Positions 1 to 64,000 of a DNA stretch of 64,000 bases are shown here, piece by piece; within the stretch, counting starts at the first letter, position 1; each line of letters starts with the position of its first letter. The notes beneath the pieces are model-generated. The model had not been told where the DNA came from. It ran no database searches and was given only the letters and a program-made list of their open reading frames with translations. The stretch spans positions 1-64,000 of the forward strand of contig RXJQ01000010.1 in the NCBI GenBank assembly GCA_003963115.1, in the 5' to 3' direction. Source of the stretch: Burkholderiales bacterium. Lineage in GTDB: Bacteria; Pseudomonadota; Gammaproteobacteria; Burkholderiales; Burkholderiaceae_C. A program made the translations under genes and the position numbers.

Positions 1-48
1 ACAGTAGACTTATCCACAACCGAGCAGTCCAAATCTTCGTCAACCTAG

Positions 49-85
49 TGGCTCAGTTTTGGATGTGACGCCTGGCTCAGTTTTG
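49..85. repeat. Two copies of a 13-bp TGGCTCAG motif, IS21-like end
   Basis: The 13-mer tggctcagttttg occurs at 49-61 and again at 73-85, a period of 24 bp. Closely spaced copies of this kind of motif are typical of the multiple terminal repeats of IS21-family elements. No istA/istB-like gene follows inside the window, so this is either the end of an element lying to the left or a solo remnant. The family call rests on memory of the motif only. Confidence 0.4.
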
Positions 86-219
86 CTCGTGATTCAACAG
101 TCCGACAGAATTTCACCTACCGACGACAACACATCTCTTAAAAATCAACGACTTACCTAACGTACCCGGTAGGCCATATGTTGTCCCCTTACTATGCTCT
201 GCCCTCAACTTGCACCAGC

Positions 220-238
220 TTGGTGCCGATGAGTTGGG
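220..238 (+). repeat. 19-bp direct repeat, left copy
   Basis: The sequence ttggtgccgatgagttggg is identical to the copy at 721-739. The two copies bracket about 480 bp that hold a small membrane-protein gene. The repeat could mark a small duplication or insertion, or be a dispersed binding site. Confidence 0.6.
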
Positions 239-505
239 TATGCTAACGAAACAACCAGGGGTGACGCCAGCACATGGGGACATGCTGGCTGACCTCGGCG
301 TTGAGGGCGGGCCACGTAGGCGCTAGGGAGATAAGGCAGGCAGACGCCGCAGAGCCTGAACCACTCACCATGAATGGGGTACAGAAAGGCAAACGCCAAA
401 GGCGTGCACTGTTCACTTTTTTCAGATTTGCTTTTATTACGACTATTTCCTTTTGAATCATCATTTATGCGTTCGCATGAATACAAATGCGCGCAGGAGA
501 CGGAA

Positions 506-631
506 ATGATGATTGCGTTCGATGATGGCGTCGTGCTGTTTGTAATCGCCTGCTTGCTGGCTTTCGTAGTGGTGCTTTGGTGGATCGACTGGGACGAGGT
601 CAAGCAGAAAGGCGAAGATGACCTTTTCTGA
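506..631 (+). CDS. Small single-pass membrane protein (41 aa), hypothetical
   Basis: This short frame begins MMIAFDDGVV and has one hydrophobic helix (about residues 9-27, ending in two Trp) and a charged, acidic C-terminal tail. The start at 506 is chosen because aggaga at 495-500 sits 5 nt upstream. Earlier in-frame ATGs at 374 and 467 lack a comparable ribosome-binding site. A GC-rich hairpin at 635-664 follows the stop directly. I recognise no family. The good RBS, the membrane helix and the terminator together make it more likely a real gene than chance. It lies between 19-bp direct repeats. Confidence 0.5.
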   Translation: MMIAFDDGVVLFVIACLLAFVVVLWWIDWDEVKQKGEDDLF

Positions 632-634
632 TAA

Positions 635-664
635 GAGGGCGCTTCAAGTGTTGTTGGTGCCCTC
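635..664 (+). terminator. Hairpin after the 41-aa membrane protein
   Basis: GAGGGC (635-640) pairs with GCCCTC (659-664) across an 18-nt loop just after the stop codon at 631. No T-run follows, so terminator strength is uncertain. Confidence 0.35.
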
Positions 665-720
665 ACCTTCGCGCCAAATGAAGCAAATTCACGTGAATCA
701 CTTGTACGTTCGCATCAGAT

Positions 721-739
721 TTGGTGCCGATGAGTTGGG
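721..739 (+). repeat. 19-bp direct repeat, right copy
   Basis: Identical to 220-238. It lies between the small membrane-protein gene and the 3' end of the minus-strand nuclease-phosphatase gene. Confidence 0.6.
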
Positions 740-755
740 CAAACTTCTACTGCCT

Positions 756-770
756 CCCGGCCTGGCCGGG
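756..770 (-). terminator. GC hairpin downstream of the nuclease-phosphatase gene
   Basis: CCCGGC-CTG-GCCGGG is a perfect 6-bp stem, 17 bp beyond the stop codon of the minus-strand gene at 788. It lacks a clear U-tract. Confidence 0.45.
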
Positions 771-787
771 GGACCTCCTATGGTTTG

Positions 788-2287
788 TTAGGGAATCCGG
801 TAGAACGGGTTGGGCATCTGGAACCCCATCTCTGCATGACCACCAGCCAAGTCGCTAGGCTGGTCACCCACGTTGACTACGATGCGATAGCCATGCGCTT
901 CGATGTCCGCCCGCTTCGAAGACTTGTAAGCACCGACCGATTCACCTCCCTGTGCCCCGTCAGGCCGCAAATACAGGTCAGTAAACCCAACGTAGCCTGC
1001 CTTTTTCAAGTTGTCTTTGGTGATCGCTTTCTCGTTACCGACGTCGCGACGTCCGGTGACGAAGAACACCGCTACGTGGTTCTCTAGCGCGACTTGGAAC
1101 AGTTGCTTGGTCGCCTGGACGGCCGTCGCGTGTTCACCCTTTTCCCAATCTTCCGTCGCACAAGCGTAATGGGGCTTGAAGGTGCAGGAGCCCTTAGCGA
1201 TATAGCCAAAGTCGTTTATCTTGAGCTGCTCAAGGTTGTTGAGCGAGGTTTCGTCGATGTCCAGGACGATGGCAGGCTTGCCGGGGTGGTTATCTGCCAA
1301 ATGCTCGAGGAGATACTTCTTTGCATCTTGGGCCACGGCTGCTTGTTCCATCTCGTAGCGAGTGCTGCCGTTCTCCAAGACTTCGGTGTAGTAGTTCTTG
1401 AGTTCGATCTTCAAGTCACCGATGTTCTGCTGGGGCGCGATTTTGCAGCTGCTGGTCGCAAAGGCCTGGTTCAGAAAAGCCGCAAGATGGAGGCCCGCCA
1501 AAGCGAGCTGTTTGTCCATCACCGGCATTGCCTTCTTGTAGTACTCGTCGTCCAGTGTGAGAACGTCCTGAGTGGTATCGCTCCAAACCTGATTCAGCGT
1601 CGCATGGGTTTGTAGTGCCCACTCGACGGGGTCAATTGAATGGCCCTGCGCTTGAATTGCTGGATCTTTCAAGATACGTTGTTCCAGAACTTCGACGTAA
1701 GCACCCCAGTCGTAGTACGCGAACCGGATGAGACCGGTATCCCACATCGTGTGCAGATTCCGATACTCCTGCGCAACGTCGCAACCGTCCGAGCAAGTAG
1801 GTGTGTGAAACTTGCCAGCAATCTTCTGGCCATTCGCCCCCTTTTTCTCCAGTACCGTGTGGAGCGGTTGGTGAACGTCACCCACGAAGTGGATTGCGAA
1901 CTTCAGTGCTTCTCGACGCAGGTCCGCAGTCGGTGCGCAAGTCAGGTCGGATCTGAGCCGAGCCAATTCCTTCACCACACAATCGCCGCTACCGGTATCA
2001 GGGCAGTCTACAGCGGGATCGTACGTGGGTCTGCCAATTGGAATGTCGACAAAGTGCCAGTTGTAAGTTTGAGGGCGCTCGGACCTGACATCATCCGCCC
2101 AGCTTGCGACTGACGACATGGATGCGCCCAACAGTCGGCTAACAGCTGCCTGCGCGCCTGCGTCCAGTCTGCGCTGCGCAATCTCAGCGATGATTGAGTG
2201 GCCTTCTTCTCCGAAGGCATAGCTCGAAGACGAGGCGAGAGCCAGCGCAGCACCCGACAATGCGAGCAGCATTCCTTTGACAAACAT
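788..2287 (-). CDS. Secreted S1/P1-type nuclease fused to HAD-family acid phosphatase
   Basis: A 499-aa protein with two enzyme domains. Residues 1-24 are a signal peptide (cleavage after SYA predicted). About 25-280 is an S1/P1 zinc nuclease: the H30, D65, H78, H133, D137, H143, H179 and D183 positions match the trinuclear zinc ligands of nuclease P1. The N-terminal Trp that normally ligates zinc is Phe25 here. About 285-499 is a class-B/IIIB-like HAD acid phosphatase with DIDET (343-347), FFVTGRR and a GDQ..D motif. The pairing suggests secreted degradation of nucleic acid to nucleosides plus phosphate in one polypeptide. The ATG at 2287 is chosen over upstream starts because gggagg lies just before it and the signal peptide begins there. 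The neighbour downstream of 2449 is another phosphoesterase. Confidence 0.85.
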   Translation of the reverse strand: MFVKGMLLALSGAALALASSSSYAFGEEGHSIIAEIAQRRLDAGAQAAVSRLLGASMSSVASWADDVRSERPQTYNWHFVDIPIGRPTYDPAVDCPDTGSGDCVVKELARLRSDLTCAPTADLRREALKFAIHFVGDVHQPLHTVLEKKGANGQKIAGKFHTPTCSDGCDVAQEYRNLHTMWDTGLIRFAYYDWGAYVEVLEQRILKDPAIQAQGHSIDPVEWALQTHATLNQVWSDTTQDVLTLDDEYYKKAMPVMDKQLALAGLHLAAFLNQAFATSSCKIAPQQNIGDLKIELKNYYTEVLENGSTRYEMEQAAVAQDAKKYLLEHLADNHPGKPAIVLDIDETSLNNLEQLKINDFGYIAKGSCTFKPHYACATEDWEKGEHATAVQATKQLFQVALENHVAVFFVTGRRDVGNEKAITKDNLKKAGYVGFTDLYLRPDGAQGGESVGAYKSSKRADIEAHGYRIVVNVGDQPSDLAGGHAEMGFQMPNPFYRIP

Positions 2288-2448
2288 GGTTCCTCCCGTT
2301 TTGCCCCTGACACAGCATGGTTGACAAAGTCCAGTCAACCGCACGCTCGAAGTCAGTCTACCTGGGTGATCGTTAACGGTGAAGCCGAGGACTTGCACAA
2401 GTCCGAAGTGTCAAGTTAGTCCACGGCTGTGTAGTGATCCAAATCCAA

Positions 2449-3444
2449 TCAGAGTCCTTCAGGTGGTTTGTTTGGCGTCTGGGTCAGATCAAAACAGTCC
2501 GACATGCCGTTGGCAGCGCCGTCCCTGTCGTTGAGCGAGGGTAGGCCGAATAGATTTTGGCAGAATCGCACCAAGCTCACGTGAGAATTGACTTGGCTGC
2601 AGACATAGCCCGGCTTAGCGTAAGGGCCGATGACCAAGCAAGGGACCCGAGACCCGTAGCGGAAGGGTTGGCCAGCAAACTCAGGGAAGGCATCGTCTGG
2701 CCGCTGAGCTTTGGCCGGGTCCCAGGTTTCGACGACATCTGGCGTTACGTGGTCGTACCAACCGCCCCAGTCATCCCAGGTGACGAAGATCATGGTCTTC
2801 TCCCACAGCCCACCCTGAACGATGGCGGCGATCTGCTGCCCGGTCCAATCTGAGCCGAGAGTTACGTTTTGTTTGGGGTGCTCGGATAAGTCCGGCCGAC
2901 CGTCGCCGTAGACCCAGCTGACGCTCGGCAGCGTGCCTGCAGCTGCGTGTTGTGCGAAGAGGTCGCGGGAGTGATTGCCTGAGTGACCAGCCAATTCGTT
3001 GATGAAGTGGAAGGCATAGCCGCCATAGTTCGCCCAAGTCAGCCCCGCATCTTCCAACTGCTTGGGCAGCGAAGACAGGTCGTAGCCCTCGCCGACTTTG
3101 GGGTGGTAGTGATTGCGTGGGTTGTTGATGATGGGTGCATCCGCGCATATAAGCATGAGATGGTTGGGCGTCGACGGCCCTGCCACCTCCGAAAAGTAGT
3201 TGTCGCAAAGCGTGTACTGACTCGCGAGCTTGAAATAGGTTGGGATGTCCTCCTCTCCGTACTGCACATGGAACCGCAGGTCGGCGGCCCGCTTCATCCA
3301 AGTCTGGTGCTTGTGATCGGGATCCACCGGCGGCGGGTTTTCTGCGGTAGCCAAAAGCTCCCCGTTTGCCCCCTGAAAGGTGCCAAAGTAGTTGTCAAAG
3401 GTGTGGTTCTCCTTGACGAGGATGACGACGTGCTCAATGGCCAT
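2449..3444 (-). CDS. Phosphoesterase of the phospholipase C / acid phosphatase (AcpA-like) superfamily
   Basis: A 331-aa protein of the PF04185 phosphoesterase family. Visible motifs are ENHTFDNYFG near the N-terminus (metal site), GPSTPNHL (about 90-100), DDWGGWYDHV (about 225, metal-binding Asp and His) and a C-terminal HVSLVRFCQNLFG helix. It would hydrolyse phosphomonoesters or phospholipid head groups. I cannot assign the substrate. No signal peptide is evident, so export, if any, would be non-classical. The ATG at 3444 follows a gggag 8 nt upstream. A second in-frame ATG at 3471 is possible. It is co-oriented with the nuclease-phosphatase gene 161 bp downstream. Confidence 0.8.
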   Translation of the reverse strand: MAIEHVVILVKENHTFDNYFGTFQGANGELLATAENPPPVDPDHKHQTWMKRAADLRFHVQYGEEDIPTYFKLASQYTLCDNYFSEVAGPSTPNHLMLICADAPIINNPRNHYHPKVGEGYDLSSLPKQLEDAGLTWANYGGYAFHFINELAGHSGNHSRDLFAQHAAAGTLPSVSWVYGDGRPDLSEHPKQNVTLGSDWTGQQIAAIVQGGLWEKTMIFVTWDDWGGWYDHVTPDVVETWDPAKAQRPDDAFPEFAGQPFRYGSRVPCLVIGPYAKPGYVCSQVNSHVSLVRFCQNLFGLPSLNDRDGAANGMSDCFDLTQTPNKPPEGL

Positions 3445-3751
3445 GCTGCACACTCCCTTTATGGGCATCACCCAGGAAATCTGGGCGCTGTTGCCAGTTA
3501 GTCTTGAACGCTAGGCTGGGATTGCGACCAATGCATGACGCCGCAAATGAGCCGGACTCACTGATTTGGCGATTCCGTTCCGTATAGACATGTATTTGCA
3601 CCGGCCGTCCTTTACAAGCTGTTTCGTTTCAACCCATGGGTTTCCCGCATTAAAGTCGCAGCCGGAACACAGCGCTCCATGTCATGTCGATGTCACCGAG
3701 AAGCGCTAAAAAGCGTTGACCTCCCAGCCAGATGACATCAGGGGAAACCGG

Positions 3752-4324
3752 ATGCAAGATGAGCAGTTCCTTGCTTCGTCGGATGCCAATGCAAGCCACC
3801 AAGTGGGTGTGGCCAGACGCTCAATGGGAAGGATGGCCTTGACATTCGTCTTGGTTGCAGCTGCATTGCAATGGGGCTGGAGCTTGGCGAGCCAATCTTT
3901 GCTGGAGAAGGCCGTCATTGATGTGGCCACGGTAAAGACGGCGGTGGCTGTCATCAATGCATTGACACCTGATGTGCATGCCAGGGCCCTGGGTGCAACG
4001 ATCAAGGCTCCTGGCGGCGGCATCAATGTGCTCAATGGCTGCGAGGGTACGGAGGTGCTGTTTCTCATGTTCGCTGCGCTGTGGAGCTACCCCCTGGGGT
4101 GGCGCTGGCGAGGCATTGGCATGGCCATGAGTACCGTCCTTGTCTTTGGGCTCAACCAAGTCCGTCTGCTGGCGCTGTTTTACAGCTATCGCGAGAACCG
4201 TACGCTGTTTGATCAGCTGCATGGATTGGTCATGCCTTTGCTGCTGGTGGTGGCCGCCATTGGCTTGTTCGTGTGGCTGGTCAATCAAAATGACCGCAAG
4301 CCCATGGTTGCATCACCGCAATGA
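3752..4324 (+). CDS. Short-form exosortase (archaeosortase/exosortase family membrane protease-transferase)
   Basis: A 190-aa integral membrane protein with the full exosortase catalytic signature: Cys97 in NGCEG, Arg138 in NQVRL and His157 in DQLHG. These enzymes cut C-terminal tripartite sorting signals and hand the protein to the cell surface. At 190 aa it is the compact class (XrtH/XrtM-like) rather than the ~290-aa EpsH class. I cannot fix the letter type. The ATG at 3752 follows AGGGGA. An upstream TTG at 3716 is possible but weak. It overlaps the next gene by 4 nt (ATGA), so the two are translationally coupled. The likely client is the surface nucleotidase encoded on the other strand at 5420-10000, which ends in a PLPLWALGLL-type signal. 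Confidence 0.8.
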   Translation: MQDEQFLASSDANASHQVGVARRSMGRMALTFVLVAAALQWGWSLASQSLLEKAVIDVATVKTAVAVINALTPDVHARALGATIKAPGGGINVLNGCEGTEVLFLMFAALWSYPLGWRWRGIGMAMSTVLVFGLNQVRLLALFYSYRENRTLFDQLHGLVMPLLLVVAAIGLFVWLVNQNDRKPMVASPQ

Positions 4325-4944
4325 GGCTGTCGAGCAGCATCGAGCCCTCCCCTCAAAAAAAGCTGGGCCATTTCTTTCTGCGCTTCGTGATGCTGGCGCT
4401 GGTCCTGGGCTTTGTGCTCAACCGCACGCAAGACACTTGGGCGCCAGCCCTGCTCCCCGCTTTGCAAACTGAATTGGAGTGGCTGGACGACACGTACAAG
4501 ATCCAAAACCTGTCGCTTGATCGCGAAGGGGCGGACCGGGTCGTTCGTGTGGTGGTCAGTCAGGCCCGGTTCATCGTCCTGGGTGATGTGGCATATCGCC
4601 CCCACCCCCTGGGCAGAGCCAACGCCTCTACTTTGCTTGGCAACGTGATGCTGCCGGCCGTACTGTTGACAGCCATGGTGCTGGCTTGGCCGATCGGGGT
4701 CCCTTCGCGCACAGGGCGCATCAAGGTCGCCTTGCGCCGTGCAGCCATGCTGCCTCTGGCCCTGACCATGCTGTGGTCGCTGGACGTTCCGTTCGTGCTG
4801 TGGGCGGCCATCTGGAGTCTGCACGTGGATGCCTTCGCGCCCGGCATGTTTTCGCCGCTGCTGGTATGGAGCCAGTTCCTTCAAGGTGGCGGCAGAGACA
4901 TGCTGGCTATCGGGCTTGCGGTTGCAGTGTGCAGCTTTGCATAG
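4321..4944 (+). CDS. Exosortase-associated membrane protein
   Basis: A 207-aa membrane protein. It has an N-terminal helix (about 20-38), a soluble loop of about 70 aa, and several helices in the C-terminal half. It has no catalytic motif that I recognise. Compact exosortases such as XrtH are known to be followed by a dedicated 'exosortase-associated membrane protein', and position, size and 4-nt coupling fit that. The molecular role of these partners is unknown. A weak hairpin GCGCC/GGCGC with a T-rich loop follows the stop. Confidence 0.6.
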   Translation: MRLSSSIEPSPQKKLGHFFLRFVMLALVLGFVLNRTQDTWAPALLPALQTELEWLDDTYKIQNLSLDREGADRVVRVVVSQARFIVLGDVAYRPHPLGRANASTLLGNVMLPAVLLTAMVLAWPIGVPSRTGRIKVALRRAAMLPLALTMLWSLDVPFVLWAAIWSLHVDAFAPGMFSPLLVWSQFLQGGGRDMLAIGLAVAVCSFA

Positions 4945-4975
4945 CGCCGCTTAAGCATTTTTTTTGGCGCGCATC

Positions 4976-5401
4976 TTACTCGCCGTAGTCTTGCAGTGCA
5001 GAACGCTCGTCACGCGCCCGGCGCATGACCTCCCGATATCGTTGCTCGCGACCGTCGTGAGAGCCCGCACTTGGTAGATAGACGTGCACGAACCACGCCT
5101 CCTTGACGAAATAAACGGGCACCTCGCAAGCTTGATAAAGGCGACAAGTGGCGGACCACTTGCTCTCATGCCCAGGTATCACGTGCAGGTAAGCTGGTGC
5201 TTTGGGAGACTGGCCGGACTGGGGCTCATGGCCGAACACAGGTCGTGTGTTGGCAACAGCCGGGCTCTTGAAGGCGCTCACGTCCAGTTGACCATAGAGG
5301 CTCGTATCCATCGCGAACTCACGGCGCTCTCTATCTTGGGCGTAAACGACAGACGTCAGAACACCTAGAGCCAAGGCGGCCAATACAGGGTACTTGCGCA
5401 T
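4976..5401 (-). CDS. Secreted protein of unknown function (141 aa)
   Basis: It begins with a typical signal peptide (MRKYPVLAALALGVLTSVVYA, cleavage about residue 21). The mature part has two cysteines nine residues apart near the middle, aromatic beta-rich sequence (VYFVKEAWFVHVYLP), and an Arg/Glu-rich C-terminal helix. I do not recognise a family. It lies 18 bp downstream of the large nucleotidase gene on the same strand, so the two are probably co-transcribed. Confidence 0.6.
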   Translation of the reverse strand: MRKYPVLAALALGVLTSVVYAQDRERREFAMDTSLYGQLDVSAFKSPAVANTRPVFGHEPQSGQSPKAPAYLHVIPGHESKWSATCRLYQACEVPVYFVKEAWFVHVYLPSAGSHDGREQRYREVMRRARDERSALQDYGE

Positions 5402-5419
5402 GTTCAGATCTCTTTCAAC

Positions 5420-8400
5420 TCAATGCGTGCGCCGTTGGCCACGCAGGCGACCCACGGCACCCAGAAGCCCGGTGGACAACAAGCCCAGGGCCCACAAGGG
5501 CAAGGGGGCATCGGCATCAGCGCCGGCGACGGCCGTTGCGACCACAAAGCTGCTGCTCGCGGTTGGCGCGGCGGCATAAATGCTGTTGCCTCCCTGGTTG
5601 CCTACGATCTGGCAAGTGCCTGCAGCCAGAACAGACACCACAGTGCCGTTTACCGCACACACTGCCGGGGTCAGCGAGCTGAGGCTGACCGTCAGCCCGG
5701 AGCTGGCGGTCGCTGCCACGCTGAACGGTGCTACACCCAGGGTCTGGCTGCCGATGGCGGGCAATGCAATGGTCTGCGCCACCAAGGACACACTGAAACT
5801 CTGAACCACTGTTGTGGCAGCAGACCAGTTGGCATTGCCGGCCTGATCGGCAGCGATGCTGCAGGTGCCGGCTGTCAGCGTGGTCACCAAGGTACCCGAT
5901 ACCGTGCACACGGATGTCGTCTGACTGGTGAAGGTGACAGGCAGACCAGAACTGGCTGAGGCCACTGCCGTGAAGGCCACGCCGGCGTTCACCGCGTTGA
6001 GCGCGCCGAAGCTGATGGTCTGCGCCGCAGGCAGCACGTATTGCACACTGGCCTGTGCCGAGCTTGGCGTAGCCTCGGTGTTGCCCAGGCCATCGGTGGC
6101 CAGGCTGTAGAACTGGTAGAAGCCGGCGCCATTGGGGAAGCTGAAGTTGGCGGTGTAGGGCGCGGCAGTCAGGGCCGAGCCGTACTGTGTCCACGGGCCC
6201 CATGAGGCGTTGTCCGCCGAGTAGCGATAGAAGAAACGCAGACTGGCCACACCCGCCTGCGCCTGGATCTGGAGCACGGGACCGTTGGCACCGTATTCCC
6301 TGGTGTCAAAGGAATAGCTGGGCGCGGTCGCATCGCCGGAGCCTTCAGTCACCGCCTTCACCAGGAGTGACAAGGTCTTGTCGCCGGCATATTCCTGGGC
6401 CACGGCATTGCCCACATTCCAGCTGTAGTAGAGGTCGGTGGCGGTTGCGGCCAGTGTCACCATGTCAAGGGCTGCCCCGTAGGCGGGCTGTGTGTTCCAG
6501 GTCAGCCCGGTCTCCGTCCAGCTATCAGAGGTGCCGGTGCGTACTTCCACAGGCAGCGCAGCACCGGTCGATTTCCAGTCCCACAATTGAAGGCTGGCAC
6601 TGTTCACCGTCAGGCCTGCCGGCAGGCTCGACAAATCGAACTTGACCCATGAACGCTCATCACCGTAGATGCTGGTGCTGCTGCTTTGCACGTACATGTT
6701 CGTGCCCGTACCGAAGTTGGTGGTGGGCTTGCCGCTGGCCACCTGGGCATCGGCCACCGGAGACAGATAGAAGGTGCCATTGCTGCTGGCTGCAGCGTTA
6801 AGCGCCACTGCGGCCGAGGCACTGGCTGGCAGTGCTGACACCTGCGACGACACCAGGACAGGCGAAGGCAGCGGCGAAGCCGATACTGCAGCACTGGCCA
6901 GACGGAAGCGCAAGGCATAGTTCTCCATCGTGGGCACGCCCTTGATCAGCAGCACATCACCTACGTTGCCCGGCAGCGTGATGGAGGTGGTGTTGTACGC
7001 GGTCGCGTCCCAGATCTTGATGGTCTGGCCATATTGGTCCGTCACCGTGTCGGCCCCAACCTTCTTGGCCAGGAAGCTCACGTAGTGGTTCTTGTACTGG
7101 TCGTTCCAGAAAGCGCCGATGGAGGTCACGGACGCAGGCTGCGCGAGCGAATCGTCGTGGCCAACAATGTTGAACTCGATGCCATCGCCATAGACGCCTT
7201 CCTGGTCCACGAACTCGGGGTTGCCGCCGTAGAAGCTGGCCTTGCCCCACACTTCGATGATGTCACCAGGCTTGAGTGCACCAGTCTTGAAGCCCAGGTA
7301 GCTGCGGTAGAGCTCCTGCTCGGCCAGCCTGTTGGCCTGGTTGACCGAACCATCTGCATTGACCAAGGCCGTCGGCACCTGGCGGCTGCCGCGACGAGCA
7401 AGGGTTTCGGCATTGGCACTCAAGAGACGGATGAAAGCCTTGTCGTACTTGGGTTGGCTTTCGGCGTCATCCATCAGCGTGACAACCGCGCGGTAACCCC
7501 CTGAGTATTCGCCGTTGAAGTGATAGCGATCGCCGCCCACGGTATAGGCATGGGCCGCATCGGGGTGAGCCTGGCGCATGAAGTCCATCAGGTTGTCGCG
7601 CACCAGCACGGTGGAGGTGTCAGGGGCCGTGTCCGTCCAGGTGTAGCCAGCCGGAGGATGGGCGTACATATAGTTGTTGATGGCCACCTTGTAGACGGTC
7701 GTGAGCCCAATCGGCGCGCCATTGATTTTCACGCTGGTGGGGATGCCATCAAATGCGGTCACGTCCAGCGCGGCGGAAAAGCCAGCGTCCAGGTTGGTGG
7801 CCTTCAGGAAATTGAGAATGTCCTGACCAGTCATGCGAACACGGTAGTAGGTGTCGTCGGCCCAGGGGAAGGTTTCGTAAACGTGCTTGAAAGTGACGGC
7901 ACCGGCCGGAATATCTGCACGGACGCCACCACCAGCTTCTACCGCCAGGTCACAGCCTCCGGAGCTGGCCCAGATCTGGTCGCAGCCCCACTTCATGCCA
8001 TCGGTGATCCACTGGCCCGCCGTGTTGTTGCCGCTCCAGGGGTACTCGTCGGCAGACCACCACTTCATGGCGTTGTCCAGCATCAGGTTGTCGGCGGTGT
8101 AGCCCACCACTTCGTCCACAGGGTGGCCAGGATGCAGGTTGTTGTACTGCGTGATCAGGTTGTCCACGAAGGCCTGCACATCGGGGTCTGGCGTGATGTC
8201 GGCATCACGAATCACGTGCTGAATTGAGCTCACGTAGCCGCCGCTGGCCGTCACGTTGAGTTCACCGATGTACTTCATGTAGCTGGCAGACTCGGTGATG
8301 ATGGTCTTGTAGTTCACGATGGCCGGCTGCCAGGCTGTCTCGGCCCAGGTGTGCCAGTGGCCGGTCACGGCGATTTCGGGGATCTTGGCGTCGGCGGTGT

Positions 8401-10000
8401 CGGCAATGACCGGGCCGGTTGGATCGACCAGATCGCTGTGGCCATCATGGGTCAACAGGATCACCACATCGCAGTGCTGGTTGTTGCGCAGGTCATTGAC
8501 GTAGTCTGCGATATGACAGGCTGCCGTCCCCTTCCAATCGCAAGCCACGACCTCCAGCGTGCTGGCCAAGGAGGCACCAACCTGGGCCGTTGGCGTGGTG
8601 TAGCCAATGATGCCCACCTTCGTGCCATTGACCGTGATCGTGGTGGTGGCTGGGAAGTGCGGCGTATGCGTCGCTATGTCACGCACGTTGGCCGAGATCA
8701 CGGGGATGCCCGCCGCAGTCGCCATGTGCTCCATGTTCGTGATGTAGCTGACGTCGCGGACGTCGTGATTGCCCACCACCACGGCGTCAAGGCCGCGCGA
8801 GCCACGACCGGCAAAGGCCTTGAGCTTGCTGTGCAGCAGTTCGTAGTAGGCCGTCATGCCGCCATTGCCGTAACCACCGCTGCTACCCGAGTTCATGTCG
8901 CCAACAGGATTGCCTTCCGAGATGTCGCCGCCGTCCAGGACCAAAGCGGTGGGCTTGCCCGCAGTCAGCGACAAGAGCTTGCCTGCAACATAGGCTGCAC
9001 CACCTACATCGTCGAACACAGGCGCGCTGCTGCCATGCTGATTGATGATCCACTTGTGTGGCGTCACGCGTGCATGCATGTCGTTCATGTGGAAGATGGT
9101 GAACGGGCTGGCCGTCGATTTATTGGCGGAGCAACTCGCTGTGCCGCCGCCATTGCTACCAGCGCAAGACCAATTCCATGGGCCTGTGCCGGCGACCGAC
9201 GAGGGTGTGCCCGTGGCACAAAGGCCGGTGGTTGGTGCGGCGCCAAGGGTCTGACCATTCGCAGTGCCACACACGCCGTTCACGGCTGATGTCGCTGCGC
9301 TGACGGTGCCTGTGACCTCCAGGTCATTGGCGGTGCTGTTCGCAGTATCGAAGACGTACCACGTGCCGCTGGTCGAGCTGGCCCCATAGTTGACGATGCG
9401 GAAGGTCACCGTGGTGCCTGGCGGCACGTTCTGAAGCGCCGTGATGGCACTGAGGTCAATCGCTGATACCGACGCACCCGACGATGAGGTCGAGCCGTAG
9501 CTGATCGTGGTGATATCGGTGAACGCACCATTGCCAAGCTGATACTGCAGGACACCGCTTGTGGCGCCCGTGCCGGAGCGGCGGTAGTCCAGTTTGCTGA
9601 TCGAGGTGTAGGAGACCTGGTAACCGGTATTGGCTGTCAGCGAGAAAGTCGCATACTGGCCGGCTGACGCAGCGGTGGACGCAGAAGCACTGTTCCAGGT
9701 GACGCCACCCCAGCCACGCGCAGCGGCCGTGCCCGACGTCCCTACACCAGCTCCACGCGTCAGTCCACCTACCGTGAGATTGGCATCCGTGGAAGAGGCC
9801 ACCAATGGTGACGTGCCATAGTTGTTGGCGCCGCCGGTCAAGCCATGAACGTCCCAACCTGCCAACACGGCGGCCAGCGTGGGGGACGAACAGATCAAAG
9901 ACAGGCCGGCAGCGGCCAAGCCCGTCACACAGGCACGGGCAATCGAGCGTCGTGGGCGGATGGTGAGGACGGTAGGCAAGGAGACGGCAAGAGTGGACAT
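5420..10000 (-). CDS. Surface-anchored multidomain metallophosphatase/5'-nucleotidase with C-terminal sorting signal
   Basis: About 1526 aa. In order: a long signal peptide; a beta-rich N-terminal domain; a short Cys-containing Ig-like module (about 250-300); a calcineurin-like phosphatase domain with NDMHAR, GGD, GNHD and GHWH metal motifs; a 5'-nucleotidase C-terminal substrate domain with GGGVR; an unassigned region; a DNRLRE-type beta domain; two Ig-like repeats of about 75 aa beginning AQTI; and a tail with PLPLWALGLL, a hydrophobic helix and an RLRGQRR cluster. The tail has the layout of an exosortase signal but is not canonical VPEP. The enzyme should dephosphorylate extracellular nucleotides at the cell surface. 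ATG 10000 is chosen; an in-frame TTG lies at 10033 with no better RBS. Confidence 0.85.
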   Translation of the reverse strand: MSTLAVSLPTVLTIRPRRSIARACVTGLAAAGLSLICSSPTLAAVLAGWDVHGLTGGANNYGTSPLVASSTDANLTVGGLTRGAGVGTSGTAAARGWGGVTWNSASASTAASAGQYATFSLTANTGYQVSYTSISKLDYRRSGTGATSGVLQYQLGNGAFTDITTISYGSTSSSGASVSAIDLSAITALQNVPPGTTVTFRIVNYGASSTSGTWYVFDTANSTANDLEVTGTVSAATSAVNGVCGTANGQTLGAAPTTGLCATGTPSSVAGTGPWNWSCAGSNGGGTASCSANKSTASPFTIFHMNDMHARVTPHKWIINQHGSSAPVFDDVGGAAYVAGKLLSLTAGKPTALVLDGGDISEGNPVGDMNSGSSGGYGNGGMTAYYELLHSKLKAFAGRGSRGLDAVVVGNHDVRDVSYITNMEHMATAAGIPVISANVRDIATHTPHFPATTTITVNGTKVGIIGYTTPTAQVGASLASTLEVVACDWKGTAACHIADYVNDLRNNQHCDVVILLTHDGHSDLVDPTGPVIADTADAKIPEIAVTGHWHTWAETAWQPAIVNYKTIITESASYMKYIGELNVTASGGYVSSIQHVIRDADITPDPDVQAFVDNLITQYNNLHPGHPVDEVVGYTADNLMLDNAMKWWSADEYPWSGNNTAGQWITDGMKWGCDQIWASSGGCDLAVEAGGGVRADIPAGAVTFKHVYETFPWADDTYYRVRMTGQDILNFLKATNLDAGFSAALDVTAFDGIPTSVKINGAPIGLTTVYKVAINNYMYAHPPAGYTWTDTAPDTSTVLVRDNLMDFMRQAHPDAAHAYTVGGDRYHFNGEYSGGYRAVVTLMDDAESQPKYDKAFIRLLSANAETLARRGSRQVPTALVNADGSVNQANRLAEQELYRSYLGFKTGALKPGDIIEVWGKASFYGGNPEFVDQEGVYGDGIEFNIVGHDDSLAQPASVTSIGAFWNDQYKNHYVSFLAKKVGADTVTDQYGQTIKIWDATAYNTTSITLPGNVGDVLLIKGVPTMENYALRFRLASAAVSASPLPSPVLVSSQVSALPASASAAVALNAAASSNGTFYLSPVADAQVASGKPTTNFGTGTNMYVQSSSTSIYGDERSWVKFDLSSLPAGLTVNSASLQLWDWKSTGAALPVEVRTGTSDSWTETGLTWNTQPAYGAALDMVTLAATATDLYYSWNVGNAVAQEYAGDKTLSLLVKAVTEGSGDATAPSYSFDTREYGANGPVLQIQAQAGVASLRFFYRYSADNASWGPWTQYGSALTAAPYTANFSFPNGAGFYQFYSLATDGLGNTEATPSSAQASVQYVLPAAQTISFGALNAVNAGVAFTAVASASSGLPVTFTSQTTSVCTVSGTLVTTLTAGTCSIAADQAGNANWSAATTVVQSFSVSLVAQTIALPAIGSQTLGVAPFSVAATASSGLTVSLSSLTPAVCAVNGTVVSVLAAGTCQIVGNQGGNSIYAAAPTASSSFVVATAVAGADADAPLPLWALGLLSTGLLGAVGRLRGQRRTH

Positions 10001-10128
10001 ACGCTGCGTTCTCGGTGGTGATCCCAGTGACAACTACTGGGAGGTACACCTTCCAGCCTGGCCTGAGTCTGCCGATTGCCTATGACGTCCGTCTCATTGT
10101 GAACAAGCGTAAAGCTAGTCCTGATAGA

Positions 10129-11214
10129 TCAGGCGCGCTTGCGGGCCAACATACCCATCAGGGCCAGACTCACCAGTGCCAGACCGGATGAAGCAGGCTC
10201 AGGCACAGCAGGGGCCAGCGCCACGCCACGGAACACCGTGTTGGTCGATGCGGAGACCAGGCTGGTGGCCGCACCAGCCAGATTGGCGTTGTAGCCGCTC
10301 GAGTCCGTGAAGCTGTAGAGATTCGTGCCGCTGGTGGCGAACAACTGCACGCTGTTGCCAACCACTGAGCCAGTCAGGCCCCGCACACCGCTCAGCACCA
10401 ACGTGTTGTTGAGGCTCCAGGTGCCATTGGCTGCCTTGCTGTACTTGCGGATGCCGCCTGTGCTGGAAGTGTCGTCAGCTACGTACAAGGTGTCCACGCC
10501 AGCAACGCTGCTGCTCAAATCGGCGAACATGAATGCATATGGACTGGCTGACGCCGCGATCAGGGAGCCAGTCGAGGTGCCCGACGTCGGCAGGCCGGCA
10601 CCCAGCGAGTAGATGCCCGTGGTGCCCGAACCGGTGCTGTAGTAGAGCTGGTTGTCTGCAATCGCCAGATTGCGAGCATTCAGGGACGTCGCAGTCAGCA
10701 TCGTGGCCGACGAAGTCGAAGTGTTGATATAGGCGATACCGTTGGCGCCCGCCGCATACACACCACCACCGTCCACCGAGGCGCTCGAACGCACATTGTT
10801 GCCACTCAGCAGTGTGCCCAGTGAACTCAATTGCACCGTGCCATTGGCCCCAACAACGGCAACCTCACGCGAAATGCCGCTGGCCGATGCCACAGAAGCC
10901 GTGCCCACCGTTGCGGCGTAACCTGGCATGACCAGGACCTGGCCATTCGTGGAGCGGCTCAGGTAGCCGTCAGACGTGGCGCTGCCACTGTCGGTCAGCG
11001 GCGTGCCCGTGGTGGGCAAGGCAATGGTTTGCACCAATGAGCCTGCGCTGTTGAATTCGTCCAGGTAGACGGGGGTGGCAGAGCTTGACAGCGAACCGCT
11101 GCCATTGCCAATCCGCTCAACGACGATGTCGCCAGCTGTAAATGGGGCTGCTTGAGCTGGCAGGCCGCTCACCAGGCCCACAAACAGGGCCGTTAGGGGA
11201 AGTGCGAATTTCAT
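10129..11214 (-). CDS. PEP-CTERM sorting-domain protein, exported, function unknown
   Basis: 361 aa. It has a signal peptide (MKFALPLTALFVGLVSGLPA), a Ser/Thr/Gly-rich body with regular short repeats that suggest a beta-propeller or beta-solenoid, and a classical PEP-CTERM tail: VPEPASSG, a hydrophobic helix, then ARKRA at the extreme C-terminus. Such proteins are exported and processed by exosortase, usually into the exopolysaccharide matrix. ATG 11214 is preceded by GGAG at 5-6 nt. It is encoded next to the large nucleotidase on the same strand. Its VPEP signal differs from that of the nucleotidase, so it may use a different exosortase elsewhere in the genome. Confidence 0.8.
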   Translation of the reverse strand: MKFALPLTALFVGLVSGLPAQAAPFTAGDIVVERIGNGSGSLSSSATPVYLDEFNSAGSLVQTIALPTTGTPLTDSGSATSDGYLSRSTNGQVLVMPGYAATVGTASVASASGISREVAVVGANGTVQLSSLGTLLSGNNVRSSASVDGGGVYAAGANGIAYINTSTSSATMLTATSLNARNLAIADNQLYYSTGSGTTGIYSLGAGLPTSGTSTGSLIAASASPYAFMFADLSSSVAGVDTLYVADDTSSTGGIRKYSKAANGTWSLNNTLVLSGVRGLTGSVVGNSVQLFATSGTNLYSFTDSSGYNANLAGAATSLVSASTNTVFRGVALAPAVPEPASSGLALVSLALMGMLARKRA

Positions 11215-11265
11215 GTGTACTCCACAAGGCAAGTTCAGGACCAATTCTTGCCAATCTAGGTACAA

Positions 11266-11644
11266 ATGTTGACGCTTTCACCAAGCCGAACCTGAGCCGT
11301 TCAGACATTCACATAGATCTGCCCTTGCTATTGACGCTAGTTGGTCACGCCGGTTCAAGACAAGCCCGTTCCTACGGTGGGCACGGCACCATCGCGAGCC
11401 AGTGCTGGTCCTGGTGATTGCGGTGTACTACCTGACCGGGCTGGTGTAAGAGGCTGAAGACACAGCATGGGCTATCAAGCGCGCTCGTCATGGCCATGTA
11501 TGACAAGCGATGACATGCGCAAAGTGGCTGTCATGGATTGACATGCCTTGAAACATGCACTGAGGCGACTGCTTTGAGGGCTCTCGACAGAATCGGTTTG
11601 CAGTTGAACCCGATTCCAGGAAACCTCATACAGGAGTGCATCTC
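11266..11644. other. Intergenic region between divergent surface-protein and hydrolase genes
   Basis: This 379-bp stretch must hold the promoters of the PEP-CTERM gene (minus) and the secreted hydrolase (plus). I see no convincing gene. Several TGACATG-like words occur at 11510-11545, including TGTCA-N5-TGACA near 11530-11544, which could be a regulator site. I could not assign it. Confidence 0.3.
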
Positions 11645-12895
11645 ATGAGTCTCATGCATCGTTCCCTCATTTCAAGCTTGATGGCGCTGACCCTGGCCTT
11701 GCCTCTGTGCACTTACGCCGCAGGGCAGTATGTGAGCGTCTCTGCCACTGAGCCATCCGTCAATACCTACAAGCCGCAGAACTACATCAACCCAAACGGC
11801 TATGGCTCGCACTACGTCAATGCGCCTGCGAGCAGTTCCCCCACCGTGCTGGTCGTCTTCCTGGGAGGAACGGGGAGCAATCCTTTTTCTTACACAGGGT
11901 TGGTTGATGAGGCCGCCATCGCATCAAGTGGCTACAAGACCAACTACGCGGCGATCGGGTTGGCCTACATCAACGGCAGCCTGACTCAGACCATTGGCAT
12001 GGCATGTGACAAGGCCACCAATAAGACGAAAGGGGCATCATCGCCTTCAACCGATGACTGCTTCACCCAAATGCGAGGTGAAAACACATTTGGCTCGGGT
12101 GTTCACTACCCTGGGTTGAGCAAGGTCTACGACGCCGCGGCGTACACGTCGGCCTACAACTACCCGAGCACGTCTCTAGGCGACTCGATCATCAACCGCT
12201 TGGTTTTTCTGATCGACTACATGGCCTGCAAAGACACCAAACAGCCGTCGTTCTGGAGCAAATTCCTGGTTGACGACACGAGCAACAGTTCGCCGTATGT
12301 CAGCCCCCATTCTGCGGATTGCAGCACCCTCAACTACAGCCGTCGCGTGCTGCCCAAGTGGTCTCAGATCGTGCTGGCTGGACACTCTCAAGGTGGTGGC
12401 GCCGCAGGGTTCACAGCGATGAATGTGCCGGGTGGTGTCAGGCGTGTCGCCATGTTCTCTTCGCCTCAAGACAACCTCAATGGCAATAAGAGCGTGCCAT
12501 CGACTGATCCGAGCAACATCGTGGCCAGCTGGATCACGGCGGCAACGCAAACTCCCTTGCCCCACTTCTATGGCCTGCGCAACGCATCGGGTGCCACCAC
12601 GCCCAACAACGATGCAGAAGGCGATTACGGCAACAATGTCTTCAACAGCTGGCTATATCTGGGAATGGCCACGGCTTCCGGCGGCTTGGGCGGTACTGGC
12701 CTGAATACCGCCACATCTGTGGTGGATGGCGGCGTGGTTCCGGGCAACGGCTCGCACAACCTCTATCTCACATCACCAGCGTATTCGCTGCCGCTGAGCA
12801 ATCACAACAGTTCGGCTGTCGACTCGACCGCGTCAAGCAGCGAGAAAATCATCTGGGATTGGATGCTCAGCGCAGGAGGGACTGACACGGATTGA
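11645..12895 (+). CDS. Secreted alpha/beta hydrolase
   Basis: 416 aa. A signal peptide (cleavage after TYA) is followed by an alpha/beta-hydrolase core. The core has a VVFLGGTGSNP oxyanion-type loop at about 65-75 and a nucleophile elbow AGHSQGG with serine flanked by glycines. A terminal HN..HN region near residue 380 could supply the catalytic His. Substrate is unknown; esterase or lipase activity is the family expectation. The ATG at 11645 has aggag (11632-11636) 8 nt upstream, which is better than the GTG at 11636. It converges on the tetR-type gene 45 bp further on, with no terminator apparent. Confidence 0.7.
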   Translation: MSLMHRSLISSLMALTLALPLCTYAAGQYVSVSATEPSVNTYKPQNYINPNGYGSHYVNAPASSSPTVLVVFLGGTGSNPFSYTGLVDEAAIASSGYKTNYAAIGLAYINGSLTQTIGMACDKATNKTKGASSPSTDDCFTQMRGENTFGSGVHYPGLSKVYDAAAYTSAYNYPSTSLGDSIINRLVFLIDYMACKDTKQPSFWSKFLVDDTSNSSPYVSPHSADCSTLNYSRRVLPKWSQIVLAGHSQGGGAAGFTAMNVPGGVRRVAMFSSPQDNLNGNKSVPSTDPSNIVASWITAATQTPLPHFYGLRNASGATTPNNDAEGDYGNNVFNSWLYLGMATASGGLGGTGLNTATSVVDGGVVPGNGSHNLYLTSPAYSLPLSNHNSSAVDSTASSSEKIIWDWMLSAGGTDTD

Positions 12896-12940
12896 GCTGG
12901 CTGTCGACCCATCTGGTCATCCCCCCCATAAACCATTGGC

Positions 12941-13645
12941 TCAGCGCAACACACTCCGGTAAAACAGTGCCATCCGCTGCTGCAAGGCCTTGGTGCACTG
13001 CTCTGGCGTGCCCTCTTGCTGGTCACGCAACACGCGCGAGAGCTGGTCGCCGATGATGCAGTTGATCAAGTGCACGGGCAACTGCGCTTCAGGCAGATCG
13101 TCACGCAGCTGCGCGCGCACGTCCGGGCGGCTGAGGTAGCGTGCGATGGCCTCGCGTGTCACGTTGGGGCCCATGTCAAAAAACGTGTCGACCAACTCGG
13201 GGTTGCTGCGAGCCTCGGCGGCCAGCATGCGCTGCATCGCCACAGCATCCGGCGAAGTCAACAGGCGGTAGAGCCTGGTGGCGAACTCATCGAGCACCTC
13301 TCTGACCGGGCGCGGATCCTGATCCATGTCCATATCGGCAAAGAACTCGGCGCGCTTGTCTTGTAGCAGAGCCCGAAGCAGGCCTACTTTGCCTCCGAAC
13401 TTGATGTAGATGGTGCGCACGGCCACACGTGCCTCACGCGCGATCATTTCCAGGCTCACGTTGCCATAGCCCTTGTCGAGGAAAAGCCGGCCAGCGGTTT
13501 GTTGAAGCTCCACCAACCGGGCTTCGACTTCTGCAGCCTTGGGGCGCCCTGCTCCCTTTTTGGCGGGCGTCTTGGGGGGGGCTTTTTCGGCAGCCTTGGA
13601 GGTGGATGCGGCTCGCCGGTCAGGTGAATCGGTGGCTTTTTTCAT
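12941..13645 (-). CDS. TetR-family transcriptional repressor of the adjacent efflux operon
   Basis: 234 aa. A Lys/Ala/Pro-rich N-terminal extension (about 1-40) precedes a TetR helix-turn-helix (about 45-95, with LDKGYGNVSLEMIAREA and a RTIYIKFGGK recognition helix). The C-terminal part is a ligand/dimer domain. It is divergent from an EmrA/EmrB/NodT-type operon. A perfect 21-bp palindrome lies in the 112-bp intergenic region. The arrangement is that of a local repressor released by an efflux substrate. The ligand is not predictable. Confidence 0.88.
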   Translation of the reverse strand: MKKATDSPDRRAASTSKAAEKAPPKTPAKKGAGRPKAAEVEARLVELQQTAGRLFLDKGYGNVSLEMIAREARVAVRTIYIKFGGKVGLLRALLQDKRAEFFADMDMDQDPRPVREVLDEFATRLYRLLTSPDAVAMQRMLAAEARSNPELVDTFFDMGPNVTREAIARYLSRPDVRAQLRDDLPEAQLPVHLINCIIGDQLSRVLRDQQEGTPEQCTKALQQRMALFYRSVLR

Positions 13646-13673
13646 GGAACTGAACTTTAAACCATCATTTAAT

Positions 13674-13694
13674 GAAATGAAATCGTTTCATTTC
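13674..13694. promoter_or_regulatory. Perfect 21-bp palindrome, probable TetR operator
   Basis: gaaatgaaa-tcg-tttcatttc has 9-bp arms with no mismatch. It lies between the divergent tetR-type gene and the efflux operon and abuts the -35 box of the operon promoter, where a repressor would block polymerase. Confidence 0.75.
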
Positions 13695-13723
13695 TTGACT
13701 TGGCACAAAAGAGCACGAATAAT
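13695..13723 (+). promoter_or_regulatory. Sigma-70 promoter of the EmrAB/NodT-type operon
   Basis: TTGACT (13695-13700), a 17-nt spacer and AATAAT (13718-13723) give a strong promoter match. Because the ATG at 13722 falls inside the -10 box, the real start of the first gene is the later ATG at 13758. Confidence 0.7.
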
Positions 13724-13757
13724 GCACTTGAGTCATGTCATTTTTGAGAGTCCAGCC

Positions 13758-14909
13758 ATGCAAACCATCCAGGCCAAGACCGAGTCCAAGACGGAACCCG
13801 CGCCCCTTTCTGCGGTGCCATCTGCACCCAGTGGCTCTACCGCAGCGCAAGATGAGGCGCCCTCCAAGTCCCGCGTCTTCGTCATATTGGGCGTGCTGGT
13901 TGTAGCCGGTCTTGGTTTTGGCGGGCGCATGTATTGGCGCAGCCAGAACTTCGTCGAGACAGAGAACGCCTACGTGGCAGGCCACGTGCACCCTATCTCT
14001 TCGCGGATCGCGGGTGTGGTGACCAAGGTGCTGGTCGATGACAACGAGGTGGTGCGTGAGGGCCAACTGATCGCGGAGCTGGACCCGGCCGATCAACGCG
14101 TGAAGCTGGAGCAGATTCAGGCGCAGATTGCCTCCGCCGAGCTGCAGGTCGCGCAATCCGACGCGCAGACGGCGCAGGCTCGCGCGTCCGCCAGCGCGGC
14201 ACAAGCCCAGGTGATGCAGTCCGAAGCCCTGGCCTTGCGCGCCCAGCAGGATGCTCAGCGCTACAGCGAGCTCTACAACAAGCAGATGAAGGCTGTGGCC
14301 AAGTCCGAGCTGGATGCAGCCATGGCAGCACGCGCCAGTGCCCAGGCCGACGTGGCTGCCCGCAAAGATGCCGCCCTCGCAGCTCAGGCGCAAGTAGGCG
14401 CAGCGCGGTCTGCACGTGAGGTGCTCAAAGCGCAAATCAAGGTGTTGCAGGCGCAAGCCAAGGACGCACAACTGCAGTTGGCTTACAACCGCATCGTGGC
14501 GCCAGTCGGCGGTCGCCTGGGCAAGCGCAACATCGAGGTGGGTGCCCGCGTGCAGCCCGGTCAACAACTCGCGGCCATCGTCGAAGACAAAGTCTGGATC
14601 ACGGCGAACTTCAAGGAAACGCAATTGGCCGGCCTCAAGCCCGGCCAGGACGTGGACGTGACCATCGATGCCCTGCCCGGCGAGCATCTGAAGGCCAAGC
14701 TCGACAGCTTCTCACCAGCTTCGGGCAACCAGTTTGCGCTCCTGCCTGCTGACAACGCGACAGGCAACTTCACCAAGATCGTGCAGCGCGTCCCGGTCAA
14801 GCTGACCCTTGCCGAAAGCGATCTCAAGCGCCTGGCTGGCCGATTGGCGCCGGGCATGTCGGCCGTGGTCGAAGTCGATCTGCGCCAAGCCCTTGGCGAG
14901 CAGCACTGA
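13758..14909 (+). CDS. HlyD/EmrA-type membrane-fusion protein of a multidrug efflux pump
   Basis: 383 aa. It has a cytoplasmic N-terminus, one membrane helix (about 39-57), a biotinyl-lipoyl-like half motif (VAGHVHPISSRIAG), a long Ala/Gln-rich coiled coil (about 110-235), the second lipoyl half and a beta-barrel domain. It links the inner-membrane transporter to the outer-membrane channel. The start at 13758 is set by promoter position. The next gene begins 28 bp after its stop. With the DHA2 transporter and the NodT protein it forms a tripartite pump under the divergent TetR repressor. Confidence 0.88.
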   Translation: MQTIQAKTESKTEPAPLSAVPSAPSGSTAAQDEAPSKSRVFVILGVLVVAGLGFGGRMYWRSQNFVETENAYVAGHVHPISSRIAGVVTKVLVDDNEVVREGQLIAELDPADQRVKLEQIQAQIASAELQVAQSDAQTAQARASASAAQAQVMQSEALALRAQQDAQRYSELYNKQMKAVAKSELDAAMAARASAQADVAARKDAALAAQAQVGAARSAREVLKAQIKVLQAQAKDAQLQLAYNRIVAPVGGRLGKRNIEVGARVQPGQQLAAIVEDKVWITANFKETQLAGLKPGQDVDVTIDALPGEHLKAKLDSFSPASGNQFALLPADNATGNFTKIVQRVPVKLTLAESDLKRLAGRLAPGMSAVVEVDLRQALGEQH

Positions 14910-14937
14910 GCGATCCCAAAGTCTGCGAGAGGCGATC

Positions 14938-16545
14938 ATGACCGGCACCACTTCTTCATCGTCCGTCGCGCCCATGCCCCTGCTGGCCGTGCCGGGGCAA
15001 GGCGTTGATCTGCGCACCTGGTTTGCCGTTGCAGCAGGCCTGCTGGGAGCCTTCATGGCCGTGCTGGACATCCAGATCACGAACTCGTCGCTCAAGGACA
15101 TCCTGGGCACCCTGTCGGCAACACAGGAAGAAGGGTCTTGGATCTCGACGGCCTACCTGTGCGCAGAGATTGTCGTGATCCCGCTTACCGGCCTGTTGGC
15201 ACGCGTGCTGGGCCTGCGCAACTACATGGTCGGCACCACAGCCTTGTTCCTCGTTTGCTCGACGCTGTGTGGCGCGGCCTGGAATCTGCCCAGCATGGTG
15301 GTGTTTCGCATGATGCAGGGCTTCACGGGCGGTGCACTGATCCCCATGGCCATGACCTTGGTGATGGCCAAGCTGCCACCGGCCAAGCGCGCCGTGGGCA
15401 TGGCCATGTTCGGCCTCACTGCCACCCTTGCACCGACGTTGGGCCCGACCCTGGGCGGCTACCTGTCCGAGCTGTATGGCTGGCCGTCGATCTTCTACAT
15501 CAACTGGGTGCCCGGCGTGCTGCTGATCACGGGGATCCTGTGGGGGCTGGACGACGAGCGGCGCAACTGGTCGCTGCTGGCCACGGCAGACTGGGTTGGC
15601 ATCGGCTTCATGGCAGTGGGCCTGGGCAGCCTGACCATCTTTCTGGAAGAAGGTAACTCCAAGGATTGGTTCGATTCGAACTTCATCCGCACCTTCGCCA
15701 CGCTGGCCGTGGTGGGCCTGGTCGGCTGGGTGTCCACCAGCGTGCTGCGCAAGGAACCCTTCGTCGACCTGAGCCTTTATCTGCGCCGCAATTTCTTCGT
15801 GGCAGCCACGCTGGCAGCGGTCACCGGCATGGGCTTGTATGGCTCGTCTTTCCTGCTGCCCTTGTTCCTGGGGCAGATCGCCAATTACACACCGATGCAG
15901 ATTGGTGAAGTGATCATGTGGGCGGGCTTGCCTCAGCTCTTCGTCATGCCGATTGCCGCCGCGATGTCATCGCGCGTGGACAACCGCATCATGTGCACGA
16001 TCGGCTTGGCGCTGTTTGGCACATCCTGCCTGATGAACGGCTACATGGATGCTTCGGTGGGCTATGACCAGTTGCTGGTCTCGCAGATCGTGCGGGCGCT
16101 GGGTCAGCCCTTCATCATGCTGACGCTGTCGAACTTTGCGATGGCCGGCATCGGGCCCAAGGAGATGCCGTCTGCATCGAGCCTGTTCAACATGACACGC
16201 AATCTGGGCGGCTCCATCGGCATCGCGATGCTGGCGACCATGCTGACCAATCGCCAGCATTTCCACTCAGCGCGCATTGGCGAGTCGGTGTCGATGCTCT
16301 CGGATGCGACACAGGCCCGCATCGATCAATTGACGCAGGGCTTCATCGCCAACGGCATCAACCCGGCACGGGCCGCAGACCAAGCGGTGGCCATGATCGA
16401 CCGCATCGTGCGTCGCGAGTCCTATGTGATGGCCTACAACGACGGTTTCTTGCTGATGGCCGGGGTGCTGTTTGGCTGCATTGCCGTGCTCTGGTTTGCC
16501 GACAAGGCGGTGTCCCCTTCGGGCGGCGGGGCCGGTGCGCACTGA
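14938..16545 (+). CDS. DHA2-family (EmrB/QacA-type) major facilitator drug exporter
   Basis: 535 aa with the 14-helix DHA2 pattern. It shows the N-terminal FMAVLDIQITNSSL motif, the GALIPMAMTLV region and the antiporter motif C-like APTLGPTLGGYL. It would drive proton-coupled export of hydrophobic drugs through the EmrA-like adaptor and the NodT channel encoded on either side. ATG 14938 has gagagg upstream. Confidence 0.9.
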   Translation: MTGTTSSSSVAPMPLLAVPGQGVDLRTWFAVAAGLLGAFMAVLDIQITNSSLKDILGTLSATQEEGSWISTAYLCAEIVVIPLTGLLARVLGLRNYMVGTTALFLVCSTLCGAAWNLPSMVVFRMMQGFTGGALIPMAMTLVMAKLPPAKRAVGMAMFGLTATLAPTLGPTLGGYLSELYGWPSIFYINWVPGVLLITGILWGLDDERRNWSLLATADWVGIGFMAVGLGSLTIFLEEGNSKDWFDSNFIRTFATLAVVGLVGWVSTSVLRKEPFVDLSLYLRRNFFVAATLAAVTGMGLYGSSFLLPLFLGQIANYTPMQIGEVIMWAGLPQLFVMPIAAAMSSRVDNRIMCTIGLALFGTSCLMNGYMDASVGYDQLLVSQIVRALGQPFIMLTLSNFAMAGIGPKEMPSASSLFNMTRNLGGSIGIAMLATMLTNRQHFHSARIGESVSMLSDATQARIDQLTQGFIANGINPARAADQAVAMIDRIVRRESYVMAYNDGFLLMAGVLFGCIAVLWFADKAVSPSGGGAGAH

Positions 16546-16585
16546 GGCGATGCCCATGAACGCCAGGACAAGATTTGGAGAAAAC

Positions 16586-18082
16586 ATGTTCAAGACCTTG
16601 ACTCGCAGCGTAACCGCTGCCGCCACACTGGCCATGTTGAGCGCCTGCACCACGGTGGGCCATGATTTCGTGGCACCCAAGCCAGAAGCTGCGGCCGCTC
16701 ACTTCCGCCATGCCGAGGCCCAGAGCGGCGAAGCTACGCTGCCGCTGGACAGCTGGACATTGTTTGGCGATGCAACACTCAATGCCCTGGAGTTGCGTGC
16801 GCTGCAAGACAACCCCAACGTCGAGGCGGCGGCCCAACGCCTGATGGAAGCTCAGGCTCAACTGGGTGTGGCCCGCTCTGACCAGGGCGTGAAACTGGGG
16901 GTAGGGGCATCGACGAGTTATTCGCATACCTCGGAGAACACGACGCAGGCGATCATGCTGGGTCGCCACACGATTGAAGGCAGCAACTACGCAATCGATG
17001 CATCGCTGTCCTACGAAGTGGATTTGTGGGGGCGTGTGCGCCGTGCAGTCGAGTCGGCCGATGCGCAAGCCCTGGCGGCTCGGTATGACCGCGATGGGGT
17101 GCTGCTGATGCTGACCCATCAGGTGGCGACCACCTACTTCCAGTTGCGTGGGCTGGACGCCGAGATCGCCATCCTTGAGCGTGCGCTCGATACGCGGCGC
17201 GAGTCTGAGCAACTCGTGTCGGCGCGTTTTGACGGCGGCTTCTCCAATGAGCTGGACCTCGCCCGCACGCGTGTGGAGCGCGCCAATGCCGAAGCAGATT
17301 TGCAGGAGGCCCGGCGCCAGCGCCTGACGTTGGAGCATGGTCTTGCGGTCCTGGTTGGCGCCTCGCCCAACACGCCTTTGCTGGCGGACATGGGGCGCGC
17401 TGCCCACGCCGAGCTGCCCGAGCCACCGGCGATTCCCGTTGGCCTGCCGGCCAGTCTGCTCGCGCAACGGCCGGATCTGGCGTCCAGCGTATCCAATCTG
17501 CGGGCGCTCAACGCACAAGTAGGTGTGGCAGAAGGCGCTTTCTATCCGTCCGTGAACCTCACGGGTGACTATGGGCGGGCATCCGAGCAGTTGCGCGACC
17601 TGACATCGGCCAGCTCCAAGCAATACAGCATCGGGCCGTTGTCGCTGTCCTTGCCCCTGTTCGATGGTGGCCGCAACAAGGCGAACCTGTCGGCCAGCCA
17701 AGCGCGTTATGAGCAGGCAGTGGCCAACCACCAGAACAAGCTGCTGACCGCCTTGCGTGAGGTGGAGGACGCCCTGTCTGATGTGCAGCAGCGACGCTTG
17801 CAGGCTCAGGCCCAGGCGCAAGCCCAGCAGGCAGCAGCACGTGCATACGAAGTCGCAGAGGCCCGCTACGAGCGCGGCGTATCGAGCTATCTGGACGTGA
17901 CCGATGCCCAGCGCAGCAGCCTGGCAGCCGACCGCGCATCTGTGCAGATCCGTACGCAGCGCTTGTTGGCAGCCGTGAATCTGGCGCGCGCCTTGGGTGG
18001 TGGTTGGAGCCCCGAGGCCTCGGCCACATTGGCCAGCAAGTTGCCCGCTAGGCGCAGTGGCGGGCAGGACGACAAGCTCTAA
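16586..18082 (+). CDS. NodT-family outer-membrane efflux lipoprotein
   Basis: 498 aa. The signal peptide ends in the lipobox LSAC, so the mature protein is a lipoprotein. Two outer-membrane efflux (TolC-like) repeats follow, with long Ala/Gln-rich helices and the closing ALGGGW motif. It is the third gene of the efflux operon. ATG 16586 follows ttggag. An upstream ATG at 16551 would spoil the lipoprotein signal. Its stop is 4 bp from the convergent lipoprotein gene at 18087. Confidence 0.88.
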   Translation: MFKTLTRSVTAAATLAMLSACTTVGHDFVAPKPEAAAAHFRHAEAQSGEATLPLDSWTLFGDATLNALELRALQDNPNVEAAAQRLMEAQAQLGVARSDQGVKLGVGASTSYSHTSENTTQAIMLGRHTIEGSNYAIDASLSYEVDLWGRVRRAVESADAQALAARYDRDGVLLMLTHQVATTYFQLRGLDAEIAILERALDTRRESEQLVSARFDGGFSNELDLARTRVERANAEADLQEARRQRLTLEHGLAVLVGASPNTPLLADMGRAAHAELPEPPAIPVGLPASLLAQRPDLASSVSNLRALNAQVGVAEGAFYPSVNLTGDYGRASEQLRDLTSASSKQYSIGPLSLSLPLFDGGRNKANLSASQARYEQAVANHQNKLLTALREVEDALSDVQQRRLQAQAQAQAQQAAARAYEVAEARYERGVSSYLDVTDAQRSSLAADRASVQIRTQRLLAAVNLARALGGGWSPEASATLASKLPARRSGGQDDKL

Positions 18083-18086
18083 GCCA

Positions 18087-18638
18087 CTATGGCTTGCTTT
18101 GACCTGGGTTCACGTACTTGAGCTTGCTGTAGCGCCAGGCCTCGCACACCAGCCCCTCGAACTCGCCGCCCTCCTCCACCTTGCGCCATTCGCACTGTGG
18201 CGCCTGGACCTTGCCTTCCGAGTCCATCACGGCGTTGGCGATGTCCTTGGATGTGTGCGGCAGCGTGACCAGCACAACGTCACCCACCTTGAGCTTTTGC
18301 GCCTTGGGCAAGGTCACGATCCAGCTCACTTCCCGATCGGGGGCGCGGGCGATTTCCAGCGTGGCGACCTCGATTTTGTCTCGGATCATGGCGCAGAAGG
18401 TCTTGTCGACGGTGCAGGGCGCGATGCGCTCGTACAGTGTCCACGGTTCGAGCTTCTTGATTCGACCAGGCACCCGGATATCGGCAAACGCGTCCCAGTT
18501 GTCGACCATGCCTTGAGGTGGCTTGAAGCTCATGGCGGAGGCTTTTGCGGCCATGGCGCCGTTGCTGAATGGGGTGCAGGCCGACAAGGCCATCAGCATG
18601 CCGGCGAGGGCACGCGCTGCGATGCGGTTGAAGTGCAT
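18087..18638 (-). CDS. Putative lipoprotein, unknown function (183 aa)
   Basis: The signal peptide ends in LSAC (Cys21), giving a lipoprotein. The mature part has four further cysteines, in CTVDKTFC and at QCEW and VCEAW, so disulphides are likely. The rest looks like a compact beta-rich fold. I do not recognise the family. It converges on the efflux operon and diverges from the EAL gene. No regulatory motif was evident. Confidence 0.65.
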   Translation of the reverse strand: MHFNRIAARALAGMLMALSACTPFSNGAMAAKASAMSFKPPQGMVDNWDAFADIRVPGRIKKLEPWTLYERIAPCTVDKTFCAMIRDKIEVATLEIARAPDREVSWIVTLPKAQKLKVGDVVLVTLPHTSKDIANAVMDSEGKVQAPQCEWRKVEEGGEFEGLVCEAWRYSKLKYVNPGQSKP

Positions 18639-18867
18639 GGCGTGAAATGGGCGCGAAGACGCTCGCTTGAAATCTATCTGAGCCCAGTCTGACAGTGAAC
18701 GATTTGCTCTGGACTACGGGTTGTCTCGCTGGTGTCGCCTCATCCCCCGCCCGTTTGAGTGGCGCCATGTGGCTCAAGTTTTGACGGATCTGGCCGAAAC
18801 GCGCATGTGGGTGACCCGTCAAGGCACAACGTGGTGCTCAGGCGCAGTTCGCCCGACGAAGGTACTC

Positions 18868-20148
18868 ATGCTCGCGAAAACCCGCCGTCTGGCGCAGTTA
18901 CAGGCTCAGTTGAACGTGTCCAACGGCAGGACAACGAGCAACATGGCTGGCCTGACCTTGTCCTCTCATTTCCAGCCGATCTACAGCCTGTCGCATTCAC
19001 GGGTGGTCGGGCAGGAGGCGCTGCTGAGAGCGCACGATGCCGGCGGTCAGCCGGTTGCGCCGCCGCAGGTCTTTGCCAGGTGTAAAACGCCCGAAGAGCT
19101 GGGCTGGTGCGACAGCCTCAGCCGCGTGATGCACATGGCCAATTTCGCCGCCGTGATGCCGCCTGCGCAGTGGCTTTTCCTCAACGTGCACCCAGACACC
19201 TCGCAGTTGCTCTTTCGCAAGGAAGGGCAGGAATATGTTCGCGAGGTGCTGTCGCATGTCGGGCTGACGGCCGATCGCATCGTGCTGGAGGTGCTGGAAA
19301 GCGCGGTGGAGGACGCAAGCGAGCTGGAGGAGTCGGTGACAACCGTGCGTGAGCAGGGTTGCCTGATCGCCATTGACGACTTCGGCGCCGGGCACTCCAA
19401 TTTCGACCGCGTCTGGCGGCTCAAGCCCGACATCGTCAAGCTGGACCGCAGCCTGGTGGCGCGAGCCGCTCGCGATGGCCGCTCCAGACGGGTGGTGGCC
19501 CAGATGGTGGCCCTGTTGCATGAGTGCGGCGCCATGGTCTTGCTCGAAGGCGTGGAGACGCTGGACGAGGCCTTGCTGGCCATGGAGGCCGATGCCGACA
19601 TGGTGCAAGGCTACTTCTTTGCCAGGCCACAGGCTGATCTGGTGCCTTCTGGCCATTGCCCAGACAATCTGGCTGGGCTGCATGCAGGCTTTCAGAACAT
19701 GCGCCAGGCTCAGCAGCGCGACAGGCAGGAGATGCTGGCGCCTTACCGCAATGCCATTGGCCACGCCGGTGTGAGCTTGAGCATGGGGCATTCGGCGGAG
19801 AGCGCTTGCCACTCCTTCATGAGCTTGCCTGCCACGGAGCTTTGCTATGTGCTGGACGCGCATGGACGCCAGATCGATCAGCCGGTCTGGTCAACACAGC
19901 TGCTGGCGCCCTCCTCTCGCCAGGCCTACACGCCGATGAACGACAGCCACGGTGCGTCATGGGCGCGTCGGCCCTACTTCCGCCGGGCCATTGAAGCGCC
20001 CGGCAAGGTCCAGGTGACGCGTCCCTATCGCACGCTCAATGGCAACCACACGTGCGTGACGGTGTCTTACGGCTTTCATGTACAGACGGGGCAAGGCAAG
20101 GAGACCCGCGTGGTTTGCGGCGACATCATCTGGGATGGCTTGACCTGA
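18868..20148 (+). CDS. Cyclic-di-GMP phosphodiesterase (EAL domain, YkuI-like C-terminus)
   Basis: 426 aa. An N-terminal EAL domain (about 25-260) carries the key residues: EALLRA, LFLNVHP, VLEVLES, IDDFGAG, VKLDRS, LLEGVET and VQGYFFARP. All catalytic metal ligands are present, so c-di-GMP hydrolysis is expected. The C-terminal 160 aa look like the PAS/Cache-like module of YkuI-type proteins and could sense a ligand or dimerise. No membrane helix is seen. The start at 18868 has gaagg upstream; a longer reading from 18721 includes non-conserved sequence. It ends 7 bp from the convergent MocR-type gene. Confidence 0.85.
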   Translation: MLAKTRRLAQLQAQLNVSNGRTTSNMAGLTLSSHFQPIYSLSHSRVVGQEALLRAHDAGGQPVAPPQVFARCKTPEELGWCDSLSRVMHMANFAAVMPPAQWLFLNVHPDTSQLLFRKEGQEYVREVLSHVGLTADRIVLEVLESAVEDASELEESVTTVREQGCLIAIDDFGAGHSNFDRVWRLKPDIVKLDRSLVARAARDGRSRRVVAQMVALLHECGAMVLLEGVETLDEALLAMEADADMVQGYFFARPQADLVPSGHCPDNLAGLHAGFQNMRQAQQRDRQEMLAPYRNAIGHAGVSLSMGHSAESACHSFMSLPATELCYVLDAHGRQIDQPVWSTQLLAPSSRQAYTPMNDSHGASWARRPYFRRAIEAPGKVQVTRPYRTLNGNHTCVTVSYGFHVQTGQGKETRVVCGDIIWDGLT

Positions 20149-20155
20149 GCACAAC

Positions 20156-21550
20156 TCACATCACAGAGGCGTGTACCTGCTCGGGATGGGCCAGTACATC
20201 GGCCACGACGCGCATGCTTTGCTCACATTGAGATGAGGTCACGGGGCCGCCCAGACACAGCCTGACCGCGCGTGGTGGTGATGTATTGGTGGCAAAGGCC
20301 GTGCTGGCCACCGCGGCCACACCGCGTGAGCGCCAGAACGAGGCCGCTTCATTGGGGCTGAGCGTGTCAGGCAATCGCAACCAGGCATGAAAGCAATCTG
20401 GCTGACTCCACACATGCCAGTTGGCCAGATGCCGCTGCAACAAGGCCAGGCGTGCATTGCTTTCGCGGCGGATGGCCTGCACGACGGCCGTGGCCGTGCC
20501 ATCGTTGATCCATTGCGTCCCCAGGGAGACCATGGGCGGCGCGGCCATGACGGTCAACGCGCGCATGGCGCCGGCCACGCGTTGGCTTGCCTGAACCGTG
20601 GGGGCCTGCACATAGGCCACCCGAAGCCCAGCCCCCAGACATTTGGCAAAGCCCGTGACGTAGTAGGTCAGCTCGGGCGCAAGCTCGCTGAGCGTGGTGG
20701 GCCGCTTCTGGGGCAAGGCGCCATAGGCGTCGTCTTCGATGATGGGAATGCTGTAGCGCAGTGCAATGTCCGCCAGCGCTTCGCGCCGGGCCAGGCTGAC
20801 CGTGATCGACGTGGGGTTGAGCATGGTGGGATTGCAATACAAGGCCTTGGGGGCCAGGTGCTTGCAAGCCTCTTCGAAATGCTGAGGACATGGGCCTTCA
20901 TCGTCGACAGGCAGGGCGTGGAGTTTGATGCCCAGTTGGGTGGCCAGAGCCTTGATCCCAGGATAGCTGAGTGACTCGACGCACACGGTATCGCCTGGGC
21001 GGGCCAGCAGGCTGAGCAGACCAGCAAGCACACCGTGGATGCCAGGCGCCACCAGCACGCGATCAGGGGCCCCGCCGCCCATGGTGGCCGTGAGCCAGCG
21101 TGCACCGGCATCGCGATCGGCCGGGTTGCCACCAAAGTCCTGGTAACGCAGTGAAGCCATCAAGCGGCGCGGATCTTCATACAGCTGTCGATAGCCCTGC
21201 GCCATGCGGTCCAGCAGGGCCGGATCATCGGGCTCAGGAGGCAGATTCATGGTCATCTCCGTGGCCGTACCGCCGCGCAAGGGCATGGCGGGCGCGGCGC
21301 TGCGCACGAAGCTTCCCCGCCCTGGGCGGGCGTCTATCTGCCCGCGCTTTTGGGCCTCGGCCAGGCCTCTCGCCACAGTCGTGTAGTTGATCGCCAGTGC
21401 CGCAGCCAGGTCACGTAAGGGCGGCAGGCGATCGCCCGGGCTGAGGCGGCCGCTGGCCAGGTCTTCCGCCAGCAGATCGGGAATCAGGAGATAGGCGGGC
21501 TTGCTGCTTTCTTGCAGACGCTGAGCCCAGTGACGCATGAGGGTGTTCAT
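20156..21550 (-). CDS. MocR-type regulator (GntR winged helix fused to aminotransferase fold)
   Basis: 464 aa. A GntR-type winged helix-turn-helix occupies about 15-80 (LPPLRDLAAALAINYTTVAR, then GRGSFVR). A type-I aminotransferase-like domain follows, with PTMLNPTS, an IIEDDAYG motif and TGFAKCLGAGLRVAY carrying the PLP lysine. MocR proteins bind PLP and an amino-acid-like effector and usually control the divergent operon. Here that is the Nit1C cluster. Two 11-bp direct repeats overlap its start codon, consistent with self-control. An alternative start lies at 21538. Confidence 0.85.
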   Translation of the reverse strand: MNTLMRHWAQRLQESSKPAYLLIPDLLAEDLASGRLSPGDRLPPLRDLAAALAINYTTVARGLAEAQKRGQIDARPGRGSFVRSAAPAMPLRGGTATEMTMNLPPEPDDPALLDRMAQGYRQLYEDPRRLMASLRYQDFGGNPADRDAGARWLTATMGGGAPDRVLVAPGIHGVLAGLLSLLARPGDTVCVESLSYPGIKALATQLGIKLHALPVDDEGPCPQHFEEACKHLAPKALYCNPTMLNPTSITVSLARREALADIALRYSIPIIEDDAYGALPQKRPTTLSELAPELTYYVTGFAKCLGAGLRVAYVQAPTVQASQRVAGAMRALTVMAAPPMVSLGTQWINDGTATAVVQAIRRESNARLALLQRHLANWHVWSQPDCFHAWLRLPDTLSPNEAASFWRSRGVAAVASTAFATNTSPPRAVRLCLGGPVTSSQCEQSMRVVADVLAHPEQVHASVM

Positions 21551-21554
21551 GCCT

Positions 21555-21587
21555 CGATTGATTGCATGAAGTGTGCCGATTGATTGC
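21555..21587. promoter_or_regulatory. Pair of 11-bp direct repeats at the MocR start, probable operator
   Basis: CGATTGATTGC occurs at 21555-21565 and 21577-21587, exactly 22 bp apart (two helical turns). A third TTGATTGC lies at 21764-21771 close to the Nit1C promoter, within CTTGA-TTGCAT-TCAAG. MocR/GabR proteins bind such direct repeats. Confidence 0.55.
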
Positions 21588-21788
21588 TTCCAATGTTGCA
21601 CTCAATGCGTGCGCATGGCGCCGGCCTGGTGCATGGAATGGGCGTGCTTGATGGGCCGTGTGCCCAAAAGGTGCCGCATTGGCAGGTCCGATCTGGAGAC
21701 ATGACGGCCCTGCATGACACCAATGCGGCTTCATCACCAAGGCAAGTTGCGCCTGATCGCATCTTGATTGCATTCAAGTGGCCCGCTT

Positions 21789-21804
21789 TGGCACAAGCGA
21801 TGCA
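21789..21804 (+). promoter_or_regulatory. Sigma-54 (RpoN) promoter of the Nit1C operon
   Basis: TGGCACAAGCGATGCA matches the -24/-12 consensus TGGCACG-N4-TTGCW with the correct 10-nt GG-to-GC spacing and two mismatches. It would start transcription near 21816, about 47 nt before the first ATG. Nitrogen-limitation control by RpoN/NtrC fits a cluster named for its nitrogen-starvation response. Confidence 0.6.
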
Positions 21805-21862
21805 CCAGTCACCACAGCGCGCGCCACTTACTACCCAACCTCTTACCTGTCTGGAGCAACTC

Positions 21863-22345
21863 ATGCCTGCAGTGACAAAAATCCCCAATGAAATCGGCGA
21901 ATTCCTGGTCGACTATGAAGAGAAGGTCTTTGATGACGTGAAGGCCGATCCAGGCGAAAAGGCCCTGGTGACCTTCCACACCGTCGCCTTTGAAGGCTCG
22001 ATCGGTTTCGTCAACTTGCTGCAGGCCACGCGATTGCAGCGCAAGGGCTTCGAGACCTCGGTACTGCTTTACGGGCCTGGCGTGACGCTGGGTGTGAAGC
22101 GCGGCTTTCCAAAGCTGGGTGACGAGGCCTTCCCGGGTCACCAGAACTTCAACAAGCAGATTGCCAAGTTCATCGAAGAGGGCGGCAAGGTCTACGCCTG
22201 TCGCTTTGCCTTGCAGGCCCTGTATGGGCACGGCGAGGGTTCGCTGATCGAAGGCATTCGCCCCATCAACCCACTCGACGTGCTGGACATCATCTTGCTG
22301 CATCGCAAGGAGAAGGCCTTCATCCTCGATACCTGGACGCTGTAA
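21863..22345 (+). CDS. Nit1C cluster protein, MSMEG_0572/Sll0783 family
   Basis: 160 aa, soluble. It belongs to the MSMEG_0572/Sll0783 family, the usual first gene of the nitrilase-1 (Nit1C) cluster. In Synechocystis the homologue is strongly induced by nitrogen starvation. The fold resembles DsrE-like small proteins ([20 protein letters not shown] then LLYGPGV), with one cysteine (YACRFA). Its biochemical role is unknown. ATG 21863 has ggag upstream. The nitrilase gene begins 18 bp after its stop. Seven more family-matched genes follow in the expected order. Confidence 0.9.
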
Positions 22346-22363
22346 GACAAGGCGGGTGCCACC

Positions 22364-23377
22364 ATGAGCCGACAACGCATCATCAAGGCGGCCGCCGTGC
22401 AGCTCTCGCCGGTACTCAACGAGGCCGAAGGGACGCTGCACAAGGTGCTCGATGCCATGGACGAGGCTGCGCGCCAGGGTGTGCAGTTGATCGTCTTCCC
22501 GGAGACTTTCGTCCCCTACTATCCCTACTTTTCGTTCATCCGGGCGCCCATGGCATCGGGTGCCGAGCACATGGCCTTGTACGAGCATGCCGTGGTGGTG
22601 CCAGGGCCGGTCACCGAGGCCGTGTCGCAGCGGGCCCGGCAGCATGGGATGGTGGTGGTGCTGGGGGTCAACGAGCGGGATCACGGCACCATCTACAACA
22701 CCCAGTTGTTCTTCGATGAAACGGGAGCCTTGCGCCTCAAGCGCCGCAAGATCACGCCCACCTTCCATGAGCGCATGGTCTGGGGACAAGGCGATGGCAG
22801 TGGACTCAAGGTCGTGGAAACGGGCGTGGGCCGTGTAGGCGCTCTGGCCTGCTGGGAGCACTACAACCCCCTCGCCCGCTACGCCCTGATGACGCAGCAC
22901 GAGGAGATCCACTGCGCGCAGTTCCCGGGCTCATTGGTGGGCCCCATCTTTGCGGATCAGATGGAGGTGACGATACGCCACCACGCACTGGAGGCGGGCT
23001 GCTTCGTCATCAACAGCACAGGCTGGTTGACAGACGAACAGATTCAATCGATCACGCCGGAGCCTGCCTTGCAGCGTGCGCTGCGTGGCGGGTGCTGCAC
23101 GGCCATCGTCTCGCCCGAAGGTGTTCATTTGGCGCCACCGCTGAAGGAGGGTGAAGGGATGCTGATCGCCGACCTGGACATGAGCCTGGTCATCAAGCGC
23201 AAACGCATGATGGATTCGGTCGGGCACTACGCACGACCTGAGCTGCTCAGCCTCAATCTGGATGACCGGGTGATGGCACCGGTTCATGTCTTCGGCCAGA
23301 CCGGCTCATCTGATGCGTTGGATGAGCCCCCGCATGGTTTCGACTTGCCATCGCCCCCCCTGAGCCGCGTGGCCTGA
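22364..23377 (+). CDS. Nit1-type nitrilase (Nit1C cluster)
   Basis: 337 aa carbon-nitrogen hydrolase with the full catalytic triad Glu47 ([12 protein letters not shown]), Lys129 ([11 protein letters not shown]) and Cys163 ([12 protein letters not shown]). Nitrilases turn nitriles into acids plus ammonia. The Nit1C nitrilase has been linked to bacterial growth on cyanide as nitrogen source in Pseudomonas fluorescens. The natural substrate here is not shown by sequence. It is the second gene of the operon, between the 0572-family protein and the radical SAM enzyme. Confidence 0.92.
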
Positions 23378-23395
23378 ATACGGTAGGAGATTCAC

Positions 23396-24529
23396 ATGAC
23401 ACCTCAAGCTCGTGCACTGATCACTGAATTGCAATCCAAAGGCTTGCGTTTGTTGGACCCCAGTGCAGGCCTGCCCAGCCGGCGTGGCGGTGCAGGCCCG
23501 TCTGATCACAAGGCCGTGACCATCGATGGCCATACGGTCATGGTGCCCGTGCACACGGCGCCTGCCTTCGACTCACCCTTCATGGCCGAGGCACCTGGTA
23601 GCAATGGCATGAGCACCTTGCGTCATGCCAGCATGCCGATTGCCCAGATCAGCTTTCCGGCCACACCCAAGTTCTATGCGTTGAAAACCGCAGAGGGCGT
23701 GCCCTACTCCCACATTGCCACGCTGCATGGCCGTGATGTGCTGGCCACCACGGTGCTGCAGACCTGTGTACGCTACGAGAGCCGCAAGAAGACCTGCCAG
23801 TTCTGCTCGATCGGGCAGTCGCTGGCAGCCGGGCGCACGATTGCGCGCAAGACGCCAGCCCAACTGGCCGAGGTGGCCAAGGCCGCCGTTGAGCTCGATG
23901 CAGTCAAGCACATGGTGCTGACCACTGGCACACCCCCCACACCCGATCGCGGTGCGGCCATCCTGGCCGACAGCGCACGTGCGATCAAGGCCGCAGTACC
24001 TCTGCCTATTCAAGCCCAGTGCGAGCCGCCAGATGACGATGCCTGGTTTCAACGCATGCGCGATGCCGGTGTCGATACCTTGGGCATGCATCTGGAAGCA
24101 GTCACGCCAGAGGTTCGTGCCCGGATCATGCCTGGTAAGGCCAGCGTGCCCTTGTCACGCTATTTCAGCGCGTTCGAGGCGGCAGTCAAGGTGTTTGGCT
24201 TTGGCCAGGTCAGCACCTACATCCTGGCCGGCTTGGGCGACAGCCGCGAAGCGATCCTGGAGATGAGCCGGCACCTCGTGAACATGGGGGTCTACCCCTT
24301 CGTCGTGCCCTTTGTGCCGATCAGCGGTACGCCCCTGGAAGGCCATCCCGCGCCCGACCCGGCCTTCATGCGTTCGGTGCTGGCGCCTCTGGGCGACATG
24401 GTGAGCGCCGCCGGCATGCGCGCCAAGGACATCAAGGCAGGCTGCGGTAAATGCGGCGCGTGCTCATCCTTGTCGGTGTACGAGGACAGTGGCGCCAGCG
24501 CTTCATTGCCCTCACCTGTGCTGGCTTGA
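23396..24529 (+). CDS. Radical SAM protein, MSMEG_0568 family (Nit1C cluster)
   Basis: 377 aa. The cluster-binding cysteines are Cys124, Cys134 and Cys137, a C-x9-C-x2-C spacing instead of the standard C-x3-C-x2-C. The family nevertheless belongs to radical SAM. A C-terminal CGKCGAC could bind a second metal centre. It presumably makes or modifies a small metabolite handled by the cluster; the reaction is unknown. The gene lies 18 bp downstream of the nitrilase. Confidence 0.88.
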   Translation: MTPQARALITELQSKGLRLLDPSAGLPSRRGGAGPSDHKAVTIDGHTVMVPVHTAPAFDSPFMAEAPGSNGMSTLRHASMPIAQISFPATPKFYALKTAEGVPYSHIATLHGRDVLATTVLQTCVRYESRKKTCQFCSIGQSLAAGRTIARKTPAQLAEVAKAAVELDAVKHMVLTTGTPPTPDRGAAILADSARAIKAAVPLPIQAQCEPPDDDAWFQRMRDAGVDTLGMHLEAVTPEVRARIMPGKASVPLSRYFSAFEAAVKVFGFGQVSTYILAGLGDSREAILEMSRHLVNMGVYPFVVPFVPISGTPLEGHPAPDPAFMRSVLAPLGDMVSAAGMRAKDIKAGCGKCGACSSLSVYEDSGASASLPSPVLA

Positions 24530-24543
24530 TGAGGAAACCGACC

Positions 24544-25134
24544 ATGAACGCCTTGACCTTTGCCGAACTGCCGACCACCTTCACGCCGGTCGAGTTTCGT
24601 GTCAAACGCGCTTCTGAAGCCTGGGAGCGTCGGGAAGCACATGCCTTACGCCGAGCGGTTTTCTGCATCGAGCAAGGCATCTTCGTGGGAGATGACCGCG
24701 ACCTCATCGACGAGCAGGCGCAGTTGCTGGTGGCCTGCACGTGCGTCGCAGGTGAATGCGATCAGGTTGTCGGCACGGTGCGCATCTATGAAGCCGAGCC
24801 GCACGTGTGGTGGGGTTCTCGTCTGGCCGTTCACCCTTCGTTCAGGCATGTAGGGCGCTTGGGGGCGACGCTGATCAGGCTGGCCGTCGGCATGGCCCAT
24901 GCCCAGGGTGCGCGCATCTTCTGGGCCCATGTGCAAGAGCAGAACGTGCCGCTGTTTCAAAAGCTCCATTGGGCACTGCATGGTGAGCGCACCCTGCTCG
25001 GTCATGTACATGGTTTGATGACCGCTGATCTGGCCCATTACGCACCGTGCCATCAAGCGGAATGGGGCTACGTGACCTTGGCCGGTTCAGCTCAGCGGGG
25101 CCTGGCTCCAGCTCACGCAGGAGTGGCGTCATGA
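24544..25134 (+). CDS. GNAT N-acetyltransferase, MSMEG_0567 N-terminal family (Nit1C cluster)
   Basis: 196 aa. It has the GNAT fold with RRAVFCIEQGIF near residue 40, a VGTVRIYE strand and LAVHPSFRHVGRLGATLIRLAV as the acetyl-CoA-binding region. In some genomes this domain is fused to the AIR-synthase-like partner; here they are separate but coupled by an ATGA overlap at 25131. The substrate is unknown. Confidence 0.88.
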   Translation: MNALTFAELPTTFTPVEFRVKRASEAWERREAHALRRAVFCIEQGIFVGDDRDLIDEQAQLLVACTCVAGECDQVVGTVRIYEAEPHVWWGSRLAVHPSFRHVGRLGATLIRLAVGMAHAQGARIFWAHVQEQNVPLFQKLHWALHGERTLLGHVHGLMTADLAHYAPCHQAEWGYVTLAGSAQRGLAPAHAGVAS

Positions 25135-26180
25135 GTGCCGATGCGCCTGCCATGTGCCTGGAGGAGTTGGTGCACAGCCTGCGGACGAGCCGTGGCTTCA
25201 CGCACAAGCGGGACATCAGCGCGGTGACGTCCTCGCTGGCTCGTGCACTGCCCGGCGGCTTATCCGACACCACCTTGTGCGCTCAGGACGGCGTGCTGCT
25301 GGGCGATGACTGCGCGGCCATTCCAGATGTGGATGGCTATCTGCTGTTCGCCATCGAGGGGCTGGTGGAAGACTTCGTGGCACAGATGCCGTGGTTTGCC
25401 GGCTACAGCGCCGTGATGGTCAACCTCAGCGACATCGCCGCCATGGGCGGGCGCGCATTGGCGGTGACCGACGCCATCTGGTGTTCAGGCGCAGAGCAGG
25501 CTGAGCCCATCTTGCAAGGCATGGCGGCTGCCGCAAGCAAATATGGCGTGCCGATTGTGGGCGGGCACAGCAACTACCGTGCAAACCGGGGGCAACTGGC
25601 TGTATCGGTGCTGGGCAAGGCCCAGTGCCTTTTGAGCAGCTTTCATGCACGTCCAGGCCAGATCTTGATGATGGCGGTGGACTTGAGAGGCCAGTGGGAA
25701 GGCGCCTACCCCTTCTGGAATGCCTCCACCAAGGCGCCTGCCGAGCGGCTGCGCGGCGACATGGCCTTGCTGCCCGAGATCGCGGAAGACGGCTTGTGCG
25801 CTGCGGCCAAGGACATCAGCATGGCCGGTCTGCTGGGTACGGTGCTGATGTTGATGGAGTGCTCTGGCGTCGGGGCCCGTGTGCTGCTCGATGCCGTGCC
25901 ACATCCGCAAGGTCATGGCCCGGCCGACAACCCACAAGCCTGGTTACGCTGGTTGCAGTCCTTTCCCAGCTATGGCTATGTGCTGTCGGTCGACCCGGTG
26001 CATGTAGCGGAGGTGTCGGCCCGCTTTGGCAGCCGCAGACTGGCCATCGCAACCATCGGCGAAGTGATGGCGGGCTCCGAGGTCTGGGTGATGCAGACGA
26101 ACAAAGGCTCGGCCGTGAAAGAGCAGGCTCTGCTGTGGGACTTTGCTCAATCGCCCTTCATCGCAGCGTTCGCACGCTAG
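25131..26180 (+). CDS. AIR synthase-related protein, Sll0787/MSMEG_0567 C-terminal family (Nit1C cluster)
   Basis: 349 aa. It has the PurM/SelD-like ATP-binding fold: LLGDDCAAI near the N-terminus, VNLSDIAAMGGRALAVTDAIW, GHSNY and a C-terminal AIRS_C half. Family members phosphorylate or cyclise small metabolites with ATP. The target here is unknown. The start overlaps the acetyltransferase stop, so expression is coupled. Confidence 0.88.
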   Translation: MSADAPAMCLEELVHSLRTSRGFTHKRDISAVTSSLARALPGGLSDTTLCAQDGVLLGDDCAAIPDVDGYLLFAIEGLVEDFVAQMPWFAGYSAVMVNLSDIAAMGGRALAVTDAIWCSGAEQAEPILQGMAAAASKYGVPIVGGHSNYRANRGQLAVSVLGKAQCLLSSFHARPGQILMMAVDLRGQWEGAYPFWNASTKAPAERLRGDMALLPEIAEDGLCAAAKDISMAGLLGTVLMLMECSGVGARVLLDAVPHPQGHGPADNPQAWLRWLQSFPSYGYVLSVDPVHVAEVSARFGSRRLAIATIGEVMAGSEVWVMQTNKGSAVKEQALLWDFAQSPFIAAFAR

Positions 26181-26191
26181 GAGGCGATGGC

Positions 26192-27385
26192 ATGAGCGAC
26201 CGTCCCTTGCGCATCGGCTTGCTGATGCACTCCCTCAATCCCCGAGGTGGCGTTGTCCACACCCTGGAGTTGGCTGACGCATTGGTTTCCAAGGGGCATG
26301 AGGTCACGGTATTTGCGGCAGCGCGACATGGCGAGAGATTGTTTCGCGAGACCTTGGCCGAGCTGTCCGTCGCTGCTTTGCCAGCCGATTTGCCCGCGGA
26401 TCTGGTGGCCATGGTGGGGGCGCGGATCGATGCGGTTTATCGCCATCTGCGAGCCTGGCCTGATCTGGTCGATCTGGATGTGCTGCACGCACAGGACAGC
26501 ATCAGCGCCAATGCTTTGGCTCGGTTGTGCGACGAGGGTGCCATCCCAGGCTTTGTGCGCACGGTTCACCATCTGGATGTCTTTGACGAGCCCCAGCTTC
26601 AGGCTTGGCAGACAAAGGGGGTGCACGCTGCATCCAGGCTGTTTTGCGTCAGCGAGCTTTGGCAAGGCGTACTGGCCCGTGACTGGCAGTTGCGCGCCGA
26701 GCGCGTCAGCAATGGGGTGAACCTTCAACGATTCGGCAAGTTGGTGTCGACCGAACAAGCCGTGCGCGATGCGGCCACATGTCGCCAATGGGGCGTTCAG
26801 CCGGAGGGGCCCGTGTGGTTGGCCGTTGGTGGCGTGGAGTCACGCAAGAACACAACAAGGCTGTTGCGGGCCTTTGTGCAGGCACGGGTTCAACGCCCCG
26901 ATGCCCAACTGGTCATTGCGGGTGGTGCCAGCCTGCTGGCGCACGAGGCCGAGGTTCAGGCATTTACCGCCCTGGCCGACCAGCATGGCCTGCTACCAGG
27001 CTTGGACCATTCCGACCGCCTGGTCATCACGGGGCCTTTGCCCGACGATGTCTTGCCCGCCCTGTATCGACGGGCCGATGCCGTGGCCATGCCCTCCCTG
27101 AAAGAAGGTTTCGGCTTGGTGGTGCTGGAAGCACTGGCTTGTGGGACACCTGCCATTGCCTCCCGCATGGCGCCCTTCACCGAGCACCTGGGCCCACAGG
27201 ACGTCTTGTGGGTGGACCCCACCGACCACGATGACATCGCCCGCGCCCTGCTGCTCAGCCTGGATGAGCAGCATGTCCGTCCCGTGCTGGCTCGTGCCGA
27301 CGAGATCTGCGCACGCATGAGCTGGGCGCACAGCGCCCGCCAGCACGAATTCTTCTACCGCCAACAACGTATCCACCATGCCTGA
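26192..27385 (+). CDS. GT4-type glycosyltransferase, MSMEG_0565 family (Nit1C cluster)
   Basis: 397 aa with two Rossmann halves. The N-terminal half begins LRIGLLMHSLNPRGGVVHT. The C-terminal half holds the GT-B motif KEGFGLVVLEALACGTPAIAS with its paired Glu residues. It implies that the product of the cluster is a glycosylated or sugar-derived small molecule. It overlaps the next gene by 8 nt. The ATG at 26192 follows gaggcgatgg. Confidence 0.88.
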   Translation: MSDRPLRIGLLMHSLNPRGGVVHTLELADALVSKGHEVTVFAAARHGERLFRETLAELSVAALPADLPADLVAMVGARIDAVYRHLRAWPDLVDLDVLHAQDSISANALARLCDEGAIPGFVRTVHHLDVFDEPQLQAWQTKGVHAASRLFCVSELWQGVLARDWQLRAERVSNGVNLQRFGKLVSTEQAVRDAATCRQWGVQPEGPVWLAVGGVESRKNTTRLLRAFVQARVQRPDAQLVIAGGASLLAHEAEVQAFTALADQHGLLPGLDHSDRLVITGPLPDDVLPALYRRADAVAMPSLKEGFGLVVLEALACGTPAIASRMAPFTEHLGPQDVLWVDPTDHDDIARALLLSLDEQHVRPVLARADEICARMSWAHSARQHEFFYRQQRIHHA

Positions 27386-27662
27386 AATGCATTTCACCGT
27401 TCGCTGGCCGGACGGGTGCGACCACACCTGCTACTCCCCTTCCCTCGTGGTTCAGGAGCACCTGACGCCCGGCCAAAGCTATGAGATCGAAGACTTCCTG
27501 CAGCGCACGCACGAGGCCTTGTCGATGGCCTCTGAACGCGTGCGGGCCAAGTACGGCTTTGCCTGCTCACGCGCCATGGACCAGTGGGCCGAGATCGAAG
27601 CCCACGCCGAACATTTCCGCCGCCTGCCGGATGCGCAGGTCACCGTGCTCTCCTTCAGCTGA
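27378..27662 (+). CDS. MSMEG_0570 family nitrogen-starvation-response protein (Nit1C cluster)
   Basis: 94 aa soluble protein with MHFTVRWPDG at the N-terminus and a helical middle (FLQRTHEALSMASERVRAKY). The family occurs only in Nit1C-type clusters and has no known activity. It overlaps the glycosyltransferase gene by 8 nt and ends 28 bp before the flavoprotein gene. Confidence 0.88.
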   Translation: MPEMHFTVRWPDGCDHTCYSPSLVVQEHLTPGQSYEIEDFLQRTHEALSMASERVRAKYGFACSRAMDQWAEIEAHAEHFRRLPDAQVTVLSFS

Positions 27663-27690
27663 TGCCCCAGACCCTCGCGAGGAACTTGCC

Positions 27691-29007
27691 ATGTCTCACA
27701 CAACACACCATGACGTCATCATCGTAGGCGGCGGACAGGCTGGCCTGTCGCTGAGCCACTATCTCCAGCAAAGGGGCATTGACCATCTTGTGCTTGAGAA
27801 ACACAGCCCCATGCATGCCTGGCGCACGCAACGCTGGGATGCCTTCTGCCTGGTGACGCCCAACTGGCAATGCAAGCTGCCGGGCCATGAGTACAGCGGA
27901 GCGGATCCGCATGGCTTCATGAAGAAGGACGAGATTGTGGCCTACCTGGATGCCTTTCTCGCCAAGGTGAACCCACCGATGGTGACCGGCGTGACCGTGC
28001 TGCAAGCCAGCCTGCAGGCCGCAGGGCACTACTTTGTCAAGACCAGCGCAGGGGATTTCACGGCCGACCAGGTGGTGGTGGCCTCGGGTGGCTACCACCT
28101 GCCCGTTATTCCCCGTCTGGCTGAGCGCCTGCCCGCTCACATCGTGCAGCTGCATTCCGAACAGTACCGCAGCCCGCAGGCCCTGCCCGATGGTGACGTG
28201 CTGGTCGTTGGATCAGGGCAGTCTGGCGCGCAGATCGCTGAGGATCTGCACCTGGCAGGCAAGCGGGTGCACCTGGCCGTGGGGGATGCGCCAAGGTGCG
28301 CCCGCTTCTACCGTGGACGTGATGTGGTGGACTGGCTGGCCGACATGGGTTACTACGACATGCCGGTGCACGAGCATCCTTTGCGCGAAGGCGTGCGCGA
28401 CAACACCAACCACTATGTGACCGGGCGCGATGGCGGCCGGGATATCGACTTGCGTGCATTTGCCAAACAGGGCATGAAGCTCTATGGCCTGCTGGACAGC
28501 CTGGACCAGGGCGTGCTGCGCTTCAAGGATGGCCTGCGTGCGTCCTTGGAACGCGCAGACCAGACCTATAACGGCATCAATGCCAGCATTGACAAGCACA
28601 TTGCGCAAAGAGGCATTCAGGCGCCCGAACCTTCCGTCTATGAACCGGTGTGGCAGCCTGTCGATGGCGAGGGCGTGGCACTGGACCTCGCTGCCGCCAA
28701 CATCACATCGGTGATCTGGTGCATCGGCTTTCAGCCGGACTTCCGGTGGGTGGACGCGCCGGTCTTCAACGGTCGCGGCCATCCCGTGCACAAGCGTGGT
28801 GTGACGGATCAGCCCGGCTTGTATTTCCTCGGGCTGCCCTGGCTCCACACCTGGGGCTCAGGGCGATTCTCCGGCGTGGCCAGAGATGCCCTCTACCTTG
28901 CCGAGCAGATCGATGCGAGCTTGAATCAGCCCTTGTCGACCGACCAGCTGCCGCCCAATGCCCTGATGAGGCCTACGGTGGACGTGGCCCAGGCCCCACG
29001 CAGCTGA
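27691..29007 (+). CDS. Flavin-dependent oxidoreductase, MSMEG_0569 family (Nit1C cluster)
   Basis: 438 aa. The FAD-binding GGGQAG motif is at the N-terminus (VIIVGGGQAGLSLSHYL). A second dinucleotide motif, VVGSGQSGAQIAEDL, lies near residue 175, as in class B flavin monooxygenases. It is the last Nit1C gene. It ends inside the 3' end of the convergent NodT-type gene: the last 82 bp are shared, so the final 27 residues read antisense to that gene's conserved C-terminus and may not be native. The reaction is unknown. Confidence 0.88.
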   Translation: MSHTTHHDVIIVGGGQAGLSLSHYLQQRGIDHLVLEKHSPMHAWRTQRWDAFCLVTPNWQCKLPGHEYSGADPHGFMKKDEIVAYLDAFLAKVNPPMVTGVTVLQASLQAAGHYFVKTSAGDFTADQVVVASGGYHLPVIPRLAERLPAHIVQLHSEQYRSPQALPDGDVLVVGSGQSGAQIAEDLHLAGKRVHLAVGDAPRCARFYRGRDVVDWLADMGYYDMPVHEHPLREGVRDNTNHYVTGRDGGRDIDLRAFAKQGMKLYGLLDSLDQGVLRFKDGLRASLERADQTYNGINASIDKHIAQRGIQAPEPSVYEPVWQPVDGEGVALDLAAANITSVIWCIGFQPDFRWVDAPVFNGRGHPVHKRGVTDQPGLYFLGLPWLHTWGSGRFSGVARDALYLAEQIDASLNQPLSTDQLPPNALMRPTVDVAQAPRS

Positions 29008-30359
29008 ACGGCCTGTCGTTCGATGGCCAGCAGGCTGCGCTGTGTATCGATGAGGGTCAGGTAGCTGTCCTCACCGGCGCGGTAGCGCTTGTCGGCCAGT
29101 TCGGCCGATCGCCTGGCCGCGACCACGGCTTCGTCGAGCGACTCGCTTTGACCGCGCACTGCGGTCAGGCTGGAAAGCTTGCCTTCGACATCACCGAACG
29201 CGCTCAGGACCGACTGCCGGTAGTCGGCAACCGACTCATCCAGCTGGCCCTCTGCGCGGGCGATGTTAGCACTGTTGCGCCCGCCATCGAACAGCGGCAA
29301 AGACATGACCGCGCTGGTGAGCCACGAGCGGGCGCTCCAGTCGAACAGGTCCTTGAGCTCATACGAAGCATGGCCACCTTGGGCGGTGAGCATCAAGGCG
29401 GGGAAGCGCGCTGAGCGGGCCTGCCCCACCCGTGCAGTGGCCGCCATCATCCGGGCCTGGGCTGCGGCCACGTCGGGGCGGCGCTCCAGCAGGGCCGAGG
29501 GCAAGCCAGCCGGTACCTGTGGCACCAGCACGTCGGACGGCAATGGCTGCGGCGGGAAGCTGAAGGCAGCCGGTGCCTGCCCCAGCAACAAGGCCAGTGC
29601 ATGCTCGGCCAGGGCACGGTCACCCTGCAGGCCTTGAAGCTCCGCCTTGGTGGTGGACCAGTCCGTGCGGGCACGCGTCACGTCCAGCTCGGACACATCG
29701 CCCGCAGCCTTGCGCTTCTCAATCAGGCGCAGCGTCTCTTCGCGCAGCTTGGCCGTGCTTTGCAGCAGCGCCACTTCGGCGTCCAGCGTGCGCAGCTGGA
29801 AGTAGGCCTGGGCCACATCGGCCTGCAAGGTCAGCAGCACCGAGCGGTATGTGGCCTCGGTGGCCTGTGCATCGGCTTCGGCTGCGTTGACGCTGTTGGC
29901 CACGCGCTGGAACAGGTCCACCTCATAGCTGGCACCCAGGCCGGCGTTCCACACCGTGGCAGGTGGAACGCGCGTGTCACTGGCCAGGCCTTGCTGGGCT
30001 GGCGCGTACTTCTGCCGTGTCACGCCCGCGCTCAGGTTCAGCTGCGGCAGGCGGTCTGCACGGTTGACATCCAGCGTGGCCCGGGCCGCCTTGACCCGCG
30101 CGGCGGCGGCCGCCAGGCTCGGGTTGGCGGCCTCGGCTTGCTGTTCTAGCTGGTTGAGCGCGGGGTCATTGAAAGCCTGCCACCATGCACCGCGGGCCTG
30201 GCTTTCGGCAGGTTGTGCGGCCTTCCAGGTGCCTTGCAGGGCGGCCGCTTCCTTGTAGCTGGCCGGTACGTTGATGTTGGCGCTTGGCGGTGGCGGCGCC
30301 GTGGCGCATCCAGCCATCACCAGGGCGACAGCCAAGGTTGAGAGTTTGAACAAGCTCAT
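28926..30359 (-). CDS. NodT-family outer-membrane lipoprotein of an RND efflux pump
   Basis: 477 aa. The signal ends in the lipobox LMAGC, followed by a Pro-rich stretch. Two TolC-like efflux repeats follow with Ala/Gln-rich helices, and the closing ALGGSW motif is present. It is the last gene of the RND operon: its start overlaps the transporter stop by 4 nt. Its 3' 82 bp overlap the convergent flavoprotein gene. Confidence 0.9.
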   Translation of the reverse strand: MSLFKLSTLAVALVMAGCATAPPPPSANINVPASYKEAAALQGTWKAAQPAESQARGAWWQAFNDPALNQLEQQAEAANPSLAAAAARVKAARATLDVNRADRLPQLNLSAGVTRQKYAPAQQGLASDTRVPPATVWNAGLGASYEVDLFQRVANSVNAAEADAQATEATYRSVLLTLQADVAQAYFQLRTLDAEVALLQSTAKLREETLRLIEKRKAAGDVSELDVTRARTDWSTTKAELQGLQGDRALAEHALALLLGQAPAAFSFPPQPLPSDVLVPQVPAGLPSALLERRPDVAAAQARMMAATARVGQARSARFPALMLTAQGGHASYELKDLFDWSARSWLTSAVMSLPLFDGGRNSANIARAEGQLDESVADYRQSVLSAFGDVEGKLSSLTAVRGQSESLDEAVVAARRSAELADKRYRAGEDSYLTLIDTQRSLLAIERQAVQLRGAWATSTVGLIRALGGSWSVDKG

Positions 30360-33300
30360 GATTGCACCTCGTTGCTCAGTTCGACAGGCACCAGGCGGGG
30401 CTCATGCCCGCTGGCCTTTTCCAGGCGCTTGGCCAGCAAGCGAACCAGCACATAGAACACAGGGGTGAGGAACAGACCGAACAGGGTCACGCCCAGCATG
30501 CCGGAGAACACGGCCACGCCCATGGCATGGCGCATCTCGGCGCCGGCACCGGTGGAGAACACCAGCGGCACCACACCCATGATGAAAGCGATGGACGTCA
30601 TCAGGATGGGACGCAGACGCAATTTGCAGGCCTCCAGGGCGGCATCCACGATGCTGCGGCCATGGTGCTCCAGCTCACGGGCGAACTCCACGATCAGGAT
30701 CGCGTTCTTGGCAGACAGGCCCACCAGCACAAACAGCGCGATCTGCGTGAAGATGTTGTTGTCGCCATGGGTCAGCCACACGCCGGTCAGCGCGCACAGG
30801 ATGGACATCGGCACGATCAGGATCACGGCCAGCGGCAGCGTCCAGCTTTCGTACTGCGCGGCCAGCACCAGGAAGACCAGCAGCACGCACAGCGGGAACA
30901 CATAGACCATGGTGTTGCCGGCCAGGATCTCCTGATAGGTCAGGTCCGTCCACTCGAAGCTCACGCCCTTGGGCAAGGTCTCGGCAGCGATCTTCTCCAT
31001 GATGGCCTGGGCCTGGCCAGAAGACACGCCCGGCGCGGCGCCACCATTGATGTCGGCGGCCACGTAGGCGTTGTAGCGCTGCACGCGGTCAGGCCCATAG
31101 GAGTCGGAGATCTTCATGAGGCTGCCCAGCGGCACCATCTCACCGTTGTTGCTGCGTACCTTGAGCTGCGAAATGGCCTCGGCATTGCTGCGGAACGGCG
31201 CATCGGCCTGGGCGATCACCTGGAAGGTCCGGCCGAACTTGTTGAAATCGTTCGTGTAGAGCGAGCCCAGGTTGATCTGCAGGGTGTCGAAGATGCTGCC
31301 CAGCGGCACGCCCATCTGCTTGGCCTTGGTGCGGTCCACGTCGGCAAAGAGCTGCGGCACGTTGATCTGGTAGCTGCTGAACACACCGGCCAACTGAGGC
31401 GTCTGCCAGGCCTTCATCTGCAAGGCTTGCACACCCTTGTACAGCTCGTCATAGCCCACATTGGCGCGGTCTTCGACGAAGAGCTTGAAGCCACCGATGG
31501 TGCCCAGGCCGTTCACCGAAGGCGGTGGGAAGACCATGATGAAGGCGTCCTGGATGGCGCCCAGGCGCTTGTTCACCTCAGCTGCGATCGCACCACCCGA
31601 CAAGGACGGATCCTTGCGGTTCTTGAAGTCGTCCAGTGTGTAGAACACGATGCCGGCGTTCGGCGCATTCGTGAAGCCGTTGATCGACAAGCCCGGGAAG
31701 GCCACCGACTCTTTCACACCCGGCACCGACTTGACGATGTCCGACATGCGGCGGATCACGGCGTCCGTGCGTTCCAGGGAGGCGGCGTCAGGCAACTGGG
31801 CAAAGCCCACCAGGTACTGCTTGTCCTGCGGCGGCACGAAGCCGGAGGGCACTTGCTTGAACACGAAGAAGGCCCCCACGCACAGCAGCGCGTACACGCC
31901 CATCGTGCTGGCCTTGTGCCTCAGCGTGCCACGCACACCGCTTTGATAGCCATGCGAGGCGCGGTCGAACACGCGGTTGAAGCGCTTGAAGAAACCGCCC
32001 AGCAGCCAGTCCATGCCACGGGCCAAGGCGTCCTTGGGCGCATCGTGGGGCTTGAGCAGCGTGGCAGCCAGCGCTGGCGACAGCGTCAGTGAGTTGAAGG
32101 CCGAGATCACCGTCGAGATGGCGATCGTCAGGGCGAACTGGCGGTAGAACTGCCCCGTCAGGCCCGACACATAGGCAATGGGCACGAACACCGCGCACAG
32201 CACCAGCGCAATGGCGATGATGGGGCCGGAAACCTCTTTCATGGCCTGGATGGTGGCGTCTCGCGGGCTCAGGCCATTGGCAATGTTGCGCTCGACGTTT
32301 TCCACCACCACGATGGCATCGTCCACCACGATACCGATGGCCAGCACCAGGCCGAACAGCGACAGCGTGTTGATCGAAAAGCCAAAGCCCAGCAGCACGG
32401 CAAAGGTACCCACGATGGACACGGGCACAGCCAGCAAGGGGATCAGCGAGGCGCGCCAGGTCTGCAGGAAGACGATCACGACCAGTACCACCAGGCCCAC
32501 GGCCTCGACCAGGGTCTTGATCACGGCGTTGATGGAGTCACCCACGAACTGCGTCGGGTCATAGACGATGGTGTAGTCCACGTCGGCCGGGAAGTCCTTT
32601 TTGAGCTCGTCCATCGTCTTGCGCACGTCGGCCGACAGCTGCAAGGCATTGGCATTGGGCGCTTCGAAGATACCCATGCCGATGGCCGGCTTGTTGTTCA
32701 GCAGCGAGCGCAGCGCGTACTGGTTCGAGCCCAGCTCGATGCGGGCCACATCGCGCAGATGGGTCACGCCGCCATCGGGCGTGGTGCGCACGATGATGTT
32801 GCCGAAATCCTCTTCGGTGCTTAGACGCCCTGATGCATTGACCGACAGCTGGAACGGCGCTCTTGAGTCAGGTGGTGCACCGACGACACCAGCCGCCACC
32901 TGCACGTTCTGTTCGCGAATGGACGCCACCACATCGCTGGCCGTCAAGCCGCGTTGCGCGACCTTCTGTGGGTCCAGCCAGATGCGCATGGCGTAGTCGC
33001 CCGCGCCGAACACCTGCACATCACCCATGCCGGCCAGGCGCGCGAGACGGTCCTTCACATTGAGCGTGGCGTAGTTGCGCAGGTAGACATCGTCATACGT
33101 ACCTTTGGGCGAGAGCAAGTGCACGACCAAGGTCAGGTTGGGCGAGCTCTTGACCGTGGTCACACCGATCTGGCGCACTTCCTCGGGCAGGCGTGGCAAG
33201 GCACGTTGCACGCGGTTTTGCACCTGCGTCTCGGCTTGTTCCACGTTGGTGCCGATCTTGAAGGTCACCGTCAGGGTCAGCACACCGTCAGAAGTCGACT

Positions 33301-33547
33301 GCGAGGACATGTAGAGCATGTTCTCGGTGCCGTTGATCTGCTCTTCCAGCGGCGCGGCCACGGTTTCGGCCAGCACCTTGGGGTTGGCGCCAGGGAACTG
33401 CGCACGCACCACCACGGAGGGCGGCACGACCTCGGGGTACTCCGAGATCGGCAGGCGGAAGATCGAGATCAGGCCCGCGATGAAGATGAGGATGGACAGC
33501 ACGGCCGCGAAGATCGGCCTGTCCACGAAGGTTCTGGATATGTTCAT
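30356..33547 (-). CDS. HAE1-type RND multidrug efflux transporter (AcrB/MexF-like)
   Basis: 1063 aa, the normal length for an AcrB-type trimeric proton-drug antiporter. The N-terminus reads MNISRTFVDRPIFAAVLS. Transmembrane helix 4 has LAIGIVVDDAIVVVENVER with the paired Asp of the proton relay. Two large periplasmic porter/docking loops are present. It sits in the inner membrane and works with the adaptor upstream and the NodT-type channel downstream. Confidence 0.95.
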   Translation of the reverse strand: MNISRTFVDRPIFAAVLSILIFIAGLISIFRLPISEYPEVVPPSVVVRAQFPGANPKVLAETVAAPLEEQINGTENMLYMSSQSTSDGVLTLTVTFKIGTNVEQAETQVQNRVQRALPRLPEEVRQIGVTTVKSSPNLTLVVHLLSPKGTYDDVYLRNYATLNVKDRLARLAGMGDVQVFGAGDYAMRIWLDPQKVAQRGLTASDVVASIREQNVQVAAGVVGAPPDSRAPFQLSVNASGRLSTEEDFGNIIVRTTPDGGVTHLRDVARIELGSNQYALRSLLNNKPAIGMGIFEAPNANALQLSADVRKTMDELKKDFPADVDYTIVYDPTQFVGDSINAVIKTLVEAVGLVVLVVIVFLQTWRASLIPLLAVPVSIVGTFAVLLGFGFSINTLSLFGLVLAIGIVVDDAIVVVENVERNIANGLSPRDATIQAMKEVSGPIIAIALVLCAVFVPIAYVSGLTGQFYRQFALTIAISTVISAFNSLTLSPALAATLLKPHDAPKDALARGMDWLLGGFFKRFNRVFDRASHGYQSGVRGTLRHKASTMGVYALLCVGAFFVFKQVPSGFVPPQDKQYLVGFAQLPDAASLERTDAVIRRMSDIVKSVPGVKESVAFPGLSINGFTNAPNAGIVFYTLDDFKNRKDPSLSGGAIAAEVNKRLGAIQDAFIMVFPPPSVNGLGTIGGFKLFVEDRANVGYDELYKGVQALQMKAWQTPQLAGVFSSYQINVPQLFADVDRTKAKQMGVPLGSIFDTLQINLGSLYTNDFNKFGRTFQVIAQADAPFRSNAEAISQLKVRSNNGEMVPLGSLMKISDSYGPDRVQRYNAYVAADINGGAAPGVSSGQAQAIMEKIAAETLPKGVSFEWTDLTYQEILAGNTMVYVFPLCVLLVFLVLAAQYESWTLPLAVILIVPMSILCALTGVWLTHGDNNIFTQIALFVLVGLSAKNAILIVEFARELEHHGRSIVDAALEACKLRLRPILMTSIAFIMGVVPLVFSTGAGAEMRHAMGVAVFSGMLGVTLFGLFLTPVFYVLVRLLAKRLEKASGHEPRLVPVELSNEVQS

Positions 33548-33565
33548 GTTGTGAGACTCCTCACC

Positions 33566-34753
33566 TTATTGCTTGGCGCCAGCATGGGGGGCGGCAGGAG
33601 GGGCGTCCATGGGCACCATCTGCGGTGCGATGGGCGCGCCGGGGCGCACGCGTTGCAGGCCATCGACCACCACGCGCTCGCCCGCCTTCAAGCCGGCCGT
33701 CACCACACGCAGATCACCCACGGTCGTGCCCAATTGAATCGGGCGGTATTCGGCCTGGTTGTTGGCCGCCACCACGAAGACGAACTTGCGATTCTGGTCC
33801 GTGCCCACGGCGCGTTCGGCCACCAGGGCGGAGGGCGCACCTTCTGCTGCGGCCTCGCCGATCTGGACCTTGGCAAACAAGCCCGGCGTCAACAGCCCAT
33901 CCTTGTTGTCCACCACGGCGCGCATGCGCACGCTGCCAGCCTGCGGGTCGATCTGGTTGTCGACGAACTCCAGGCGGCCCTCGTGCGGGAAGCCCTTTTC
34001 ATTGGCCAGGCCTGCCCGCACCTTGAGCGCACCCGGGTTGCTGCGTGCCAGCTTGCCTATCTGCAGGTAGGTGGACTCGTCGCCATTGAAGCTCACATAT
34101 ATCGGGCTGGCCGAGACGACCGTGGTCAGCACGGTGTTGCCATCGACGAGGTTGCCCACGGTGACTTCGGCCTTGCCCACGCGGCCATCGAACGGCGCAC
34201 GGACGGTGGTCCACTCCAGATTGAGTCGGGCTGTCTGCAAGGCGGCCTGGTCGGCACGTGCGGCGGCATCGAGCTGGCGGGCATTGGCCGAGCGTTCGTC
34301 ATAGTCGCGTTGTGCGATGGCGTTGTCGTCCAGCAGACGCTTGGAGCGGGCCAGCTCGGTCTGTGCCAGTTCCAGCTTGACCCTGGAGCTGGCCGCAGCG
34401 GCTTCCAGTCGGGCCACTTCAGCCTGGTATGGCCTGGGATCGATGACGATCAGCACATCGCCCTTCTTGACCAGGCTGCCGGGCTTGAGGTGCACGCTGT
34501 CAATGGTGCCCGACACACGCGGCCTCAGCTGCGCCTTGTCCATGGCCTCGACCATGCCCGAGAACTCGCGCAGCTCCGACACCGGGCGCGCGATCACTTC
34601 GGCCACGCTGACCGGGGTGGCAGGCGGTGCGCCATTGGGTGTGGGCGCGGCTTGGGCTGCCTGGTCCTTGCCGCAGCCGGCCAGCGAGCTGATCAGCAGC
34701 AGTGAAGCCAGAGCGGTCAGAACCACTCCGAAACGGGGATGGTTGGTTTTCAT
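33566..34753 (-). CDS. RND periplasmic adaptor lipoprotein (AcrA/MexE-like)
   Basis: 395 aa. The signal ends in LAGC (lipobox). It has lipoyl halves (VSGTIDSVHLKPGSLVKKGD and VRAPFDGRVGKAEVTVG) flanking an alpha-hairpin, then the beta-barrel and membrane-proximal domains. ATG 34753 is chosen because AGGAAG precedes it and the lipoprotein signal starts there. The RND gene follows after 18 bp. The 97-bp gap to the upstream hydrolase-fold gene could carry its own promoter. Confidence 0.92.
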   Translation of the reverse strand: MKTNHPRFGVVLTALASLLLISSLAGCGKDQAAQAAPTPNGAPPATPVSVAEVIARPVSELREFSGMVEAMDKAQLRPRVSGTIDSVHLKPGSLVKKGDVLIVIDPRPYQAEVARLEAAAASSRVKLELAQTELARSKRLLDDNAIAQRDYDERSANARQLDAAARADQAALQTARLNLEWTTVRAPFDGRVGKAEVTVGNLVDGNTVLTTVVSASPIYVSFNGDESTYLQIGKLARSNPGALKVRAGLANEKGFPHEGRLEFVDNQIDPQAGSVRMRAVVDNKDGLLTPGLFAKVQIGEAAAEGAPSALVAERAVGTDQNRKFVFVVAANNQAEYRPIQLGTTVGDLRVVTAGLKAGERVVVDGLQRVRPGAPIAPQMVPMDAPPAAPHAGAKQ

Positions 34754-34850
34754 GATGGATGCTTCCTGTATTGACTTGAATGGGATGTGAGACGTTGGAT
34801 GGCGGTTCATGGCAGCACCTCGAATGGGCAGGGATTCAAGATAAAAACGT

Positions 34851-35690
34851 TCAGGCTCGGGCCGCGACAAAGCGCTTCATGGCCAGGACACAGGGGTCAT
34901 CGGCCGTGAGCTCGCAGCGGTCTTTGTTGTCGTGGAGTTCAGCGGGGGGAGGCAAGGCCACTTCCTGGACCTCGTTGCCTGCCTGGCGCAGCTTCTCGGC
35001 GTAAGCCACAGCCTCGTCAGACAAAGGGTCTCCTTCGGTATGCATGATCAGCGTGGGGGGCAGGCCCGACAGCCGGCTGGCATTCAAGGGGCTGGCGTAG
35101 GGGTGTGAGCGGTCAGCCGGGCGCGGCAGGTAGCGGCGATAGGCCTGCTCCACGGCCTGGACCATGTCACGCTTGCCGGGGTCGTCCATGGCGCAGCGCA
35201 TGGACGGACATCGCAGACTCGCATCCAGCATGGGCGTGATCAGGATCTGACCGGCCAGATCCGGCCCTTGGCGGTCACGGCATACCAGCGCCGACACCGC
35301 AGCCAGGTTGCCCCCCGCCTCCACGCCGCCAACGAACAAGCGGGTGCCGCGCCACCCCAGCTTCTGGCGGTGCTTGAAAGTCTGGCTCAGCACGCTGTGC
35401 GCATCTTCCACGGCGGCCGGAAACGGCCGCTCGGGCGCCAAGGCATAACTGGGCGCCAGCACATCCACCTCGCAGTTCTCGGCCAGCACGCGCAGGCAGT
35501 GATCGGCTTCATCCAGCTCGTCCACCACAAAGCCCCCCGGTGCAAAAAACACCACCAGGTTGTCGGCCAGCTTGGCGCGCGCGGTGCCCGCTGTCGCGCC
35601 TTTGTATAGCCGCACGTGCAAGGGGCCACTGTGGCCAGCCCACTCGAACTGCTCGTCGGGGCCTGTGTGTGCTGGATGTTCCGTGCTCAT
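34851..35690 (-). CDS. Alpha/beta-hydrolase-fold protein (HSL type) lacking its catalytic serine
   Basis: 279 aa, similar to the hormone-sensitive-lipase/acetyl-esterase family: FFAPGGFVVDE replaces the oxyanion HGGG loop, LAPSYALAPERPFPAAVED is typical, and LIMHTEGDPLSDEA carries the acidic residue. The nucleophile motif GDSAGGN reads GVEAGGN, so both the Asp and the catalytic Ser are lost. It therefore looks like a non-catalytic homologue, perhaps a ligand-binding protein. It is the first gene before the RND operon and is divergent from a LysR gene. An in-frame TTG at 35708 has a better RBS (agga) and may be the true start. Confidence 0.75.
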   Translation of the reverse strand: MSTEHPAHTGPDEQFEWAGHSGPLHVRLYKGATAGTARAKLADNLVVFFAPGGFVVDELDEADHCLRVLAENCEVDVLAPSYALAPERPFPAAVEDAHSVLSQTFKHRQKLGWRGTRLFVGGVEAGGNLAAVSALVCRDRQGPDLAGQILITPMLDASLRCPSMRCAMDDPGKRDMVQAVEQAYRRYLPRPADRSHPYASPLNASRLSGLPPTLIMHTEGDPLSDEAVAYAEKLRQAGNEVQEVALPPPAELHDNKDRCELTADDPCVLAMKRFVAARA

Positions 35691-35750
35691 GGTGGGTTTG
35701 GAGGTCAACGGTGAATTCCTGCCCTGTGAAAGGGCTGAATGAGCTCGAAC

Positions 35751-35777
35751 TTTATTGACTTGTCATAAGTCAATAAA
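35751..35777. promoter_or_regulatory. 27-bp perfect palindrome between the RND-side gene and the LysR gene
   Basis: TTTATTGACTT-GTCAT-AAGTCAATAAA has 11-bp perfect arms and AT-rich ends. It lies midway between the divergent genes, as expected for a LysR-type operator. A second inverted repeat GTTCA-N6-TGAAC at 35799-35814 touches the LysR start codon and may be its autoregulatory site. Confidence 0.7.
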
Positions 35778-35815
35778 CTGGTCAGATTCGAAATGACTGT
35801 TCAGAAATTTGAACA

Positions 35816-36721
35816 ATGGACAAGATCAAGGCAATGGAAGCCTTTGTGCGCGTGGTCGATACGGGCGGCATCACCCGTGCGGCCGAGATGATGGGCGCGC
35901 CCAAGGCCACGGTGTCCACCCTCATCCAGGAGCTGGAGGCACAGCTGGGCGCGCGCCTGCTCCACCGCACGACGCGCAAGGTCACCGTGACGGCCGATGG
36001 CGCGGCCTACTACGAGCGCTGCGTACGCATCCTCGACGACCTGCGCGAGGCAGACGAAGCCATCTCGGACCGGCAGGGGCAGCCCGCCGGCAAGCTCAAG
36101 GTCGACATGACCACCAGCATGGCCAGCCTGCTCATGCGGGACGCCATCCCCGATTTCCTCATGCGTTATCCGGACATCGCCCTGGAGCTGGGCTGCACCG
36201 ATCGCCCGGTCAACATGGTCAGCGAAGGGGTGGACTGTGTGGTCCGCGTGGGGCAGATCAGCGACCCCTCATTGGTGGCGCGGCGTATCGGGTCCATGCG
36301 CTTTGTCACCTGCGCCTCGCCAGCCTATCTGGCCCAGCATGGCACACCCCAGCATCCCAGAGACCTTTACCGTCATCGCTGGATCAACTACCTTGCCCAG
36401 GGCCGTGTGGTGGCCTGGGACTTCGCCAAGGGTGACGAGAAGCTGGAATTGCAATTCGAAGGCGGCCTGGCCGTTAACGACTCCAATGTGTACAGGGATG
36501 CCTGCCTGGCCGGGGTCGGCGTGGGCCAGATCCCCAGCTTTGCTTTTCAGGTGCATGAGCCCAGAGGCGAATTGGTGCAGGTACTTGAAGACTGGCACAC
36601 CGAGAACCTGCCCGTGCACGTGCTCTACCCTTCAAACCGCCACCTGTCGACCAAGGTGCAAGCCTTCGTGGAGTGGGCCGCCGAGGTGTTCGAGAATTCG
36701 CCTGGTTTGCGCAGAGCCTGA
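35816..36721 (+). CDS. LysR-family transcriptional regulator
   Basis: 301 aa. The N-terminal winged helix (about 1-65) reads MDKIKAMEAFVRVVDTGG then APKATVSTLIQELE, and a type-2 periplasmic-binding-like effector domain follows. It is the CrgA/DmlR-like LysR subgroup. It lies 107 bp from the divergent hydrolase-fold/RND genes with a perfect palindrome between them, so it probably controls that operon and itself. Confidence 0.9.
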   Translation: MDKIKAMEAFVRVVDTGGITRAAEMMGAPKATVSTLIQELEAQLGARLLHRTTRKVTVTADGAAYYERCVRILDDLREADEAISDRQGQPAGKLKVDMTTSMASLLMRDAIPDFLMRYPDIALELGCTDRPVNMVSEGVDCVVRVGQISDPSLVARRIGSMRFVTCASPAYLAQHGTPQHPRDLYRHRWINYLAQGRVVAWDFAKGDEKLELQFEGGLAVNDSNVYRDACLAGVGVGQIPSFAFQVHEPRGELVQVLEDWHTENLPVHVLYPSNRHLSTKVQAFVEWAAEVFENSPGLRRA

Positions 36722-36749
36722 CCCCGCGCAGTTCAGGCTCAAGTAGCGC

Positions 36750-37418
36750 TCAAGGGCGAAGGTCTGGTGCAGCCACCTCGGGGACGCCTTGTGCTTTGGC
36801 TGCAGCCCATTGCGCCGCTTGAGCTTGTTGATAGCCCGGTCGCTCTTGCAGCCTGTCCCAATACGCTCTCACACCGGGAGTGAACTGCTCGGCCATGCCC
36901 AAATGCTGCGCCAGCAGCAAGGCATAACCCACCGACACATCGGCTGCCGTGAAGCGTTCGCCACACACATGGGCTTGCTCGCTCAGGCGCGCATCCAATG
37001 TGCGCAACCTGGCCAGGAACCACTTGGCATAGTCCTGCGCCACCTGAGGCTGACGTCGTTCTTCTGGCTCGAAATGGCGATAGCGCAAGACCAGCGTCTG
37101 CGGGAAGGTCAGCGTGGCTTCGCCAAAATGCAGGAAATTCAAATAGTCGCCATATGCAGGGTCACCCACGGCAACATCCAGTTGACCCGTGCCATACCGG
37201 CTCGCCAAATACTGGCACATGGCGGCCGATTCGCTCATACGCGTGTTGCCATCGAGCATGAGCGGGACCGTGCCCAAGGGATTGAGCGTCAGGAAGTCGC
37301 GTTGATGCAAACGCGGCGGAAAAGGCAGCATCCGCAATTGATAAGGCAGTGCCAATTCCTCCAGCAACCACAAAGGCCGAAAGGAGCGCGCGCTGAGGCA
37401 ATGAAATAGTTCAATCAT
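36750..37418 (-). CDS. Glutathione S-transferase family protein
   Basis: 222 aa. It has an N-terminal thioredoxin-like domain (SARSFRPLWLLEELALPY, cis-Pro in LGTVPLML, SESAAMCQYLASRYG for glutathione contacts) and an all-helical C-terminal domain (FTAADVSVGYALLLAQHLG). It likely conjugates or isomerises electrophilic compounds with glutathione. It converges on the LysR gene, 28 bp away. Confidence 0.88.
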   Translation of the reverse strand: MIELFHCLSARSFRPLWLLEELALPYQLRMLPFPPRLHQRDFLTLNPLGTVPLMLDGNTRMSESAAMCQYLASRYGTGQLDVAVGDPAYGDYLNFLHFGEATLTFPQTLVLRYRHFEPEERRQPQVAQDYAKWFLARLRTLDARLSEQAHVCGERFTAADVSVGYALLLAQHLGMAEQFTPGVRAYWDRLQERPGYQQAQAAQWAAAKAQGVPEVAAPDLRP

Positions 37419-37645
37419 GTCATGAGCTTATACGGATATGCCGCTGCAATCGCTCAGATCAAGGATGAGGGCATCCGAAAACCCGAGCCCCAAGCACGTA
37501 CGATGCAGCCCGTCGCGGGCAGCGTACTTGGCGACCATGCCGCAGCAGTACGTGGCTTTGATGCCGGCACATCGGCCGTACCACCACTCAACCCTCCATC
37601 CCTGGCAGACCCGATTTGCCTGGGAGGACTTGGCATGACAACACA

Positions 37646-38210
37646 ATGAAAAAGTATGTCGCATTGATGGCCGCTTGCCTGACGTCCATATCCGCTGTAG
37701 CAGCCGATGAAATTCTGATCGACCAGACGGCCGACTTCAGCAGCGTTGCCGGCGCGCAAATGAAAGAGTTCAACGCCGGTGCCATGGCGTATATCTCCCA
37801 GGTAAATGGTTCGGGCGGCGTCAAGGGCAAACAGATCAAATTGATCAGCCTGGATGACGGATATGCGGCAGACAAGGCTGCCCAAAATGCCAAGGAATTG
37901 ATTTACGCCTAGAAAGTGTCCGCCCTCTTCGGTATTCGCGGCACCGACCCGACCGAAGCCGTGATGAAGGTGACCGAAGCTGCCGGCGTGCCCGTGATTG
38001 CCCCCCGTGACAGGTGCCGACTCCGTGCGCAAGAGCCCTTTGACCTTCCCAGTGCGGGCCAGCTACCGCAGCGAGATCGAGGCCATGCTGTACCACATCG
38101 CCTTCATGCCCAGCAAGGTCGCGCTGCTGGTACAGAACGACAAGTTCGGCCTGCCTCTGGCCAGCTTCATCGAGGAGCGCGTGGCCAAGGAGTACACGGG
38201 CGCGCACCGC
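37646..38210 (+). pseudogene. Decayed LivK-type ABC substrate-binding protein gene
   Basis: The frame from ATG 37646 encodes a signal peptide and the start of a branched-chain-amino-acid-type binding protein (DYGAxxA-like region, SALFGIRGTDPT). It is broken three times. An in-frame TAG sits at 37910-37912. An extra C in the run at 38001-38006 shifts the frame; the next frame continues with VTGADSVRKSPLTFPVR and the VALLVQNDKFG region. The gene ends abruptly near 38210, about half the family length, where unrelated sequence begins. No partner permease or ATPase is adjacent. Confidence 0.8.
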
Positions 38211-38324
38211 TTCAATCAGCGCCTCGGGGATGCCGCAAAGGCCAAAGCCTCCCAAGGCGATCATCTACCCATCGCTGAGGATGTCTGCGATGGCGATTTC
38301 GGCATTGGCATAGGCCTTGTTCAA
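38211..38324 (-). pseudogene. N-terminal fragment of a 3-oxoacid CoA-transferase subunit A gene
   Basis: Read on the minus strand from TTG 38324, the peptide MNKAYANAEIAIADILSDG, a TAG at 38265-38267, then MIALGGFGLCGIPEALIEA matches the strongly conserved N-terminus of CoA-transferase subunit A (GGFGLCGIPE motif). It is cut off near 38211, where the LivK-type pseudogene begins on the other strand. It lies 12 bp downstream of the ABC binding-protein gene on the same strand, so the intact gene may once have ended that operon. Confidence 0.65.
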
Positions 38325-38335
38325 GCACTGCCTAC

Positions 38336-39313
38336 TCAATTCACTTGCAGTTCGCGCTTGGCCTGGGTGAGCAGGTCCAGGCGTGCCCACTCCCATGCCT
38401 TGGGCACGGTTGACAGCTTGCCGACACCAAACTGCTTCATCAGCTCGGTCGTGGTGTCGATGTGAGCCAGGCTTACGTCGTAGGTGTAGGGCGCATTGCC
38501 GATGGCATCCTGGAACTCCTCGTGGCTCAGTTCATTGCGGAACATGCGCTCGCGCACGTACTGCTCGGCCAGCGTCGGGTTCTTGATGAACTGCGTGGTC
38601 GACTCCACAAAGCACTTCACCACGCGCAGCGCCAGGTCACGGTTGCGATAGAGCTTCTCACTCATCACGAGCAAGCGCTTGGGCTGGCCCAAGGCCGTGT
38701 CATACGGCTTGAGCAGCTCCTGGCCGATCTGGCGCCGAATGGCCTGCGAGGACTGCGGCTCGGACTGCATCATCGCGTCGATCTGCTTGGCGGCCAGCGC
38801 CTGGTTCAGATCGGCAAAAGGCAGGAACACCACCTCCACATCCTTGCTCTTGTCTGCCGTGGTGGACCAGTTCAGGCCCGCCTTGGCCAGCTCGGCATAC
38901 AGCAGCAACTCTTGCGCGCCGCCGCGTGTCACGCCCACGCGCTTGCCTTTGAGTTCGCGCAGCGACTTGATGCCGCTGCCCTGCCCCACCACCAGGCGCG
39001 CGCCGCCCTGCGCGAAACCCGCCACGACGTAGATGGGCACACCATTGGCACGTCCCGCGATGGCGCCATCGGAGGCCAATGCCGCGATATCGACATCACC
39101 CGCCACGATGGCCGGCATGATGTCCGGGCCCTTGGCGAACACGTGCTCGGCGACATTGATGCCGTACTTGGGGCAGATCTCCTTCATATAGGACACCGCA
39201 CCGTAGTGGGCAAAGCGCAGATTGCCCAGCTGGATGTTGTCTGCCGCATGGGCCCAGGGAACCAGGCAGCACAAGCACAGTGGCGCCAAGGCACGGTGAA
39301 ACAGCCTCTTCAT
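38336..39313 (-). CDS. NitT/TauT-type ABC transporter substrate-binding protein
   Basis: 325 aa. A signal peptide (cleavage after AHA) precedes a type-2 periplasmic binding fold: IQLGNLRFAHYGAVSYMKE, then DVDIAALASDGAIAG, SLRELKGKRVGVTRGG. The family takes up taurine, nitrate, sulfonates, pyrimidine precursors or aromatic acids. Substrate is not predictable here. ATG 39313 follows ggaggaag. It is the third gene of a permease-ATPase-binding protein operon. Confidence 0.85.
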   Translation of the reverse strand: MKRLFHRALAPLCLCCLVPWAHAADNIQLGNLRFAHYGAVSYMKEICPKYGINVAEHVFAKGPDIMPAIVAGDVDIAALASDGAIAGRANGVPIYVVAGFAQGGARLVVGQGSGIKSLRELKGKRVGVTRGGAQELLLYAELAKAGLNWSTTADKSKDVEVVFLPFADLNQALAAKQIDAMMQSEPQSSQAIRRQIGQELLKPYDTALGQPKRLLVMSEKLYRNRDLALRVVKCFVESTTQFIKNPTLAEQYVRERMFRNELSHEEFQDAIGNAPYTYDVSLAHIDTTTELMKQFGVGKLSTVPKAWEWARLDLLTQAKRELQVN

Positions 39314-39366
39314 GATCGCTTCCTCCGGATGGATGCCTTCTTTGTTGAACGAACTTGACGAATGAC

Positions 39367-40143
39367 TCAACCTGCGGCTTCGGCCTGCAGATACTGGTGC
39401 TGCTCCGCCATCACCAGCGATTCCAGCTGCTCCTTGACCTGCAGATACGCAGGCGTGCTGGTTTGGCGGGGAAAGGCAAAATCGAGCGGGATGTCGGCCT
39501 TGACGGCGCCGGGGCGGTGCGTCATGACCACCACGCGCGTCCCCAGGTACAGCGCTTCCTCAATCGAGTGCGTCACAAAGAGGATGGTCGTGCCAGCGCC
39601 CTGCCACAGCCGCAGCAACTCGTCTTGCAGGGTTCGGCGCGTGAGCGCGTCCAGCGCGGCGAAAGGCTCGTCCATCAGCAAGATGGGTGGCGCCAGCACC
39701 ATGGCACGGGCAATGGCGACACGCTGCTTCATACCACCGGACAAATCCTTGGGATATCGGTCAGCAAATTCGCGCAGTTTCAGCAAGGCCAGCATCTGCT
39801 TGACGCGTTCACGCGCTTGACAATCCGGCACGCGCGTTTGCTGAAGCCCGAACATCACATTAGCCTCGACCGTCATCCAGGGAAACAGGGCATATTCCTG
39901 AAACACCATCAGGCGCTGCGGCGAAATACCCTGGATCGGCGAGCCCTGCATACAGACTTGGCCCTGGGTCGGGGTTTGAAACCCGGCGGCAATGTGCAGC
40001 AAGGTGGATTTGCCGCATCCCGAAGGCCCAAGCAAACAGGTGAATTGGCCTTGCCCGATTTCCAGATTGACATGGTCGATCGCCACCACGCCACCAGGGA
40101 AAATATGCTGGATACCGTTGAACGAGATGCAGGGTGTGCTCAT
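39367..40143 (-). CDS. NitT/TauT-type ABC transporter ATP-binding protein
   Basis: 258 aa ABC ATPase with Walker A GPSGCGKST, Q-loop (QEYALFPW), signature LSGGMKQR, Walker B ILLMDEPFAALD and switch His (VTHSIEEA). It energises the permease encoded directly upstream; the 13-bp gap indicates one operon. Confidence 0.92.
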   Translation of the reverse strand: MSTPCISFNGIQHIFPGGVVAIDHVNLEIGQGQFTCLLGPSGCGKSTLLHIAAGFQTPTQGQVCMQGSPIQGISPQRLMVFQEYALFPWMTVEANVMFGLQQTRVPDCQARERVKQMLALLKLREFADRYPKDLSGGMKQRVAIARAMVLAPPILLMDEPFAALDALTRRTLQDELLRLWQGAGTTILFVTHSIEEALYLGTRVVVMTHRPGAVKADIPLDFAFPRQTSTPAYLQVKEQLESLVMAEQHQYLQAEAAG

Positions 40144-40156
40144 GATGCTCGGTTGC

Positions 40157-40921
40157 TCAATGCAGCCCCCGGTGCCAGCGCAGCAGCACCCGCGATGTCA
40201 CAGCCAGGCAGGTGTCGATGGCCAAACCCAAAAGCCCGATGATCAGCATGCCCGCGATGATTTTGTCGGACCACATGTATTCCCGAGCTTCGAGAATCCG
40301 GAAACCCAATCCGTTCTGGACGGCAATCATTTCCGCCACGATCACGACGATGAATGCCGTGCCGATGCCAACCCGCATGCCATTGAGTATGGCTGGCGAG
40401 GCCGCTGGCAATATGATCCGCCAAAAAAGCGTATATCGGCCTGCTCCCATGTTTCTGGCCGCCAGCACGTGAATCTTGTCGACATGCTGAACACCCGTGG
40501 TGGTGGACAGCAATATCGGGAAGAAGGCCCCGATGGTGATCAGGAAAATAGCCGGTGCATTACCGATACCAAACCAGACGATGGCCATCGGGATATAGGC
40601 GATGGGGGGAATGGGCCGCAGCACCTGCAATACAGGGTTCAGGATTTTGTGAAGCAGCGCGGACATACCCATGAGCAAGCCCAGGGGCAAGGCCAGCGCG
40701 GTACCCAATGCGAAACCCGCCAGCACCCTGCCCAGGCTGGCGGCTGCGTCTTGCAAAAGCTCGCCGCTACGAAGGCTAGCCCCGATGGCCCGGGCAACGG
40801 ACGTCGGGGCGGGCATGACGATGGCCGACACCCAACCGGCCTGGGCTGCCCATTGCCATGCGAGCAGGACAATCAAAGGCAGCAGCAAGGAATAGCCCAA
40901 TTGCAGAAAACGGCCAGCCAT
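40157..40921 (-). CDS. NitT/TauT-type ABC transporter permease
   Basis: 254 aa, about six membrane helices, with the coupling EAA-like loop around residues 155-175 (LAARNMGAGRYTLFWRIILPAASPAI). It starts the three-gene operon; the promoter must lie in the 40922-41298 intergenic region. Confidence 0.9.
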   Translation of the reverse strand: MAGRFLQLGYSLLLPLIVLLAWQWAAQAGWVSAIVMPAPTSVARAIGASLRSGELLQDAAASLGRVLAGFALGTALALPLGLLMGMSALLHKILNPVLQVLRPIPPIAYIPMAIVWFGIGNAPAIFLITIGAFFPILLSTTTGVQHVDKIHVLAARNMGAGRYTLFWRIILPAASPAILNGMRVGIGTAFIVVIVAEMIAVQNGLGFRILEAREYMWSDKIIAGMLIIGLLGLAIDTCLAVTSRVLLRWHRGLH

Positions 40922-41144
40922 AACCCGTTTGTATTAGTTGCGCATCTGAGTCAAAGCCCGCCTCAAAAGCTCTTCCCTGCTTACCCCCGAAAAAGTGGGA
41001 CCGTTCTGGCACAGTCCCCCTTAAGCAAGTGGGTATGTATTTCATTGATGTCGATCATACTGGGCTTGTAACCTTGCTCGAACGTCCGCCAAGTAGATCC
41101 ATATACCGAAATGGACTACACGCGAAGCCCGGCAGTGTGTAAGA

Positions 41145-41250
41145 AGCGGTGTTTCCCTAGGGAAAACCGCATGGAAACCCACTCCCCGCACGCGGGTGAA
41201 TCATTTACGATTTATCACAACAAAGTACGAGCGTTGCTTTAAACGCAACG
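41145..41250 (+). promoter_or_regulatory. Hairpin-rich leader upstream of the diguanylate cyclase genes
   Basis: In the 377-bp gap between the ABC operon and the first cyclase gene there are three inverted repeats: TTTCCCT/AGGGAAA (41152-41165, flanked by GCGG/CCGC), CCCGC-AC-GCGGG (41185-41196) and CGTTGC-N7-GCAACG (41232-41250). The ATG is at 41299. This may be a structured 5' leader or a set of regulator sites. It does not match a c-di-GMP riboswitch that I know. Confidence 0.4.
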
Positions 41251-41298
41251 TCCGGGCTTCAAGTTACTTCGCCATTCAACCGAAAGATACCGGTAGTC

Positions 41299-42630
41299 AT
41301 GCTGAACGGTCTCAAGCACCTCACGGTTGGATTGATCGAAGTGCCTTCCATCCCGAACCCGCTCCAGGATCTGAGGCGGCCAGGTTTCGATCTGACCGGA
41401 CCGAGAGAGCTGGACCAAACGCCGGTTCAGGCCGAGGAATCGCGCCAGATCGATCGTCTGCTGGAGCAAGGCTTTCCATGGCTGCGCTTCCCGGCAGAGC
41501 TTGAGGCGCGCTTTTTTGCCGATCACGCTGCGCAGCGTCGCAAGCTGCTGCTTGTCAGCGGGGCCCTGACCACGGTGCTGTTCAACTGGCTGCTGCTGTC
41601 GGACTGGCTCATGGTGCCCGACATGGTCGAGCAAGCGCTCAAACTGCGGCTGTTCGTCTTCACACCCTGCACGCTGATCGGGCTCTACCTCATCGCCCGT
41701 TGGCCTCCGCCCATTGCGCGCGAGTGGCTGGCCACCGGTCTGGGCCTCACGGCTGCCTTGTTCAACATCTATGTGTGCACCACCAGCAAGGATCCCCTGG
41801 CTGGGCCCTACCTGGTCAGCCTGGTGCCCATCGTGATGTTCAGTAACTCGGTGGCGCAGATGCGCTTCTTTCCCGCCTTGGTGATGGACCTGTTCATCCT
41901 CCTCATGTATGGCTACGGCGTGCACGTGCTGGCCGACCAGTCACCGATGGCCGTGATGATTCCGGCCGGCCTGACGCTGACCTCGGCCATCGTGTTCACG
42001 CTCTATGGCTGCTACGTGCTGGAGCGCGACGAGCGCCAGAACTGGCTGCTGCGCCTTCGGGAGCAGATGCTGCTGCGCGAGCTGGAGCAGGCCAACAGGC
42101 ACCTCGACGAGGCTTCACGATGCGACATCCTGACCCAGGTGTCCAACCGCCGGCACTTCGATGAGTTCCTGCAGCAGGTCTGGGAGCGCGCGCGTCGCGA
42201 TGGCAGCGAGATCTCGCTGATGATGATCGATGTCGATCACTTCAAGGCCTACAACGACCGCTATGGTCATCCCGAGGGCGATACCTGTCTGAAGGATGTC
42301 GCTGCCATGCTCAAGCGCCGCCTGCGCCGGCCGGGTGACCTCATAGCCCGTTTTGGTGGGGAGGAGTTCATCGCCATTCTGAGCGGGGCACCTTTGACAA
42401 CCGCTGCAAGTGCGGCCGAGCGGGTACGAAAAGGCGTGGAAGAACTCAACCGCCCGCACGCTTCGTCGCCCACCCAGCCCATGGTGACGGTGAGCATCGG
42501 GGTCGCGTGCCTGCGGCCCAACTCGCCTTACGCCAACCCCGCGCAGTTGATCGCAGCGGCCGATGAAGCGCTCTACCAGGCCAAATCGCGTGGGCGCAAT
42601 CGCGTGTTCGCCTTCGGCACGCAGGACTGA
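41299..42630 (+). CDS. Membrane-bound diguanylate cyclase (GGDEF), first of a tandem pair
   Basis: 443 aa. A cytoplasmic N-terminal segment (RQIDRLLEQGFPWLRFP) is followed by about six membrane helices (about 75-230), a short coiled coil and a GGDEF domain. The active motif is GGEEF, and an RPGD inhibitory I-site sits five residues before it, so cyclic-di-GMP synthesis with product inhibition is expected. The protein closely resembles the next gene product, including the N-terminal segment, which shows a tandem duplication. The second start follows 9 bp after this stop. Confidence 0.9.
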   Translation: MLNGLKHLTVGLIEVPSIPNPLQDLRRPGFDLTGPRELDQTPVQAEESRQIDRLLEQGFPWLRFPAELEARFFADHAAQRRKLLLVSGALTTVLFNWLLLSDWLMVPDMVEQALKLRLFVFTPCTLIGLYLIARWPPPIAREWLATGLGLTAALFNIYVCTTSKDPLAGPYLVSLVPIVMFSNSVAQMRFFPALVMDLFILLMYGYGVHVLADQSPMAVMIPAGLTLTSAIVFTLYGCYVLERDERQNWLLRLREQMLLRELEQANRHLDEASRCDILTQVSNRRHFDEFLQQVWERARRDGSEISLMMIDVDHFKAYNDRYGHPEGDTCLKDVAAMLKRRLRRPGDLIARFGGEEFIAILSGAPLTTAASAAERVRKGVEELNRPHASSPTQPMVTVSIGVACLRPNSPYANPAQLIAAADEALYQAKSRGRNRVFAFGTQD

Positions 42631-42639
42631 GACTGCCAC

Positions 42640-43935
42640 GTGGCCACGCCATCCACCACTTTTCACTCGGACAGCAGTTCGGCGCGGGGCGCGGTGGGCG
42701 GTGACGACCCCTTGATGGGGCGCATCAACCAATTGCTGGAAAAAGGTTTTCCGCTGATGCGCTTTCCGGGCGCGCTGGAGCAGCAGTTCCTGCTGGACCT
42801 GGCCGAGCCCCGCCGCCGCCACTTCCTGATCAGCAGCCTGATTTCGCTGTTGATCTACAACGGTTTCCTGATCGTCGACTACCTGATGACGCGGGACACC
42901 TTCTGGCTGGCCGTGCAGTTGCGCATCTTTTTCTTCACGCCGCTGTCGGTGTTCTTCATCTACCTGATCTGGCGCAAGCGGGGCATCTTCATCCACAGCC
43001 TGCCGCCGGCTTCGCTAGAAGTGATCGTCGTGAGCAGCGGCCTGATCGCCGCAGCCAGCCTGGCCTTCATCCTGTCGGAGACGCACAGCGTCTTTAAGTT
43101 CTACTACCACGTGGGTTTTGTGGTGGTCATCCTCTACGGCAACATCGTGCAGCGACTGCGCTTTTGGTATGCCACCGTTTTTTCAGCCAGTGTGCTGGGT
43201 ATCCACATCGCGGGCATCCTGTTGTTGGGACCTTTTCCTGAGCGCTTGTTGTGGCCCATCTTGTCGATCATCACATCCGCTGCTGTCTTTTCACTGACGG
43301 CCAACTACGTGATGGAGCGCGATGAGCGCAAGCGCTATCTGCTGACCATGCGTGAGCGCGGCGTCGTGCGCGAGTTGACCCGCACGCACGAGCGCCTGCG
43401 GGAACTCTCGCGTGTCGACAGCCTCACGGGCCTGTACAACCGCCGGCATTTTCAGGAGGTCCTGGAGCGGGTGTGGGAGCGCGCCCAGTTCGATGGCGGC
43501 TACCTCAGCATCCTGATGGTCGACGTGGACCACTTCAAGAAGTTCAACGACCGCTATGGCCACCCCGCTGGTGACGAGTGCCTGGCCCAGATCGCCAAGG
43601 TGCTGCAGCAGACACTGCGCCGCCCGGACGACATGGTGGCGCGCTACGGTGGCGAGGAGTTCATCGCCCTGCTGCCTCAGACCGAGGCCAGCTACGCCGT
43701 GGTGGTGGCCGACCGCATCCGTGCGGCCGTGGAGGCACTGCACATGCGCCATGAAAGCTCGACCTCTTCGCACTTCGTGACGGTGAGCGTGGGCGTGGCT
43801 TCCTGCCGGGTAGACTTCTTGCTGAAGTCTTCGGCCTTGATCGCCGCCGCAGATCAGGCGCTCTACCAAGCCAAGCACGAAGGTCGCAACCGCGTGTGCA
43901 CCCAGGATGTGGGGCAGGCCGCCTCCGCAGGATGA
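42640..43935 (+). CDS. Membrane-bound diguanylate cyclase (GGDEF), second of a tandem pair
   Basis: 431 aa from a GTG start (an ATG at DPLMGRINQ is the alternative). The layout equals the upstream paralogue: INQLLEKGFPLMRFP near the N-terminus, six hydrophobic helices, coiled coil, GGDEF domain with RPDD (I-site) and GGEEF. Both copies keep catalytic and inhibitory residues, so both should make c-di-GMP. The membrane sensor parts differ more than the catalytic domains, which suggests different inputs. The stop lies 13 bp from the convergent CDF gene. Confidence 0.9.
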   Translation: MATPSTTFHSDSSSARGAVGGDDPLMGRINQLLEKGFPLMRFPGALEQQFLLDLAEPRRRHFLISSLISLLIYNGFLIVDYLMTRDTFWLAVQLRIFFFTPLSVFFIYLIWRKRGIFIHSLPPASLEVIVVSSGLIAAASLAFILSETHSVFKFYYHVGFVVVILYGNIVQRLRFWYATVFSASVLGIHIAGILLLGPFPERLLWPILSIITSAAVFSLTANYVMERDERKRYLLTMRERGVVRELTRTHERLRELSRVDSLTGLYNRRHFQEVLERVWERAQFDGGYLSILMVDVDHFKKFNDRYGHPAGDECLAQIAKVLQQTLRRPDDMVARYGGEEFIALLPQTEASYAVVVADRIRAAVEALHMRHESSTSSHFVTVSVGVASCRVDFLLKSSALIAAADQALYQAKHEGRNRVCTQDVGQAASAG

Positions 43936-43948
43936 TCAAGGCGCTGGA

Positions 43949-44863
43949 TCAGCGCGCAGACACCGGATCCAGGTGGGTCATCACATCCAGCACGGGCAGC
44001 TGGCTCATCACGCGTTGACGGGCGGTGCTGGCGATGTCGTGCCCTTCCCTGACGGACAGCTCGCCATCGACCTCCAGGTGGGCATCGACCATGATCATGT
44101 CGCCCATCTTGCGGGTGCGCAGGTCATGCACGCCTTGCACGCCGGGGGTCTCATGGAGGATCTCGCGAATCTGTTCGATCTGGTCTTCAGACACCGAGCG
44201 GTCCATCAGGTCATTGAGCGCATCCCAGCCGAATTCCCAACCCATCTTGGTGACGAGGAAGCCCACGATGAGCGCGGCCACCGGGTCCAGCAAAGGGTAG
44301 CCCATCAGGTTGCCGATGATGCCCAGCGACACCACCAGGGATGAGGCCGCATCGGAGCGGGCGTGCCAGGCATTGGCCACCAGCATGCTGGAGCGAACAC
44401 GCTCGGCCGCGGCCAGCATGTAGCGAAACAGCAGCTCCTTGGACACCAGCGCGACCAGGGCCACATACAGCGCCACGGGCTTGACCTTGGGAATCAGCTC
44501 CGGGTCGCCCAGCTTGAGCACGGCACTCCACAGCATGCCCACGCCCACGGTGAGCAGCAGCCCGCCCAGCACCAGCGAGGCGGCGGTTTCATAGCGGTGG
44601 TGGCCGTAGTGGTGGTCCTCGTCGGCCTCCTTGCGGCTGTGGCGGTTGGCCAGCAGCACGACGAAGTCCGAGACCAAATCGGACAGCGAATGGATGCCGT
44701 CGGCGATCAGGGCCTGCGAATGCGCGAGCACGCCCACCAGCACCTGCACGGTGGTCAGCACGAGGTTGACCACCACGCTGACCAGCGTGCTGCGCCGGGC
44801 CACGGTGTGGCGCTCGGGGGTGTCCTGTTCCGGGTCGTCTTGTGGTGTCAGATCCATGGCCAT
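43949..44863 (-). CDS. Cation diffusion facilitator (CDF) family metal exporter
   Basis: 304 aa. Six membrane helices carry the metal site ADGIHSLSDLVSD (helix 2) and SDAASS (helix 5). A His-rich loop DEDHHYGHHRYE lies between helices, and a C-terminal cytoplasmic metal-sensing domain follows (VHDLRTRKMGDMIMVDAHLEVD). Such proteins export Zn, Fe, Mn, Co or Ni in exchange for protons; the metal is not predictable. It is 33 bp downstream of ribA on the same strand. Confidence 0.9.
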   Translation of the reverse strand: MAMDLTPQDDPEQDTPERHTVARRSTLVSVVVNLVLTTVQVLVGVLAHSQALIADGIHSLSDLVSDFVVLLANRHSRKEADEDHHYGHHRYETAASLVLGGLLLTVGVGMLWSAVLKLGDPELIPKVKPVALYVALVALVSKELLFRYMLAAAERVRSSMLVANAWHARSDAASSLVVSLGIIGNLMGYPLLDPVAALIVGFLVTKMGWEFGWDALNDLMDRSVSEDQIEQIREILHETPGVQGVHDLRTRKMGDMIMVDAHLEVDGELSVREGHDIASTARQRVMSQLPVLDVMTHLDPVSAR

Positions 44864-44896
44864 GGCTTGGTCATGCAGGTCAGGCGCTGTCTGGGC

Positions 44897-45547
44897 TCAA
44901 CCCAGCCAGTCGATGTGGTGGCCGAGCTTGCGGGCCTTGGTGCCCAGATAGCGTTCGTTTTCGGGCTGGACGTCGCTGCGTACCGGCACCCGCTCCTCGA
45001 TCTTCACACCGTGTTGTGTCAGGGTGTCGACCTTGCGCGGGTTGTTGGTCATGAGCTTGACCGATGACACGCCCAGGACGGAGAGGATCTCGGCAGCGGC
45101 ATCGAAGTTGCGCAGGTCTGGTGCAAAGCCCAGGTGCTGGTTGGCCTCGACGGTGTCCAGACCCTGGTCTTGCAACTGGTATGCCCGCAGCTTGTTGGCC
45201 AGGCCGATGCCCCGGCCTTCCTGGCGCAGATAGACGACCACGCCACTGCCCTTCTTGCCGATCTCGCTCATGGCGAAATGCAGTTGGGGGCCGCAGTCGC
45301 AGCGCAGGGAGCCAAAGACGTCGCCGGTCATGCACTCGGAGTGCACGCGCACCAGGGCACTGCCTTTGACATCGCCCATGACCATGGCGACATGCTCCAG
45401 CCCCGTGGCCTTTTCGCGGAACAGCTTCATGGTGAAACTGCCATGTTCGGTCGGCACACGTGCCTCGGCCAGGAACTCCACCAGGGCGGTGGTCACCGGT
45501 GTCAGCGCATCGGCTGGGGGCTTGCTGGCGGAATCAGGGATTGACAT
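44897..45547 (-). CDS. ribA: GTP cyclohydrolase II
   Basis: 216 aa, the first enzyme of riboflavin synthesis, opening GTP to a diaminopyrimidine with loss of formate and pyrophosphate. Zinc cysteines are in ECMTGDVFGSLRCDCG. The catalytic LRQEGRGIGL loop and the NNPRKV substrate motif are present. It is the stand-alone RibA form, not fused to RibB. An AGGAAA lies before the ATG. I saw no FMN riboswitch in the upstream region. Confidence 0.95.
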   Translation of the reverse strand: MSIPDSASKPPADALTPVTTALVEFLAEARVPTEHGSFTMKLFREKATGLEHVAMVMGDVKGSALVRVHSECMTGDVFGSLRCDCGPQLHFAMSEIGKKGSGVVVYLRQEGRGIGLANKLRAYQLQDQGLDTVEANQHLGFAPDLRNFDAAAEILSVLGVSSVKLMTNNPRKVDTLTQHGVKIEERVPVRSDVQPENERYLGTKARKLGHHIDWLG

Positions 45548-45709
45548 TCATTTTCCTCAGGGGCCCATATTTTGCCAAAAGCCACCTAGCTTCACATTTT
45601 GGTGCGCAAAAAGCCTTGGGCCATGCTGAATAGGTGAATAAGTTCCCGCCTGCGGAAAAACTGGTGGCCTTCTTGACCCAGATCGCGTTTTACGGCGACA
45701 CTGCAGGAC

Positions 45710-45796
45710 ATGAACCGCGTCTTCCGCATCTCCCGAATTCGAACCCGCCTAGCACTAGCTGACAACAGCTGGTGTGTTCGGGTCACGTGCGCATAG
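45710..45796 (+). CDS. Putative leuA leader peptide (28 aa)
   Basis: This short frame ([20 protein letters not shown]...) has agga just upstream. It contains two CTA leucine codons separated by one codon (45749-45757), and CTA is very rare in this GC-rich sequence. Its position relative to three alternative hairpins before leuA is that of a control peptide for attenuation. Confidence 0.5.
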
Positions 45797-45852
45797 ATCG
45801 AGTTCACTCTCACCGCATCCCCAACAACGCCAGCCCAAGCCGCTGGCGTTTT
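45757..45852 (+). terminator. Attenuator of leuA (1:2, 2:3 and 3:4 hairpins)
   Basis: Segment 1:2 is AGCTG-ACAA-CAGCT (45757-45770). Segment 2:3 is GCTGGTG (45768-45774) with CGCCAGC (45828-45834), one G-U. Segment 3:4 is AACGCCAGC (45826-45834) with GCTGGCGTT (45842-45850), a perfect 9-bp stem ending in TTTT (45849-45852). A ribosome stalled at the CTA codons would cover segment 1, free segment 2 and so prevent the 3:4 terminator. Confidence 0.6.
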
Positions 45853-45944
45853 GCATTCCGGGATCGTTGACCCGCAGGAGAGGTCAAATAGAAACGGGTT
45901 CCACGCCAGACGGCTTTCTTCCACCCCTGAGGAAAGTCACTGTC

Positions 45945-47672
45945 ATGAGCATGCTCGTCAACCCCGCCGCCAAGTACACCCCCGCTTCCCCCATTGCCCT
46001 GCCGGACCGAAGCTGGCCCAACCAGCGCATCACCCAGGCGCCGAGCTGGATGAGCACCGACCTGCGGGACGGCAACCAGGCCTTGTTCGAGCCCATGAAC
46101 GGGGCGACCAAGCTGAGGCTCTTCCAGTTGCTCGTCGAGATCGGCTTCAAGGAGATCGAGGTGGCTTTCCCGGCCGCGTCCCGCACCGACTTCGAGTTCG
46201 TGCGGACCTTGATCGAAGGCGGCCACATTCCGGATGACGTGACCATCGAGGTCATCACCCAGGCTAGAGAAGACCTGATCCGCGACACCTTCGAGTCCTT
46301 GCGCGGCGCACCTCGGGCCATCGTGCACCTCTACAACGCCACGGCACCGGCCTGGAGGCGCACGGTGTTCGGCATGAACCGCGACGAGGTGCAGCAACTG
46401 GCTGTGCGCAGCACCCGCCTGATCCGCCAGTTGGCCGATGCCCAGCCCGAAACGCGCTGGACCTTCCAGTACAGCCCCGAGACCTTCAGCACGACCGAGC
46501 CGGACTTTGCGCTCTCGGTGTGCAACGCGGTGATCGAGGCCTGGGGCCCGACGGTCGAGGCGCCCATGATCGTCAACCTGCCAGCCACGGTGGAAGCCAG
46601 CACACCCAATGTCTACGCGGACCAGATCGAGTGGATGAACCGGCGGCTTGTGCAGCGCGAGGCCGTGATCCTCAGCGTGCACCCGCACAACGATCGGGGC
46701 ACGGCGGTGGCGGCGGCCGAACTGGCCGTGATGGCCGGGGCGCAGCGGGTCGAAGGCTGCCTCTTTGGCAATGGTGAGCGCACCGGCAATGTGGACCTGG
46801 TGACCCTGGCCTTGAACCTCTACAGCCAAGGCGTCAGCCCCCAGCTGAATTTCTCGAACCTGCCGTCCATTGCCCGCACAGTCGAGCAATGCATCGCCTT
46901 GCCCGTTCATCCCCGGCATCCTTACGCGGGCGACCTGGTCTTCACGGCGTTTTCGGGCTCGCATCAGGATGCCATCCGCAAGGGGCTGGCCTCGCAGCAA
47001 GCCGATGCGCCATGGGCCGTGCCTTACCTGCCTATTGACCCGCGCGATGTGGGTTCGAACTACGAGGCGGTCATCCGCGTCAACAGCCAGTCTGGCAAGG
47101 GCGGCGTCACCTATCTGCTGGAGTCGGCCTATGGCTTGGTGATTCCGCGTCGGGCGCAGGTCGAGTTCAGCGGCAGCGTGCAGGCGGTGGCCGATGACAC
47201 CGGCCGCGAGCTGACTGCCGGCGCTTTGTGGGCGATGTTCCAGGCCGAGTATCTGGCTGCGCCGGGCCCATGGCAATTGCTGCATCACCATGTGAGCGAC
47301 GACCTGGGCCAAAGCCGGGTGGAGTTGCTGGTGCAGACCCCGCATGGCACCAGGCGCCTGCACGGTCATGGCAACGGCCCGCTGGATGCGGCCTGGCAGG
47401 CGGTGCAGTCTTTGCCCTTGCCGGTGGGCACGCAATGGCATGGTTTTGAGGAGCATGCGATCGGGCAAGGCTCGGATGCCACCGCGCTGGCCTGGGTGGA
47501 AGTGGGGGCGCCCGGCATCTCGGCAAGCATCTATGGCGCGGGGCGGCACCCGCATCTGGTCAGTGCATCCCTGCAGGCCATGATGCAGGCGATCAACCGG
47601 CTGGCCGTGAAGGCAGGCTGGTCTGCCGATGTCGATGTCGTGGCCGAGCCAGACAAGGAGCGTGCCGCATGA
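45945..47672 (+). CDS. leuA: 2-isopropylmalate synthase, long form
   Basis: 575 aa, the first committed enzyme of leucine synthesis (acetyl-CoA plus 2-oxoisovalerate). The TIM-barrel catalytic domain carries [19 protein letters not shown] and [21 protein letters not shown] for metal and substrate binding, and GNGERTGN. The C-terminal part is the regulatory domain for leucine feedback. It is the long 'yeast/actinobacterial-type' LeuA found in many bacteria. ATG 45945 follows gagg. It probably responds to leucine both by feedback and by the upstream attenuator. Confidence 0.95.
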
Positions 47673-48001
47673 GACACCGCACTGCTTCTTCAGGCGTCTG
47701 CCCGAGCTGTCAGCATCAGGGCTTGCTGCAACGCCATGCCATCCGCCCCTGCTGGTGGCGCGATGTGCCTCAGGACGGCAGACCGCAAGTGCGGCGTGGG
47801 CACATCGTGCGCTGGCGCTGCCCTGCGTGCCAGCAGACGCACTCTTGCGTGCCGGAATGGGCCTTGCCCGGCAAGCGCCTGACCCGCGCACTGGACTCCT
47901 GGGTGCGCGAGGCCTTGCGAACCGGCCAAAGTGCGCGCGCCGTGGCCCGCGGGTGCGGCGTGGACGAAAAAACCGTGCGGACCTGGGGGAACACGAGCTG
48001 A
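47669..48001 (+). CDS. Zinc-ribbon/helix-turn-helix protein, truncated ISL3-like transposase remnant
   Basis: 110 aa. CPSCQHQG and CPACQQTH form a zinc ribbon. Between them lies [11 protein letters not shown], and a C-terminal helix-turn-helix follows ([18 protein letters not shown]). This is the N-terminal architecture of ISL3-family transposases, but the catalytic DDE domain is absent. It overlaps the leuA stop codon by 4 nt, so it is read with leuA. It is either a transposase remnant or a small regulator that reused the domain. Confidence 0.55.
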
Positions 48002-48052
48002 AGCCTTCAGCTTGGCTTGGTGGGCTGGACGGGCGAGATCGAAATCGCTAAG

Positions 48053-48074
48053 ATACTGGACGTTTGTACAGTAT
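48053..48074 (+). promoter_or_regulatory. LexA/SOS box before imuA
   Basis: atactgg-N8-acagtat fits the LexA box CTGT-N8-ACAG with one mismatch (CTGG), with extended ATACTG/CAGTAT arms. It ends 13 nt before the imuA ATG, and a TAAGAT -10-like hexamer overlaps its left end (48049-48054). Confidence 0.75.
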
Positions 48075-48087
48075 TTTGCCGAGTGAA

Positions 48088-48960
48088 ATGACCCCGTCCG
48101 CCACAGCCCCCACTGCCTTGACGAGGCGCATGGATGCCGGGCTTCATTGGCCTGAGCGTCTGCCCGAACACCTGGCCCAGGTCGTGTGGCGTGGCGACGC
48201 CATGGCCAACCGGGTGGACGACACCGTCATCGCCAGCGGCCACGCCGCGCTGGATGCCGAACTGCCCGGCGGCGGATGGCCCTGCCAGTCCATGACCGAG
48301 ATCCTGCACGCGCAGTCGGCCCAGGCCGAATGGCGCCTGCTTGCTCCTGCCTTGGCCCAGGTGGTTGCGCTGGGAGGCTGCGTCTTGCTGATCGCACCGC
48401 CCCATGCACCGCACTTGCCTGGTCTGCACCGCGAAGGTCTGCGCGATGACCGCCTGATTCGCATCGAGGCCCAAACGCCCGCAGAGCGCCTGTGGGCCAC
48501 GGAGCAGGCGCTCAAGGCCGGCTGCGTCAGTGCGGTGTTGAGCTGGTTGCCTCAGGTGCGCCCCGAACAGCTGCGGCGCCTGCATGCCCATGCCGGGCGG
48601 CATCCTGGTCTGCTGTTCGTCTTTCGGCCCTTGCGTATGCAGGCAGACTCCTCTGCTGCGCCTTTGCGCCTGGCCCTTGGTTTGGGCGCGTATCCGCATC
48701 CGCTGCAAGTGCAGATCATCAAGCGACGAGGGCCTGCCATGGCTCAGCCTTTGAGCCTGCCGCATTGGTCGGCGGGCTTGCTCAAACTGATGCCCGCGGA
48801 AGTCACGCCATCTTCTCCTCCCCAACTCAGACCACTCTCCCCGCCAGTCGCACCCACCCCGATCTCCGCCTCTGTCATCCCCGTCACCGCAACCGAGCCG
48901 AGCCCGCACCATGTCGCACTGGATCGCCTTGCTGCCCGGGAGTCAGGCATCTTGTCCTGA
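48088..48960 (+). CDS. imuA: ImuA, SOS mutagenesis accessory protein (RecA/SulA-related)
   Basis: 290 aa. It is a RecA-like protein without a full Walker A: LDAELPGGGWPCQSMTEI aligns with the RecA N-terminal loop. It is part of the imuA-imuB-dnaE2 mutasome that copies damaged DNA. The ATG at 48088 is chosen because an upstream TTG at 48064 lies within the LexA box. The imuB start overlaps its 3' end by 50 bp. Confidence 0.88.
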   Translation: MTPSATAPTALTRRMDAGLHWPERLPEHLAQVVWRGDAMANRVDDTVIASGHAALDAELPGGGWPCQSMTEILHAQSAQAEWRLLAPALAQVVALGGCVLLIAPPHAPHLPGLHREGLRDDRLIRIEAQTPAERLWATEQALKAGCVSAVLSWLPQVRPEQLRRLHAHAGRHPGLLFVFRPLRMQADSSAAPLRLALGLGAYPHPLQVQIIKRRGPAMAQPLSLPHWSAGLLKLMPAEVTPSSPPQLRPLSPPVAPTPISASVIPVTATEPSPHHVALDRLAARESGILS

Positions 48961-50422
48961 GGCCAGTGCATTCCAGGTCACGGCCCAGATCAGCATCCAG
49001 ACGGACGGGCAAGCGGTGGCGCAGCCTGCCATCGACGCCCTGCGCCTGGGTTGGCGGATGCTGCAGTTCACGCCGCGCGTGGCCTTGCTGGAAGACGCGG
49101 TGGTGCTGGAGGTGCAAGCCAGTGAGCGCCTGTTCGGCGGCCCTCAAGCCTTGCGCGAGCGTGTGGTGGGCGAGGCTTTGGCACATGGGGCGCAGGCCTG
49201 GGCTCACGCGGGCAGTGGCCTGGCTGCCCTTGCACTGGCCCGTGCAGCAAGCCAGTTGAATCAGGGCTCGCACCTTGACGGCGATGATGGGAAGACACTG
49301 GACGACAGCGATGAAGAAGATGAAGTCGCCCAGACGTATCTGGCTGAGCGCCTCGATCCCTTGCCCTTGGATGTGCTGCCCGGTGTGACCGCGCACGCCC
49401 CGACCCTGGCCCGACTGGGCTGCCGCAGCCTGGCCGATGTGCGCGCCCTGCCCCGTGGCGGCTTGAGCCGGCGCTTTGGCGCAGGGCTGTTGCAAACGCT
49501 GGATCAGGCTTATGGCGAGCGGCCCGAGGCCTTCGAATGGCTGACGCTGCCGCCCGTGTTCGATGCCCGTCTGGAGTTGCCAGGCCGGGTCGAGTCGGCG
49601 CCGGCCCTGCTGTTCGCGGCCAAGCGCTTGCTCAAGCCCCTGTGCGCCTGGCTGGCTGGCCGGCAAGCGGCTGCTTTGGCCTTCACCCTGCGCTGGCAGC
49701 ACGATTGGCACCGGCGCGACACCAGCAGCGAAGGCGAATGGACGGTGCGCCTGGGCAGCCCCAGCCGTGATGAGACCCGGCTGAGCCGCCTGCTTGCCGA
49801 GCACCTGCAACACATCCAGCTGGCCGCGCCCGTGGGTGACATCAGCCTGCATGTCGACGAAATCGAGCCCTTACCCCTGTGCAGCCAGCAGCTGTTTCAC
49901 GAGCACCGCGAAGACCAGTTGAGTGCGCGCCCCGATGCCCTGCTCACGCCCGCCGCACAAAGGGCCCAGCGTGATGCCCTGCTGGCCTTGCTCGACAAGC
50001 TCAGCGTGCGCCTGGGCGAAGACCGTGTCTTGCAGGCCCGCATCCAGGCCGATCACCGGCTGGAACACACCCAGTGCTGGCAGCCCGCCGCACAAGCCCT
50101 GTCCAAACTGCCAGCTGACAAGGCCAAGCCGGCGCAGATATCCGACATGCCACAGCCTGCTTGGGTATTGGCTGAACCTCTGCTGCTGGCCATGGACAGC
50201 CAGCGTGGCGGGCAACCGGTCTACCAAGGCCGGCTCAATCTGCTGGCCGGGCCGCATCGCATCGAAGCCGGCTGGTGGGACGCCCGCACCGGCCACGCCC
50301 GCGTGACGCGCGACTACTACCTCGCCAGCAGCGCCCATGCCGGGCTGCTGTGGGTCTTCAAGGTCCAGCAACGGCCGGACGACACGCGCAGTCCCTGGTA
50401 CCTGCACGGCTTCTTTGCCTGA
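48911..50422 (+). CDS. imuB: ImuB, catalytically inactive Y-family polymerase homologue
   Basis: 503 aa. It has the Y-family polymerase layout (palm/fingers remains with FTPRVALLEDAVVLEVQASERLFGG, thumb, and little finger). The N-terminal acidic catalytic motif of true Y polymerases is not present. ImuB acts as the hub that links DnaE2 and ImuA to the beta clamp. It overlaps imuA, and dnaE2 starts 15 bp after its stop. Confidence 0.9.
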   Translation: MSHWIALLPGSQASCPEASAFQVTAQISIQTDGQAVAQPAIDALRLGWRMLQFTPRVALLEDAVVLEVQASERLFGGPQALRERVVGEALAHGAQAWAHAGSGLAALALARAASQLNQGSHLDGDDGKTLDDSDEEDEVAQTYLAERLDPLPLDVLPGVTAHAPTLARLGCRSLADVRALPRGGLSRRFGAGLLQTLDQAYGERPEAFEWLTLPPVFDARLELPGRVESAPALLFAAKRLLKPLCAWLAGRQAAALAFTLRWQHDWHRRDTSSEGEWTVRLGSPSRDETRLSRLLAEHLQHIQLAAPVGDISLHVDEIEPLPLCSQQLFHEHREDQLSARPDALLTPAAQRAQRDALLALLDKLSVRLGEDRVLQARIQADHRLEHTQCWQPAAQALSKLPADKAKPAQISDMPQPAWVLAEPLLLAMDSQRGGQPVYQGRLNLLAGPHRIEAGWWDARTGHARVTRDYYLASSAHAGLLWVFKVQQRPDDTRSPWYLHGFFA

Positions 50423-50437
50423 CCGAGACGCCACGCC

Positions 50438-53400
50438 ATGTCGATGTCAAACGCACCCGCTGCCCCCTTGGCATCCGCCCTGCCCGATTACATCGAGCTG
50501 CATGCGGTGACGAACTTTTCCTTCCTGCGCGGTGCTTCGCATGGGGAGGAGTTGGTGCAGCGGGCGCTGGCGCTGGGCTACAAAGGGCTGGCCATCACCG
50601 ATGACTGCAGCATGGCCGGCGTGGTCCGGGCGCATCTGGCCTTGCGCGAAGCCATCAAGGCCAAACAAGCTGGGGCCGAGGACTTCAAGCTGCTGATCGG
50701 CAGCGAGTTCCAGGTCTTCGAACACCCTCAGCATGAGACCCCGTTCAGATTGATCGTGCTGGCCTGCGACCGCGAGGGCTACGGCCTGCTGTGCGAGTTC
50801 ATCACCCGCTTGCGCCGGGCCACCGAAGGCAAAGGGCAGGCCCTGCTGTACCGCGAACACATCCGTTCCGAGTTGCTGGCGCATTGCGTGGTGCTCATGG
50901 CCCCTCATCGTCTGGAAGACGTCAGCACGATCACGCGGCAGGCCCAGTGGCTCCGGCAGCGCTTCGCAGGCCGCTGCTGGCTGGCCCTGGCGCAACACAA
51001 GCAACTGGACGATGCCGTCTGGCTGCGCACCCTTCGCCATGTCAGTGAAACCTGCCAGGTGCCGCTGGTCGCCACTGGTGATGTGCTCATGCACGCCCGC
51101 TCGCGCAAGCCCCTGCAGGACGTGCTCACCGCCATCCGTATCAGCCAGCCTCTGCCCGAATGCGGCCTGGCCCTGGAACGCCATGCCGAGCGGCACCTGC
51201 GCAGCCGCTTGCAACTGGGGCAGTGCTATCCGGCCGACACCCTGGCCGCCACGCTCGATGTGGCCGCGCATTGCCACTTCAGCCTTGATGAGTTGCGCTA
51301 CGAATACCCTGAAGAAGTCGTGCCTCTGGATGAAACCCCATCGAGCCACCTGCGCCGCCTGGTCTACGAAGGCAGCACATGGCGCTACCCGCAAGGCGTG
51401 CCGGCCCACATCCAGACGCAGATCGAGACAGAGCTGAGCCTGATCGGCGATCTGCACTACGAAAAGTACTTCCTCACGGTCTACGACATCGTGCGTTTCG
51501 CGCGCTCCCAGCAGATCCTCTGCCAGGGCCGAGGCAGCGCGGCTAACTCGGTCGTGTGCTACTGCCTGGGCATCACCGAGGTCAGCCCGGACCTGACCAC
51601 CCTGCTGTTCGAGCGCTTCATCTCCAAAGAGCGCAACGAGCCGCCCGACATCGACGTGGACTTCGAGCATGAGCGCCGCGAAGAGGTCATCCAATATCTC
51701 TATCAACGCTATGGGCGCGACCGCACGGCCTTGACCGCCACGGTCATCTGCTACCGCACACGCCGCGCCTTGCGTGAGGTCGGCAAGGCCCTGGGCTTCA
51801 GTGCGGAGGTGATCGAGCAGGTTGCCCACAACCACCAATGGTGGGATGGCGGCGGCATCCAGACCGAGCGCTTGCAGGAGCTGGGCCTTGACCCCAAAGA
51901 CATGCGCCTGCGCCAATGGCAGGACCTCACGCGCGCCCTCATCGGCTTCCCCAGGCACCTGAGCCAGCACACAGGCGGCTTCGTCATCGCCGGTGAGGCC
52001 TTGTGCCGCATGGTGCCCATCGAGAACGCGGCCATGCCTGACCGCAGCGTGATCCAGTGGGACAAGGACGACCTTGATGCCCTGGGCCTGCTCAAGGTCG
52101 ACGTGCTGGCCCTGGGCATGCTCACAGCCTTGCGCAAGGCACTGGATTTTGTCGGACAACTGCGAGGCCATGCCTTTGACCTGCAAGACATTCCCAGAGA
52201 AGACAAGGCCACCTACGACATGATCTGCGAGGCCGACACCATCGGCGTCTTCCAGATCGAAAGCCGTGCGCAGATGAGCATGCTGCCTCGGCTGAGGCCA
52301 CGCGCGTTCTACGACCTGGTGGTGGAGGTGGCGCTGGTGCGGCCCGGGCCGATACAGGGCGGCATGGTGCACCCTTATCTGGAACGGCGCGAGCTGTATC
52401 GACAGAACCCGGCGGCCATCACCTACCCGCCCAACCTTGACAAGGCGCTGGAACGCACACTGGGCGTGCCCATCTTCCAGGAGCAGGTCATGCAGATCGT
52501 CGTGCTGGCCGCAGGCTTCACGGCAGGCGAAGCCGATGAGCTGCGCCGTTCGATGGCAGCCTGGCGCCGCAAAGGCGGTGTCCACAAGTTCAAGGACAAG
52601 GTCATCAAGGGCATGATTGCCAACCGGTACGACCCTGCTTTTGCGGAGCAGATCTTCAATCAGATCCAGGGCTTTGGCGAATACGGCTTTCCGGAGTCGC
52701 ACGCGGCCAGCTTTGCGCTGCTGGTGTATGCGAGCGCCTGGGTCAAGTGCCATGAGCCTGCGGCCTTCCTGGCAGGGCTGCTCAATGCCCAGCCGCTGGG
52801 CTTTTACTCACCGAGCCAGTTGGTACAGGATGCGCGCAGACATGATGTGGAGGTGCGCTCACCCGATGTCATGCACAGCCAGTGGGACTGCACGCTGGAA
52901 GCCCGTCCCCGCACGCAAGGGCTTCGCGCAGACCAGCCCGCCGTGCGATTGGGGCTGCGCCTGGTGGCCGGGCTGTCGAGCCAGGCCGCCTCGCGCATCG
53001 TGCAGGCGCGCACGCAAGCCCCGTTCAACGACGTGGACGACCTGGCCCGCCGCGCCGACCTCGACCAATCCGACATGCGCGCCCTGGCCTCGGGCGATGC
53101 CCTGATGAGCCTGTCAGGGCACAGAAGGCAGCAGGTCTGGGAAGCCTCGGCCCTGCACCGCGCGCCGCTGCTGCTGCGCGAAGCCCCTGTTGAAGAAGCC
53201 TGGCTGGACCTGCCCTGTGCGCCGGAAGGCGAAGAGATCGTGTTCGACTACGCCTCGCTGGGGCTCACACTGCGCAGCCATCCTCTGGCCTTGCTGCGGC
53301 CTCGGCTGGACGAGCAGCGCCTCTGGACGTCCGAGCATATGCGTGGTTTTCGCCATGGCCAACTGGCACGGGCTTGCGGCATTGTCACCGTGCGGCAGCA

Positions 53401-53641
53401 GCCCGCCACGGCCTCTGGCGTGATCTTCGTGACCCTGGAAGACGAAACCGGTACGGTCAATGTGGTGGTGTGGCGGCATGTGCGCGAACGCTACCGGCAG
53501 GCCCTGCTGCGATCACGCCTGCTGGCTGTGTATGGCGTGTGGCAGCGCGAGGGCGAGGTGCGGCATTTGATTGCGCAGCATTTGCGGGACCTCACGCCGC
53601 TGCTGGGGCGGCTGGCGACGACCAGTCGGGATTTTCATTAA
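50438..53641 (+). CDS. dnaE2: Error-prone DNA polymerase DnaE2 (ImuC)
   Basis: 1067 aa. It starts with a PHP domain (YIELHAVTNFSFLRGASHGEEL). The polymerase catalytic Asp residues are in PPDIDVDFEHERREE, and the C-terminus holds an OB-fold. It is the polymerase of the SOS mutasome with ImuA and ImuB and causes damage-induced mutation. The three genes are tightly linked and LexA-controlled. Confidence 0.95.
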   Translation: MSMSNAPAAPLASALPDYIELHAVTNFSFLRGASHGEELVQRALALGYKGLAITDDCSMAGVVRAHLALREAIKAKQAGAEDFKLLIGSEFQVFEHPQHETPFRLIVLACDREGYGLLCEFITRLRRATEGKGQALLYREHIRSELLAHCVVLMAPHRLEDVSTITRQAQWLRQRFAGRCWLALAQHKQLDDAVWLRTLRHVSETCQVPLVATGDVLMHARSRKPLQDVLTAIRISQPLPECGLALERHAERHLRSRLQLGQCYPADTLAATLDVAAHCHFSLDELRYEYPEEVVPLDETPSSHLRRLVYEGSTWRYPQGVPAHIQTQIETELSLIGDLHYEKYFLTVYDIVRFARSQQILCQGRGSAANSVVCYCLGITEVSPDLTTLLFERFISKERNEPPDIDVDFEHERREEVIQYLYQRYGRDRTALTATVICYRTRRALREVGKALGFSAEVIEQVAHNHQWWDGGGIQTERLQELGLDPKDMRLRQWQDLTRALIGFPRHLSQHTGGFVIAGEALCRMVPIENAAMPDRSVIQWDKDDLDALGLLKVDVLALGMLTALRKALDFVGQLRGHAFDLQDIPREDKATYDMICEADTIGVFQIESRAQMSMLPRLRPRAFYDLVVEVALVRPGPIQGGMVHPYLERRELYRQNPAAITYPPNLDKALERTLGVPIFQEQVMQIVVLAAGFTAGEADELRRSMAAWRRKGGVHKFKDKVIKGMIANRYDPAFAEQIFNQIQGFGEYGFPESHAASFALLVYASAWVKCHEPAAFLAGLLNAQPLGFYSPSQLVQDARRHDVEVRSPDVMHSQWDCTLEARPRTQGLRADQPAVRLGLRLVAGLSSQAASRIVQARTQAPFNDVDDLARRADLDQSDMRALASGDALMSLSGHRRQQVWEASALHRAPLLLREAPVEEAWLDLPCAPEGEEIVFDYASLGLTLRSHPLALLRPRLDEQRLWTSEHMRGFRHGQLARACGIVTVRQQPATASGVIFVTLEDETGTVNVVVWRHVRERYRQALLRSRLLAVYGVWQREGEVRHLIAQHLRDLTPLLGRLATTSRDFH

Positions 53642-53954
53642 GGGGAGCGGCCTGGCCGGGCATGGCTTTATGTATGCCAGCCTGGAGGCGAGGCGGATGG
53701 AGGTTGAGTTAAGGGGGAATAGCGGCTAAGCAGCGAGAGCGGCCTCTCACATACCGACACTAAGTGTCAGGTCCCACCCGAAGTTGACATTGGCCACGAC
53801 AGTTCCACGCCATCTCCATACGACTCGCATCCATGGTTTGATATCCGGATGGCCAGCTACTCAATCCGAGTCATGGATTGGTTGTTTATGATGCTCAGCG
53901 AGTCGTGTATTCAAGAGCTCTGCTTACGAAATCAAGCAAGGTATCAGGTGTCCA
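53642..53954. other. Intergenic region between the SOS cassette and the MFS gene
   Basis: This 313-bp stretch has no convincing gene. A weak hairpin GGCAT-N10-ATGCC lies just after the dnaE2 stop and may end that transcript. Around 53755-53770 there is GACAC-TAA-GTGTC, which resembles an insertion-sequence end, but no transposase is present. Confidence 0.3.
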
Positions 53955-55178
53955 ATGAGCCGTTGGTTCCTACCCACTGGCGCAAGCCTCTCGGCTTTAC
54001 CCTTGCTGTTGGGAAGGGCTATGCGTGCCTTCGCAGATGGCTATGTAGCCGTCCTGCTGCCCGCCTACCTCATCGCCTTGGGGATCGGCACTTGGGAAGT
54101 AGGTGTCCTTGCCACCACCACATTGCTCGGTTCCGCTCTTGCTACCCTTGCCATCGGGGCTTGGGGATACCGCGTCCACCATAGACGGCTGCTGCTAGGC
54201 GCAGCACTGCTGATGGCCACGACGGGCTTCGCGTTCGCGGCGAGCTCGACTTTCTGGCCATTGCTGCTGGTGGCGTTTGTCGGCACACTCAACCCCAGCT
54301 CGGGCGATGTGAGCCTCTTTCTGCCGCTGGAGCACGCGCGTCTTGCCGATGCCGCCGATGGCGATGCGCGAACAGTTCTATTTGCTCGTTACAGCCTCAT
54401 CGGGTCGCTGCTTTCGGCCTTCGGCGCACTCGCTGCCGCTATGCCTGGCGTGCTGACTTCGTTGACTGGAATTGCTCCACTCGGTGCCTTGCGCAGCATG
54501 TTCTTGCTCTATGGATTCCTTGGCTTGTTGGTCTGGCTGCTTTACCGACAGCTGCCGCAATCCCACGAGGAGGAAGCCAAGCCTGTGGCCCCGCTAGGGC
54601 CTTCTCGCCAAACGGTCATCAGGCTGGCCACGCTTTTTTCCGTGGACTCGTTCGCGGGAGGCCTTGTCGTCAACGCGCTGCTGGCCCTGTGGTTGTTCAA
54701 ACGCTTTGATATGACTGTTGCCTCGGCAGGCCAGTTCTTCTTCTGGTCCGGACTGTGCTCAGCCTCATCCCAACTTGCAGCGCCTCGCCTGGCTCGCCGG
54801 ATCGGACTGGTCAACACCATGGTGTTCACACACATCCCGGCGAGCATTTGTCTCATCACGGCAGCATTCGTCCCTAGCCTTCATGTTGCGCTGACTTTGC
54901 TCATCGTCCGGTCGCTGCTGTCGCAGATGGATGTGCCCGCCCGCAGCGCGTTCGTGATGGTGGTGGTCACACCTGGCGAGCGCGCTGCTGCGGCCAGCTT
55001 CACGCTGGTCCCCAAGAGTCTCGCTTCAGCAGCCGCACCAACCATTGGCGGAGCACTTTTCGCGTCTGGCATGTTGGCCGCCCCCTTGGTACTGTGCGGA
55101 GTGCTCAAGATCTCATACGATCTCGCCATCTGGCGGGCCTTCCGGCATGAGCGCCGGGTCGGGCGCGGGCTAGGCTAA
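53955..55178 (+). CDS. Major facilitator superfamily transporter
   Basis: 407 aa with about twelve predicted membrane helices. It shows an NPSSGDVSLFLPLEHA loop and a SYDLAIW end. The substrate is not recognisable; it resembles uncharacterised MFS permeases. ATG 53955 is preceded by aggtg. No regulator or partner gene is next to it. Confidence 0.8.
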   Translation: MSRWFLPTGASLSALPLLLGRAMRAFADGYVAVLLPAYLIALGIGTWEVGVLATTTLLGSALATLAIGAWGYRVHHRRLLLGAALLMATTGFAFAASSTFWPLLLVAFVGTLNPSSGDVSLFLPLEHARLADAADGDARTVLFARYSLIGSLLSAFGALAAAMPGVLTSLTGIAPLGALRSMFLLYGFLGLLVWLLYRQLPQSHEEEAKPVAPLGPSRQTVIRLATLFSVDSFAGGLVVNALLALWLFKRFDMTVASAGQFFFWSGLCSASSQLAAPRLARRIGLVNTMVFTHIPASICLITAAFVPSLHVALTLLIVRSLLSQMDVPARSAFVMVVVTPGERAAAASFTLVPKSLASAAAPTIGGALFASGMLAAPLVLCGVLKISYDLAIWRAFRHERRVGRGLG

Positions 55179-55236
55179 CTTACTGCTAAGTATTCCCGGA
55201 TAGCCTGGAGCATGTCTTTGCAAAACCCGCTCCAAC

Positions 55237-55389
55237 ATGTCACGCAGACTAATGACTCTGATGTTGCTGGTCTTCTCAGGTTTGGCCATCCTGCATACCG
55301 CACAAGGGTGGCTTTGGGAGCCAGACGAAAACGAAGACAGCGACACCGAACTCGCTGTGTACTTCATCCAGTCAACCCATCGGTTCTGA
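55237..55389 (+). CDS. Small exported or membrane peptide (50 aa), hypothetical
   Basis: The frame begins MSRRLMTLMLLVFSGLAIL, a short hydrophobic signal-like helix. It continues with WLWEPDENEDSDTELAVYF, a strongly acidic segment. It lies in the gap between the MFS gene and the convergent PAP2 gene. The ribosome-binding site is weak. The composition (signal then acidic tail) looks non-random. The family is unknown. Confidence 0.4.
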   Translation: MSRRLMTLMLLVFSGLAILHTAQGWLWEPDENEDSDTELAVYFIQSTHRF

Positions 55390-55405
55390 GTTCACAAGCG
55401 TGTCG

Positions 55406-56080
55406 TCAGGATTGCACGCCCTGGCTCAACCTGTCCACCCCGATCCAGCAAGCCAGAGCCCATACAGCTCCGGCGACCCAGCCACCGACCACGTCGGTAA
55501 ACCAGTGCACGCCAAGGTAAACGCGACTCAGGCCTACCAGACCGGCCAACGTCATGGCCACACTCAAAACAAACAACTTGATGCGAACCTCCCGGCTCGC
55601 CTTAGCCACCAGAATGGCTAAAGTGAGATAGATCACAGAGGACATCATCGCATGTCCGCTTGGGAAGCCCATACCACTGACCTCGATGAGTCTGTAAGCG
55701 GCAGCAGGCCGCCCTCTGGCGATCGCCGTCTTCATCAGCAAGGTCGCGCCGAAGCCCGACATACTGGATACCAGCACTGCGCCAGCCATGAGCTGCTGTT
55801 GCGCCAATCGCAGCCCAACCGTCGTCACGATCACCAGCAATGACAACACGATCGGGCTGCCCAAGGCCGTGATGTCTCGCGCGATATCGACGAGCGCCGG
55901 AGGACCAATGGGCGTGTTGTCTGCATGCCTGAGCGCTTGCACGATTATCTGGTCGACGCGCAGAGCGTCCCCCTCGATAACCTCGCTGGTGAGCTTGACC
56001 AGCAACCATGTCAGTGCGCACAAGAAGCTGAAGGCCAGAACGACCTTTCTCTCGATGAATCGATCAAAGGGATAGGACAT
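55406..56080 (-). CDS. PAP2-family membrane phosphatase
   Basis: 224 aa. It has about six membrane helices and the three phosphatase motifs: KTAIARGRP, GFPSGHAM and SRVYLGVHWFTDVVGGW. Substrates of this family are undecaprenyl pyrophosphate, phosphatidic acid or lipid A phosphate. Its start overlaps the histidine kinase stop by 17 bp, so it is part of the regulatory operon to its right. A PAP2 gene in such a setting suggests an envelope-lipid target of the two-component system. Confidence 0.88.
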   Translation of the reverse strand: MSYPFDRFIERKVVLAFSFLCALTWLLVKLTSEVIEGDALRVDQIIVQALRHADNTPIGPPALVDIARDITALGSPIVLSLLVIVTTVGLRLAQQQLMAGAVLVSSMSGFGATLLMKTAIARGRPAAAYRLIEVSGMGFPSGHAMMSSVIYLTLAILVAKASREVRIKLFVLSVAMTLAGLVGLSRVYLGVHWFTDVVGGWVAGAVWALACWIGVDRLSQGVQS

Positions 56081-57467
56081 GGGTCTGGGACGATAGGGGC
56101 CGGCAAGGCAGACTCAGCGTCACCGTCAGGCCACGATCATGCGCTGGATCCGTACACGTCAGGATGACTTCGGCGCCCAGTCGCACAGCGTTTTCCTTGA
56201 CGATGGACAGGCCCAGGCCGGAGCCGCTTTCCTCGGTACCCAGGATCCGATAAAAGGGCTCGAAAACGCGCGCCCGCTCTGCTGCAGGAATGCCGGGACC
56301 GTGGTCGCTGACAGCGATGCAGACCCGCTCGGCATTCAGGTGCACGCCGACGTCGACCTGGCTGCCCTTTGGGCTGTAGCGAATGGCGTTGTTCACCAAG
56401 TTCTTCACGGCGGTCATGAGCGCCATTTCATTGGTATCGATCACAGCCTCATCGCTGTCGGTCATGCCCAGATCGATACCTTTGGCCTCTGCCTGGCTGA
56501 TGAAGTCTTCAATCACCAGGCGTACCAGACTGCTCACTGACACCGATGAAGTCGCCTGTCCCGGCGCGTCCGTCTGAGCGCGAGCCAGCGACAGCAACTG
56601 CTCAAGCAGATGACGCCCACGCTCGATGCCCGCACGGACGGTGATCAAACGATCCTGGGCGGTGGCGGACATCTCGGCTTGAGCCAGACGCTCGGTCTGC
56701 AAGGACAGCGCCGCCAGCGGCGATCGCAGCTCATGGGCTGCATCAGCCAGGAAGCGTCGTTGCATGTCCATGGATTGCTTCACTCTGGCCAGCAGCCCAT
56801 TGATGGCGGCCAGGAATGGGCGCAGCTCGACGGGCACGTTCTTCGCTTCTACAGGATGCAGAGCTTGTTCGGAGCGCGCGTTGACCTCCTTCGATAGCTG
56901 CGTAACGGGGCTCAACAGACGTCTGACCATGATGGTGACCATCAGAACCAGCAGTGGCGCCAGCAGCAGCATGGGCGCGATCGTCCGCAAAGCGCTGCCT
57001 CGGGCAATTCCATTGCGCATGCCGGCTTCCTGGGCAACGACCACGCGAGAACCGTCTGTTGTGGATCGAATCACAACGCGATAGTCTTCTCCATCCACGG
57101 TCAAGGTGTGAAGACCATCGCCCATGCCCGTGGGGATGGGCAAGTTGGAAGCTGAGGGTGAACTCGTCGTAGGCTGGCCGCTGTGGTGCAACCATTGCAC
57201 CGAAACGCGGGTTTCCTCATCTGCATCGGGCGTCGATAAATCTGTATACACGCGACCCACGTTCTGGCCTGGTGTCATCGCCGCCAAGACCGCGATTTGT
57301 TTGAGCATGCTGTCTTGCAACTCATGCGCCTCGGCCATGGCCGCACTGAACGACACAATGCCTGCAACCAGTGCAGCAATGAGACTGGTAGCAGCGAGAT
57401 AGAAAGACAGTCTGAATTGCAGGGAGTGCGTCAGTTGAGCCCTCAAGCGGGCTTGGAAACCATCCAT
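56064..57467 (-). CDS. Sensor histidine kinase of a PmrB/QseC-like two-component system
   Basis: 467 aa. Two membrane helices (about 22-45 and 160-180) flank a periplasmic sensor domain. A HAMP segment follows, then HisKA (DAAHELRSPLAAL, phospho-accepting His), N-box (NLVNNAIRYSP) and G-boxes (DHGPGIP, GSGLGLSIV). AAGGGGGG precedes its ATG. It overlaps the response-regulator gene by 25 bp, so the two are translationally coupled. Confidence 0.9.
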   Translation of the reverse strand: MDGFQARLRAQLTHSLQFRLSFYLAATSLIAALVAGIVSFSAAMAEAHELQDSMLKQIAVLAAMTPGQNVGRVYTDLSTPDADEETRVSVQWLHHSGQPTTSSPSASNLPIPTGMGDGLHTLTVDGEDYRVVIRSTTDGSRVVVAQEAGMRNGIARGSALRTIAPMLLLAPLLVLMVTIMVRRLLSPVTQLSKEVNARSEQALHPVEAKNVPVELRPFLAAINGLLARVKQSMDMQRRFLADAAHELRSPLAALSLQTERLAQAEMSATAQDRLITVRAGIERGRHLLEQLLSLARAQTDAPGQATSSVSVSSLVRLVIEDFISQAEAKGIDLGMTDSDEAVIDTNEMALMTAVKNLVNNAIRYSPKGSQVDVGVHLNAERVCIAVSDHGPGIPAAERARVFEPFYRILGTEESGSGLGLSIVKENAVRLGAEVILTCTDPAHDRGLTVTLSLPCRPLSSQTHVLSL

Positions 57468-58108
57468 CCCACCCCCCTTACGTTTTTGATGATGTCAGCA
57501 CCCAACTTGCGCCGGATGGCGTGAATCAGGTATTCCACTGCATTGCTCTCGACCTCTTCGCCCCAGCCGTAGATGCGGTCTTCCAGTTCACTGCGCGACA
57601 AGATAGCTCCAGGGCGAATTAGCAATGCCTGCAGCAGCGCAAACTCGCGCCCGGACAACTGAATGGCTGCGGCATCGCGCACCTGAGCCTGCCTGGTGGC
57701 AGAATCGAGTGAAACGATCCCGTTGCCTAAAACTAGCGTCGCGTGACCGCCTTTGCGCCGCAAGACAGCGCGCATGCGCGCCAGCAGTTCGGCCATCCGA
57801 AAAGGCTTGAGCACATAGTCATCGGCGCCGCCATCCAAGCCTTGCAGCCGGTCATCCAGACCGTCTCGGGCAGTGATGACAAGCACGGGCACAGGATTGT
57901 CGGCCGCACGCACGCTGCGCAGCACCTCCAAACCGTCCTTGCCAGGCAAACCCAGGTCGAGCAGCACAAGGTCGTAATGCTGGCCCTTCAGTGAGCCCAG
58001 AGCTGTCAAGCCATTGCGGACCCAGTCGGCCGCATAGGACTCGTCCTTCAAGGCGACTTGGATGGCCTCGCCAATCATCGGATCATCTTCTACAAGCAGG
58101 ACCCGCAT
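57443..58108 (-). CDS. OmpR/PmrA-type response regulator
   Basis: 221 aa. The receiver domain has the acidic pair EDDPM, phospho-acceptor Asp in LVLLDLGLPGKDG and Lys in VLKPF. The winged-helix DNA-binding domain ends with AVEYLIHAIRRKLGADIIKNVRGVGW. The start at 58108 is preceded by GGGGAG. It probably binds the direct repeat CTTAGC-N5-CTTAGG at 60220-60236 in front of its own operon. Confidence 0.92.
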   Translation of the reverse strand: MRVLLVEDDPMIGEAIQVALKDESYAADWVRNGLTALGSLKGQHYDLVLLDLGLPGKDGLEVLRSVRAADNPVPVLVITARDGLDDRLQGLDGGADDYVLKPFRMAELLARMRAVLRRKGGHATLVLGNGIVSLDSATRQAQVRDAAAIQLSGREFALLQALLIRPGAILSRSELEDRIYGWGEEVESNAVEYLIHAIRRKLGADIIKNVRGVGWMVSKPA

Positions 58109-58145
58109 GTGCTCCCCATCATCTATTCGCTTATCCAGAGTGTAA

Positions 58146-58904
58146 TCAGTGCGCAGCCGATGCCGCGCGCTGCCTGAACACCAGCATGCAACCAGCCATG
58201 AAGCCCAACAAGGCAAGGGAAGCGCCGTATCGGCTCAATGCCAGGCCACCGCTGCTCAGAGGCTTGTCCAGGAAGTCGCCGACCACTGCGCCCAGCGGGC
58301 GTGTCAGTATGAAGGCGCTCCAAAACAGGATCGTTCTGGAGATGTTGGTCCACCGGTAGGCTGCCGCGATCAATATCAGCAGGCCACCAAAGAGCAGGGC
58401 CGCACCTGTGTAGCCCATGCCAGCGGTATCGGCCGTCCAGTCTCCTAGAGCGGTGCCCAAGGTCTGGGAAAACATGATCGTGATCCAATAGAAAACCTCG
58501 GCTTTGGGCGAGTTCACCGCACTCACCGACACAGAGCCCATCGACCGATACCAGATGAACAGCGAGGTGAGCAGCAGCCCCAGCAGCAGACAACTGCCAC
58601 CGGCGTAGCCAATCCCGAGGGAACGATCAGCGAAATCTGCCAGGGTTGTGCCAACGGTCGTCGTCGCAACGATGGTGGTCCAGTACAGGCCAGGGTGAAA
58701 TCTCCGGGCTTTGACCTGCGCGATGACGGCGACCAGGAATACAGCAGCAAAAATGCCCGTACTGAGCAAATAGCCCAGATTCAAGGACATGGACGCGGCA
58801 TCGCCACCGGTTTCTCCAAGCGTGGTGGCGGCAACCTTGATGAGCCAAAAGCCCAGTGTGACCTCGGGCACTTTGGTCAGTGCACGCTCGGTTGTGGATG
58901 TCAT
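58146..58904 (-). CDS. COG4705-type membrane protein with four-fold internal repeat
   Basis: 252 aa, about eight membrane helices. Four internal repeats each contain a motif of the type [TQR]-x-[LV]-G-x4-D: TTLGETGGD, TTVGTTLAD, QTLGTALGD and RPLGAVVGD. The conserved Asp in each membrane repeat suggests a cation path or a metal site. COG4705 is an uncharacterised family. It is 42% or so shorter in loops than many transporters and has no known motif. A related paralogue lies at 59388-60170. The start at 58904 follows AGGA. The gene is followed 37 bp later by the response-regulator gene. Confidence 0.7.
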   Translation of the reverse strand: MTSTTERALTKVPEVTLGFWLIKVAATTLGETGGDAASMSLNLGYLLSTGIFAAVFLVAVIAQVKARRFHPGLYWTTIVATTTVGTTLADFADRSLGIGYAGGSCLLLGLLLTSLFIWYRSMGSVSVSAVNSPKAEVFYWITIMFSQTLGTALGDWTADTAGMGYTGAALLFGGLLILIAAAYRWTNISRTILFWSAFILTRPLGAVVGDFLDKPLSSGGLALSRYGASLALLGFMAGCMLVFRQRAASAAH

Positions 58905-58921
58905 GGTGCGGTCCTTTCGGT

Positions 58922-59353
58922 TCAGCGCTTGCCTGTCAATACGCCAAAAGTCTGCAACAAGTTGGTCATGGCTGTCTTGCAAGCGCTCTGACTGGGCGTA
59001 TCGGCTCGCAGGGCCTCAAGGGCCTGATCGATCGCTTTGTCGAGCTTGTGCCAGTCTTCGGCCGCACGAGGCTTCAACCCAGCTTCGGCCGCATCCCACG
59101 CGACTTCAAGATCCTTGATGCGCGCTTTGGCCTTGGGTAGCTCGCCTTTGTCCACCAGCGCCGACACATCGGCGGCGATGCTTTGGAACGCGGACAAGTC
59201 ACCCAGCTTGGACGCACCAACGCTTTGAGCCGCCTGCGCATTCGTTGACGCGGTGGGTGTGCTGGAAGGCTTCGTACAGCCTGCGGCGAATGCCAGGAGC
59301 AAGGCCATTGAGGCAGCAATGGCGGGGCGGAGGCAGGTTCTTTGAATCAGCAT
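58922..59353 (-). CDS. Small lipoprotein, unknown function (143 aa)
   Basis: The signal ends in the lipobox AAGC. The mature part is a Ser/Thr/Ala-rich linker and a helical domain with regular Leu and Ala spacing ([21 protein letters not shown] then [12 protein letters not shown]), perhaps a helix bundle. I do not recognise a family. It is encoded between the two COG4705 paralogues, 17 bp upstream of the second one. Confidence 0.6.
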
Positions 59354-59387
59354 GTTGGACGTACTTTGAAGGGTGGGTAAAAGCGGC

Positions 59388-60170
59388 TTAACGCGAAGCG
59401 GGTACAGGTTCAGTAGATCTGGCATGGCGCTGTGCGATGGAAACCAGCATGACAATGACCGACAGGAACAAGGCGCTGGTCCACATGGCACCCAGGCCGA
59501 GTCCGCCGTATACCTTGTCCTGGGTCAGCAGGTCACCAAGCGCAGCACCAAAGGGACGGGTCAGGATGTAGGCAATCCAGAACGTCAAGACAGCATGGCC
59601 GCCCATGCGCCAAACCGCAAACGTGATGCCGATCAAGGCACCGAAGGCCATCACGCCAATCGTGAACCCCAGCCCCAGGGCTTCCGTGGCCAGGTCGCCT
59701 GCAGCGGTGCCCAATGCGAAGGTGCACAAGATCGTGGCCCAGTAAAACAGCTCGCGTCGCCTCGTCACGATCTCATGGATGGACAAGGTGCGCTCCACGC
59801 GATACCAGGTGTAGAACAGGGCCGCCAACACAACGGAAAACGCGGCCGTGCTGAGATACAGGCTGACGCCCAGGCCATCTGTCAGCAGGTCGGTGATTTG
59901 AGTGCCGACCACGCTGATCAGCACGACGGTCAGCCAGTAGATCCACGGCGTGTATCGCCGCGTACGGAGTTGCATGATCAAGGCGGCCATCAAGAACGCG
60001 CCCATGACCGAACGGGTTGCACCTTGCCCCCACCCCGCGTTGACAGCGAGGAAATCAGCCACTGTCTCACCAACCGTCGTGGACATGATCTTGATGATCC
60101 AGAAGGCCAGCGTGACCTCCGGCACTTTGTTCAGCCAGCTCCTGGACGGCTGGGCAGGCAAGTTGTTCAT
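59388..60170 (-). CDS. COG4705-type membrane protein with four-fold internal repeat (second paralogue)
   Basis: 260 aa with the same fold as the 58146-58904 protein. Both share the N-terminal [15 protein letters not shown] / TKVPEVTLGFWLIKV segment and the four repeats ([36 protein letters not shown]). The start at 60170 follows GGAG. It is the first gene of the operon, behind a PmrA-box-like direct repeat. The family function is unknown. Confidence 0.7.
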
Positions 60171-60219
60171 GAACTGCTCCGCAGATAGATGCGCGTTGCC
60201 TACAGTCTGTTGATATCGA

Positions 60220-60236
60220 CTTAGCGCAGGCTTAGG
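60220..60236 (-). promoter_or_regulatory. Direct repeat CTTAGC-N5-CTTAGG, PmrA/OmpR-type response-regulator box
   Basis: Two hexamers 11 bp apart (60220-60225 and 60231-60236) match the PmrA-box layout (CTTAAG-N5-CTTAAG) with one or two changes per half. They lie 50 bp upstream of the first gene of the operon that encodes the response regulator. Confidence 0.5.
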
Positions 60237-60413
60237 CTGCAGATCATTCGCGAACCCAGCCACGGCGAATCAGCTCCCCGACCAGATACAGTTGCACGCG
60301 TTGCGCCAGGGAGCTCAGCTCCAGACTCCTGGGCCACGTTTCTTTACATGCCATGAAATCTGGCTGTCATCTGCCAAGTCGAGCATGTCCGCTTCACTTT
60401 GCATGAGGTAGGC

Positions 60414-62126
60414 ATGAAGAAATCAGCTCTCTCCCTGGCCGTGTTGGCCACCGTGGCCCTGTCTGGTGTGGCGCATAGCGCAGACAACATGAAGCCCATC
60501 AAGCCTTCAGCCAGCAGCGTGCTGCTGATCTCGGTCGATGGCTTGCACCAAAACGATCTGGACTGGTTCGTCAAGACACACCCCAACTCAGCCCTGGCAC
60601 GCATGGTCAATGGCGGAGTGAGCTTCAAGAATGCACGCACGCCCTTCCCCTCTGACTCCTTTCCCGGCATGGTGGGCTTGGTCACTGGGGGTAACCCACG
60701 CACAACGGGCGTCTACTACGACGATGCCTACAGCCGCAAGCTGCTGCCCGTGGGCGCGACGGATTGCGCACATGCAACGCCCGGCGCTGAAGTCCAATAC
60801 GCAGAAAACGTGGACAAGAACCAGGACCGGCTGGATGCAGGGCAGAACATTCCCGGTCTGTACAACAATCTCGATTTGATCTCGACGCTGAGCGCGCATC
60901 CTGCCAAGGATCTGATCGATCCGGCTCAACTGCCGGTTGATCCCAAGACCTGCACACCGGTCTATCCGCATCAGTACATCAAGGTCAATACGGTGTTTGA
61001 AGTACTGCATGCCAACGGCTTGCACACTGCCTGGTCTGACAAGCACGCGGCGTATGACATCCTCAACGGCCCATCTGGTGTGGGCATTGACGACCTCTTT
61101 ACACCCGAGATCAACAGTTCGGTCACCGACCCCAGCTTGCCTGGAGGTGCGGGGCCCGACTTCACCAAGGACAACCTCAACACGCAACGCTACGATAGCC
61201 TCAAGGTCAAGGCCGTTCTGAACTGGATCCAAGGGCATGATCATGCCGGCAACAGCAAGCCGGGCACGCCTGCCTTGTTCGGTTTGAACTTCCAGTCGGT
61301 ATCGACCGCACAAAAGCTCAATGTGTCAAGCTATCTGGACAGCAAGACCTCCACAGTTGTTGCCGGCGGTTTGGCGGGCTACGTGATTGACGCCAACGGC
61401 AAGACGGTACCTGGCCCTGTTCTGGAAGGCGCACTCACGTTTGTTGATCAGCAAATCGGCCAGTTGCTCAATGCTGCGGACTTGAACAAGACCGTGTTTA
61501 TCGTGACGGCCAAGCACGGACAATCTCCACAGGCCCGTGAAGAGCTGACGATCATCAACGATGGCGCCATGATTGATGCCCTGAATGCAGCATGGGCCAG
61601 CAAGACAGGCTCTGCTGTGACGCCGTTGGTGGCGCACGCGATGGACGACGACGGCGTGCTGCTGTGGCTCAACGATCACTCAGAAGCAGCGGCTCAATTC
61701 GCGGCTGACTTCCTCGTGCATTATGCAGGCACTGGTATCGGCTCAGATGCTGCTGGCAACAAGGTGGCCAAGAGCTTCACCAGCGCAGGTTTGAAGAAGA
61801 TATTGGCTGGCCACGAGGCAGCTGAATTCATTGGCGTGAGCGCCCATGATGATCGTGTGCCCGATGTGATTGGGATCGCCAAACAAGGCAGTGTCTATGG
61901 TGGCGCCAAACTCTCTAAAATTGCGGAGCACGGCGGTGATGCTGCTGAGGATCGCCATGTGGGCCTGGTCGTGTTTGGCAACGGCATCCACGCAGCTGAA
62001 GTACGTGCACCGGTGGAAACCACGCGAGTTGCCCCAACCATCCTCAAGCTTTTGGGCTTGCCTGCTGACCGACTGAAGTCGGTACAACTTGAAGGCACAC
62101 GTGCTTTGCCTGGTGTGGCAGAGTAA
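60414..62126 (+). CDS. Secreted alkaline-phosphatase-superfamily enzyme (nucleotide pyrophosphatase/phosphodiesterase type)
   Basis: 570 aa. A signal peptide (MKKSALSLAVLATVALSGVA) is followed by an NPP-like catalytic core: LLISVDGLHQNDL (first metal Asp), FPSDSFPGMVGLVTGGNPRTTGVYYDD (the nucleophile is the Ser/Thr of this region), FIVTAKHGQSP (metal Lys/His region) and EHGGDAAEDRH. Exported, so it may hydrolyse extracellular phosphodiesters or pyrophosphates. ATG 60414 follows gagg. Its promoter region is divergent from the COG4705 operon. Confidence 0.8.
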   Translation: MKKSALSLAVLATVALSGVAHSADNMKPIKPSASSVLLISVDGLHQNDLDWFVKTHPNSALARMVNGGVSFKNARTPFPSDSFPGMVGLVTGGNPRTTGVYYDDAYSRKLLPVGATDCAHATPGAEVQYAENVDKNQDRLDAGQNIPGLYNNLDLISTLSAHPAKDLIDPAQLPVDPKTCTPVYPHQYIKVNTVFEVLHANGLHTAWSDKHAAYDILNGPSGVGIDDLFTPEINSSVTDPSLPGGAGPDFTKDNLNTQRYDSLKVKAVLNWIQGHDHAGNSKPGTPALFGLNFQSVSTAQKLNVSSYLDSKTSTVVAGGLAGYVIDANGKTVPGPVLEGALTFVDQQIGQLLNAADLNKTVFIVTAKHGQSPQAREELTIINDGAMIDALNAAWASKTGSAVTPLVAHAMDDDGVLLWLNDHSEAAAQFAADFLVHYAGTGIGSDAAGNKVAKSFTSAGLKKILAGHEAAEFIGVSAHDDRVPDVIGIAKQGSVYGGAKLSKIAEHGGDAAEDRHVGLVVFGNGIHAAEVRAPVETTRVAPTILKLLGLPADRLKSVQLEGTRALPGVAE

Positions 62127-62136
62127 GCAAGACAAA

Positions 62137-62167
62137 GGTCAGCGCGGCACGAGCGCATGCGCTGACC
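62137..62167 (+). terminator. Hairpin after the secreted phosphatase gene
   Basis: GGTCAGCGC (62137-62145) and GCGCTGACC (62159-62167) form a perfect 9-bp stem with a 13-nt loop, 10 bp after the stop. No T-run follows. The rest of the gap to 62422 shows no convincing gene. Confidence 0.5.
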
Positions 62168-62422
62168 ACCTATGGTCGTGGATGGCGCGTACTTTGAATC
62201 ATTGAATGCGACTTGATCGACGGTCTACCGGTTCAGGCGTAGACATGTCTTATGCAAGCTGAGGCCATCAAGGTCAGCTTTAGGACGTTGCCGACATTCG
62301 GTTTCGAATCCCGTGCGGCAGCAACAAGCCTTGACTGGCCATTGACATACAAGCCATCGCCGCCTGTTTCGGGCCGGTAGCGCCATGTCTCAGACGCAGC
62401 CGCCGGCTGTCGTTTCATGTCC

Positions 62423-63301
62423 TCAGCCGGTCAATACCAGCGTGCCTTCGGGGTAGCGCGAGCTCATGAAGTCCACGAAAGCCTTCACCTTTGGGCTGGC
62501 CAGTCGACGTGAGGTGTGCAGCACCCAAAGGTCCACCTCTCGTCCTCCGACCGATCCCCAAAGCACGAGTTCGCCGCCTTCAAGTTGCTTCCAGACGATG
62601 GACTGCGGCACGAGCGTGACGCCTGCGCCCGCGATCGCGGCGTCGCGAAGCATGAGCATCGACGACAGGCGCAGCGCAGGGATGGGCTCGATGGTCAGGC
62701 TGCGACCGTCGATGGCCCAGGTCTCGCCGTCGCGCAACGCATTGACGATGGCGGGCACGCGCACAGGCTTCTTGCTTGACTTGGGCATCGGGATCGAGGG
62801 TGCGGCCACCACGACGAGCCGGTCCTTGGCGAAGCTGCGTCCGACAAGTGCCGTGTCCGCGCTGGGGTTGGGGCGAATCGCCACGTCGAACTGTTCTTCG
62901 ACCAGGTTCACCACGCGGTCTTCGGCCACGACTTCAACGGTGACGTCCGGGTAGAGCACCCGGAAGTCGGCACAGATGCGCCCCATCGCAAGCTGAGAAA
63001 AAAGAATCGGGGCGGCGACCCGAAGCCGTCCGCTGACCTTCCCGCTGCCTTCTCGCGCCGAAGTGAACGCATCCGCCACCTCGCTCATGGGCCCCTCGGT
63101 CCGGCTGAGCAATTGCCGACCTGCTTCGGTGAGCTCCAGCCCCTTGACGCTGCGCTCGATGAGCCGCACGCCGAGCTGCTCTTCCAGGTCAGCGACGCGG
63201 CGGGACAAGGTGGCCTTGGATCGCCGGCTGGCCCGGCTGGCGCGTCCGAAGCCGCCGTGGGTCGCCACCAGATTGAAGTCGGCCAGTGCGTTCAGGTCCA
63301 T
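62423..63301 (-). CDS. LysR-family transcriptional regulator
   Basis: 292 aa. The N-terminal winged helix (about 1-60) includes FGRASRASRRSKATLSRRVADLEEQLG, and a substrate-binding domain follows. It is divergent from an NmrA-like oxidoreductase gene, with a perfect 15-bp inverted repeat between them, so it likely controls that gene. Confidence 0.9.
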   Translation of the reverse strand: MDLNALADFNLVATHGGFGRASRASRRSKATLSRRVADLEEQLGVRLIERSVKGLELTEAGRQLLSRTEGPMSEVADAFTSAREGSGKVSGRLRVAAPILFSQLAMGRICADFRVLYPDVTVEVVAEDRVVNLVEEQFDVAIRPNPSADTALVGRSFAKDRLVVVAAPSIPMPKSSKKPVRVPAIVNALRDGETWAIDGRSLTIEPIPALRLSSMLMLRDAAIAGAGVTLVPQSIVWKQLEGGELVLWGSVGGREVDLWVLHTSRRLASPKVKAFVDFMSSRYPEGTLVLTG

Positions 63302-63314
63302 GTATTCCGGTATT

Positions 63315-63329
63315 GAGACAAGGTGTCTC
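63315..63329. promoter_or_regulatory. 15-bp palindrome, probable LysR operator
   Basis: GAGACA-AGG-TGTCTC has perfect 6-bp arms and lies 13 bp from the LysR start, in the 111-bp gap before the oxidoreductase gene. An overlapping CTCC-ATTTT-GGAG repeat follows. A TTATAAAG-like -10 lies near 63347-63353. Confidence 0.6.
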
Positions 63330-63412
63330 CATTTTGGAGTCTTTGTTTATAAAGTGCAACGGCTTATCTTTCGTTCTCCTTCCCACCCACTCACCTTCTC
63401 ACGGAGTTTCAA

Positions 63413-64000
63413 ATGAGCATCCTCGTCATCGGTTCCACCGGAACCATCGGTTCTCTCGTCGTTCAAGGCCTGGCCAAGCAAGGCGCAAAAGTCAGCGCCA
63501 TGGTTCGTCAAGTTGGCAAAGCGTCGCTGCCACCCGGCGTCCAGGGTATCGCTGGCGATCTCACCGATGTCGCGACGCTGCGCAAGGCGATGGCAGGCGT
63601 TCGTACGCTGTTCCTGCTGAACGCGCTGTCGGCCGACGAACTCACTCAAGCCCTTCAGGCGTTGAACGTTGCCCGCGAGGTCGGTATCCAGCGCATCGTC
63701 TACTTGTCGGTCATCAACGCTGACCAGTACCCCGATGTCCCCCATTTCGCGAGCAAGCACACTGTTGAACGGATGATCGAGCAGTTGCAACTGCCAGCGA
63801 CGATCCTGCGCCCGGCGTATTTCATGCAGAACGACATCGCCATCCAGCCAGTCATCGAGGCTTACGGTGTCTTTCCCATGCCCATCGGCTCGAAGGGCGT
63901 GGCGATGGTCGACGCGCGAGACATCGCCGATATTGCGGTCGCAGAACTGCTGCGCCGCGACCGCACAGCCGAGCCGCTGCCGGCCCTTACGCTGGATGTC
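63413..64000 (+). CDS. NmrA-like NAD(P)-binding oxidoreductase (partial, runs off the right edge)
   Basis: 196 codons are visible with no stop. The N-terminus MSILVIGSTGTIGSLVVQGL is the GxxGxxG Rossmann motif of atypical short-chain dehydrogenases. VYLSVINAD and ILRPAYFMQND match the NmrA/QOR2-like subgroup, which senses or reduces NAD(P)-linked substrates such as quinones. The start has GGAG at 63403-63406. It is divergent from the LysR gene. The C-terminal part lies outside the window. Confidence 0.85.
   Translation, partial: MSILVIGSTGTIGSLVVQGLAKQGAKVSAMVRQVGKASLPPGVQGIAGDLTDVATLRKAMAGVRTLFLLNALSADELTQALQALNVAREVGIQRIVYLSVINADQYPDVPHFASKHTVERMIEQLQLPATILRPAYFMQNDIAIQPVIEAYGVFPMPIGSKGVAMVDARDIADIAVAELLRRDRTAEPLPALTLDV

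Follow-up and report, generated by a model that had tools for sequence, protein, structure and literature searches.

The Nit1C gene cluster is common to distant bacterial groups, and the experimental evidence for its function is confined to cyanide assimilation in Pseudomonas (PMC11049912). The closest described system is that of Pseudomonas pseudoalcaligenes CECT5344, in which, according to two papers (PMC11049912, PMC6368324), the same cluster is accompanied by a divergent regulator gene, as it is here. That regulator, NitA, is a Fis-family sigma-54-dependent activator, and sigma-54 control, which is likewise expected here, is expected there from the type of regulator. At the present locus, by contrast, the divergent gene encodes a MocR-type protein in which a Pfam scan found no AAA+ domain. 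In Mycobacterium smegmatis, a member of the same gene family as the first gene of the cluster, MSMEG_0572, features in nitrogen-starvation work, there in connection with GlnR and not sigma-54.

We propose that the intergenic region at 21551-21862 of the window (the whole stretch of 64,000 nucleotides analysed) is probably a composite sigma-54 promoter with two inputs, in which NtrC/sigma-54 and a PLP-type MocR protein would act on the same DNA loop. A sequence-only reading of this DNA had suggested that RpoN/NtrC control is combined with a PLP-type sensor, and all three types of site that such a combination would use prove to be conserved. The region lies between the divergent MocR-type gene on the minus strand and an eight-gene Nit1C cluster at 21863-29007. 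In a profile scan of the window, the eight named families each score above their curated NCBIfam cut-offs, and the complete Nit1C operon claimed behind the promoter is thus present. The genes are as follows.

20156-21550, minus strand: divergent MocR-type regulator gene, with Pfam PF00392 and PF00155 above their gathering scores
21863-22345, plus strand: MSMEG_0572 family gene, first of Nit1C (TIGR04044, 279 bits against a cut-off of 110)
22364-23377, plus strand: Nit6803-family nitrilase (TIGR04048)
23396-24529, plus strand: radical SAM protein, MSMEG_0568 family (TIGR04043)
24451-25134, plus strand: GNAT acetyltransferase (TIGR04045; the match runs from residue 48, and the true start may be further in)
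25047-26180, plus strand: AIR-synthase-like protein (TIGR04049)
26210-27385, plus strand: GT4 glycosyltransferase, start approximate, within the open frame 25625-27385 (TIGR04047, frame residues 196-579)
27378-27662, plus strand: MSMEG_0570 family gene (TIGR04042)
27481-29007, plus strand: frame of a flavin-dependent oxidoreductase (TIGR04046; the match runs from residue 78, and the start is probably at about 27710)

Nit1C is followed directly, on the minus strand (28926-34870), by genes for an RND efflux system: an outer membrane factor, an AcrB-type pump, and a membrane fusion protein. Past the MocR gene, the plus strand (16472-20148) carries genes for an outer membrane efflux protein and an EAL-domain protein.

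Within the single window, -24/-12-like sites with at most two mismatches are as frequent as chance predicts (59 observed against 58.6 expected), and the count of the box TTGATTGC is not significant (4 against 2.9 expected). We therefore turned to a comparison of 110 loci carrying the first Nit1C gene. Thirty of these, the window included, came from a family search of 299 genomes, 34 of which gave a match above the cut-off; the other 80 are named loci, the best 80 of 491. Removal of 12 near-duplicates left 98 loci: four that are cyanobacterial by record title (L089, L094, L096, and L107) and were excluded from the -24/-12 count, four from Azospirillum and Methylocapsa (L092, L098, L103, and L106), and 90 others, of which the named ones mostly bear the titles of Burkholderiales genera and some are metagenome bins with other labels. 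The Azospirillum/Methylocapsa quartet was separated post hoc when pairs and phasing were counted, the phased pair being absent from it; its members count as misses in the figure of 89/94 given below. A wider set adds 14 loci from 398 genomes of the phylum, although one of them, L161, is the same as L142. The sites in the intergenic region are listed here with their conservation.

21558-21587, plus strand: MocR-side boxes, two copies of TTGATTGC (21558-21565 and 21580-21587) 22 bp apart, adjoining the MocR start codon
21597-21613, plus strand: NtrC-like dyad TGCACTCAATGCGTGCG with GCAC-N7-GTGC intact; aligned dyads are present in Aquabacterium-type relatives
21659-21675, plus strand: second NtrC-like site with a weak left arm; its GGTGC half (21670-21674) is conserved
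21753-21771, plus strand: promoter-proximal tandem CTGATCGC-N3-TTGATTGC, 11 bp spacing, phased in 89/94 non-cyanobacterial loci
21789-21804, plus strand: sigma-54 -24/-12 element TGGCACAAGCGATGCA, matched at a score of at least 16 in 93/94 non-cyanobacterial loci

The element TGGCACAAGCGATGCA keeps the GG-N10-GC spacing and departs once from the consensus, its -12 part being ATGC for TTGC. The 16-mer had been described as an RpoN -24/-12 site with exact spacing; it is indeed present, and it recurs upstream of Nit1C across the relatives. Scores, with weights set by the analyst, were taken within 130 bp of the start codon and set against 30 dinucleotide shuffles and a control stretch 570-700 bp upstream. 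A score of at least 16 is reached in 93/94 non-cyanobacterial loci (top score 19.2), against a shuffle mean of 10.1 and maximum of 16, and 9/94 in the control stretch. At a threshold of 17 the count is 86/94 (shuffle maximum 4; control stretch 7/94), and at 17.5 it is 79/94 (shuffle maximum 3; control stretch 0/94). The strict form TGGCAY-N6-TGC is found in 77/94. None of the four cyanobacterial loci attains 16, the best scoring 14.7. In the wider set, 13/14 loci score at least 17.5; the exceptions to note are L163, which has no -24/-12 match, and L157, which is doubtful. L157 carries three consecutive TTGATYG boxes whose own letters resemble a -24/-12 element, and its best match lies inside these boxes. 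Across the whole genome of the window, the exact pattern TGGCAC-N5-WTGCW occurs 21 times, compared with 8 for the reversed pattern.

When 43 loci are aligned gap-free on the element, information is concentrated in three places: the element itself, the tandem boxes, and a short tract of A and T. The spacers hold almost none, so conservation of the element reflects more than the kinship of long stretches. The tract in these 43 loci, for example L049 and L086, is an A-run followed by a T-run (approximately AAAA-N-TTTT) about 65-74 bases before TGGCAC. It sits between the upstream cassette described below and the promoter pair, and is possibly bent DNA or an UP element; none was seen in the window's own promoter. 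That the -24/-12 match is due to chance, with transcription coming from another promoter, is highly improbable. The chance-level frequency of such matches in the window would fit this explanation, but the element is found in 93/94 loci between unconserved flanks, keeps a fixed phase with the boxes, and is absent in the four cyanobacterial loci. Transcription of Nit1C is expected to start near 21815.

The regulator gene at 20156-21550 encodes a GntR helix-turn-helix joined to an aminotransferase-like domain, the architecture of the MocR subfamily, in keeping with its earlier description as a divergent MocR regulator. The 0572 gene is preceded by a divergent MocR homologue in 103/110 loci, and 13/14 loci of the wider set have a MocR homologue upstream. 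The nearest NCBIfam model is EhuR, against which the window protein scores 371 bits and eight other Nit1C MocR proteins 314-443 bits, with a cut-off of 480. Identity with EhuR was rejected, since all nine scanned proteins fall below this cut-off. The strongest PDB sequence matches of the protein are aminotransferases. Taken together, these comparisons lead us to regard it as a separate MocR group linked to Nit1C. Lys304, Asn246, Asp274/275, Tyr277, Arg311, and Arg431 (L032 numbering) are invariant in the 69 full-length proteins aligned, from a total of 91 of which 22 were truncated and excluded, including the window copy (L029); the same PLP-site motifs are visible in the window translation. 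We take these to be the PLP-holding residues of this fold, and infer that the protein binds PLP. Among 13 proteins shown, the helix-turn-helix of the four from Azospirillum and Methylocapsa reads LPxQR and DFTT, whereas most others have LPxLR and NYTT (exceptions are L100 and L110 with DYTT, and L108 with NFTT). This difference may explain the different boxes of that quartet.

The intergenic region contains CGATTGATTGC at 21555 and 21577, confirming the two repeats 22 bp apart that had been noticed at the MocR start. The third repeat, reported beside the promoter, is also there as TTGATTGC at 21764-21771. It is one half of a tandem pair, whose partner CTGATCGC (21753-21760), 11 bp upstream, had been overlooked. 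With at most three mismatches in 16 allowed for the pair, 78 loci have the start of the second box 24-26 bases ahead of the T of TGGCAC, and 11 have it 35-37 bases ahead. None of these 89 loci has the tandem at a position between the two classes, which are one helical turn apart. The phased TTGATYGC pair is absent in 5/94 loci, namely L108 and the Azospirillum/Methylocapsa quartet; two of the quartet, L098 and L106, pass the mismatch limit, but at other positions. The comparison of upstream regions that had been recommended at the outset thus finds both promoter-side elements, -24/-12 and tandem boxes, conserved among relatives. The 5.4 Mb genome contains two matches to the tandem pattern, one in the window and one on contig C70, where reading reveals nothing promoter-like; the reversed control gives no occurrence. 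Boxes comparable to the MocR-side pair appear in an alignment of 14 intergenic regions and in the list of boxes. We propose that the MocR-side boxes serve autoregulation, MocR probably controlling its own gene as well.

The motif is looser in 13 loci of other classes, which we take as alphaproteobacterial and whose boxes we accordingly do not build on: a TTGWNYG box at -48 to -51 is found in 9/13, and the exact 11-bp tandem within 120 bp in 1/13. A box lies across the -12 part in 3/13. In L106, L162, and L167, TGGCACNTTGATTGCA at the -12 element forms a MocR-type box overlapping the -12 part, an arrangement that would suit direct repression there.

The boxes can also be compared with the whereabouts of the regulator gene. 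L036, L044, and L052 lack an adjacent MocR gene yet keep the -24/-12 element and the boxes, L044 with only one perfect proximal box. In each case the genome offers a single close match to MocR (56-58% identity, same strand), which by coordinates alone lies 7.3-7.7 kb downstream of the 0572 gene, at about the expected end of the cluster. L143 and L166 have no boxes. Of the box-free genomes, G388 gives no match to MocR at E 1e-20, and the sole match in G842 has 31% identity. It is very likely that MocR acts at the Nit1C promoter in some capacity. In L166, the start of an AAA+ activator-like gene is found upstream in place of MocR, and repeats resembling CGAAGTCTCGTA/TACGAACTTTCG that precede its -24/-12 match are perhaps sites of that activator. 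In L146 (G169:C40:41000-51000) the 0572 gene is duplicated: the two copies, on the same strand and separated by about 4.2 kb, flank a MocR homologue, and each is preceded by a -24/-12 element.

Two NtrC-like sites had been tentatively proposed in the intergenic region. TGCACTCAATGCGTGCG at 21597-21613 stands, while the site given as 21661-21675 reduces to a half site, GGTGCC at 21670-21675. Its GGTGC column is conserved in an alignment of 14 sequences, with a single exception that reads GGTGG. The Nit1C dyads resemble the NtrC consensus TGCACCAnnnTGGTGCA as quoted in PMC8743547. MocR boxes of the form ATTGATTGCA can themselves score as NtrC dyads, so an intact GTGC arm was required in the dyad test, for which the central element was masked and 15 of 87 loci above 65% identity were removed to leave 72. 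At least one dyad scoring 15 or more, again with analyst-set weights, is present in 55/72 loci (100 shuffles: mean 4.7, maximum 11), and at least two in 30/72 (mean 0.17, maximum 2). GGTGC outside the central element is found in 68/72 loci, against a shuffle mean of 29.4 and maximum of 38. Genome-wide, the exact NtrC pattern is not enriched (20 occurrences against 23 reversed).

The genome of the window contains an RpoN gene and an NtrC gene scoring above the family cut-off, together with three amt genes. At C81:40533, an amt gene has the promoter element TGGCACAGATCCTGCA preceded by the dyads AGCACATTAATGGTGCA and AGCACCTTATTAGTGCG, 51 bp apart; the gene after this promoter is taken to be glnK. 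On C106, the -24/-12 match of the amt gene is weaker (17.2) and its two dyads are separated by 53 bp; the amt gene on C67 has no such dyad pair. The glnK-amtB promoter therefore resembles the Nit1C promoter in having the same form of -24/-12 element with a dyad pair. It differs in the dyad spacing, 51 bp compared with about 56-57 bp in the Nit1C cassette, and in having, as far as inspected, no MocR boxes in the arrangement. NtrC/sigma-54 activation of Nit1C under nitrogen limitation is very probable on this evidence. An activator other than NtrC, encoded elsewhere as a different AAA+ protein and serving the same sigma-54 and MocR control, is rather unlikely. Its appeal is that several further NtrC-like AAA+ matches occur in the window's own genome, and that Pseudomonas Nit1C is described as having its own activator, NitA (PMC11049912). 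However, no NtrC-like gene was detected at E 1e-15 in the Nit1C loci with flanks of 1.5 to 4 kb (a scan of the loci other than L154-L167), and the enriched dyads fit the consensus quoted in PMC8743547 and stand equally before glnK-amtB.

Upstream of the promoter, 70 of the 89 loci with a phased tandem contain a second pair of boxes with 13-bp spacing, typically TTGATYGG-GTGCA-TTGATYGC. GTGC, which corresponds to the right arm of an NtrC dyad, lies 27-29 bp before the second box of this pair in 66/70 loci, and RGTGC follows it at 26-28 bp in 60/70; both half-sites are present in 56/70, with the offset windows chosen after a first look at the data. Measured from this cassette pair, the promoter pair lies at a distance of 98-101 bp in 7 loci, 109-111 in 8, 118-119 in 6, 127-130 in 41, 139-140 in 3, and 162-163 in 2; three loci fall off the ladder at 113, 114, and 122 bp. 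Steps of about 10 bp are thus favoured (R 0.61 at 10.25 bp over 29 groups), a fit equalled by none of 2000 uniform random sets, kinship being handled only by the collapse to 29 groups. With only the 20 distinct distances, 25/2000 random sets match the fit. The window's own lineage is without the 13-bp cassette pair. Its variant of the cassette is the 22-bp pair at the MocR start, where the CGTGC of the dyad at 21597-21613 follows the box at 21580 by 28 bp, much as the downstream half-site does within the cassette.

Based on these arrangements, the following mechanism can be proposed. Under nitrogen limitation, phosphorylated NtrC would bind the upstream dyads and, via a DNA loop, activate RNA polymerase with sigma-54 waiting at 21789-21804; Nit1C would then be transcribed from about 21815. 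MocR would bind the tandem TTGATYGC boxes beside the promoter, beside the NtrC-like site, and at its own start, with the boxes on a fixed helix face relative to the sigma-54 element, and a PLP-linked ligand would decide through MocR whether the NtrC loop works. In the most specific form of this proposal, which we put forward tentatively, MocR is a ligand-sensing, loop-building partner of NtrC at the sigma-54 promoter, so that both nitrogen limitation and a specific amino compound are needed. The rotational geometry of the loop would be set by MocR dimers occupying the promoter pair and the pair flanked by NtrC half-sites.

Whether MocR helps or hinders NtrC is the point on which the readings divide. 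The net effect of MocR on Nit1C could quite possibly be positive and loop-shaping, in the manner of IHF. Alternatively, MocR may be a plain repressor that blocks NtrC binding or looping until an amino-compound ligand releases it, such that expression of Nit1C requires both a shortage of nitrogen and the presence of the compound; this is a serious possibility, albeit one that falls well short of probable. EnuR, the closest characterised relative and the protein behind the nearest model, is a sigma-70 repressor (PMC8739950), which argues for repression, and so do the placement of boxes within or against the NtrC-like dyads and the overlap of a box with the -12 part in three of the 13 loci taken as alphaproteobacterial. 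Against this, the proximal pair leaves the -24/-12 element free in the 89 phased loci, and simple steric repression has no need of helical phasing, although looping repression would. The phasing favours a part for MocR in loop geometry and fits a helper and a looping repressor alike. We lean slightly to the helper, since activation of the divergent gene is frequent among the MocR proteins characterised so far (PMC5320631).

The sequence-only reading knew of no description of this combination for Nit1C. That holds for the searchable literature, leaving aside Estepa 2012 and the supplementary tables of PMC5320631: no account of MocR at a sigma-54 promoter together with Nit1C was found in the searched titles and abstract openings, or in the available parts of PMC11049912 and PMC5333837. 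No paper dealing with nit1C together with NtrC was found in the literature searched. The main text of the MocR regulon study PMC5320631 does not contain 'nitril', though its supplementary regulon tables could list this MocR group. Nitrilase is likewise unmentioned in the consulted main text of an ntrC RNA-Seq study of Burkholderia cenocepacia (PMC5491218) and of a nitrogen-starvation study of Paraburkholderia phymatum (PMC5748707). A dedicated PLP-type sensor travelling with Nit1C would imply that there is a specific compound to be sought, one that screening ligands against a single MocR protein could identify. The relatives further provide a natural series of near-helical spacing variants in which two unrelated regulators would share one sigma-54 enhancer.

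If MocR is indeed a partner of NtrC, it would be a counterpart of IHF that is switched by a metabolite; within the literature searched, no MocR protein has previously been described at a sigma-54 promoter. In our set, L166 has a NitA-like arrangement and no boxes. Among MocR proteins, EnuR/EhuR of ectoine use shares with the Nit1C protein the MocR architecture, a nitrogen-rich substrate, and the nearest NCBIfam model. EnuR operators, however, are inverted repeats over a sigma-70 promoter and serve repression (PMC8739950), and the Nit1C protein falls below the EhuR cut-off. GabR and TauR, as presented in PMC5320631, resemble the Nit1C regulator in their divergon and direct repeats. Their repeats are two or three helical turns apart, whereas the Nit1C promoter pair is one turn apart and lies beside a sigma-54 element and NtrC-like dyads.
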